Source of the DNA: an uncultured Pseudomonadota bacterium
GTDB taxonomy: Bacteria; Myxococcota_A; Bradymonadia; Bradymonadales; Bradymonadaceae
Reading direction: 5' to 3'
Length of the DNA stretch: 39,026 bases
NCBI GenBank assembly: GCA_950059285.1
Contig: CATLTV010000027.1
Span: 1 to 39,026 of the forward strand
Shown here: positions 1 through 39,026 of the stretch, piece after piece
Position numbering within the stretch: position 1 is the first letter of the stretch
How the letters are laid out: each line of letters starts with the position of its first letter
Notes under the pieces: generated by a model
Told to the model about the DNA's origin: nothing
The model's input: only the letters and a program-made list of their open reading frames with translations
Databases searched by the model: none
Made by a program: the position numbers and the translations under genes

Positions 1-190
1 GACGTGAAATTGAAGAGAGGGCTTGACAATACCCACGATGTGGTTTGTTTAGGCAGGGTTAAACAGTAAGTGTGTTACATTCAATGTGCTCTTGTTGTAT
101 CGAAATACTCGATGGCAGTGCACAGCATTATACAGGAAGACTCTGCTATTTTTTTATGGTTGTTGCATGGGCGAAGAAACGCCGTATGTG

Positions 191-205
191 ACGAATAGGA
201 TTCGT
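191..205. promoter_or_regulatory. Inverted repeat upstream of gltA, possible operator
   Basis: ACGAAT-AGG-ATTCGT is a perfect 6-bp inverted repeat with a 3-bp centre, lying 78 bp before the gltA start codon. A second, looser pair (GAACTC at 211-216, GAGTTC at 232-237) follows in the leader. The size and placement fit a dimeric repressor or activator site, but no regulator can be named. The rest of bases 1-282 holds no gene and no convincing promoter; a TTGACA at 23-28 lacks a good -10 partner. Confidence 0.3.
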
Positions 206-282
206 GTTTTGAACTCGTGAGTCTTTGAAAAGAGTTCGGAGCACAGATCAAAAAACTTTTTTTAACTAAGGGAGTGCTTGAA

Positions 283-1557
283 ATGACAGAAAAGGCAACG
301 CTTCATTTAAACGGTAATGATTACGAACTGGATGTTGTTGTTGGTACAGAAGGAGAGGTTGGTATTGATACCCTCAAACTTCGTGCAAACACCAAAGCGA
401 TCACACTTGATCCTGGCTACGGCAACACCGGTTCATGTACTAGCGCCATTACATTTATTGACGGAGAGAATGGTGTCCTGCATTACCGTGGCTACCCCAT
501 CGCACAGCTTGCTGAGAAAGTGAGCTTCGAAGAGGTCGCTTATATGATCGTGTGGGGCGAGCTTCCTACTCAGGCTCAACTCGACGCATTCAAAGTGCAG
601 CTTGATGAGCAGGCCATGCTTCCTACAGGAATCTATGACCTCATCAAGACCTTCCCACGTGACGCACACCCCATGGGCATGACCCAGGCTGTATGTGCTG
701 CGCTTGAGTCCTACTCTGCACCCGATGCAGACACCAACACACACATCATCTCCTTCATCGCCAAGTTCAAGGCGATCACCGCTGCGCTTTACCGCCACGC
801 CAAGGGAGAGCCTATCATCTATCCTACCAGTGGCCTTAGCTACGCTGGTGACTTCCTCAAGATGATGTACGCTCGCCCTGGAAACGATTACGAAATCGAT
901 ACCGCTGTTGAAGCTGCAATGAACAAGCTCCTCATCCTCCACGTGGACCACGAGCAGAACTGCTCCGCTTCCACCGTGCGTATGGTCGGTTCCAGCCAGG
1001 CAAGCCTTTACGCTTCCATCTCTGCTGGTGTTGGCGCCCTCTGGGGACCTCTCCACGGTGGTGCAAACCAGCGTGTGCTTGAGATGCTTGACTCCATCAA
1101 GAATGATGACGATCGCACCACAGCTGATTACGTGGCCATGGCTAAAGACCGTGACAGCGGCTTCCGTCTCATGGGCTTTGGACACCGCGTGTACAAGAAC
1201 TACGATCCTCGCGCTCGTATCCTCAAGGCTGCAACCGATGAAGTCTTGAACAAACTCGGCGTCAAAGATCCTCTTCTTTCCATCGCCAAAGAGCTTGAGC
1301 AAGCTGCTCTTGAAGACGATTACTTCGTCCAGCGTAAACTCTTCCCCAACGTCGACTTCTACTCTGGTATCATCTACCGCGCGCTCGGCATCCCCGTGAA
1401 CATGTTCACCGTGATGTTCGCTCTCGGTCGTCTCCCAGGTTGGATCGCTCAGTGGAAAGAACTCAGCGACGATCCCAAGGCTCGCATCTACCGTCCTCGC
1501 CAGATTTACATCGGTGAGACCAAGCGTGATGTGCCTGCTATCGGTGAGCGTGGCTAA
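283..1557 (+). CDS. gltA: Citrate synthase (type II, GltA-like)
   Basis: Cytoplasmic enzyme condensing oxaloacetate with acetyl-CoA to citrate, the first step of the TCA cycle. The 424-residue length matches the hexameric Gram-negative type. The active-site set is complete: His258 in GPLHGGAN, His301 in GFGHRVYKNYDP and Asp358 in NVDFYSG. The ATG at 283 is preferred over an in-frame GTG at 274 because AAGGGAG sits about 8 bases before the ATG and overlaps the GTG. The gene stands alone, with a 280-bp leader that holds an inverted repeat and two tandem palindromic terminators downstream. No other TCA gene is adjacent. Identification is firm from the motifs. Confidence 0.97.
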   Translation: MTEKATLHLNGNDYELDVVVGTEGEVGIDTLKLRANTKAITLDPGYGNTGSCTSAITFIDGENGVLHYRGYPIAQLAEKVSFEEVAYMIVWGELPTQAQLDAFKVQLDEQAMLPTGIYDLIKTFPRDAHPMGMTQAVCAALESYSAPDADTNTHIISFIAKFKAITAALYRHAKGEPIIYPTSGLSYAGDFLKMMYARPGNDYEIDTAVEAAMNKLLILHVDHEQNCSASTVRMVGSSQASLYASISAGVGALWGPLHGGANQRVLEMLDSIKNDDDRTTADYVAMAKDRDSGFRLMGFGHRVYKNYDPRARILKAATDEVLNKLGVKDPLLSIAKELEQAALEDDYFVQRKLFPNVDFYSGIIYRALGIPVNMFTVMFALGRLPGWIAQWKELSDDPKARIYRPRQIYIGETKRDVPAIGERG

Positions 1558-1577
1558 TCGCTACCATATCGCATTGA

Positions 1578-1627
1578 GCTAAAAAGGAGCGGCCTGTTGC
1601 GAATGCAACAGGCCGCTCCTTTTTAGC
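1578..1627. terminator. Long palindromic terminator after gltA
   Basis: Two perfectly complementary 23-bp arms (1578-1600 and 1605-1627) flank the tetraloop GAAT. The GC core GCGGCCTGTTGC is bounded by an A-run on the left and a T-run on the right, so the hairpin could terminate in either direction. It begins 20 bp past the gltA stop. Its core matches that of the terminator at 24522-24597 in inverted orientation. Confidence 0.9.
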
Positions 1628-1630
1628 GTC

Positions 1631-1706
1631 AGGTCAAAAAACAAGCGACAGAGGGGGCGGCGCTGGCTAGCCAGCGCCGCCCCCTCTGTCGCTTGTTTTT
1701 TGACCT
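1631..1706. terminator. 76-bp perfect palindrome, second terminator after gltA
   Basis: Bases 1631-1668 are exactly complementary to 1669-1706, giving two 38-bp arms with no mismatch and no spacer, centred on GGCTAGCC. Each arm has an A6/T6 tract outside a GC-rich core with GGGGGCGGCG. It lies four bases after the first gltA terminator and about 115 bp before the next gene on the same strand. As RNA it would fold into one continuous hairpin with a CUAG loop. Confidence 0.85.
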
Positions 1707-1820
1707 TGGCTTAAAATCATCGTATTGAACAAATACACGACGTGATGCGTTAAACTCTATACAATACTTGTTTTATGCAGGTGATATGTATTGGTGCTAA
1801 TTTAAGCAAGGACACTCAAG

Positions 1821-3140
1821 ATGAGCTCAAGCTGGAATCGTAGACACTTCCTCAAGGTCATGGCTGCCGCAGGCGCAGCCGCTTCTCCCATCTCCATGGC
1901 GTTTGCCGAGGATGGTAAAGGCGATAAGGATGCCAAGAAAATCCCCGAGGAGAACTTCATCGAGCCCAATGGCCTGACAGGCGATCCTCTCACGCTGCCT
2001 GAATGGAGCTATGGTACAAGCTCCACCTCCACAGAAACCATGCTCATGTTCCGTGGAAACCCCACGCATACCTTCTATGGTACGGGCTCAATTTCAGAAA
2101 AACCAACCCAGCAGTGGACTCAGGCGCTGGCCATGTTCCACTCCGTATTGCGCGGTAGAAAGGTGATCTGGACGGGTACTGGTTGGAGTGGCCAACCCAC
2201 GTTGATTGGTGATTATGTCTTTGTTGGCGGGCAGGGAGGGTACCTCTACGCGTTTGACAAGATGACAGGTGAGATTCGCTGGCGCCACCAAGCAAAGCGC
2301 ATGTACAAGAGCTCATCGTGTATCTATGAAAATAGAATTTACATAGGAAATACAGATGATTACTACAGGTGCGTGGACCTTAAAACAGGTGAGCTTGTCT
2401 GGAAGGTTAACACGGGCACAGATTGTGACTCATCGGGTGTTGTGGTCGACAACAAGTTGTATGTCGCTGGCGAATCTGGATATTTGCGCTGCCTGAACCC
2501 CAAGACAGGAAAGCATCACTGGAAGACGATGCTTGGCGGCATTGGTAAAGGCACACTCCCAGGCTCCAACGGTTCGGAGACATCTCCTGCTGTGGCCGAC
2601 GGCGAGGTGTACTCCGCCACGTATGATGGCAAGCTACATTGTGTGGATGCCAAGAGTGGTAAGATCAAGTGGAGCGCCGAGACCGGGGATGACACCGATG
2701 TGTCACCTGTGATCTCAGACGGACTTGTATATGTCGCCGCCGAGGAGAAAGCGCCCAAGTTGTACTGCTTTGACCGTGAGAAGGAGGGTAAGGAAGTATG
2801 GTCGTTCAAGAACAGCAATGGTTGGTGGTCCACTCCTGCTGTGGTTGGTGAGCGTATGTACATCGGTGGCAACGATGGCCGTTTGTATTGCTTGAACGCC
2901 AAAACAGGCAAGCAAATCTGGGCATACAAGGCTCCTGCCGCGATCTGGAGCTCGCCCGCAGTGGTGGATGGCAAGGTGATCTTTGGCTGTCGTGATCCAC
3001 ACCTGTATATGTTGGATGCAAAGACAGGTAAGTTTATCTGGAAGGGTGATATGGGAGGACGCACATTATCCACACCGATTGTGGTGGATGGGCGTATTTA
3101 TGTGGGCTCTTCCAATGGCGACTTCAAGTGCTTTGCGTAA
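1821..3140 (+). CDS. Tat-exported PQQ-like beta-propeller protein
   Basis: 439-residue protein with a twin-arginine signal peptide (NRRHFLKVMAAAGAAAS, residues about 6-22), so export by Tat to the periplasm or outer surface is expected. The mature part is made of about eight repeats of the PQQ_2/BamB type, each containing a variant of LYCLNAKTGKQIW, consistent with an eight-bladed propeller closed by the last strand at the C-terminus. Nothing marks it as a quinoprotein dehydrogenase, and no cytochrome c motif (CxxCH) is present, so a structural or ligand-binding role is as likely as catalysis. AAGGA lies about 10 bases before the ATG. It stands alone and converges on the carboxyltransferase gene, sharing its terminator. 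Family assignment is solid; function is unknown. Confidence 0.85.
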   Translation: MSSSWNRRHFLKVMAAAGAAASPISMAFAEDGKGDKDAKKIPEENFIEPNGLTGDPLTLPEWSYGTSSTSTETMLMFRGNPTHTFYGTGSISEKPTQQWTQALAMFHSVLRGRKVIWTGTGWSGQPTLIGDYVFVGGQGGYLYAFDKMTGEIRWRHQAKRMYKSSSCIYENRIYIGNTDDYYRCVDLKTGELVWKVNTGTDCDSSGVVVDNKLYVAGESGYLRCLNPKTGKHHWKTMLGGIGKGTLPGSNGSETSPAVADGEVYSATYDGKLHCVDAKSGKIKWSAETGDDTDVSPVISDGLVYVAAEEKAPKLYCFDREKEGKEVWSFKNSNGWWSTPAVVGERMYIGGNDGRLYCLNAKTGKQIWAYKAPAAIWSSPAVVDGKVIFGCRDPHLYMLDAKTGKFIWKGDMGGRTLSTPIVVDGRIYVGSSNGDFKCFA

Positions 3141-3150
3141 GCGAGTCGTG

Positions 3151-3211
3151 AGGGCAAAAAAAAGGAGGGGGGGTGTTGCGCAGCAACACCCGCCCTCCTT
3201 TTTTTTGCCCT
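3151..3211. terminator. Bidirectional palindromic terminator between convergent genes
   Basis: Arms 3151-3179 and 3183-3211 (29 bp each) pair with a single mismatch inside the G-run, leaving a 3-base loop GCA. An A8 tract and a T8 tract lie outside the core. The right arm ends exactly where the stop codon of the minus-strand carboxyltransferase begins (3212), and the left arm begins 10 bp after the propeller gene stop, so one hairpin serves both genes. Confidence 0.88.
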
Positions 3212-4759
3212 TTAAAGAGGGATATTTCCGTGCTTCTTGGGAGGGAGTGATTCCCTTTTGTTTTGAAGCATTTCCAGGGCTTGAATCAGCCTTGGACGAG
3301 TGTCGGTGGGGAGGATAACCTCATCAATGTAGCCAAGTTCAGCGGCCTTGAAGGGGTTTGCGAAGGTTTCGCGGTAGTTTGCGACAAGCTCGTCTTTTTT
3401 GGCGACAGGATCGTCAGCTTCAGCGAGTTCTTTGCGGAAGATGATGTTCACGGCACCATCTGGACCCATCACCGCGATTTCGGAGCTTGGGTAGGCGTAG
3501 TTGATGTCAGCGCCAATGTGTTTGGATGCCATGACATCGTATGCGCCGCCGTAGGCTTTACGCGTGATGAGCGTGATTTTGGGGACAGTGGCTTCAGCAA
3601 ATGCGTAGAGCAGTTTTGCGCCATGCTTGATGATGCCGCCGTACTCCTGATCGACGCCAGGGAGGAATCCTGGCACGTCCACGAGGGTGACAAGAGGGAT
3701 ATTGAAGGCATCGCAGAAGCGGACAAAGCGAGCGCCCTTGACGCTGGCGTTGATGTCGAGGCAGCCAGCAAGGTGACTTGGCTGGTTGGCGACAATACCG
3801 ACGGATTGACCGTTGAGGCGAGCGAAGCCGACGATCATGTTCTTGGCGTACTGTTCCTGGACCTCGTAGAAGTAACCATCATCGACAACAGAGTTGATGA
3901 TGTCTTTGATATCGTAAGGTTTTGAGGGGTTTTCAGGGACAATTTTGGCGAGCTTCTCGTCACGTCGGTTCCATGGATCGGAAGTGGGGACGACGGGAGC
4001 GTCTTCAGCGTTGTTGGAAGGGATGAAGGAGAGCAACTCACGGATACGAGCGATGCACTCTGCTTCAGAGGCGGTTTCGAAGTGTGAGACGCCGCTTGTT
4101 TCGGAGTGCACGTGTGCGCCGCCAAGTTCTTGCTTGGTGACTTCCTGGCTAGTGACGGTTTTGACGACATCGGGGCCAGTGATGAACATGTAGCTTGTGT
4201 CCTGGACCATGAAGATGAAGTCTGTAATGGCAGGAGAGTACACAGCACCGCCAGCGCAAGGCCCCATGATCGCGGAGATCTGAGGGACAACGCCAGAAGC
4301 GCGCACATTGCGGAAGAAGATGTCTGCGTAACCTGCGAGGCTCTGCACGCCTTCCTGGATGCGTGCACCGCCAGAGTCATTCAGACCGATGACAGGAGCG
4401 CCGCAGCGAGTGGCGAGGTCCATAACCTTGCAGATTTTTGCAGCGTAAGATTCGGAGAGGCTGCCACCAAAGACGGTGAAGTCCTGAGCAAAGACGTACA
4501 CTGTGCGGCCATCAACTTTGCCATAACCTGTGACGACGCCATCACCAGGGATTTGCTTGTCTTGCATGCCGAAGTCGGAGCATCTGTGGGTCACAAACTT
4601 ATCAAGTTCGACAAAGGTGCCTGGATCAAGCAGGAGGTCGATACGCTCGCGTGCTGTGAGTTTGCCCTGTTCGTGTTGGCGTTCGATGCGAGCTTTTCCA
4701 CCACCGAGTTCAGCGGCTTCGTTGAGTTTATGGAGACGATCGAGGTTCGATGAAGACAT
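3212..4759 (-). CDS. pccB: Acyl-CoA carboxylase carboxyltransferase subunit (PccB-like)
   Basis: 515-residue carboxyltransferase of the propionyl-/methylmalonyl-CoA carboxylase family. It transfers a carboxyl group from biotin to a short-chain acyl-CoA, typically propionyl-CoA to methylmalonyl-CoA. Both crotonase-like halves are present, with family motifs [46 protein letters not shown] and the usual KKHGNIPL terminus. The ATG at 4759 is chosen because AAGGAG lies about 10 bases upstream; the longer frame to 4825 would run through the glgA hairpin. No biotin carboxylase or biotin carrier gene is in the window, so the partner subunit must lie elsewhere. It lies downstream of glgA on the same strand, separated by a modest hairpin. 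Exact acyl-CoA preference cannot be read from sequence. Confidence 0.92.
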
Positions 4760-4804
4760 GTGCGTGATGCTCCTTGTGAAGATGGAAGAGAGGGGTGTGA
4801 AATC

Positions 4805-4833
4805 AGAGCCAAGTGATAGTATCACTTGGCTCT
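4805..4833 (-). terminator. Hairpin after glgA
   Basis: Perfect 13-bp arms AGAGCCAAGTGAT / ATCACTTGGCTCT with a 3-base loop lie between the glgA stop and the carboxyltransferase start. There is no strong T-run in the minus-strand direction, so termination may be partial and readthrough into the next gene is possible. Confidence 0.6.
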
Positions 4834-4856
4834 AATTCTGGTTTTAAAATCAGCTC

Positions 4857-6410
4857 TTAGTTTGGCTTTTCTTTCTTCTCAGAAAGTGTTGCTGTGTAAA
4901 CCTTGTGGTAATGTTTCGCGGCCTGAACCCATGAGAAGTTTTGCAACATGGCGTTGATCATCAATGGGCGCCACTGACGGTAGTGGCGGAAGTTGGAGGT
5001 CGCGCGAAGGATGGTTTCTTTGATGTGATCGACATCAAGAGACTCAAGCACAAAACCTGTGCCCTGACTTGTTCCCTCGGTGGCATCGGTGACGGTGTCC
5101 ACGAGTCCGCCAGTAGCGTGTACAAGGGGGAGTGTGCCGTAGCGAAGCGCATAGATTTGAGTCAGGCTGCATGGTTCAAATCTGCTGGGGACGAGGAGGA
5201 TGTCCGCGCCTGCCTGGATTTTATGTGCCGTGGCTTCATCGTAATCGGTTTTGACGGCGACACGACGGGGGTATTTCTGGGCGAGGTCATCAATGAGCTT
5301 TTTGTTTGCTGCGGGGCCTTCGCCAAGGAAGATGACCTGGAAGCCATCGCGTTCTGAGGTGAAGGTTTCAAGGAGCTGGTCAAGCGCGGAGACGAGGAGG
5401 TCAACGCCTTTTTGTTCGGTGAGGTGTCCCACAAAGGCAAGCAGAGGGAGCATGGGGCGCACGGGGAGCTTGTAGAGGTGCTGAAGTGCGGCCTTGTTGC
5501 GACGTTTTCCATTGAGGTTTTCAAGGTCATAGTTGACCTCGATCTCGCGATCTGCGTCGGGGCTCCAGACGTTGTAGTCAGCGCCATTGAGAATACCTGA
5601 GAGTTCTTCCTTGCGAGACTGAAGGGTCTCGTGGAGGCCAAAGGCGCGCTCTTCGTCGAGGATCTCGGTGGCGTAGGTGGGGCTCACGGTGGTGATCTTG
5701 TCTGTGTAGAGGATGCCCGCGCGAAGGAAGTTCAGCTCGGACTTGTCCTCGGAGAGGAGGTCACCAGACTTGAGGTATTTTGTTTTTGGGAGGCCCGTGT
5801 CATCGAAGTTATCGATGGGGAAGGTGCCTTGTTTGGAGAGGTCGTGGATGGTGAGGACAAAGGCCGTGTTTTGGAATTCGTCCGCGTAGTAGTGCTTTGC
5901 GTAGACGTTACAGAGCGCGGTCTGCCAGTCATTGCTGTGAATAATATCAAAGGGGCGGGAAGCGCTGCGAGCGTACTCGATCACGGCACGGCTAAAGATG
6001 GCAAAGCGCTTGGAGTTATCTTCATACTCCTTTTCGCCATCGCCATAGAGGTTATCCTCGCCGAAGAACTCATCGTTCTGGAGGAAGATCAGGCGTGTAC
6101 CGTTTGCGTGGCGAGTTTCCCAAACGATGAACTCGGTCTTGGACATACGAAGACCTTTCTGTGCGACTTCAAGGGGAAGGAGGCGTCGCGAGAAGTTCAG
6201 CTTCACGGGGTCAAGGTGTTTGTAGAGGGGAGAGATCACGCTGACATGGTGTCCCATCTCGGGGAGTGCAGCAGGCAGAGCGCTTGCGACATCACCGAGT
6301 CCGCCAGACTTGCTAAACGGAGCGACTTCACTGACAGCAAAGAGGACATGAAGGTGGTCAGCGGGGTCAGTAGTGTGTCGGCGTGTTTGGATGAGCTTGG
6401 TCAATTCCAT
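4857..6410 (-). CDS. glgA: Glycogen/starch synthase, ADP-glucose type
   Basis: 517-residue GT5 glycosyltransferase that extends alpha-1,4-glucan chains from ADP-glucose in the cytoplasm. The N-terminal signature EVAPFSKSGGLGDV carries the KxGGL nucleotide-sugar motif (residues about 34-38), and the C-terminal Rossmann half has SRFEPCSLTQIYALRYGTLP with Glu412. The open frame extends 34 codons further upstream, starting with TTG (6512) or an ATG at 6461, but neither has a ribosome site and GlgA proteins normally begin shortly before the EVAP motif, so ATG 6410 is preferred; its own Shine-Dalgarno is weak (AAAGAG). No other glycogen genes (glgB, glgC, glgP) are in the window. It is divergent from the small coiled-coil genes. 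Confidence 0.93.
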   Translation of the reverse strand: MELTKLIQTRRHTTDPADHLHVLFAVSEVAPFSKSGGLGDVASALPAALPEMGHHVSVISPLYKHLDPVKLNFSRRLLPLEVAQKGLRMSKTEFIVWETRHANGTRLIFLQNDEFFGEDNLYGDGEKEYEDNSKRFAIFSRAVIEYARSASRPFDIIHSNDWQTALCNVYAKHYYADEFQNTAFVLTIHDLSKQGTFPIDNFDDTGLPKTKYLKSGDLLSEDKSELNFLRAGILYTDKITTVSPTYATEILDEERAFGLHETLQSRKEELSGILNGADYNVWSPDADREIEVNYDLENLNGKRRNKAALQHLYKLPVRPMLPLLAFVGHLTEQKGVDLLVSALDQLLETFTSERDGFQVIFLGEGPAANKKLIDDLAQKYPRRVAVKTDYDEATAHKIQAGADILLVPSRFEPCSLTQIYALRYGTLPLVHATGGLVDTVTDATEGTSQGTGFVLESLDVDHIKETILRATSNFRHYRQWRPLMINAMLQNFSWVQAAKHYHKVYTATLSEKKEKPN

Positions 6411-6850
6411 GGAGTTTTGTCTCTTTGAGTTAAAAGCAGATGTCTCGAACTTTGGAGTCATAATGAAGTAAGGACACGAAGTTGTGTGGCCTGTGGTGCG
6501 CACACTACCCAAATAAAGCGCCAGACGTCAACGCCATCGCTTATTCTTGGGCGATGATTTTTTGGTAAGGAGAGGTAGCGTAGGAGTAAAGATAAATAAT
6601 AATGTTGAAAATTTGAGTTTTGAGGTTATGCTATGTTCTATGGTTTTTGGGGGAATTTCTTAACTTGTTGTCATGTGTTGAACGCTGTGGTTTTCGCGCT
6701 CATTTTTATGTTGAGAGCGACACCTTGCCTCGCGCATGAAGTCCGTCATTTTATGTTTTGGTGTGCAGGTTTTATAAGTTCTATTGAGTTTATGAGCCCT
6801 GAATCATGCAATTACACACCATATGGTTATCCTGACAAAAGGAGAGTGTT
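6411..6850. other. AT-rich divergent intergenic region
   Basis: This 440-bp spacer separates glgA (-) from the winged-helix gene (+) and should hold both promoters. A weak sigma-70-like pair on the plus strand is TTGAGT at 6784-6789 and TGCAAT at 6807-6812, spaced by 17 bp, about 40 bp before the GTG start at 6851. CATCGC/GCGATG at about 6535-6556 is a minor inverted repeat. The 78-codon open frame at 6633-6869 is not regarded as a gene. Confidence 0.35.
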
Positions 6851-7318
6851 GTGGCCAAGAAGTCATTGAGTTTCAAGGATAATATTAGTTTCTATGAGGC
6901 GCAGTTAGAGGAGGCCAAGCAAGAACTTGCGAGGCTTGAAAAGGAGTTGAGCGATCATGATGTGCAGACACAGCGTTGTCGTGATGGTCTGGATCTGCTC
7001 AAGGCTTTTCTTGAAGGTAAGCCTGTAAATGCGACATCTACCAAAGGTGCCACCAAGACCAAAATCTCAGCGCTTGATGTCAACCCCGAGACCAATCGTC
7101 CCAAGCGTGGTGAACGTCGCACACAGATTAAGCGTATCTGTAAAAAACTTGGTCGTGGTAAAAAAGTCTTCAAAACAATCGAAGTGCTCAACGAACTCAA
7201 AGGCGTGGAGTCCGAGCTTTCGAGCGGTATGAAGAGCTACACCTACGCGGTGATGAACAAGTTTGAAGAAGATGGTTTTGTGGAGAAAGTGGGTCGTGGT
7301 GCCTGGACACTTAAATAG
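6851..7318 (+). CDS. Coiled-coil protein with C-terminal winged-helix-like region
   Basis: 155-residue protein of unknown function. Residues about 8-60 are charged heptads (FYEAQLEEAKQELARLEKEL) predicting a coiled coil. A basic linker follows (about 60-95, rich in K and R). The last about 60 residues (KKVFKTIEVLNELK ... YTYAVMNKFEEDGFVEKVGRGAWTLK) read like a winged helix, with the final strand pair GFVEKVGRGAWTL as the wing. A small DNA-binding protein that dimerises through the coil is therefore plausible. The GTG start is supported by AAAGGAGAG just upstream. It probably forms a unit with the next gene (62 bp downstream), whose coil resembles its N-terminus. Confidence 0.75.
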   Translation: MAKKSLSFKDNISFYEAQLEEAKQELARLEKELSDHDVQTQRCRDGLDLLKAFLEGKPVNATSTKGATKTKISALDVNPETNRPKRGERRTQIKRICKKLGRGKKVFKTIEVLNELKGVESELSSGMKSYTYAVMNKFEEDGFVEKVGRGAWTLK

Positions 7319-7380
7319 TCACGCGACCAATTCATAATCTTTTACGACGTTTTAACACTGGGGGTGTAATGGAGACTATC

Positions 7381-7551
7381 ATGGATAAAAAGAAGCTAGA
7401 GGCCAATATCAAGAGCACAGAAGACAAGCTCGAGATCCTCGAAAATCAACGACGTGAGCTTGAGGCGAAGGTCGAAAGACAACGCACAGCGGTCAATATC
7501 CTTGCTGACTTGATCGAGGCCACCAAGGAACTCGATGACAAGATAAGCTAA
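7381..7551 (+). CDS. Small coiled-coil protein
   Basis: 56-residue (60 if the in-frame ATG at 7369 is used), highly charged and almost wholly helical protein of unknown function (LEILENQRRELEAKVERQRTAVNILADLIEA). Its pattern parallels the coiled-coil part of the preceding gene (LEKEL...VQTQRCRDGLDLLKAFLE), so it may be a paralogue lacking the DNA-binding half, able to form mixed dimers. GGAG six bases before ATG 7381 favours the shorter start. The last three codons and the stop are inside the left arm of the following palindromic terminator, so the coding end and hairpin are under joint constraint. Confidence 0.7.
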   Translation: MDKKKLEANIKSTEDKLEILENQRRELEAKVERQRTAVNILADLIEATKELDDKIS

Positions 7552-7603
7552 AAAAGAGGCGCCCTTTTGATGTATCAAAAGGGCGCCTCTTTTTTAGCTT
7601 ATC
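7542..7603. terminator. Bidirectional palindromic terminator overlapping a stop codon
   Basis: Perfect 30-bp arms (7542-7571 and 7574-7603) leave two unpaired bases; as RNA the loop would be UGUA. The left arm includes the final codons and TAA of the small coiled-coil gene, and the right arm ends 16 bp before the stop of the convergent minus-strand gene. A6/T6 tracts flank the GAGGCGCCC core on both sides. Confidence 0.9.
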
Positions 7604-7619
7604 GCATCTTACCAGAGCA

Positions 7620-8318
7620 TCAGTCTCTCAACAGGTAGAGTAGCTCTTTGGCGTGATGTGCTTTAAATCTTCCGCGCAGAAGCAAGAATGCACGCTGTGC
7701 TGAAGCGGACCAGTCGAGCATATCTTCAAAGTCAAACTGGTCGAACTTGCGCCTCATGCCGGCGCGCTCATTGATGACAAAGCAAGCATCCTGCTTGGAG
7801 CAGTGATCGCCATCACGCATGGCCATGAATGGATCATGCGCAAGTACAAATCCCTCACCCTCAGCCCATTCAAGCGTTGTAGAGCGCTCCCAGAGTCCTG
7901 ATGGCTCAAGAATAATGGAGCGGTTCTTGTCCTGTTTTTCGAGGATGCGCTTACGCAGCTCCACCAGAAGATTTTTGTTATCTGTACTTGGTGTGAACTC
8001 GGGAGGCATGCTGATGATCAGCGCCTTGGCAGCAAGCGCGCGTGCCTTCTCAAAGGTGCTCTCAAGGTGTGTATCAATGTCCTTGGCAAGTCGTGGGCTA
8101 GTGCGCTCACTGCTCTTGACGAGGCTAGTGATCAGGTCCTGTTCGACATGGAGCAAGAATGCAAAGCCACGAGGGGAGTCCACCCTCCAGCGGTTCAGTG
8201 TGGCAATCGTGGGTGGGTTCTTCTCACCATTGAGGTCGAGCTCAAGTGCAGTGCACAGTTTGTGGTAGCGTGACCAACCCTGAACGACTTCATCGCATCC
8301 GTAATAATAGTGTGTCAT
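7620..8318 (-). CDS. Divergent DUF72 (YecE-like) protein
   Basis: 232-residue cytoplasmic protein. The order of elements resembles DUF72/YecE TIM-barrel proteins, though divergent: a Thr-x3-Trp then SPRGFAFLLHVEQDLIT (residues about 40-70), ALIISMPPEFTPSTDN (about 116-131, compare LLFQLPPSF in the family), SIILEPSGLWERSTTLEWA (compare AVEFRHxSW), GFVLAHDPF, and a C-terminal HHAKELLYLL. The biochemical role of DUF72 is not established; nuclease or phosphoesterase activity has been suggested. The frame could start at TTG 8384, but that would begin inside a hairpin; ATG 8318 (MTHYYYGC) is preferred. It lies last on a long minus-strand gene series. The family call is an inference from motif order. 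Confidence 0.55.
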   Translation of the reverse strand: MTHYYYGCDEVVQGWSRYHKLCTALELDLNGEKNPPTIATLNRWRVDSPRGFAFLLHVEQDLITSLVKSSERTSPRLAKDIDTHLESTFEKARALAAKALIISMPPEFTPSTDNKNLLVELRKRILEKQDKNRSIILEPSGLWERSTTLEWAEGEGFVLAHDPFMAMRDGDHCSKQDACFVINERAGMRRKFDQFDFEDMLDWSASAQRAFLLLRGRFKAHHAKELLYLLRD

Positions 8319-8384
8319 AGATCTCTTGAATGTATTGTTGTGAGCCTGAATTAATTCCAGGAGCTTTTGGGGTATGAACGTCAA

Positions 8385-8411
8385 TCAGGGGTCTTGTGAC
8401 AAGACCCCTGA
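8385..8411 (-). terminator. Hairpin after the zinc-ribbon/kinase-like gene
   Basis: TCAGGGGTCTTGT and ACAAGACCCCTGA are perfect 13-bp arms around a single G, about 100 bp past the stop at 8512. There is no T-run in the direction of transcription, so it may act as a weak terminator or RNA 3'-end stabiliser rather than a full stop before the DUF72-like gene. Confidence 0.55.
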
Positions 8412-8511
8412 CGCCTCTCTTATCAGCCAAAAGAGTAGTAGCCAAGTGTAGATAACCTGGAATGAGTATGAAAATGGTTTTACAGGGCAGCGTTTACGCT
8501 GTCATGTGACC

Positions 8512-11500
8512 TCAAGGTTGGAAGTAGACGTTTTCTTTTCCGTAACGTGCCACAAGCTCATCGACTTCTTTGAGCAGGCGTTCACGACGTTTCCAGAAGG
8601 CTTTTTGTTCGGAGCGCGAGATCGAGGTTCCTTTGGGGAAGAGGATCGGATCGACCGTTTTGGGGTCAAGATCTCGGATCGCATCGATCATGCTCTTATC
8701 AAAGCGTTGTACCCAGTCAAAGCGACCCTTGACTCGGCTGGAGAGACGAGATGCCATGGTAGTGCTGTGATCAAGCGAGTAGAAGTTTCCGCGCGTGATC
8801 TGGTTGTCGGGAGCGTTGTTGTATGTGGCGCGTTCCTTGAAGCGGTTCATGTTGTTTACAAGGAAGTCAAAGGTTACGACGCCCGAGAGCTGCGTGGCGA
8901 GTTCCTTGGTGTCCATGGACTGTCCTGTTTGAGCAAGGATCGCCTTGTACAGTGGCTCATCCTCGCGGGACATGTTTTCAAGCGCCTTGGCAAGCGGTTC
9001 CTGGAGGGCTTTTTTATCCTCGTATGCAGTGACCCATGGGCGCCACGTGTTGGTGTATGAGAAGGGCCACATGGCACCTGGCTCGACCCAGCGTTTGAGC
9101 ACACCGCGAAGTTGTCGTGGGGCTGCCTTGTCCCTGGATGCGTTCCATGAAAGTTCGGAGAAACGCTCTGATGGTGGTTTTGCGCCACTTCCTGTGGAGG
9201 ACATCAGGTGATCAAAGACCGCTGCATCGATGACCGCAGGTGTGGCCTGCGGGATGTCAAAAGTGCAGGCGATGAGCTGACACAAACGCCATGCGGTGAC
9301 ATCTTTTTTCCAGGCATCTTCCTTGTAGCGTTGTTGCTCGGGGTGGAACGCCCAGACCTGTCCCTGAGCATCAGTGAGCTTGAAGACAAGACCTTGCCCG
9401 GAAGGGGAGAGCGTCATGGTGTCGCCATGAGAGCTCTTGGTGATGGTTGTAGGTGAGAGATCCTTGAGAGAAGGATCATTTCTGAGCGCCTCATCCTTGT
9501 AGCTCTGGAAAAGCTCCTGATGTGTGCCTGACGCAAGCCCCGAGGTTGCCACTTCTCGAAGTGTTTGAAAGTCGTTGGTTTCTTTGAGGGTTTTGGCGTA
9601 AAGTTTTGTGGCATCAATGGGAGAGTCGGGCATCCAGGAGAGCTGGAAGAGTTGTTTTGCTTCCTCGGCCTTGTTCTCAAGCGCAAGCGCTGATGCTGTG
9701 GCGATTAACTTTGCCTTGTCGTTGAGGTTGGGGAGTGCCTGTGCAATGGCCTGATGTGCCTGAGTGATGGCAGGGCCGATGTCTGTTTGTGCAGGTTCTG
9801 TGGTGGTGGTGTTGGACGTGACAGGTTGCTCTGTTGTGGGTGTGCCAAACAGTTGCTGTCGAAGATCGGGCTGGGTGTAGAGCACGCCTGCTGTGATCAG
9901 TGTGCCTGCGATGATCAGGGCACCCACTGCAATGAGTGGTCCTTTTCCACCTGAAGGTGGTGTGAGCGGATCTTCCTCGGACAGCTCCTCTTCAAAAGGT
10001 TCCGAAGGCTGCTCTGCCACGGCAGCTGGTTCTTCTCCAGGCTCGCTTTGTTCCTCCTCGTGCTCCTCTTCAGGTGAGGAGTCTTGAGGCGTGAAGTCGT
10101 CGAAAGGATCGCTTGATTCGCTTGATTCGGGATCAGCGATGGCTTCAAGAAGGCCTTCCTCAAAGTCATCGTCATCGACCTCAATGGTGGTCTGTGAGAC
10201 GGGCTGTGGCTCAGGCACATCGGGGAGCGCAGGAGGTGCTGCTGTGGACGTGTTGATCTCTTCTTGTGAGGAGTCCTCATCAAGGAAATCAGCAGGGATC
10301 TCTTCGAGTCGTTCGAGCATGGACTCGGAGGGATTTGAGAAATCGCCCAGCGCTGGCGTGGCGGTGTTGGATTTGTCCGAGGGTTCAGACAGACCTTTGT
10401 CCGATGCAGCAGAGTCGGCAATGCTGGATGATTCGCTTGATGGAGAGCGATACTTGGCAAGCAGGCTGTGTGCTTCAATGGCCATCTTCTTTTTGAGGCG
10501 TCGGAACACGGGGTGTTCATTGATCGGTCGCCATTCACCGCCTGGATCAGCGATTTTCTCGGCACCAAGAATGACGCCGCGTTTGACGAGCTCGGTGAGG
10601 CCGCGCTCATCGACTGGTTCGTAGACAATATCTTCAACAAGGAGGCGGTATTGTCCCTGGCCAAGCACATCGATAATTTCGGATGTGGGGAGGCGAATAT
10701 AACCGCTGCCGCGTCGCTCTCCTGCCATCCCCACGCTGTCTTCCTGTCCAAGTCCACCCGAGATGGGGAACAGGCCAGAGTGTGATTCCTGGCGATGGCG
10801 TTTGCGTACAACTGAAGGGGCGTCGTCAAAGGAGACCACGCTCTCGGAGGATGCCCATGAGATGCCATCATTTGAACGGTTGGACTCAGGGGTCAGCGCG
10901 AACTTCTGAAAATTACCACTGGGTGAGTCTGATGCGACAATGGATGCTTCATCAGGAAGCTCGGGTGATGACTTGGGTGAGAGCAAGCTCTGTTGTGTAG
11001 CAACAGGGATTTCACTTGTTTGATCCAGCAAGCTGGCGAGCTGTTTTTTGGGTTTCAACCGCGCGAGCAGGCTTGAGCCACGCGCCTCTGGAGGCTTCCC
11101 TGGCTCAAGATTTTCGGATCGATCGTTTTCAATGCGACGCTTGAAGTTCTCGCCTACGGAGAGATTCTCCTTGGTGTCATCCTTGGCCTCATCTTTTGAT
11201 GGGGGTTTGAGCGCAGAGAGTCGTTGTGAAAGTTCCTTGCTGACCTCAAAGGATGGCTTGGTGGGGTGAAGCATGGGCTTTGCCGCAGGGTGCTCACCCG
11301 AGATGTGTGTGTTTTCTGCTTCAGCAAGAACCTTGTCGAGCTCATCCTCATCGGCACCTGCGGCGAAGAAATCGGTGGAGGCGATGGAGTCTTCCAGATC
11401 CGTGATACTGGGTAGGCCCATCATGGTGCGTGGAGAGGACTGCTCAGGCAAGGATGAGGTCTTGAGCGAGTCAAGCTTCTTGGTGCTGATCTTTTTGCGC

Positions 11501-12573
11501 AGCATGGCTGCAAGTGGCTTGGGTTTTGCTGCGTCCACAGGTGTGCTGTCTTCTTTACCCGTGGTTGTCTCAGGTTCGGATTTTTTATCATCGGCGACCT
11601 CGGAGAGAGGTTCGATGGAGACATCCGTAAAGATATCACTTCTGGATGCCAGTGGTTCGCTGTTTGCGGTGGGCACATCGTCGAGATCATCCTCGGCATG
11701 GACGACAGTTTTATTATCACCGACATCGCCTGCTCTTGGATTGGATCGTATACCAAAGGGACTCTCAGGAAGAGGCTTGTCCTTGGGCTTTGCAGGTCTT
11801 GAGATGATTTGAGCCGAGTCAAGCAGGGGGTTGTGTGTGATCTCATTGGGGTTGGCATCATCGAGCTTGGAGCGTTCGGCCTCAACGATATCACGCATGT
11901 CAAATGGGCCAGGTTCGTCCAGATCCATGAATGGATTGACAGGTTCCATGCCATGCATGGGGGTCTTGGCACCAAGCATATCAACGCCAGAGTGGGGTGT
12001 CTCACTCATGGATGTGAGCGCCTTCTGATCGTTTTGAAGCTCCTGGAGAATTCTGGGGTCGACGTCCTTGGTCGCTTCTTCACGACTGAACAGGTTGCTG
12101 GTGCTGGTGAGCTTGTTCTCAGGTTCCTTGTCGACGAGGTTTTCAAGCTCCTTGTTCTCACGTGTTTGTCGCAGTGACTGTGTGATGCCAAAACCCTGGT
12201 AGGTGGAGTTTAGCCCTCCACCTGCGGGAGTATCAAGGAGTTGATCTGCGACGCGCAGGAAGTCTGTGCCAGAGGAGTCATCTGATGTGCTTTTGTTTGA
12301 GAGTTGCGTGGTGCGAGAAGGGCTGATGGCAGCGCTTCGTTTAAATACACCGCTCCCAGGAGTACTTGCCTTGTCAGTCGAACTTTTGGGTGAGCTGTCT
12401 TCAGACGCACCTGTGGCGTCGTCTTGTGTCGTCAAGTTCAAGGGAATGCTTGTACCGCACTTGGGGCAGGGGATTGGACCCTTGGGGTACTTCCCTTTCT
12501 TTGGCTTGAGTCGGAAGTATGCTGCACACCCTGGACAGGTGAGTTCGATAGTGCCGGGACTTGGCTCGCTCAT
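8512..12573 (-). CDS. Zinc-ribbon, single-pass membrane protein with kinase-like C-terminal domain
   Basis: 1353-residue multidomain protein. It starts with an MJ0042-type zinc ribbon (Cys13, Cys16, Cys36, Cys39). A long Ser/Pro/Asp/Glu-rich disordered stretch (about 45-620) is followed by a GYF_2/DUF4339-like module (about 628-691, ending GGEWRPINEHPVF), more acidic linker, one membrane helix (about 875-898, LIAVGALIIAGTLITAGVLY), and an extracytoplasmic C-terminus. Residues about 1044-1351 resemble Fam20C/PI3K-like atypical kinases: Lys1065 in GLVFKLTDAQG, then FDFLVNNMNRF (Asn1243 where the family has the catalytic Asp of DRH) and YSLDHS (Asp1268, like the metal-binding DNG/DHG). That assignment is inferred from pattern only, and the Asn would be atypical. 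The ATG at 12573 starts directly before the zinc ribbon; a GTG at 12666 adds 31 unconvincing residues. It is the fourth gene of the minus-strand series, 235 bp after the vWA gene. Confidence 0.7.
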   Translation of the reverse strand: MSEPSPGTIELTCPGCAAYFRLKPKKGKYPKGPIPCPKCGTSIPLNLTTQDDATGASEDSSPKSSTDKASTPGSGVFKRSAAISPSRTTQLSNKSTSDDSSGTDFLRVADQLLDTPAGGGLNSTYQGFGITQSLRQTRENKELENLVDKEPENKLTSTSNLFSREEATKDVDPRILQELQNDQKALTSMSETPHSGVDMLGAKTPMHGMEPVNPFMDLDEPGPFDMRDIVEAERSKLDDANPNEITHNPLLDSAQIISRPAKPKDKPLPESPFGIRSNPRAGDVGDNKTVVHAEDDLDDVPTANSEPLASRSDIFTDVSIEPLSEVADDKKSEPETTTGKEDSTPVDAAKPKPLAAMLRKKISTKKLDSLKTSSLPEQSSPRTMMGLPSITDLEDSIASTDFFAAGADEDELDKVLAEAENTHISGEHPAAKPMLHPTKPSFEVSKELSQRLSALKPPSKDEAKDDTKENLSVGENFKRRIENDRSENLEPGKPPEARGSSLLARLKPKKQLASLLDQTSEIPVATQQSLLSPKSSPELPDEASIVASDSPSGNFQKFALTPESNRSNDGISWASSESVVSFDDAPSVVRKRHRQESHSGLFPISGGLGQEDSVGMAGERRGSGYIRLPTSEIIDVLGQGQYRLLVEDIVYEPVDERGLTELVKRGVILGAEKIADPGGEWRPINEHPVFRRLKKKMAIEAHSLLAKYRSPSSESSSIADSAASDKGLSEPSDKSNTATPALGDFSNPSESMLERLEEIPADFLDEDSSQEEINTSTAAPPALPDVPEPQPVSQTTIEVDDDDFEEGLLEAIADPESSESSDPFDDFTPQDSSPEEEHEEEQSEPGEEPAAVAEQPSEPFEEELSEEDPLTPPSGGKGPLIAVGALIIAGTLITAGVLYTQPDLRQQLFGTPTTEQPVTSNTTTTEPAQTDIGPAITQAHQAIAQALPNLNDKAKLIATASALALENKAEEAKQLFQLSWMPDSPIDATKLYAKTLKETNDFQTLREVATSGLASGTHQELFQSYKDEALRNDPSLKDLSPTTITKSSHGDTMTLSPSGQGLVFKLTDAQGQVWAFHPEQQRYKEDAWKKDVTAWRLCQLIACTFDIPQATPAVIDAAVFDHLMSSTGSGAKPPSERFSELSWNASRDKAAPRQLRGVLKRWVEPGAMWPFSYTNTWRPWVTAYEDKKALQEPLAKALENMSREDEPLYKAILAQTGQSMDTKELATQLSGVVTFDFLVNNMNRFKERATYNNAPDNQITRGNFYSLDHSTTMASRLSSRVKGRFDWVQRFDKSMIDAIRDLDPKTVDPILFPKGTSISRSEQKAFWKRRERLLKEVDELVARYGKENVYFQP

Positions 12574-12808
12574 TGATAGCAACTCATCTGGTGAAATCTG
12601 AAAAGTTGAGATAGTTGATGTGGCTGTGAGAGGAACAAACAAACATTGAAACCACAATACGCTCACACCGTCTGCATGTTAGCCTGCTTGAGGCAATGTC
12701 GCAAACAGCGCAATCTGTGTGATCCTCATGGATACAGGCGATGCTGTCAAATTATCGAGCGATCATTTTTCGTCTGTACATGATACATCAGGGTGATTGC
12801 ACGGCTTT

Positions 12809-15145
12809 TCATAGCCTGCCCCAGCGTCTTCGGAGGGTCCACTCCACGCCGAGCAAAAGCAGGATAAGGAGGAAGATAAGTGCGCTGTCCCAGAGTTGAA
12901 CGACCTTACGGCGGTTAACCTTGACGCTGCGGGGCTCCACAAACTGTGGTGTTACTGTGCCCTTGGCAAGGTCTGTGTAGGTGCCTTCTGAAACCTTTGC
13001 GATGCTTTCGAGGAGATCCTGTCGGGGGAGAATGTTCTGATATTCTTGCGAGTTGGGTACGATGAGCAGCATGCGTTGATCCGAGAGATCCTCCTTGCTA
13101 TCCGCGCTTTTGACATGCGCTGACAGTTCGTAGACACCCTGTTGTTCAGGTGTAAAGGGGATCTCTGCCACACCTGCGCTGTTGGTTTTAAATGCGATCA
13201 CCTGTGGTGGTGCAAGCTTCTCTTGTTGTGCTCCTTGATAAGGCAAGACACGACGCACAATCCGAAGTTCACCATCACGGTTTTGTGCAGGTGAGTAGTC
13301 GGGGTTGCTGACACGTACGGACAGGTTGACTTGTTGAGCAGGGAGCCCCGAGTCTTTGGCCAGCTCAAGTTTGACGAGTTTAAGCTCGGGGTCCTTGATG
13401 AGCCAACGGATGGCGTTGTGCCAGAAGAGTTGGTACTCACGTGGTGTGCCGCCATCTTTGAGCGATTCAAAGCTCCAGCGCCAGCTTGAGTCTGTGGTCA
13501 TCGCCATCACGCGTCCCTTGCCATGGGCTCCGATGGTAATGACGGGCATAGGTTCACCGTTTGCGGTGAGTTTTGGGTGTGTGGCAAGGACAGTGCTCCC
13601 CTTTTTTGCTGCTCTGACAATGTTGGTGCCACGTTGTTCGGGAAGGTTCTTCCAAATTTTGGCATTTGTGGCGGGATCAAAAGCAAGCTGTGTGATGGGG
13701 TGCCGTTGTCCTGCCTCGGTCAGCTCGGGTCGAAAGCTTTGCATATCGATGAGCTTGCTTGTGCGAGGGGGGAGTTCAACAGGAAGAGCTGCTTCAATGG
13801 CGGTGTTATCATAGCCGCCACTGGCAAAGGAGAGATCTCCACCAAGCATCGCAAATCCGCCACCTTTTTCGATGAACTGTTCAATATAAGGCAAGTACCG
13901 CTTCATGCTGTAGGGGCCATAATTGAAGTTCTGAAAGATGACGAGATCAAATGATCCAAGCTCCTGTTCAAAGAGTTCTCGGGTAGGAAATGGAATCAGA
14001 CTGAGCTCGTCGTTGGAGGCGTTGTGGAGGCTCTCATTGGTGCGCAAGATAAAGAAACTGATGAGATCCACGTTGGGATTTTGCTTGAGCAAGCGACGCA
14101 TAAAGCGTTCATCCCAGCTTGGGCGCCCGACCACCTGAAGTGCGCGAATTTTATCGCGAATGATGCGCAATAAGAAGATGTCACGGTTGTTATCTTTGAG
14201 TGTTTCTCCATCAAGTTCAGGGACTTCAACCGTGTAGATCTCCTGACCAATTTGGCGAGGAACAAACTCAAAAGAGACCTTGTAGCTGGTTTCATCCTGC
14301 GTGATTTGAATTTCGCGTGTTTGCAAGGGTGCGCCCTCGCGAGTCAGCGTCACAGGAACAAGTTGTTCGCCCAGACCAATGGCCTGAATTTCAACATCCA
14401 CGCTGACCTTGTTGTGTACAAACGCAAAGTCATCGCGCAGGATGCGCGTAATGGCGATATCCTTGACCTCATCCTTGTTGGCTGCGCCAAACGTATTGAT
14501 GGGAGCATCCAGCTCTTTGAGTAGTGAGACACTTGTAGCATCAAGAGGTTCACCTTCCTTGGTGCGGTGTCCAAGCGCGCCAGTGTCGATGCCATCAGAG
14601 TAGAGGACCACACCACCAAGTTCACGATCGGCGAACTTGCTTTGAATGTCCTGGAGCGCCTCGCTCAGGTTGGAGTGCTGACCTGTGGGAGTGATCTTTT
14701 GCAGGTCTTGCAATGATGATTGAGCGGTTTCGGTAGGGGCTTTCCCATAGGAAAAATAGTGGAACTCGTGCTCTTCTTTGGATTGCTCCTCAAGAGCTGC
14801 AAATTGTGGGAGATCCTTTTGGACGCGCTCAAGTCGTGATGACTTGCCATCATCTACTTTCAGCGACATGGATGCTGAAGAGTCCACGAGCACCACGACG
14901 TGGTTCTTGACCTTGGAGATATTCTTGAGGTCCAGCGCAGGTTCAAGCAGCATGATCACGGCGACCAGATAGACCAGTGCACGCAAGGTCACCAGGGTCC
15001 ATCGTCGGGTGGGTTTTAGTCCCTTGAGATCGTAGGCGCTGATGCCGATGACGAGAGCGCCAAGCAAGATGAGCATGACGATCCATCCTGGCCCCCAGTC
15101 ACCCAACCACAAGAGATCACTGCTATTGTAGTCGCCAAAGATCAT
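12809..15145 (-). CDS. Membrane vWA protein with glutamine amidotransferase-like fold (BatA-like architecture)
   Basis: 778-residue inner-membrane protein. Two N-terminal helices (about 20-36 and 50-68) precede a von Willebrand A domain with an intact MIDAS motif DSSAS (Asp88, Ser90, Ser92) and a second metal-site region (GVVLYSDGIDTG). An Ig-like stretch follows, then a class I glutamine-amidotransferase-like domain without obvious catalytic Cys (LVIFQNFNYG ... FIEKGGGFAMLGGDLSFASGGY), another Ig-like region, and a C-terminal helix (LIFLLILLLLGVEWTL). This is the architecture commonly found beside DUF4159 proteins in Myxococcota and Planctomycetes. It overlaps the upstream DUF4159 gene by four bases (ATGA), indicating translational coupling. 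Function is unknown; in related clusters MoxR ATPases participate, but none is present here. Confidence 0.8.
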   Translation of the reverse strand: MIFGDYNSSDLLWLGDWGPGWIVMLILLGALVIGISAYDLKGLKPTRRWTLVTLRALVYLVAVIMLLEPALDLKNISKVKNHVVVLVDSSASMSLKVDDGKSSRLERVQKDLPQFAALEEQSKEEHEFHYFSYGKAPTETAQSSLQDLQKITPTGQHSNLSEALQDIQSKFADRELGGVVLYSDGIDTGALGHRTKEGEPLDATSVSLLKELDAPINTFGAANKDEVKDIAITRILRDDFAFVHNKVSVDVEIQAIGLGEQLVPVTLTREGAPLQTREIQITQDETSYKVSFEFVPRQIGQEIYTVEVPELDGETLKDNNRDIFLLRIIRDKIRALQVVGRPSWDERFMRRLLKQNPNVDLISFFILRTNESLHNASNDELSLIPFPTRELFEQELGSFDLVIFQNFNYGPYSMKRYLPYIEQFIEKGGGFAMLGGDLSFASGGYDNTAIEAALPVELPPRTSKLIDMQSFRPELTEAGQRHPITQLAFDPATNAKIWKNLPEQRGTNIVRAAKKGSTVLATHPKLTANGEPMPVITIGAHGKGRVMAMTTDSSWRWSFESLKDGGTPREYQLFWHNAIRWLIKDPELKLVKLELAKDSGLPAQQVNLSVRVSNPDYSPAQNRDGELRIVRRVLPYQGAQQEKLAPPQVIAFKTNSAGVAEIPFTPEQQGVYELSAHVKSADSKEDLSDQRMLLIVPNSQEYQNILPRQDLLESIAKVSEGTYTDLAKGTVTPQFVEPRSVKVNRRKVVQLWDSALIFLLILLLLGVEWTLRRRWGRL

Positions 15146-15927
15146 TCAACCTTCCAGTTTCTGCGCTTGAGAATAAAGGGGATATGTACCTGATCTTCCT
15201 TGTAATTCACGCAGAGCGCATACATCACAAGGTTGACGCCAAGGCGTATGGCATATTCGCGCTGGATTTCGCCACCTTCGACCTCGTATTCCCACTGGCC
15301 AAAGCCATCACGAGACCATGCGCCCATCATGTCAAACGAACTGAGGATCACAGGGACGCGATCTTGCTCGAAATATCCCTGCATACCTACCTCTGGCGCG
15401 AGTCGTCCACGAGGGTTGTTTTTGATGAGATAAAAGGACTTGTAGATGACATGGTTCTTGGGGATTTTCTGAGGTTTTTTATCAGGATAGATTCGTGCAA
15501 GTTCACGTCGAGCGGCGCGAAGAAAGGGGCCATCATCTAGCCCTTCACTTGAATCAACCACAAGTACACCACCACCTTGAAGCCAGGTTCTCAGAAGGTC
15601 GATCTGTTCATCACTCCACGGGTCAAAGTCGCCCGAGCCGCTTAAAAACAGCATGGGGTAATCAAAGATGTCCTTGCCAAGTAAGACCCGATTGTTTTCA
15701 GCGTTTACCTTGATGCTCGTGCGTTTCTCGACCTCTTGAAGGATACGTCGCAAGGAGGTCTTGCGCGTCAGCGGCTCTGACTTGTCAAGTCTCAGCCACC
15801 CCAACTCAAGCGCATCCTCCTCGCCCATGGCATGAGCCACGGTATGGTCAAGGAGCATGGAGGATGCTGCGGATGCAGCAAGGAGTCCACGGATGCTTTG
15901 GATTAAAAAGGTTCGCCGATTATGCAT
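15142..15927 (-). CDS. Tat-exported DUF4159 protein
   Basis: 261-residue protein with a twin-arginine signal (NRRTFLIQSIRGLLAASAASS, residues 3-23 or so), followed by a DUF4159-type domain: YPMLFLSGSGDFDPWSDEQ, a glycine-rich LRTWLQGGGVLVVDSS, and a C-terminal VNLVMYALCVNYKEDQVHIPFIL. DUF4159 has a flavodoxin/GATase-like fold and regularly accompanies membrane vWA proteins, as it does here with a 4-bp overlap. The start ATG at 15927 lies 35 bp after the helicase stop, so the three genes can be one transcript. No clear Shine-Dalgarno is seen. Biochemical role is unknown. Confidence 0.78.
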   Translation of the reverse strand: MHNRRTFLIQSIRGLLAASAASSMLLDHTVAHAMGEEDALELGWLRLDKSEPLTRKTSLRRILQEVEKRTSIKVNAENNRVLLGKDIFDYPMLFLSGSGDFDPWSDEQIDLLRTWLQGGGVLVVDSSEGLDDGPFLRAARRELARIYPDKKPQKIPKNHVIYKSFYLIKNNPRGRLAPEVGMQGYFEQDRVPVILSSFDMMGAWSRDGFGQWEYEVEGGEIQREYAIRLGVNLVMYALCVNYKEDQVHIPFILKRRNWKVE

Positions 15928-15962
15928 GTGTGAGTTGAACTGGCTTTTGAGGTGTAAGTGGT

Positions 15963-18035
15963 TTAAAAGTCGAACATTTTCTTGGCGAGTTCGAGGTATT
16001 TGGAGTTGCGATCCTCCTGGTGAGAGCCGAGGGACTTGGTGTCTTCGCCGCGTTCCTTGGCGAGGAGGTCCTGCGGGATCTCGTCCATAAAACGACTGGG
16101 CTCGCGAACTTCTTCCTTACCATAACGTGAGCGTTGGCTGGCCATGGTAAGGTAAAGGTATTCCTTGGCTCGCGTTATTCCCACATAGGCAAGACGTCGT
16201 TCTTCAGCGAGGTCCTTGAGACTATCCTTGCTGTTTTCATGTGGCAAGTAGCCTTCTTCCATTCCCACCATAAACACGACGGGGAACTCAAGGCCCTTGG
16301 ATGAGTGGAATGTCATGAGGCGTACAGATGCGCGTTCTTCGTCATCGTCATTGCTTGAGCGATCGAGCATCAAACGAGTGAGGTATTTATCAAGGGAGCC
16401 ACCGTGACGCTCGCAGAAGGAGCTGATGTCAGAGAGCAGGCCTTCAACGTTATCAATGCGTCGTCGGGCAATCTTGTTGTTGTTGTCTTGGCTGCGGAGG
16501 TAGTTCTCAAAGTCGAGACGGTGCATGAGTTCGCGGGCAGCCTCGGGGAGGCTACCTTGACCAGTCTTCTCGATGGTTGAGAACTTCTTATGGTAGACAT
16601 CAAGAAGCTCAATGAAATCATTGAGTTTCGTGGCCACCTTGTGACCGATGCCCTCGATGCAGTCGGGGCGTTCGGCGATCATTTTGAGAGCCTCGTGGAA
16701 GCTCAGGTCATTGAGCAAGGCGAAGTCACTGATGCGTCCCATGAGGACGGGACCGATACCACGAGGAGGGAGGTTGACGATACGTCGGATGTTGTTCTCA
16801 TCATTGAGGTTGTAGCAGACCTTGAGGTAGGCGACAAAGTCCTTGACCTCCTTGCGGTCGTAGAACTCCTGACCTCCGATGACTTCATAAGGGATGCGCC
16901 ACTGTCGTAGGGCTTCTTCAAAGAGGCGAGCCTGGGAGTTTGAGCGGTAAAGGATAGTGAATTGTTCGTAACCGATGTTGAGGTCGAGGCGTACACGTTC
17001 GATTTCTGCGGCGACAAACTCGGCCTCATCGCGTTCTGAAGCACAGACGATCCAGCGAATTTTATCGCCGCCATCCTTGGAGCTCCAGAGGCTCTTTGCC
17101 TTGCGTTGTGTGTTGTTGGCGATGACCGAGTTGGCGGCGTTGAGGATGACGTTGGTGGAGCGGTAGTTTTGTTCAAGTTTAATGAGGCGAGTGCCTTCGT
17201 AGGCGTCTTCAAAGCCAAGGATATTGTCAGCCACTGCGCCACGGAAGCCGTAGATGCTCTGGTCATCGTCGCCGACCACGCACAGGTTCATATGGTCCTT
17301 GATGATCTCGTGGAGGAACATGAGCTGGGTGTGGTTGGTGTCCTGGTACTCATCGATCATGACGTACTTGAAGCGTTTGGCGTATTTCTTTCGGATCTCC
17401 TCATGTTCGGTGAAGAGGGTGACTGGGAGGCAGATGAGATCATCAAAGTCGACAGCGTTACGGCCCTTGAGCATCTGTTGGTAGTATTTGAAGACGCGTT
17501 GAGCAAAGGGTGTGTCGGGGTTGAATCGAAATTCGCGGAGTTCGGCGGGTTCACAGAAGGCCATTTTTGCGCGGCTGATAATGGCGAGCACGGCTTTTGG
17601 ATCGATGACCTTGGGGTCAAGGCCGATCTCCTTGAAGACCTCCTTGATGATCTCGCGTTGGTCGGCGTCATCGAGGATGGTGAAGGGTTTTTTGTAGCCG
17701 AGCGCGTCGATGTCCTGGCGAAGGATGTCATTGCCAAGGCTGTGGAAGGTGGAGAGGTAGACGTCCTTGGCGTAATCCTTGCCGATCAGGTGCGCGACAC
17801 GTTCGACCATTTCGGTGGCGGCCTTGTTGGTGAAGCTGACCGCGAGGATATGGCGAGGCTTGACGCCCTGGGAGATCAGGTAGCCGATCCTGTGTGTGAT
17901 GACGCGAGTTTTTCCCGAGCCTGCGCCTGCGAGGATGAGCAGGGGTCCGTCCATATGACAGGTGGCCTCACGTTGCTGTGGGTTGAGCATGGGGAGGTTG
18001 AGCTTCTTGAGGAGAGCTTCGTCGACGTTGGACAT
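15963..18035 (-). CDS. UvrD/Rep/PcrA-family DNA helicase
   Basis: 690-residue superfamily 1A 3'-5' helicase that unwinds DNA during repair and replication restart. Motifs are complete and in order: Q motif LNPQQREA, Walker A AGAGSGKT (36-43), Ia SFTNKAATEM, Walker B/II IDEYQDTN, III VGDDDQSIYGFRGA, IV EQNYRST, V LMTFHSSKGLEFPVVF and VI ERRLAYVGITRAKEYLYL. The length is close to Rep (about 670) and PcrA (about 720), and no nuclease domain is appended, so it is not AddA/RecB. Whether it is the UvrD or the Rep orthologue is unresolved. It heads a probable operon with the DUF4159 and vWA genes. Its promoter region carries GAACTGATGTTC at 18116-18127, shared with the DnaC-like gene and resembling a LexA box, which would fit damage induction. 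Confidence 0.93.
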   Translation of the reverse strand: MSNVDEALLKKLNLPMLNPQQREATCHMDGPLLILAGAGSGKTRVITHRIGYLISQGVKPRHILAVSFTNKAATEMVERVAHLIGKDYAKDVYLSTFHSLGNDILRQDIDALGYKKPFTILDDADQREIIKEVFKEIGLDPKVIDPKAVLAIISRAKMAFCEPAELREFRFNPDTPFAQRVFKYYQQMLKGRNAVDFDDLICLPVTLFTEHEEIRKKYAKRFKYVMIDEYQDTNHTQLMFLHEIIKDHMNLCVVGDDDQSIYGFRGAVADNILGFEDAYEGTRLIKLEQNYRSTNVILNAANSVIANNTQRKAKSLWSSKDGGDKIRWIVCASERDEAEFVAAEIERVRLDLNIGYEQFTILYRSNSQARLFEEALRQWRIPYEVIGGQEFYDRKEVKDFVAYLKVCYNLNDENNIRRIVNLPPRGIGPVLMGRISDFALLNDLSFHEALKMIAERPDCIEGIGHKVATKLNDFIELLDVYHKKFSTIEKTGQGSLPEAARELMHRLDFENYLRSQDNNNKIARRRIDNVEGLLSDISSFCERHGGSLDKYLTRLMLDRSSNDDDEERASVRLMTFHSSKGLEFPVVFMVGMEEGYLPHENSKDSLKDLAEERRLAYVGITRAKEYLYLTMASQRSRYGKEEVREPSRFMDEIPQDLLAKERGEDTKSLGSHQEDRNSKYLELAKKMFDF

Positions 18036-18336
18036 GATCTTGCCGTGGGGATGATAAGATAGTGTTTTGAATGGGCTTTGGGGCGAATGTATCGCCCTTT
18101 GTGTATGCGTATAGTGAACTGATGTTCATGTTTTGCGCGCCGCTTGTATCATAGCAAGGCGCGGTCGTGAAGCAAGTAGCAGCGCGGCTTTGAAACAGAA
18201 GCTGGTGAAGAAACTTGAGATCTGAGTGATTTTCCAAGATAGTGCAGGTGGGAGACGCCTGAAGTGGGCTTACTTCGGTGCTTTGACCAGGTTGAACTGC
18301 AAAATGTGAAGAAATGAATTGTAACTAGAGGTAATC
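18036..18336. other. Divergent promoter region, helicase / lipoprotein
   Basis: This 301-bp spacer separates the helicase (-) from the lipoprotein gene (+). It contains the SOS-like box at 18116-18127, with TATACG immediately downstream on the minus strand as a possible -10. The inverted repeat GGGCGA-ATGTA-TCGCCC (18081-18097) lies in the presumed helicase leader. GAGGT six bases before ATG 18337 is the ribosome site of the lipoprotein. No other gene is visible. Confidence 0.5.
18116..18127. promoter_or_regulatory. Candidate LexA/SOS-type box upstream of the helicase
   Basis: GAACTGATGTTC is a GAAC-N4-GTTC inverted repeat 81 bp before the helicase start. The identical 12-mer occurs at 24119-24130 before the DnaC-like gene, and the flanks also match, giving 24 aligned bases with one difference. 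GAAC-N4-GTTC is the form of the Bacillus-type LexA box; use of this form in the present lineage is an inference. Confidence 0.55.
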
Positions 18337-20466
18337 ATGACTGTATCCAAGACAATGTCTCTGCGACCCCTGCTGTTGGCGTGTTGCGTGCCTGCGATGT
18401 TCGCGTTTTCGGTAGGCTGCTCCAAGGGCTCTGAATCCAATGCAGAGGCTGCACGATGCACTCTGGATGAGGACTGTGACTCGGGCTCCTACTGTGCTTC
18501 TGATGGCACATGCAATAGCACATGTGGCCCTGATAACGCATGTACCGATGGCAAGACGTGTACAGCACGTGGCCGATGTGAAGATCTTGCGACACCTTGT
18601 GAGCTTGCGTCTGATTGTACCATGCATCCAGGTGGCGATCCCTACTGTGATGGTGGCACCTCCATTGTGCCTGGAAACAGTGAGCGCTGTGCACTGCCCG
18701 AGGGGGCTGAAGAGCGCGTGTGCATCTACAACGATGAGCGCGTGGTGTGTTTGAACGGCTGTAATGAGGATACAGGTGAATGTAACCCCGAGATTCCCGA
18801 CCCCTGTGAAGGCATCTCATGTGATATGCCTGAGGCGAACTCATGTAAGGACTCCATGACTCTGATCGAGTACAACGCTCAGGGTATTTGTGATGAAGGT
18901 GAGTGTTCTTACCAGTCCAGGGAAGTGAACTGCCCTACAGGATGTGAGAACGGTGCGTGTAATGCAGGTGTGTGTGAAGAGGGCACCTGTGATGAGGCGA
19001 TGCCTTCGGCTGCAATTTGCTCCTCTCAGACCCCTGACCTTGCGATCTCCTATGGTGGAGAGGCAAGCTGCGTGGAAGATATGGGAATGCCAAAGTGTGA
19101 GTTTGAGGCTTCCTATGAGCTGTGTACTTACACTGGTGCAAGCTGTAGCGATGGTGCATGTGTTGATGCGATCGCACAGAGCGGTGAAGTGATCGTGTCC
19201 GAATACATGGTTATCCCCGCCGGTGATGATTCCGAGAAATTCTCCAAACAGTGGATTGAGCTTTACAACACCACGGATGCAGCGATCGAGTTGCAGGGAT
19301 GGAGCATCGAGTATCAGACACAGTCACAAACACATGTGATCGCGCCTGGTGATGATGGCATGGGTTCTCTTGTCATTGAGCCCAAGTCTCACCTGCTGAT
19401 CTCCAATGGTTCTGATCCTCTTGGTGATGGTACTGCGCCTGATTATCGCTACAGCGATATCTTGCTTGGCTACCAGGGCAAGCTCCTGATCAAGGATGGT
19501 GCTGGTGCAGTGGTGGACTATCTCTTCTGGGAGAATGGCTCCACAACTGATGCGAGCGCGCGTCAGATCAAGGCGGGCAACGAGCTGAGCGCGACGGCCA
19601 ACGACTCTCCTGATGCATGGTGTCCAAACCTGTCGGATTCCTTCGGTAGCACAGGTGGTTATGGTACTCCTGGTGCAACCAATAGCGCGTGTTCGGATGA
19701 TCCCTGCGCAGGTAGGACCTGTGATGCAAAGCCTGAGAGTTACTGTAAGGATCTCTCCACTGCGGTGGCTTATACTGTGGATGCACCAGTCTGTCAGGTG
19801 TCTCGATTTGGAAGTCCCTACTGTGATTACGTGCCGATGGAGCAAGCCTGTGAGGGGGATACACCTTACTGCTTGAGCGGTGGCTGCATTGCTGCACCTG
19901 ATAATATCGCAAGCCAGCCTGGTCAGTTGATTATTACCGAGGTCATGGGCGACCCGAGTGGAACAGACACCGAGCGTGAGTGGATCGAGGTGTACAACAC
20001 CACAGACTCCGAGGTTTCATTGTTTACGCTCAAGATTGAGGACAATGAGGAGGGCAACAAGTTTAGCTCTGTCGAGATCCTTGATCCTTCAGCAGTTGTA
20101 CCTGCCAGGGGTTATGCTGTGCTCGCGACCAATGTGGACAGCATGATCAACGGTGGAATTGAAAACGCCTATGTGCTTGGTAAAGGCGTGCTCAAGAACA
20201 CTCCCGATGTGGATATGGCCACAGGTGTGAGCGTGATGACGCTTCGCCTTGTGACCGCCGATGATATGCTGATTGATGAGGCGTATTATGGCACTCCTGT
20301 CAGCGGTGAAGCGCAGCAACTTTCACTCTCCACCTATACAGATGCAGGCGTGACTGACTTCGCACCACTGAATGATACCGAGGCTAATTTCTGTTTGGCG
20401 ACAGTTGATTACGGTATGATGAGCGGAAAAGGTAGCCCAGGTGCTGCCAATGAGGAATGTCCTTGA
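18337..20466 (+). CDS. Cysteine-rich lipoprotein with two lamin-tail domains
   Basis: 709-residue predicted lipoprotein. The signal peptide ends in FSVGC with Cys28 as lipidation site and Ser at +2, which favours outer-membrane sorting by the usual rule. Residues about 40-280 are rich in paired cysteines (CTLDEDCDSGSYC, CGPDNACTDGKTC), a pattern common in myxobacterial secreted proteins. Two lamin-tail domains (LTD) follow, at about 283-450 (IVSEYMVIP ... QWIELYNTTDAAIELQGW) and 527-705 (IITEVMGDPSG ... EWIEVYNTTDSEV), separated by another Cys-rich stretch. LTDs are Ig-like adhesive or binding modules often found on surface nucleases, but no enzyme domain is attached here. It is a single-gene unit ending in a 52-bp palindromic terminator. 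Role: surface protein of unknown ligand. Confidence 0.82.
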   Translation: MTVSKTMSLRPLLLACCVPAMFAFSVGCSKGSESNAEAARCTLDEDCDSGSYCASDGTCNSTCGPDNACTDGKTCTARGRCEDLATPCELASDCTMHPGGDPYCDGGTSIVPGNSERCALPEGAEERVCIYNDERVVCLNGCNEDTGECNPEIPDPCEGISCDMPEANSCKDSMTLIEYNAQGICDEGECSYQSREVNCPTGCENGACNAGVCEEGTCDEAMPSAAICSSQTPDLAISYGGEASCVEDMGMPKCEFEASYELCTYTGASCSDGACVDAIAQSGEVIVSEYMVIPAGDDSEKFSKQWIELYNTTDAAIELQGWSIEYQTQSQTHVIAPGDDGMGSLVIEPKSHLLISNGSDPLGDGTAPDYRYSDILLGYQGKLLIKDGAGAVVDYLFWENGSTTDASARQIKAGNELSATANDSPDAWCPNLSDSFGSTGGYGTPGATNSACSDDPCAGRTCDAKPESYCKDLSTAVAYTVDAPVCQVSRFGSPYCDYVPMEQACEGDTPYCLSGGCIAAPDNIASQPGQLIITEVMGDPSGTDTEREWIEVYNTTDSEVSLFTLKIEDNEEGNKFSSVEILDPSAVVPARGYAVLATNVDSMINGGIENAYVLGKGVLKNTPDVDMATGVSVMTLRLVTADDMLIDEAYYGTPVSGEAQQLSLSTYTDAGVTDFAPLNDTEANFCLATVDYGMMSGKGSPGAANEECP

Positions 20467-20482
20467 TTCTTACATGGTTTAG

Positions 20483-20534
20483 GGGATAAAGATGGGGCCA
20501 GGTTTGCTAGCAAACCTGGCCCCATCTTTATCCC
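20483..20534. terminator. 52-bp perfect palindrome after the lipoprotein gene
   Basis: Arms 20483-20508 and 20509-20534 are exactly complementary with no spacer, centred on TGCTAGCA. The core GATGGGGCCAGG is less A/T-flanked than in the other palindromes (ATAAAG / CTTTAT). It begins 16 bp after the lipoprotein stop and ends 75 bp before mnmG. Confidence 0.87.
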
Positions 20535-20609
20535 TGATTCCTGACAGAGTCAGATGGACCTTTTTCACACATTCGTTCTTATTACATTTGAAGTTAGAGA
20601 CACACGGAC

Positions 20610-22505
20610 ATGATTTACCCCAGGAAATATGGAGCAGTTGTCATTGGTGGTGGTCACGCAGGCTGCGAAGCAGCGCATGCACTGGCGACCATGGGGATCA
20701 AGACACTGCTGTTGACGATGAACATCGATACAATCGGCCACATGAGCTGCAACCCCGCTATCGGAGGTGTCGCCAAGGGCCACCTCGCCAAGGAGGTTGA
20801 CGCACTTGGTGGCGTGATGGGACGCATCGCAGATGCAGCATGTATTCAGTATCGTCGCTTGAACATGAGTAAGGGCCCTGCGGTGCGCTCAAGTCGTGGA
20901 CAGTGCGATATGCTTGTCTACCGCAAGGAAATGCAGCAGCTCATGATGAATATCCCTGGCCTGGACATCAAGCAGGGGAGCGTCGAGGATTTGCGCCTTG
21001 AAGAGCGTGAAGGCAAGATGCACATCACAGGCGTGGTCACAAAACTTGGCGTGACCTACGAGACAGACAGCGTGGTGATCACCGCAGGTACATTCCTGCG
21101 TGGCTTGTGTCATGTGGGTCTTCAAAACTTCAACGCAGGTCGTGCAGGCAGCAAAGCAAGCGTTGGCCTCGCACATACGCTCGCCAAAATGAACCTCGAC
21201 ATGGGCAGGTTGAAGACAGGCACCACGCCAAGACTTGATGCCAGAACCATCGACTGGGCTCAGCTTGAAGAGCAACCAGGTGATACTCCTCCTCGCAGGT
21301 TCTCATTCTATCATGAGCCTCCGATGCTTGAGCAGGTCTCCTGTTACATCACCTACACCAACCCCAAAACCCACGATGTGATCCTCGCCAATACCGATCG
21401 TTCACCCATGTTCACGGGCAAGATCGAGGGCATTGGCGCGAGGTACTGTCCAAGTATTGAGGACAAGGTGACACGCTTTGCGGACAAGGAGAAACACCAG
21501 ATCTTCCTTGAACCTCAGGGGCTTAACACCAATGAGGTTTACCCCAGTGGTATCTCTACAAGCCTGCCTATTGATGTGCAGATCGAGATCCTCAAGACCA
21601 TTCCTGGCCTTGAGAAGGCCGAGATTATGCGTCCTGGTTATGCGGTGGAGTATGACTGTGTGAACCCCATTCAGCTTCATCCCACGCTTGAGCTTCGCGG
21701 TATCTCTGGCCTCTTCCTCGCCGGGCAGATTAACGGCACCTCGGGTTACGAGGAAGCCGCAGGTCAGGGGCTTGTTGCTGGTATTAATGCGGCGCTGAAG
21801 TTGCGTGGAGAAGACCCGTTCATCCTTGGTCGTGATGAGGCATACATTGGTGTGATGATCGATGACCTCGTGACTCGTGGCGTGGATGAGCCTTACAGGA
21901 TGTTTACAAGTCGTGCGGAGCACCGCTTGATCTTGCGTGAAGACAATGCGGACTGGCGTCTTGCTGGTCATGGTCGCAGGCTTGGCTTGCTCGATGATGA
22001 TGCATGGGGCAAGTTCACACGCAAGAAAGAACAAATTGATCAGGTTCGTCATGCGCTTGCAGAGGTTATGGTTGGAGCAAATGCGCTCAACCAAGATATT
22101 TGCTCACGGCATGATCTTGGTGTGTTAAGCAAGGGCGTCTCTCTTGAGGAGATGCTCCGCAGGCCCGAGAACGACTTGCAAAAAATCGCTCCTCTTGTGG
22201 CTGAGGTCGCTCCTCAACTTGATCTGAGCGCGATTACTCCAGAGGTCGCCGAGGCGATCGAGGTGCAGGTCAAGTATGATGGTTACATCAAGCGTCAGAT
22301 GCGCGTGATCGAAGAGCAAAAAGAGATGGAAGGGCATGTGATCCCCGATGAGATTAACTATGAGGATGTGCACGGGCTCTCAAATGAGGTGCGTCAGCGA
22401 CTTCTCCAGGTCAGACCTCACACGGTGGGGCAGGCATCACGCATTCACGGCGTGACTCCTGCCGCAATTTCTGCTCTCCTTGTACATATGCGTGCGGCGT
22501 CCTGA
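20610..22505 (+). CDS. mnmG: tRNA U34 carboxymethylaminomethyl synthesis enzyme MnmG (GidA)
   Basis: 631-residue FAD-dependent protein that works with MnmE to install the cmnm5 group on uridine 34 of certain tRNAs. The FAD site [13 protein letters not shown] (residues 10-22), the family motifs [31 protein letters not shown]-like [22 protein letters not shown] and [19 protein letters not shown], and the C-terminal helical domain ([18 protein letters not shown]) are all intact. The length matches the 620-630 typical of the family. The Shine-Dalgarno is weak. rsmG (gidB), a common neighbour, is not adjacent; instead a SUKH-like gene follows after 26 bp. mnmE is not in the window. Confidence 0.97.
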
Positions 22506-22531
22506 TTTTCTCACTGTGTTGCGAGGTTTTT

Positions 22532-23068
22532 ATGAGTCTTGTGAAAGAGTTATACGGTTCGGAGGAGTTTCCCGCTTCAGTGCAAGCGCTCTATGATGCA
22601 GACCAGGAGTTTGGTCTGATCAGTTATGATCTTGAGCTGAAGATGTACGAGGGTTATGAGACCGAGGATGACACAAATTTTTGGTTTGATGGTCCTCCCT
22701 CGGTCAAGATGATCACTCTCGGGGTAGGAGGCGATGGCGCGTTGTACGCGTTATGGTGTGTGGATGGTTGTGAACCCAAAGATGCACCTGTCTGCTATCT
22801 TGGTAGTGAAGGTTCAGGAAACACACTGCTCGCTGCATCAAGCGTGGAGTTCATGGAACTGCTCGCTACAGGCAGAGAGTGGTGGCCTTACGACGAGAAG
22901 TTTGGCGACCCTTCACAGCCAATCAAGGAGGGTAGCAAGATCGCCAGGTTTATGAGCTGGTACAAGGAGACTCACGGGGAGCCGCGCGCTCCCGAGGTTA
23001 TCCGTCAGGAGGCCATTGAACGCCATGGGGATTTTGCTGCATGGGTTGATGCTGAGGTCGCAGGTTAG
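22532..23068 (+). CDS. SUKH (SMI1/KNR4)-like protein
   Basis: 178-residue acidic cytoplasmic protein. The central part (ITLGVGGDGALYALWCVDG ... APVCYLGSEGSGNTLLAASSVEFMELLAT, residues about 64-116) follows the pattern of SUKH proteins: a glycine-rich strand, a V-x-L/SEG strand, then an S-x2-EF helix. SUKH proteins are often immunity proteins against polymorphic toxins, but no toxin gene is nearby, and housekeeping SUKH proteins also exist. GAGG lies six bases before ATG. The 26-bp gap after mnmG suggests co-transcription. It converges on the DnaC-like gene across a 70-bp perfect palindrome. The family call is tentative. Confidence 0.5.
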   Translation: MSLVKELYGSEEFPASVQALYDADQEFGLISYDLELKMYEGYETEDDTNFWFDGPPSVKMITLGVGGDGALYALWCVDGCEPKDAPVCYLGSEGSGNTLLAASSVEFMELLATGREWWPYDEKFGDPSQPIKEGSKIARFMSWYKETHGEPRAPEVIRQEAIERHGDFAAWVDAEVAG

Positions 23069-23077
23069 CATTATAAT

Positions 23078-23147
23078 GACGCAAAAAAGAGCAAAGGGGC
23101 GGCCAGTTGACTAGTCAACTGGCCGCCCCTTTGCTCTTTTTTGCGTC
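23078..23147. terminator. 70-bp perfect palindrome between convergent genes
   Basis: Arms 23078-23112 and 23113-23147 are exactly complementary over 35 bp each, with no spacer, centred on GACTAGTC. Symmetrical A6 and T6 tracts flank a GGGGCGGCCAG core. It starts 10 bp after the SUKH-like stop and ends 9 bp before the stop of the convergent DnaC-like gene, so it should terminate both. Confidence 0.92.
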
Positions 23148-23155
23148 TAGGTTGA

Positions 23156-24094
23156 TTATATCACGCGGAGTTTGTTTTTGCGGAAGTCAGGAGCATCCAC
23201 GTGGATGAAGCTTGTCATCTCAAACAGGCGAGAGAAGATGCGATCGCCGATACGCTCAGCGAGTGTCTCGCGGGTGATGCGGCGGATGTCATCGTTTGCA
23301 ACATCGGAGTATTTGAACTTGTCGGGACGGATTTGATAGTTGCTCGTAAAGAGGGTGGTGCGCCCGAGGTTGTAGCGTTTGGAGATGAGCTCATCGAGGA
23401 CGGAGAGCTGCCATTCGTTGTTCACGCCCTTGCCGAGTTCATCAATGGCGAGGACTTCCACTTCGACAAGAGGGAGGATAATGGCGGTGTCGCCTTTGCC
23501 CTGATCGAACTGAAGTCGCAGTGAGCTTAAGAGGTGAGAGAACTCGACGAAGCGTGCGTTGATCCCTTTTTCGAGCGTGATTCTGTGAATGAATGCGCTC
23601 ATGAGGTGTGTCTTTCCACCGCCTGGGGGGCCATGGAGGAGGAATCCTTTATCACCAGGCAAGAAGCTGTTGGCGTAGCGAAACAGGTCGAGGTGAATGC
23701 GGCCCATGTTGGAGGTCGTGCGCTCGAAGTTCTCGAAGGTTTTTTCGCGATAGTGTGCAGGGATGTGTGAGTCGTTAAATGCCTTGATGCGCTGTCTCAT
23801 GGGTGCGCAATCGGGGCAGGGGGCAGCATAGCGATAGCCGCGATTATCCTTGATAAAGATGAACCCTTCATCCTCACAACGCTGGCACTCTTCATGGCAG
23901 TGTGGGCAAATCTTGGCTTGCGCCAGGCTAAACAGACCATTGGAGCTTTTGGCGACAAAGGTTTGGTAACGTCGCTCATTGCAGTGCTCACAGGCCTGTC
24001 TGTTCTGTGCTCTTGGGCTTTGCATGGTGGTGTTTGGGGTGTGGGGAGTGAGGGATTTTGTGGTGCGAGCATCATCTGATGCCAGACGTTCCAC
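23156..24094 (-). CDS. DnaC/IstB-like AAA+ ATPase with zinc-binding N-terminus
   Basis: 312-residue AAA+ protein similar to helicase loaders of the DnaC/DnaI family. The N-terminal part has several CxxC/CxxCH pairs (CEHC, CPHCHEECQRC, CPDC, residues about 36-98) that probably bind zinc, as in DnaC/DnaI. The ATPase core shows Walker A GPPGGGKTH, Walker B EVLAIDELGKG, sensor I LFTSNY and an arginine-rich ERIGDRIFSRLFEM finger region. No transposase is adjacent, so an IstB role is unlikely; replicative helicase loading is the natural guess. The GTG at 24094 gives the longest protein; ATG at 24025 would drop 23 residues that precede the zinc region and gives a leader length like that of the helicase gene. 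Neither has a good Shine-Dalgarno. The SOS-like box at 24119-24130 lies immediately upstream. Confidence 0.85.
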   Translation of the reverse strand: MERLASDDARTTKSLTPHTPNTTMQSPRAQNRQACEHCNERRYQTFVAKSSNGLFSLAQAKICPHCHEECQRCEDEGFIFIKDNRGYRYAAPCPDCAPMRQRIKAFNDSHIPAHYREKTFENFERTTSNMGRIHLDLFRYANSFLPGDKGFLLHGPPGGGKTHLMSAFIHRITLEKGINARFVEFSHLLSSLRLQFDQGKGDTAIILPLVEVEVLAIDELGKGVNNEWQLSVLDELISKRYNLGRTTLFTSNYQIRPDKFKYSDVANDDIRRITRETLAERIGDRIFSRLFEMTSFIHVDAPDFRKNKLRVI

Positions 24095-24118
24095 TATAGA
24101 GGATCTTTGCAGAATAGT

Positions 24119-24130
24119 GAACTGATGTTC
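24119..24130. promoter_or_regulatory. Candidate LexA/SOS-type box upstream of the DnaC-like gene
   Basis: A second copy of GAACTGATGTTC, identical to 18116-18127 and with matching flanks. On the minus strand it is followed directly by TATTCT (24116-24111), a plausible -10 element, so a bound repressor would cover the promoter. It lies 25 bp before the GTG start or 94 bp before the alternative ATG. Confidence 0.55.
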
Positions 24131-24259
24131 TTGTTTTGGTGCGTTTTGTGTTGTCTATGTTGTTGGTTTTGTTGTTTTATTTTGTATGTTGTGCGCCGTG
24201 GTTTTGAACATCGTGTGAGCGTTCCAGTGTGAAACGATCAAAGAGCGTGATCAGGCGGG

Positions 24260-24428
24260 TTATTGTGGACGGTTGTGAGGTTTACCGTCGTTGACAAAGA
24301 TAGGTTTACCCTCGATCAGGTGCTGGTAAAGAAGCTCTTCGTTGGCTTCATCATCTTCAATGACACTATCAACAAACAGTTCAATGTCTTCGGTGCTCTT
24401 CAATTGTGGTCTTTTCTGGAGTGGTCAT
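24260..24428 (-). pseudogene. Tiny acidic ORF with apparent +1 frameshift
   Basis: On the minus strand an ATG at 24428, preceded by AGGTGA, opens MTTPEKTTIEEHRRH and stops at 24381. Skipping one base near codon 12 joins it to a well-formed frame that continues with EDIELFVDSVIEDDEANEEL, then LYQHLIEGKPIFVNDGKPHN, and ends RPQ at TAA 24260. The joined product would be about 55 residues, acidic and helical. A TATAAT box lies 29 bp upstream. Alternatives are a genuine start at TTG 24403 in the second frame (47 residues), an inactivating or sequencing indel, or programmed frameshifting; no classical slippery site is seen. Family unknown. Confidence 0.4.
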
Positions 24429-24456
24429 GGTTCACCTGTGTAGATTTGTGGATTGA

Positions 24457-24462
24457 ATTATA
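24457..24462 (-). promoter_or_regulatory. Consensus -10 element for the small ORF
   Basis: TATAAT on the minus strand, 28 bp before the ATG at 24428. No TTGACA-like -35 at 17 bp is visible, so the promoter would rely on other contacts or on the GTGACA further upstream. It supports transcription of the small ORF but does not prove it. Confidence 0.35.
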
Positions 24463-24521
24463 ATATCTGAACGGGCGTATAGTACCTTGTCACGGGGGGG
24501 ATGCAATCCTGTTTTTATGTG

Positions 24522-24597
24522 ATGAGATAAGAAAACGCGGAAGGGGCGGCCTGTTGCATTCGCAATAGGCCGCCCCTTCCGCGTTTTCTTATCTCAT
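24522..24597. terminator. Long palindromic terminator after the giant repeat gene
   Basis: 36-bp arms (24522-24557 and 24562-24597) pair with one G-T mismatch around the tetraloop ATTC. The core GGGGCGGCCTGTTGC is that of the gltA terminator at 1578-1627, and the loop is its reverse complement. It ends 14 bp past the stop codon of the repeat protein. A small AAGGC-GAA-GCCTT hairpin (24601-24613) lies between the stop and the palindrome. Confidence 0.9.
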
Positions 24598-24611
24598 GAA
24601 AAGGCGAAGCC

Positions 24612-27600
24612 TTATGAGCGCTTACGACGCCTGAACAGACCCACAAGGCCGAGCAAGGCGAGCGGAGCGAGATCGGAGGGCTGCCCCCCTTGTGATTGCT
24701 GACAACCACCTGTGAGGATGAGGTCCGCATAGGGGTCATCTTCCACAGTCACGCTGACGCTGTTGCTGTTTGCCACAAGACCATCCTTGCTGGATGTTGC
24801 GGTGATGGTGTGATCACCAGAGGTCACATCACTGACGTCAAGGCTCCAGTCACCGTTGTCATCCGAGGTTGTGGTTCCCACAGACTCACCGTCAATGAAG
24901 ACCTCCACATCAGCACCAGGCTCTGTGGTACCTGTGACGGTGAAGTCAGCAGGGACAGTGTCACCATCAGCGGGTGTGGTGATGGCAACCTCAAGCGGAG
25001 CGAGCGTGTCATCCACGGTGACTGTGATCGTGTCAGAGTCACCTGGAATACGCGCCTCGATGGTGTGCATGCCAGCGTCGAGACCATCCACAGGGATACT
25101 CCAGTTACCGTTCTCATCCGAGGTTGTGGTGCCAACGACCATGCCATCGACGAGGAGTTCGACCTCTGTATCTGCCTCGGTTGTACCTACGACAGTGAAG
25201 TCAACGGGCACAGTGCTTCCATCAGCAGGTGTGGTGATGTTGACCTCGGCAAGCATCGCTTCAAGATCCACGGTGACTGTGACAGAGTCAGTCTCACCAT
25301 CAGAGGTGGCATCAATGGTGTGCTCACCTTCTTCAAGACCTGTGATGTCGAAGGTCCAGTCGCCATTCTCATCGGCGGTTGTGGTTCCCACCACGGTGCC
25401 ATCCACAGAGATGGTCACGTCTTCGCCAGGAGTGCCTGTACCCGTGACGGTGAAGTCTGCGGGGACAGTCATGCTGTCGGCCGGGAATGTGATATCGAAT
25501 GCAGGAGCTTCGACGACCACGACGTTCACAGTATCTGCAAGAGATGGGGTGCGTGCCTCAACCTCATGCATGCCTTCAGCCTGTTCCGTGACATCAAAGC
25601 TCCATGTGCCATCCTCGCCGGCAACGACCTCGCCGACCTTGACGCCATCCACGAAGATCTCCACGGTTTCACCCGGAGTCGCCACACCGCTGACAGTGAA
25701 GTCAGGCATGACAGTGCTTCCATCGGCGGGCTGTGTGATATCAAGCAGGTCCTGCACAGGGTAGGAAATGTCAAGATAATCAGGGACATCGTTGCCGTTG
25801 AGGTCAAGCGCATCCGAGGGGTTGCCATCGAGGTTTGGATCTGCGCCTTCATCACGTGTGGGGATGCCGTCACCGTCATCATCCACATCAAGGTAGTTGG
25901 GTGTGCCGTCCATATCTGTGTCAAGGAGCGTTGCTGGTGCATTGTCTCCAAGCTCAAATGTGGTCAACACGTTGTCGTTGTCATCGTCCGTGTCAAACAC
26001 GTCAGCAATGCCATCCATGTCCGTGTCACGAGGAGCGCTGGCATCGGGGACTTCGACACCATCAAACACACCGTCACCATCGGTGTCGGGGTTTGTGGGG
26101 TCACTGCCGACAAGACGCTCATCACCATTGCTCAGGCCATCCATGTCTGTATCGCCTGTGTCACAAGCAAGCGCGTCAGGGTTGGGATTACATGGGTCAA
26201 GAGGATCGGGATCGATGTCGTTGGGAACGCCATCAAGGTCCGTGTCACCAAACTGGCAGGCAAGCGCTGAGGAATCAGGATCGCAAGGATCAAGATAATC
26301 AGACACGCCGTTCATGTTGGTGTCGTCGTTGCTGTAATCGCCATCCATGTTCACGTCCTCATCACGAGTCAGGACGCCATCACCGTCGTCATCGGGATCA
26401 AGGTAGTTCGGTAATGTATCGCCAAGCAACGCGTCTGCGTTGTCATTGGTGGGATCGCCGTCACCATCAAGATCCTCGTCGCGAGTGAGGATGCCGTCGT
26501 TGTCATCATCCTCGTCGAGGTAGTTGGGGGTGCCGTCGCCATCGGTGTCGTCGTTGTCGGGGTTTCCATCACCGTCGAGGTCTTCGTCGATGTTGGGGAT
26601 ACCGTCGCCATCGAGGTCACCATTGGGGCCATCCTGGTCATTGGGATCAAGCCAGTCAGGAGTGCCGTCACCATCGGTGTCGTGTTCGTTGTAGTTACCG
26701 TCGCCATCGAGATCCTCGGAGAGTGTGGGTTTGCCATCACCATCGTTGTCAGGATCAAGATAGTCAGGAGTGCCGTTCATGTCGGTATCATCGTTGACAG
26801 GATTTCCGTCGCCATCAATGTCCTCGTCGATGGTGAGCACGCCGTCATTATCATCGTCCGTGTCGAGATAGTTGGGGGTGCCGTCCATGTCAGCGTCATC
26901 GTTGGTAGGATCGCTGTCGCCATCGATGTCCTCGTCGGCAGTCAACACGCCGTCGTTGTCATCGTCTGTGTCGAGGGCATCGATGATGCCATCCATATCG
27001 GAGTCCTGAGGTGCGTTGACATCGGGAAGTTCGGTGCCATCAGGGATGCCATCACCGTCGGTGTCAGGATCTTCAGGGTTTGTGCCCTGTGCACGCTCGT
27101 CGCCGTTGGTGATGCCGTCCATGTCCGTGTCACCTGTGTTGCATGCCAGTGCATTTGCATCAGGGACGCAGGGATCGAGAGGCTCGGGGTCCATGGTGTT
27201 AGGTACGCCGTCGCCATCAGGATCGCCGTTGATGCAGGCCATGGAGGTGTCATCAGGATCACAGGGGTCGAGGTAATCAACAAGGCCGTTCATGTTGGTG
27301 TCATCATTGCTGAAGTCACCATCCATGTTCACGTCTTCATCTGCTGTGAGCACGCCGTCACCGTCGTCATCGGGATCAAGGTAGTTGGGCACCATGTCAC
27401 CAAGGATAGCATCGCTGTTATCGTTGGCAGGTGTGCCGTTTCCATCAAGATCCTCGTCACGCGTCAGGATGCCATCATTGTCATCGTCGACGTCGAGGTA
27501 GTCAGGAGTACCATCTGCATCGGTGTCATCATTGGTGGGATCGTTATCGCCATCAATGTCTTCGTCCGCAGTGTTCACGCCATCGTTATCGTCATCGACG

Positions 27601-30600
27601 TCGAGATAGTCGGGTGTGCCGTCTGCGTCGGTGTCATCGTTTGCGGGGTTTCCATCGCCGTCGATGTCTTCATCCACGGTGAGCACGCCATCGCCGTCGT
27701 CATCGACGTCGAGATAGTCAGGTGTGCCATCGTTGTTGGAGTCATCGTTGGTGGGGTCGCCATCGTTGTCGATGTCTTCATCAGCAGTCAGGACGCCATC
27801 ATCATCATCGTCTGTATCAAGCGCGTTGATGAGTGTGTCGCCATCGGTGTTGATGGGTTGTGAAGGATCGCTGCCCACTTCGGTGCCATCATCGATGCCA
27901 TCGCCGTCGGTGTCAGGATTCATGGGATCGGTGCCGATGCCATCTTCCACGCCATTGGTCAGACCATCGCCATCGAGGTCGCCGCTTGGACCGTCCTGGT
28001 CATTGGGGTCAAGCCAGTTGGGTGTGCCATCACCATCGGTGTCGTGTTCTTCGTAGTTACCGTCGCCATCAAGATCCTCGGAGAGTGTGGGTTTGCCATC
28101 ACCATCGTTGTCGGGATCAAGATAGTCAGGTGTGCCATCGTTATCCGTGTCATCATTGGTAGCGTCGCCATCACCATTGATATCTTCGTTGATGGTGGGA
28201 ACACCGTCGTTGTCATCGTCAGCATCAAGGTAGTTGGGGAGCGCATCACCATCAGTGTTGTCAGTGCGTGCGTCGCCGTCGCCATCCAGATCCTCGTCAC
28301 GAGTGAGGATGCCATCGTTGTCATCATCGGCATCAAGTGCGTTGATGAGGTTGTCGCCATCGGTATCCACAGGATCATTGATGTTTGCGACCTCCACGTT
28401 GTCACGCAGGCCATCACCATCGCTGTCGAGGTTCTCGGGGTCGGTGCCGATGGTACGTTCCTGACCGTTGGTAAGGCCGTCCATATCGGTGTCACCCGAG
28501 TCACATGCAAGGGCATTGGGGTCTGGCACACAAGGATCACTGTCATCAGGGTCCATGTTATTGGGTGTGCCATCGCCATCGCCATCACCTGTACCACAGG
28601 CGGGGTCGTTAGGATCAGGTTCACAGGCATCAAGGTATTCTGCGATGCCATTTCCGCCAATGTCATCGGAGGGATCACCGTTGGTGTTGATGTCCTCATC
28701 AGCAGTCAGGACGCCATCGTCGTCATCGTCGTTATCAAGAGCGTTGATGAGTGCGTCACCATCGGTGTTGCGTCCACCTTCAGCATCTTCACCAGCAAAG
28801 CACTCGCCTGTCACGGCGATGGTGCCATCACAGAGGCCATCGCCATCAGTGTCTGCGTTGTCAGGATCGGTGCCGATCAAGTCTTCCTGTTCATTGGTGA
28901 TTCCATCGCGATCAGGATCGCCCTGGGGACCATCGTTATCGTTGGGATCAAGCCAGTCAGGAGTGCCGTCACCATCGGTGTCGTGTTCGTTGTAATCGCC
29001 ATCACCATCGAGATCCTCGGAGAGTGTGGATTTGTTGTCCCCATCATCATCAGCATCACGGTAGTTCGGGAGTGCATCGCCATCAGTATTGTCGTTGGCG
29101 GGGTTGCCGTCGCCATTGATGTCTTCAGCAGCCGTCAACACGCCATCATTATCATCATCCGTGTCGAGATAATCGGGCAGGTCTGTGCCATCGGTGTTCT
29201 GAGCATCAGAAGGGTTACCATCGCCGTTGGGGTCAGGGTTCTCCAGCGCAGTCAGGACAGTATCGTTGTCGTCATCGGCATCAAGGTAGTTGGGGAGCGC
29301 GTCACCATCGGTGTTGTCGTTGGTGGGGTCTCCATCGTTGTTCAGATCTTCATTGGCGGTGTTGATGCCATCGTTGTCATCGTCAGCATCGAGTGCGTCG
29401 ATGAGCATGTCGCCATCGCTGTTTTGACCGTTAACAGCGTCCTCACCTGCGACACATACGCCAGCCACGGCGATGGTGCCATCACAGAGGCCGTCGCCAT
29501 CAGTGTCTGCGTTGGTGGCGAGTGTGCCAATCATGGACTCCACGGCATTGGAGATGCCGTCGCCATCTGTGTCACCTGTGGCACATGCTGGATCGTTGGG
29601 ATCAGGGTTACATGGGTCCACAGGATCTGGGTCGGTGGTGTTTGGTTCACCGTCGCCATCAGGATCACCTGTAGGACATGCCAGTGAGTTTGCATCTGGA
29701 ACACATGGTTCAACCGAATCAAGTGTGCCGTTTGTGTTGCTATCGATCGCTTCTGCGCTTGTGTCGAGCGCGTCAGCATCATCGTTGTCATCCAGGTAAT
29801 CGGGGAGCATATCTCCGCCGATGAGCATGAGGTCTGTGTTCAATGCATCCGAGGGATCGCCGTCACCGTTGGGATCTGGGACCTCGTTTGCGGTGAGCAC
29901 GGTGTCGTTATCATCATCGGTGTCGAGATAATCGGGCAAGTCTGCGCCATCTGTGTTCTGAGCGTCAGAGGGGTTGCCATCGCCGTTGGGATCTGGGTTC
30001 TCAAACCTTGTGTGGATGCCATCGTTGTCATCATCGACATCGAGGTAATCAGGCGTATCTGCGCCGTCCGAGTTTTGTGCGTCGGAGGGGTTGCCATCAT
30101 TGTTTGCGTCAGGGTTTTCAAACGCCGTCAGGATGCCATCATTGTCATCGTCAGGATCAAGGTAGTTGGGCAGCATGTCGCCATCGGTGTTCAACCCTGC
30201 CTCATAGATATCGTAGATACCGTCGCCATCACTGTCTGGTTCAAAACCAGTCATGCCACCATTGGGACGCTCAATGTCGCCCACGTTGGGCATGGTGTTG
30301 GAGTTCTGAGGTGTAGCACCATATGGAATCGGTGTGCTGTTGTTGTTGCGGGCGTATGTGCCCGCAAGACCGTGGCTGACATCAGGAGCGCATGTACCAT
30401 TGAGCGTTTCGAGGAAGATCCTCCCGCCAGCGCCACCGCCGCCTGTGCCGTGTGCATCGCCTGTTCTGACATTACCACCGTTGCCACCTTGGGCGCGAAG
30501 GTCTGTGCAGTTGGCTGTACCTTCAATGCGGAGGATGATGGCACCGCCAGCACCACCACCACCAGCGCCATCGTTACCTGCTGTGACGGGAGAATCTCCC

Positions 30601-31667
30601 GTGGTCGCGACGCCCGCACCGCCACCATTTGCAGAGAGGACACCAGAGCCCGAGAGCGCCTGTGCGCGAAGGTATATGACGCCGCCGCCATCACCGCCCG
30701 AGGTGTTCACATTGTTGTTTCCGTGTCCTGCGCCGCCGCCACCACCAAAGGAGAGATGGGAGGAGAAGGGGTAGCTAACTTCAGCGCCACCATAACCGCC
30801 TGTGTTTCGACCCACAGCGGGCATGGAATTTGGTTCCTGATCCGCGATCCATGTGCGCCCGCCGAGTCCGCCTTCGCCACCGTGACCGCCGCCGCCGCCA
30901 CCCGAGTTGTGGCAGATACCGCCACCTGCACCTGTGCCTCGGTTGCCTCGGCCTGTGGCGCTATTGCCATAAAAGTCAAAGAGGTAGCCTTCGCCCTTGT
31001 TAATGCCATCGGGGTAGCTTTCATCAAGACCTGTACAGGCAAAGTTACTGCTACCGTTGCGTTTGGCACCGCCACGAAATCCCTTGAAATCCACGTTCAC
31101 CGCGGAGTTTGCGGCCATTGTGATCTCGCCTTGGACCAGTGCTGCGACCACGCCGCCTGTGTTTCCATCCCAATCGGGAGCTGTGATCGATGCGCCCGAG
31201 TTCAACGTCAAGGATGTGTATTCGGGGACAACAATCACCTGACCGCCATCCTCGTCGTATGTGTTGTTCAGCGGTTCTGTCAGCGTAATGTTGGGGCCTG
31301 CCGCCTGTGCAACACGTGCAAACTCCCAGTGGCCTACGCCCTGTGTGCTGATATCAAACGGGCCTTGATCTCCACTTGCTGGAGGGGTGGAGGGCTGGCC
31401 TGATGCCTGCCACACCATGATCAGGTCGCCCGCATTGACTGTGCCACCATTGTCTACTGTAAGCGTGGTGTCTCCCTGACTTGCGCTGCTGATTCCCACA
31501 TAGCTGTTAATCACCACATTGGGTGCGCTAATGGTCAGGCTTCCATCCTGACCATTACCCAGGCTGAAGTAGTCTGGACCCGCAAAGACAACGGTGGGAT
31601 CGGTGAAGCTTAATGCGCCTACACACGCCAGTCCGATGACCGAGGGGAGTGATAGTTTTTGTCTCAT
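24612..31667 (-). CDS. Giant surface protein: Gly-rich domain, thrombospondin type 3 repeats, Ig-like repeats, MYXO-CTERM-like tail
   Basis: 2351-residue secreted protein. A signal peptide (residues 1-30, ending VVFA) is followed by a Gly/Asn-rich region (to about 470; [20 protein letters not shown] at its start, then GGGGAGG clusters) resembling AgmC-like myxobacterial proteins. Residues about 476-1962 are thrombospondin type 3 calcium-binding repeats, variants of [19 protein letters not shown], arranged in higher-order blocks punctuated by paired-Cys segments (PCVPDxxALAC). Four Ig-like domains of about 80 residues follow (about 1975-2313, each opening xxITxPADGxTVPxDFTVxG). The end, GGCQ then a Leu-rich helix and FRRRKRS, fits a MYXO-CTERM-type sorting signal that leaves the protein anchored at a Cys on the surface. 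ATG 31667 is chosen because it starts the signal peptide; the open frame continues 70 codons upstream without coding character. Likely a long Ca2+-stiffened adhesin or motility-related filament. Confidence 0.85.
25780..30240. repeat. 4.5-kb tandem array encoding thrombospondin type 3 repeats
   Basis: Imperfect short repeats (on the plus strand variants of GCCATCACCATCGGTGTCG) run through the centre of the giant gene. On top of these, a block encoding [28 protein letters not shown] occurs around 26600-26760, 27960-28110 and 28910-29040, and a block with two Cys pairs occurs around 26150-26290, 27110-27270, 28480-28640 and 29570-29720. This points to segmental duplication in steps of roughly 1-1.4 kb. 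Copy number may vary between strains. Confidence 0.85.
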
Positions 31668-31895
31668 GATTCTACTTTGGGTTGTAACACTCTGTCTGCT
31701 CTCAATAAAAAAATGAAGAAATATTAAAATCCTGCACTTTTTTATTAAACAACAATACGAGTGTGTCGTTTGTAACCAGTGACGTGGTGATGACGTCTGG
31801 CTATAAGTTACCTCTTCAAAAATGTAAGAGAGTGGTTCTCTATCCTTGGAAATAATCACCTTGCAGTCGAAAGTCAATAGCCTAAGCGTTTGATA

Positions 31896-31942
31896 AAAAA
31901 GAAGACGCCGACACTACTTGCGTAGTGTCGGCGCCTTTTTTT
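31896..31942 (-). terminator. Terminator after the amidohydrolase mosaic gene
   Basis: A stem of about 17 bp with one mismatch, core CGCCGACACTAC / GTAGTGTCGGCG, and tetraloop TTGC. It is followed on the minus strand by a run of Ts and also carries T7 on the plus side. It lies 37 bp past the stop at 31979. Bases 31668-31895, upstream of the repeat gene, are AT-rich and presumably hold its promoter; no confident -35/-10 pair was found. Confidence 0.85.
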
Positions 31943-31978
31943 GTTTGCTAAATTAGCCTGGCGTCTTGAAATAAGTTC

Positions 31979-34900
31979 CTAGTTGCAACCCATGACAGGA
32001 GCCTGTCCAAGACCACTGAAGGTGTCCTGAGGAAGCTCATTGAAGTAGGTGGATACATCAAACGCGTCCACGCCGTTGTAAGGTGTGAAGTTGCAACGAT
32101 CGTAGGTGGCGTTTTCCCACAACCTGGAACCAGGGTTTGTGGCGTACTCACCAAATGCATCAAACAAGGTGTCTGTGCCTTCATCGTAAGTGTCAGCACC
32201 GCCACCAAGTTCTGCAAAGAGAATCAGGCGGTCATCACCGTTGAAGCTTGTGACACCATCTTCAATGTCACAGGCGGTCTTGTCGGACATCTGTGCGTTA
32301 CAGATGACGTAGGTTTCGCCTGCGGCGAGCGTGCCTGTGAGAGCAAGCTCGGAGGTGCAGTTGGTGTTGTTACCGTTGACCTGACAGAGTGTCACGCCGT
32401 CCATGGTCACATCGCTTGAGCCACAGTTGTAAAGCTCTACAGCCTTGTTGAAGCTTGCGCCTTCCACGACCTCGGAGATGATGAAGCACTCGGAGGGGAG
32501 GGTGGAGATGGTGACTGTTGTGCTCACATCCACACCACCAGAAGAGACAGTGATTGTGCCTGTTCCTGTGGCGTTTGCACCAGCGGTCACGTCAAAGTCG
32601 ACAGTCAAGCTACCTGCTGGGATGACGACAGTGCCGCTTGCCACGCTCAGATCTCCTGTGGTGGAGATCTGTGCTGTGCTCAGACCGCCTTGCACGCCAG
32701 GAACATCAAATGTTGCTGTCATGGTCAGTGTGCCAGAGGGTGCGACGGATGGGTTCTGTGGATCGAGGCTGACGGGCTCACGTGGTGTGGTGAGGTCATA
32801 TACGGTCACGGAAGTGGTGTACATGTCACCCATGTAAGATGCTGTCACATCGCCAGAACCTGTCACAAGTGTTGTGGTGAGAGGCACAGAAGCGGACTTC
32901 TCGCCCTGAGCGATTGTGACGGTTGCAGGGCCGCTGACAACGCCAGAGTAGGAGAGGTCAATGGTCAGGTCACTGAGTGCAGGAGATGTAACCTCCACAA
33001 GCAGCTCTGGTGTGCTCTGTGCTTGCACTTGGTTGGTCTCCACAAAGACCTCTGCGTGGTTGAATCCAAGCAATGCAGCAGGACCTGTGATGAGGTCGTT
33101 TGCATCGCGTGGGGAGATTCTGTTTCCATCGCTGCTGGAGAATCCACGGTAGACCACGGAGCCAATGACGGAGTTGAAGGTGTCGCCCACAGCGGGCTTC
33201 TCAAATGCAAAGAGTGTGTCATCCACGTAGAGACCACTGGTGAGGATCACCTCGCCGTACTGGTCGTAGCTTGAGACGTCAGCAACTTCAACGTTGTCCA
33301 CCTGAACAAGCACGCCTTCGTAGGCTTCGCCTTTTGCGCCTGTTCTGAGGATATCTGCTTCGCTCACGGACACAGGCGCAGGAACCTGACCAGAACCTGT
33401 CACGCTCACGGTGGGGTTGGTCAACTGCACGCCACCGAAGTATTCACCGACGGTTGCTTCGATCTCGACGAGATCACCTGCTGTGAGGGCAGGCATGAAG
33501 TCAGGCGCGTAGACGTAGAGGCCAGAGTAATCTGGTGCGACGTAAGCGGCGGAGTCTTCAGGAACCTGAATGAAGAAACCGCTTGAGCCAAAGCCTGTCA
33601 CGACAGCGTCGCGGATGACGATGAAGTCGCCTTGAGACACGTTGTCTTCCTGGTTGACTGCATAGATGCTGGCAGGACATGCGCCGTTGTTGGGGTTGGC
33701 TGCTTCAGGACATTTGTCGCAGACATCGCCCTGACCATCGCTGTCGGTGTCGAGCTGATCTTCGTTGGGTGTGGTGGGGCAGTTGTCTGCGTCGTTCAAG
33801 ATGCCGTCGCTGTCGCGATCGTCAGGGTTGAACATGGCACACATGTCGCCAGGACCACTCACAGGGCAAACATCACAGGAGTCGCCTGTATCATCTGCGT
33901 CGAAGTTGGGTTGCTCGTTGCTTGAGAGAGGACGCTTGGGGTTGAAGATTTCAGGGCAGCTATCTTCGCTGTCGGCAATACCATCACCATCGGCGTCTTC
34001 TGCGCTGGACATTCCAGTATACTCTTCAGGGCGGAACGGCACACAGGATGGCTCGTTATCAGGAGTGCCACAGAAGAAGAGTGGGTAAGGAGGATTGTTT
34101 GCTTCGGAGGTGAGGGTTGCCACGGTGGAGCCTGTATCAAGCTCTGCACACACCTTCTGCATGGCACCACATACGTCCATGGTTTCACACTTGGCAGCAT
34201 CTGCTGCGGGGAGGAGTGCGTCCACGAGACCTTGCTCACCGTACAGAGGCATACCACCGCGCATCACGAGGCCGATATCTGCCGAGGTGCTTTCGATGAC
34301 TGCGCGGTAACCAGCACCAAGCTGAGAGCCATCAAAGATCACAAGGTCAGCAATTTTGCCAGCAGTGATGGAACCAAGGCGGTCATCAATACCGAGCGCG
34401 ACAGCGCCATTGATGGTCGCCATCTCGAAGAGCTCGCGCTGTGAGAATGCCTGGTTGTAGTGATTTGTGTTCAGGTAGTTTGCACATGCAAGTTCACGCT
34501 GCATGTTCATGGAACCACTGATGATCCAGTCTGTACCAAGCGCGATCGTCACGCCAAGACGACGGTACGTCATGATGTCTGCGGTTTGACCATAGAGATC
34601 CACGTTTGTACGTGGTGACCACACGAGCTTGGAGCCCGATGCGCCCATGTCTGCAATGTCAGCAGCGGTCAGACCGATACCGTGAATGATCGAAGTGTTC
34701 TGCGCGATAAGATCGTTACCGCTACCACCGTTGAGACATTTGAACTCGTTGTTCGCCTCAAGGTCAATACCTTCGGAGACGTGTGGGAGATAAATGGTGT
34801 TCTCTGTCAGCACGCTCTCGGAGTCGACGCGAGGATATGTACAGCCCGAGTCGAACAGGTCGCCGTCGCTGTCACCAAGAGGGAAGGTCTGATACTCCAC

Positions 34901-35707
34901 GCGGAGGTTCTCAAGACCTTCGTTGTTGGAGATCTGGTCGAGGTTACGCACAAAGCCCGATGCGCCAGCGCTACCTGCGATACTTGTTGTACCAGCGAGC
35001 AAGTGGCGAAGTTCGGAGTACTGAACAGCTTCAGCCTTGTTGTTGCTGCCGTTGCTCTTGACGCTCTGGTGGCCACGGAGACCTTTTCTCCAGTCATGTC
35101 GGTGATCAAAGCGCTCATTACCGTGTGCCTTGGGTTCGCCGTTGGCGTTGAATCCAAGGTGGTCGTGTGCGTTCATGAGGCCAGGGGAGATGACACCATC
35201 CGCACACTCCACAAGGGTTGCGTCCTGTGCGCTCGCATCATCTTCGTAGTCACAGCCCACGTAGAGGATCTTGCCGTTCTCAACGCCGCCTTCATAGACG
35301 ACTGCGCCGCCTTCGTAAATTTTGCCGTCTGCTGCGAGCACAGTGCCTCGGACAACCACGTTGGCGCCTGAGCCAGGTGTGACCTGACAGAGTGAACCTG
35401 CGCTGGATGCCACGGGCATGGCACATGTAACAACATCTCCTCCTGGCGTGGTCATGTCAGGAGTCATGTCCTCGGTCATGTCAGGTGTCATGTCCTCAGT
35501 CATGTCAGGATCGATGACCATGTCGGGATCGTCGTCCATGTCAGGATCATCGTCCATGTCTCCATCGGTTGTACCGGAGTCAGAGGGCATGTCCTGTGTA
35601 TCAGTCATGTCTGGAGTGTCATTGTTGCCATCGCAGGATGAGCAGGCGCTGTTGGTCTGCACAGAGCAAAGGAGCAGCAACATCAAGAGTCGTTTACTTG
35701 TTGGCAT
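31979..35707 (-). CDS. Exported amidohydrolase fused to TSP3, OB-fold, Ig-like and lamin-tail domains
   Basis: 1242-residue secreted mosaic. The signal peptide (LLMLLLLCSVQTNSAC) may be lipidated at Cys22, though the lipobox is not ideal. A linker of Asp-Met-Thr-Pro units (about 30-90) leads into an amidohydrolase domain (about 100-480) of the ATZ/TRZ type: HxH at His181/His183 in NAHDHLGF, His309 in LPHVSEG, His342 in IIHGIGL and Asp393 in ALGTDW, so all metal ligands are present. Then come thrombospondin type 3 repeats (about 565-670, DSDGILNDADNCPTTPNEDQ), an OB-like domain as in ExeM-type nucleases (FIVIRDAVVTGFGSSGFFIQ), Ig-like repeats and a C-terminal lamin-tail domain (CFIISEVVEGASFNKAVELYN). 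The substrate is unknown. AAGGG nine bases upstream supports ATG 35707. It is a single-gene unit. Confidence 0.85.
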   Translation of the reverse strand: MPTSKRLLMLLLLCSVQTNSACSSCDGNNDTPDMTDTQDMPSDSGTTDGDMDDDPDMDDDPDMVIDPDMTEDMTPDMTEDMTPDMTTPGGDVVTCAMPVASSAGSLCQVTPGSGANVVVRGTVLAADGKIYEGGAVVYEGGVENGKILYVGCDYEDDASAQDATLVECADGVISPGLMNAHDHLGFNANGEPKAHGNERFDHRHDWRKGLRGHQSVKSNGSNNKAEAVQYSELRHLLAGTTSIAGSAGASGFVRNLDQISNNEGLENLRVEYQTFPLGDSDGDLFDSGCTYPRVDSESVLTENTIYLPHVSEGIDLEANNEFKCLNGGSGNDLIAQNTSIIHGIGLTAADIADMGASGSKLVWSPRTNVDLYGQTADIMTYRRLGVTIALGTDWIISGSMNMQRELACANYLNTNHYNQAFSQRELFEMATINGAVALGIDDRLGSITAGKIADLVIFDGSQLGAGYRAVIESTSADIGLVMRGGMPLYGEQGLVDALLPAADAAKCETMDVCGAMQKVCAELDTGSTVATLTSEANNPPYPLFFCGTPDNEPSCVPFRPEEYTGMSSAEDADGDGIADSEDSCPEIFNPKRPLSSNEQPNFDADDTGDSCDVCPVSGPGDMCAMFNPDDRDSDGILNDADNCPTTPNEDQLDTDSDGQGDVCDKCPEAANPNNGACPASIYAVNQEDNVSQGDFIVIRDAVVTGFGSSGFFIQVPEDSAAYVAPDYSGLYVYAPDFMPALTAGDLVEIEATVGEYFGGVQLTNPTVSVTGSGQVPAPVSVSEADILRTGAKGEAYEGVLVQVDNVEVADVSSYDQYGEVILTSGLYVDDTLFAFEKPAVGDTFNSVIGSVVYRGFSSSDGNRISPRDANDLITGPAALLGFNHAEVFVETNQVQAQSTPELLVEVTSPALSDLTIDLSYSGVVSGPATVTIAQGEKSASVPLTTTLVTGSGDVTASYMGDMYTTSVTVYDLTTPREPVSLDPQNPSVAPSGTLTMTATFDVPGVQGGLSTAQISTTGDLSVASGTVVIPAGSLTVDFDVTAGANATGTGTITVSSGGVDVSTTVTISTLPSECFIISEVVEGASFNKAVELYNCGSSDVTMDGVTLCQVNGNNTNCTSELALTGTLAAGETYVICNAQMSDKTACDIEDGVTSFNGDDRLILFAELGGGADTYDEGTDTLFDAFGEYATNPGSRLWENATYDRCNFTPYNGVDAFDVSTYFNELPQDTFSGLGQAPVMGCN

Positions 35708-35772
35708 GGTTGAAAGCCCTTGTGTGTAAAACGTGTAAGCTGATGAGATATAATTGTTTTGAGCGTATAAAA

Positions 35773-35823
35773 ATACACCCGCCGAAGCGTTGCTTTCTGA
35801 AAAGCGGGCTTTGGCGGGTGTAT
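35773..35823 (-). terminator. Terminator after the LysR-type gene
   Basis: ATACACCCGCC / GGCGGGTGTAT form an 11-bp outer stem, continued by an imperfect inner stem (GAAGCGTTGCTTT / AAAGCGGGCTTT) around CTGA. On the minus strand it is followed by TATTTTTAT. It sits between the lysR-type stop and the upstream region of the amidohydrolase gene. Confidence 0.8.
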
Positions 35824-35858
35824 GTTTGCAAGAAGTGAATCAAAACGCAAAGGGACAT

Positions 35859-36764
35859 TTATGTGACGTTTTGTTTATGTGTCATAAGTGTGCTTAAAAG
35901 CGTCTGTCTTAGCCATATATTTGCAGGGTCCTGTTCCAGGTGTGCGCTCCAGCTCATCAGGGTCAGGACATGAGGCAATTGCACAGGAGGAGCGTGCAGC
36001 CTTTGTGGTGTAAAGTGCTGCAACGCTTCTGATTTTGGTAAGGTGATAGCCAGACCAAGCTCATCCACGACCATCTTGACAATCGCAAGCGAGTGGATTG
36101 TCATGGCTACATTGCGCTTGATCCCCATCTGAGCAAGGACCAGATCGGCGCGATCAAACAGATCGCCGTGCAAATGGAAGATCGCATGTGGCAACTCGGC
36201 CCATTCTCTGGCCGAGCGAGGTGCTTCAATGTGTGCAGGTGTAACTGTGACAAGCTCTTCACGAAAAAGCTCCTGCGCACGGTAAGCTGTGGGCAGCGTC
36301 GTGCCTGTGGAAAGCACCAGATCAAGCTCGCCGCGTTGCAGTGCTGCCAGAGGAAACTCTTCAGGGAGCGGTCGCATCTCACAACGCAACCCTGGTGAGG
36401 TGTTGTGAAGCTGTGTGAGCAAATGAACGCTCACACCTCGTGTGGCCAGCGGGCTCACGGCGAGGTTGAATGTGTGCGCTTCCTGTTCGGGCTGGAAGGG
36501 GAGGTCTGGTTCAAGTGTGCGCTCGACATCGCGCAACACCTGACGCACAGCGGGCGCAAGTTGTTGTGCCTTGGGAGAAAGCACCATACCATGCGCGGTC
36601 TTGATGAGCAGCTCATCACCAAAGAGGTCTCTGAGCTTGGAGAGGGCACGACTCATCGCCGACTGTGACAGTCCCACGCGCTTACCTGCGTTGGTCACAT
36701 GAATCTCCTGGAGCAACGCATCAAGGTGCACCAGGAGGTTGAGATCAATATTGGCGAGGTTCAT
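35859..36764 (-). CDS. LysR-type transcriptional regulator
   Basis: 301-residue LTTR. The N-terminal winged helix-turn-helix is clear (IDLNLLVHLDALLQEIHVTN, then AGKRVGLSQSAMSRALSKLR, residues about 6-47), and the opening MxLANIDLNLL is typical of the NodD/LinR-like branch. A periplasmic-binding-protein-like effector domain follows (residues about 90-295). Starting at ATG 36764 gives the standard N-terminus; the longer frame to 36806 overlaps the PilZ gene. The gap to the PilZ stop is only 5 bp and its likely ribosome site (GAGG) lies in the 3' end of that gene, so the two are co-transcribed. LTTRs usually control a divergent target, but here the divergent gene is the FHA/sigma-54 activator beyond the PilZ gene. 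Effector unknown. Confidence 0.9.
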   Translation of the reverse strand: MNLANIDLNLLVHLDALLQEIHVTNAGKRVGLSQSAMSRALSKLRDLFGDELLIKTAHGMVLSPKAQQLAPAVRQVLRDVERTLEPDLPFQPEQEAHTFNLAVSPLATRGVSVHLLTQLHNTSPGLRCEMRPLPEEFPLAALQRGELDLVLSTGTTLPTAYRAQELFREELVTVTPAHIEAPRSAREWAELPHAIFHLHGDLFDRADLVLAQMGIKRNVAMTIHSLAIVKMVVDELGLAITLPKSEALQHFTPQRLHAPPVQLPHVLTLMSWSAHLEQDPANIWLRQTLLSTLMTHKQNVT

Positions 36765-36769
36765 GACTC

Positions 36770-37198
36770 TTAGCCTCGTCGACTCATGGCACGTGCGTAA
36801 AGCCATTCCAGAGTCTGACGGTCTTGTTTGGATTCTTTAAGGAACTCAATGCCATAGGCTTTGCGGCCATCATCCGTGGTCACACGTCTTACAACAGCTT
36901 GAACCTCGGCAGTGCAGCGCTCGCCCTGTCCAACAAGTGTGATGTCCATGTGGAGTGTGGCGTCTTTTTCGATGGTAGCTTCTGTGCGAAGCAGGCAGCC
37001 GCCTGGGCTGAGGTTCAGGACCTGACCAAAGATTTCGCGGGTGCCTTCCTCAAAGGTGACAGAGGCAAATGCTCTGACAGGCGCACGGCGAATACGTGTG
37101 GTGGGACCGCGCTGCTCAAACATGGGCGAACCAGGTCCGCTGGAGAGCGCTTCCATTTGACGCTGTGGCAAGAGAGTGCTGAGTAGGGTGCTAAACAT
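36770..37198 (-). CDS. PilZ-domain protein, putative c-di-GMP receptor
   Basis: 142-residue protein with a PilZ domain (about 35-135). Both halves of the cyclic di-GMP site are present: RxxxR at Arg38-Arg42 (RRAPVR) and the N-x-S-x-x-G motif at Asn62-Gly67 (NLSPGG). ATG 37198 is chosen because GGAGG lies six bases upstream and because residues encoded further upstream (to 37375) have no domain character. It is the first gene of a two-gene operon with the LysR-type regulator. Single-domain PilZ proteins typically transmit c-di-GMP levels to motility, polysaccharide or transcription machinery; the partner here cannot be inferred beyond the linked regulators. Confidence 0.88.
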   Translation of the reverse strand: MFSTLLSTLLPQRQMEALSSGPGSPMFEQRGPTTRIRRAPVRAFASVTFEEGTREIFGQVLNLSPGGCLLRTEATIEKDATLHMDITLVGQGERCTAEVQAVVRRVTTDDGRKAYGIEFLKESKQDRQTLEWLYARAMSRRG

Positions 37199-37537
37199 GA
37201 TGGCCTCCGTGGCGTGTGAATCTTCTGGCGTCCTGCCAGGTGAAAAGAACTCTACAAGACTCATCGTAGGCGAAGATGGTGGAGTCGCAAATTTTTTGAA
37301 CAAAAAGCTCGCAATCAAGTCCTTACAACGTAGGTTTTGAGGTCTCATCTTATCGCGTGGTTGAAGTGTCAACACTCTAATGATAACCTCTCAGGTCCTT
37401 GGTTCCCTGAACAAACATCTGTTTTTAATAAGTGTTGTCGCGATCTGATGCGGTATGTTCTTCAAAGAACATTACCTGAATGTGTAGCTGTACGTTGGGA
37501 TAGGTTTGGATGTCGTGGCGAGAGAAAGTGAGAGTAT
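37199..37537. other. Divergent regulatory region, PilZ operon / FHA activator
   Basis: This 339-bp spacer contains no gene. It holds three inverted repeats: CTGGC-GTCCT-GCCAG (about 37224-37238) near the PilZ start, GTTGA-AGTG-TCAAC (about 37360-37373), and the strong ATGTTCTT-CA-AAGAACAT at 37455-37472. No sigma-54 promoter (TGGCAC-N5-TTGCA) was recognised on either strand. Confidence 0.45.
37455..37472. promoter_or_regulatory. Inverted repeat upstream of the FHA/sigma-54 activator
   Basis: ATGTTCTT-CA-AAGAACAT has perfect 8-bp arms, 66 bp before the activator start. The geometry fits an operator for a dimeric regulator, for example the LysR-type protein or an autoregulator. It is not followed by a T-run, so it is not a terminator. 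Confidence 0.4.
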
Positions 37538-38956
37538 ATGAGTAAGCAAGAAGTTGGTCTAAGGACTGTGTTTGTATCGGATCGCGCGACAGCGAGGCGT
37601 TTGACCAAGGTCAAACTCGTGGTCCTTGACGGTGAGCATGCAGGCAAATCCTTTGAGGTTGCAAAGAGCAGGGTCTATGTGGGGCGCTCACGCGTGAATG
37701 ATATCACGATTGAGGACAGCTCCATCAGCAGCACGCACTTCGAGCTTCGTGCAGAGGAAGATGGTTTTTTGCTCCGCGATCTTGGCAGCACCAACGGTAC
37801 ACGTCTTGGGGGATGTCGCATCAGAGAGGCGTGGCTTGAGCCCGAGGTCTCTTTTCGTGCAGGTCACACCACATTCAAGCTGACCACGATGGGAGAAGAG
37901 GTCGAGATTCCCCTCTCCAGAGATGAGCACTTTGGTGGTGTGATTGGTCGAAGCGTCGCCATGCGCGAGGTGTTTGCCACGCTCTCCAAGGTCGCACCCA
38001 GTGAGTTAACCTGCCTGATTGAAGGCGAGACGGGCACGGGCAAGGAGCGCGTCGCGCGAGCCATTCATGATGAGTCAAGACGACAGTCAAAGCCCTATGT
38101 GGTGCTTGATTGCTCATCGATTCCACGCGACTTGATGGAATCCTACGTCTTTGGCCACGAGAAGGGGGCGTTTACAGGTGCGGTGTCACAGCGCACAGGT
38201 GCGTTTGAGCAGGCACATGGCGGCACGCTCTTTCTTGATGAAATTGGCGAGCTTGATATTTCGCTCCAGCCCAAGCTGTTGCGTGTGTTGGAGAGCCGTG
38301 AGTTCAAACGTGTGGGTGGTGCCAAAACCGTGCGTGCCGACTGTCGTGTCATCGCTGCAACCAACCGTGATTTACGTGCCATGGTTAACGAGGGTACATT
38401 CCGAGAGGATCTTTATTTCCGCCTCTCCATTGTGAATGTGTTGCTTCCTCCCTTGCGCGATCGACGCGACGATATTCCGTTGCTTGTGGAGCACTTCCTG
38501 AAGGATGTGTGGAAGAGCCGACCCGATCGTCCTCAGCTTCGCCTCACCGCTTCTGCAATGGATATGTTGCTCTCATACACATGGCCAGGAAATGTGCGTG
38601 AACTTCGCAACGTCATTGTGCGCGCTGCAAACCTTGCATCTGGCAGCGCCATTGAACGCGAAGACCTCCAGCTTGGTGCAGCAGGTCTACTGTCCGTGGC
38701 ATCAACCTCATCGACCTCATCAAGCATGAGCTCACCAGGCACAGGCGCAACGTCAGGTGGTTATGAACACGGCTTTAGCGTGGATATTTCCGAGCCCTTC
38801 AAGGACGCCAAACAGGAGGTCATCGAACGCTTTGAAATCGCCTATCTTGAACGTTTGATGGAAGCGTATGAAGGGAACATCAGTCAGGCAAGCAGCGCCA
38901 CAGGGCTGACGCGCTATCACCTGCGTGAACTCCTCAAGAAGTATGATTTGAAGTAA
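37538..38956 (+). CDS. FHA-domain sigma-54-dependent transcriptional activator
   Basis: 472-residue enhancer-binding protein. Residues about 24-115 form an FHA domain ([26 protein letters not shown]) that should bind a phosphothreonine partner in place of a receiver domain. The AAA+ module (about 132-365) has Walker A GETGTGKE (163-170), the sigma-54-contacting loop GAFTGA (210-215), Walker B LFLDEI (231-236) and the arginine-finger region [11 protein letters not shown] Ser/Thr-rich linker (about 387-405) precedes a Fis-type helix-turn-helix at the C-terminus ([21 protein letters not shown]). The FHA-AAA+-Fis architecture is frequent in Myxococcota, where Ser/Thr kinases feed into it. It is divergent from the PilZ-LysR operon. 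Target promoters are unknown. Confidence 0.94.
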
Positions 38957-38963
38957 GCGTGAC

Positions 38964-39026
38964 GAAGAGGGGCTGTGGGGGCGGCCAAAAATCTTCGATT
39001 TTTGGCCGCCCCCACAGCCCCTCTTC
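38964..39026. terminator. Long palindromic terminator after the FHA activator
   Basis: Perfect 30-bp arms (38964-38993 and 38997-39026) around the loop TTC, with a GGGGGCGGCC core, beginning 7 bp after the stop. Unlike the others, the A/T tract (CCAAAAATC / GATTTTTGG) is at the tip rather than the base of the stem. The right arm reaches the last base of the window, so the palindrome may be longer. Confidence 0.82.

Follow-up and report, generated by a model that had tools for sequence, protein, structure and literature searches.

The gene studied here lies on the minus strand of a 39,026-nucleotide stretch of contig DNA (the window) from an assembly of 6.6 Mb in 441 contigs (G000), whose host bacterium appears to be related to Lujinxingia. 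An alternative GTG start at position 12666 would lengthen its product by 31 residues. The features of the protein and the neighbouring genes are given in Table 1.

Table 1. Features of the gene, its product and the adjacent genes (positions in the window)
Feature	Position	Strand	Remarks
Gene under study	8512..12573	minus	1353 aa, ATG start
Zinc-ribbon-like module, N-terminal	12445..12543	minus	Two CxxC motifs (C13 to C39)
Conserved module of about 95 aa	10450..10734	minus	Residues 614-708, N-side of the membrane helix; weakly GYF_2-like
Single transmembrane helix	9880..9936	minus	Residues 880-898; hydropathy 2.43
TPR-like helical hairpins, predicted	9475..9675	minus	Residues about 967-1033, after the membrane helix; helices of the model
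Fam20-type protein-kinase-like domain, predicted	8515..9441	minus	Residues 1045-1353; model, structure matches, clade A profile homology
K1065, retained	9379..9381	minus	Putative equivalent of the Fam20C beta2 Lys K271
H1077	9343..9345	minus	Replaces the FKP ion-pair Lys (Fam20C K285)
D1091	9301..9303	minus	Replaces the helix-C Glu (Fam20C E311)
C1098 and C1103	9265..9282	minus	Conserved Cys pair
N1243	8845..8847	minus	Replaces the catalytic Asp (Fam20C D458)
D1268, retained	8770..8772	minus	Metal-binding Asp (Fam20C D478), in LDHS instead of IDNG
Upstream neighbour, VWA + GATase1-like protein	12809..15145	minus	Pfam
Upstream neighbour, DUF4159 protein	15142..15927	minus	Pfam E 2.9e-38
Downstream neighbour, weakly DUF72-like protein	7620..8384	minus	254 aa; Pfam E 0.0035, below cut-off

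The paired CxxC motifs of the N-terminal module were kept in 30 of 34 homologs of the window protein, and its profile scores for zinc ribbons of the MJ0042/Zn_ribbon_4 type stayed below the cut-offs (15.6 bits against 30.3 for Pfam Zn_ribbon_4, and 12 against 20.9 in a second comparison). A long low-complexity linker separates these motifs from the module that begins at residue 614, which showed 44-72% identity over aligned stretches in 16 syntenic relatives, compared with 23-35% for the C-terminal part of the protein. Pfam GYF_2 gave weak matches to this module in four of 27 members (best E 0.032) and none in the window protein itself, and no match was found in the PDB, so that a confirmed GYF domain was dropped. 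The zinc ribbon described in an earlier note on this DNA is putative, with conserved cysteine pairs and a sub-threshold Pfam score, and the GYF-like label given there to the second module is weak.

The helix at residues 880-898 is the only strong membrane helix of the protein, and a strong hydrophobic segment was present in 33 of the 34 homologous open frames. Within 15 residues of the helix, the 33 homologs together had 91 Lys or Arg residues on the N-side and 28 on the C-side; the N-side was richer in 25 proteins, poorer in one and equal in seven. According to the positive-inside rule, this bias places the C-terminus probably outside the inner membrane, and we consider it very likely that the C-terminal domain of the window protein is located there. 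The alignment also points to a possible disulfide between C1098 and C1103, each of them conserved in 72 of the 74 aligned rows. A lipobox or another export-like hydrophobic segment preceded the kinase domain in 25 of 27 distant Myxococcota relatives, as called by a simple hydropathy rule, and not by a signal-peptide predictor, on frames that may start too early; of the remaining two, one begins at the very edge of its record and the other runs into masked bases at this place. Presumably the zinc ribbon and the 95-residue module are cytoplasmic and provide the coupling. Cytoplasmic modules linked across the membrane to a secreted domain, as suggested previously, are therefore probable as regards a single-pass, zinc-ribbon-anchored protein with its C-terminus outside, and doubtful as regards GYF. 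A similar layout exists in GltJ, from the gliding machinery of Myxococcus, which has a cytoplasmic zinc ribbon and GYF domain, one membrane helix and a periplasmic part; we know of no kinase fold in GltJ.

An AlphaFold2 model of the C-terminal domain, built on an alignment of 56 sequences (the window and 55 of 68 homolog references), had a mean pLDDT of 91.8 and a pTM of 0.91, and the model of an intact paralog from the same genome (L002, of clade A as defined below; 46-reference alignment) reached 96.3 and 0.93. When the window model was compared to the PDB with Foldseek, all 21 matches at E<=0.001 were Fam20 structures (best 5yh0_E, 3.3e-7), the first match outside Fam20 being VPS34 at 1.8e-3; the paralog model gave only two matches at E<=0.001, both of them Fam20 entries. 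VIA-align also placed hydra Fam20 first for the window model (Z 17.4, rmsd 4.0, 260 aligned). On the basis of these models, residues 1045-1353 can confidently be read as a protein-kinase-like domain whose nearest solved structures are those of Fam20. The earlier note had suspected such a domain from the order GLVFKL, IPQATPAV, FDFLVNNMNRF and YSLDHS after the membrane helix. These segments were present as described, and their order is beyond chance because the homologs align through all of them and the AlphaFold2 model matches Fam20 structures. The Fam20-type kinase fold was thus borne out by the structure-based search, which yielded neither a confident match to a non-kinase family nor a lack of ATP-site geometry.

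Single-sequence searches were uninformative. With the window domain alone, phmmer against the PDB returned chance matches only and Pfam gave no Fam20C (PF06702) match up to an E-value of 10, with EutQ at 0.21; scanning a genome-contig collection with the window protein revealed no relative, and the whole protein had no match in a plasmid collection. The family could be detected only through a profile of clade A, made of 46 references, which matched human FAM20C at 2.5e-6 and C. elegans Fam20 (4kqa) at 1.6e-5, the FAM20C alignment spanning both the FKP and the DRH/DNG regions. Designed TPR proteins, the top two PDB matches of this profile (1.3e-10), were discarded as they correspond to the helical stalk and not to the kinase domain, Fam20C being third; TPR profile matches obtained for clade A homologs support the TPR-like nature of this stalk. 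Among the 46 clade A members, 35 matched Pfam Fam20C with E up to 10 (best 6.3e-4) and two matched HipA_2 (best E 0.068). The clade A paralog of the window's own genome scored 18.2 bits with PF06702, for a cut-off of 26.8.

Passages in three papers on Fam20 (PMC5865150, PMC5413348, PMC4421793) describe K285 and E311 as an ion pair, D458 as catalytic and D478 as metal-binding; K271 is given there as another Lys that binds phosphate, and E306 as specific to Fam20. The FKP Lys, NxDR and DN motifs of clade A lined up with their Fam20C counterparts when aligned by HMMER. The FKP Lys was present in all 47 clade A rows with a residue at that position, and the beta2 position was K or R in 45 of 47 (counts of 47 include two fragments, L065 and L068, one of them gapped at each position). 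At the four key positions (ion-pair Lys, helix-C Glu, catalytic Asp and metal Asp) the window protein has H, D, N and D. The numbers N1243 and D1268 given in the earlier note were correct, and Asn1243 aligned with D458, in agreement with its proposed place at the usual catalytic Asp. The Lys of GLVFKL had to be reassigned: it had been taken as the canonical catalytic Lys and corresponds instead to the beta2 Lys (K1065), the position of the ion-pair FKP Lys being occupied by H1077. That K1065 corresponds to K271 is suggested by its place one strand before FKP and by our reading of the alignment. An E306-like acidic residue at -5, defined only by its offset from the helix-C Glu, was found in 11 of 47 clade A and 12 of 23 clade B rows; the window has an Asp there.

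Since both the ion-pair Lys and the catalytic Asp are lost, the domain is most likely a pseudokinase, that is, a kinase fold lacking conserved catalytic residues, and in all likelihood it has no kinase activity. The choice between kinase and pseudokinase, previously left open, is now inclined to the second by the changes of Lys to His and Asp to Asn and by the erosion of the whole clade. The metal-binding Asp and the beta2 Lys are kept, so that some nucleotide binding or weak activity may persist.

Homologs of the window domain were found in 34 of 57 related genomes, its own included. We aligned 74 rows and built a tree of 72; L001 and L075, duplicates of the window and of L002, were excluded before counting, and the fragments L065 and L068 entered neither the tree nor the four-position count. 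One branch (97/97) separated 46 clade A rows from 23 clade B rows plus three distant rows of family f2 (L072-L074), which were kept apart from both clades. The 23 clade B rows as one group were not rejected (p-AU 0.67), and the window belongs to this clade. All four key positions, allowing E or D at helix C, were intact in 43 of the 46 clade A rows versus none of the 23 clade B rows, three of which kept three positions (among them L010, with both Asp), 11 two, four one and five none. The metal Asp was lost in 20 of the 23, and the same positions were lost in many different ways. The long branches of clade B in the tree indicated fast evolution.

In every one of the 21 genomes of the window's family (f1), its own included, each of the two clades was represented by at least one copy, the clade A copy being seen only as a fragment in two of them (L065 and L068). 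The clade A paralog has the same zinc-ribbon, membrane-helix, TPR and kinase layout as the window protein. Families f4, f5 and f6 of the class contributed only clade A rows to the tree, representing A without B. In f2, the sister family in the same order, four of five genomes matched the clade A profile, and the copies read had eroded positions and were of the B type. No clade A copy was detected in these four genomes, which are 83-95% complete, so that one could have been missed. B-type copies with no detected A argue against a strict pair and suggest that B can do without A in some cases; the idea of a strict A-B dependence is weakened on these grounds. The f2 copies L175, L176, L177 and L178 had a strongly eroded kinase domain and no intact paralog was detected with them; L177 and L178 also had zinc-ribbon-like CxxC pairs, with a homolog of the window's downstream neighbour on the same contig. 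One genome, G004, bears three eroded clade B copies (L149, L150 and L159), two of them outside the conserved block. The clade A gene of Lujinxingia vulgaris TMQ2 (L081), a species of Bradymonadales in the NCBI taxonomy, was 100% identical over 312 residues to the gene of an f1 genome (G018). As a carrier of the clade A gene, this strain is a possible test organism.

In the kinase domain, dN/dS ranged from 0.059 to 0.095 among three clade B orthologs of one genus and from 0.078 to 0.090 among their clade A counterparts in those genomes; for four clade B genes at greater distance it was 0.13-0.23, with synonymous sites near saturation. Clade B is maintained under purifying selection in these two orthologous sets, the window gene itself being too diverged for the calculation.

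Computation gave us the fold, the homology, the loss of catalytic residues and the orthology with synteny. From these we propose, with a probability of roughly two in three, that the gene encodes a single-pass membrane protein whose extracytoplasmic Fam20-type domain is a non-catalytic pseudokinase. The zinc ribbon and the small conserved module would lie on the cytoplasmic side and, outside, a TPR-like stalk would end in a Fam20-type domain devoid of the residues for normal phosphotransfer. Binding is the simplest role to assign to a domain that folds, is under selection and lacks the normal catalytic set; the pseudokinase may be a folded platform which binds a partner outside the inner membrane and couples it to the cytoplasmic modules. 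Conservation is stronger in the 95-residue module than in the pseudokinase domain, a hint that the partner of the module is more constrained. The intact clade A paralog would be one favoured partner in f1, and the VWA/GATase1-like, DUF4159 and DUF72-like proteins encoded by the neighbours are other candidates. Regulation resembling that of Fam20C by Fam20A is attractive because an intact paralog of the same layout occurs in every f1 genome; that the window pseudokinase regulates this paralog is a tentative idea, and a role with the neighbour products is about as likely, because of both the f2 genomes and the conservation of the gene block. It is rather doubtful that Bradymonadales evolved independently a pair like Fam20C and Fam20A, in which a rapidly diverging pseudokinase would activate or aim an exported, membrane-anchored kinase in the same membrane and cytoplasmic zinc-ribbon modules would relay a signal across it; if true, an extracytoplasmic pseudokinase would regulate the phosphorylation of envelope or secreted proteins in bacteria.

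An accessory part in a complex with the VWA/GATase1-like, DUF4159 and DUF72-like products, and not a regulator of the paralog, is a reading that we hold possible at less than even odds. Apart from the window, clade B has 22 rows, and synteny was counted in 20 of them (all but L038 and L040): the downstream gene was present beside 17 of the 20, the VWA/GATase1-like gene beside 12 and the DUF4159 gene beside 10, the upstream side being truncated, or nearly so, at the end of the contig in L156, L157 and L159. None of these genes was found in the 14 clade A regions checked, so clade A genes do not lie beside those of clade B. In two f2 genomes the downstream gene shares a contig with the B copy, and no A was seen in f2, which also favours a complex. 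However, the syntenic regions L151 and L158 were devoid of the VWA and DUF4159 genes, the f2 regions matched neither the VWA/GATase1-like nor the DUF4159 gene, and gene order alone shows no interaction. Regions L143, L149 and L150 of clade B were not syntenic. No neighbourhood common to the clade A regions was found, save in small groups of close relatives; the gene directly after the intact paralog of the window's genome (L002:2506-3279) resembles by eye an M15-type peptidoglycan peptidase.

It is unlikely that PI4K type II, CtkA or HipA/HipT, which are also atypical kinases, stand closer than Fam20 to the domain which we read as a Fam20-type pseudokinase. These proteins belong to the same wider fold group, and the structural lead of Fam20 is small, because the VIA-align Z values of PI4K type II (beta) and CtkA, 16.0 and 15.8, come close to 17.4, with HipT at 10.4. 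In addition, Pfam HipA_2 matched eight of nine scanned distant Myxococcota relatives, all below threshold, and a further relative (L182) narrowly passed its cut-off (27.7 versus 27 bits). Foldseek over the whole domain, on the other hand, favoured Fam20 by about four orders of magnitude, the clade A profile matched PI4K2A only at 0.42, and two relatives passed the Pfam Fam20C cut-off; HipA and, also by the sequence profile, PI4K were left as less likely nearest families.

An active but atypical kinase, in which K1065 and D1268, and perhaps H1077, would support ATP binding and phosphotransfer, is improbable. Both K1065 and D1268 are retained, and Fam20C is described in a passage of PMC5413348 as using more than one phosphate-binding Lys, but the window protein has substitutions for both the ion-pair Lys and the catalytic Asp, and clade B loses the same positions in various ways, including the metal Asp in most rows; H1077, N1243 and the clade pattern led us to set this reading aside as first choice. 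We also give little credit to a kinase fold with another chemistry, as in SelO (AMPylation) or SidJ (glutamylation): such activities of pseudokinases have precedents, named in a passage of PMC10870513, and purifying selection shows that the domain matters, but a non-exhaustive search revealed no new conserved residue set in clade B at the pocket positions counted. A decaying duplicate with no function is hardly credible, since the fast evolution, long branches and varied residue losses of clade B are largely overridden by its presence in all 21 f1 genomes, mostly syntenic and as open frames, with dN/dS well below 1 (window gene excluded as too diverged).

Relatives of the Fam20-type domain occur more widely in Myxococcota. 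The clade A profile, which detects a wider related family, matched 79 of 282 genomes of this phylum; the Pfam Fam20C model exceeded its cut-off in 16 of the 188 scanned with it, as against none of 14 controls. Two proteins, L181 and L183, exceeded this cut-off with 45.1 and 32.1 bits, and L181 matched human FAM20C at 6.7e-13 in a single-sequence search. At the level of sequence comparison, an unbroken series thus leads from the window via clade A to accepted Fam20C domains, clade A itself remaining below the cut-off. Both L181 and L183 look exported, and bacterial Fam20C domains such as theirs deserve a survey of their own. In three other proteins (L104 and, at loci of G150 and G256, L179 and L180) a clade A-like kinase domain stands behind an FGE-sulfatase-type domain, with a Pfam FGE-sulfatase match for L180; the N-termini of all three are lipoprotein-like.

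ATP is scarce in the bacterial periplasm, a difficulty which also concerns the clade A enzyme. Provided that the domain is indeed exported, the question arises of how protein phosphorylation beyond the inner membrane of a bacterium would proceed and from where the ATP would come.

With Fam20C, the secretory-pathway Ser/Thr kinase of PF06702, the window protein shares the kinase fold, the order of the FKP Lys, FD[FY]L..N.DR and [IL]DN elements and, by its predicted location, an extracytoplasmic setting, and clade A keeps the catalytic set. It differs in the absence of the ion-pair Lys and the catalytic Asp, in the added zinc ribbon, membrane helix and TPR-like stalk, and in its Pfam match, which was absent for the window domain and sub-threshold for clade A. 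CotH, the spore-coat kinase, was in the VIA-align list of the clade A model with Z 11.8, a much lower structural score than that of Fam20, and we know of no membrane anchor of this kind in it. A passage of PMC12189002 notes this bacterial atypical kinase as similar to Fam20C. Fam20A is presented in parts of PMC4421793 and PMC7948968 as a vertebrate secreted pseudokinase that activates Fam20C. As in that case, an inactivated paralog coexists with an intact one in all 21 f1 genomes, though not in f2, and the metal-binding Asp is kept in both Fam20A and the window; but Fam20A keeps the ion pair and the catalytic Asp and has lost E306, as described in a section of PMC4421793, whereas the window has lost other residues. 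The corresponding passage of the review PMC7948968 describes Fam20 across animals and Fam20A only in vertebrates, so any parallel would be convergent.

The FAM20 cluster is named in a passage of PMC9758233 as an example of eukaryote- or Metazoa-specific groups. In the present data, Myxococcota have Fam20C-type domains and, in one family, every genome has an inactivated paralog as well, for which a literature search of open-licence PubMed Central papers yielded no published description.

Elsewhere in the window, two proteins had lamin tail domains (LTD; 18337-20466 and 31979-35707), in the second of them fused with an amidohydrolase and with thrombospondin type 3 repeats. Positions 24612-31877 hold an open frame of 2421 aa, accompanied by several long frames in antisense, and two more genes encode a PilZ protein (36770-37375) and a protein with an FHA domain and a sigma-54 activator (37538-38956).
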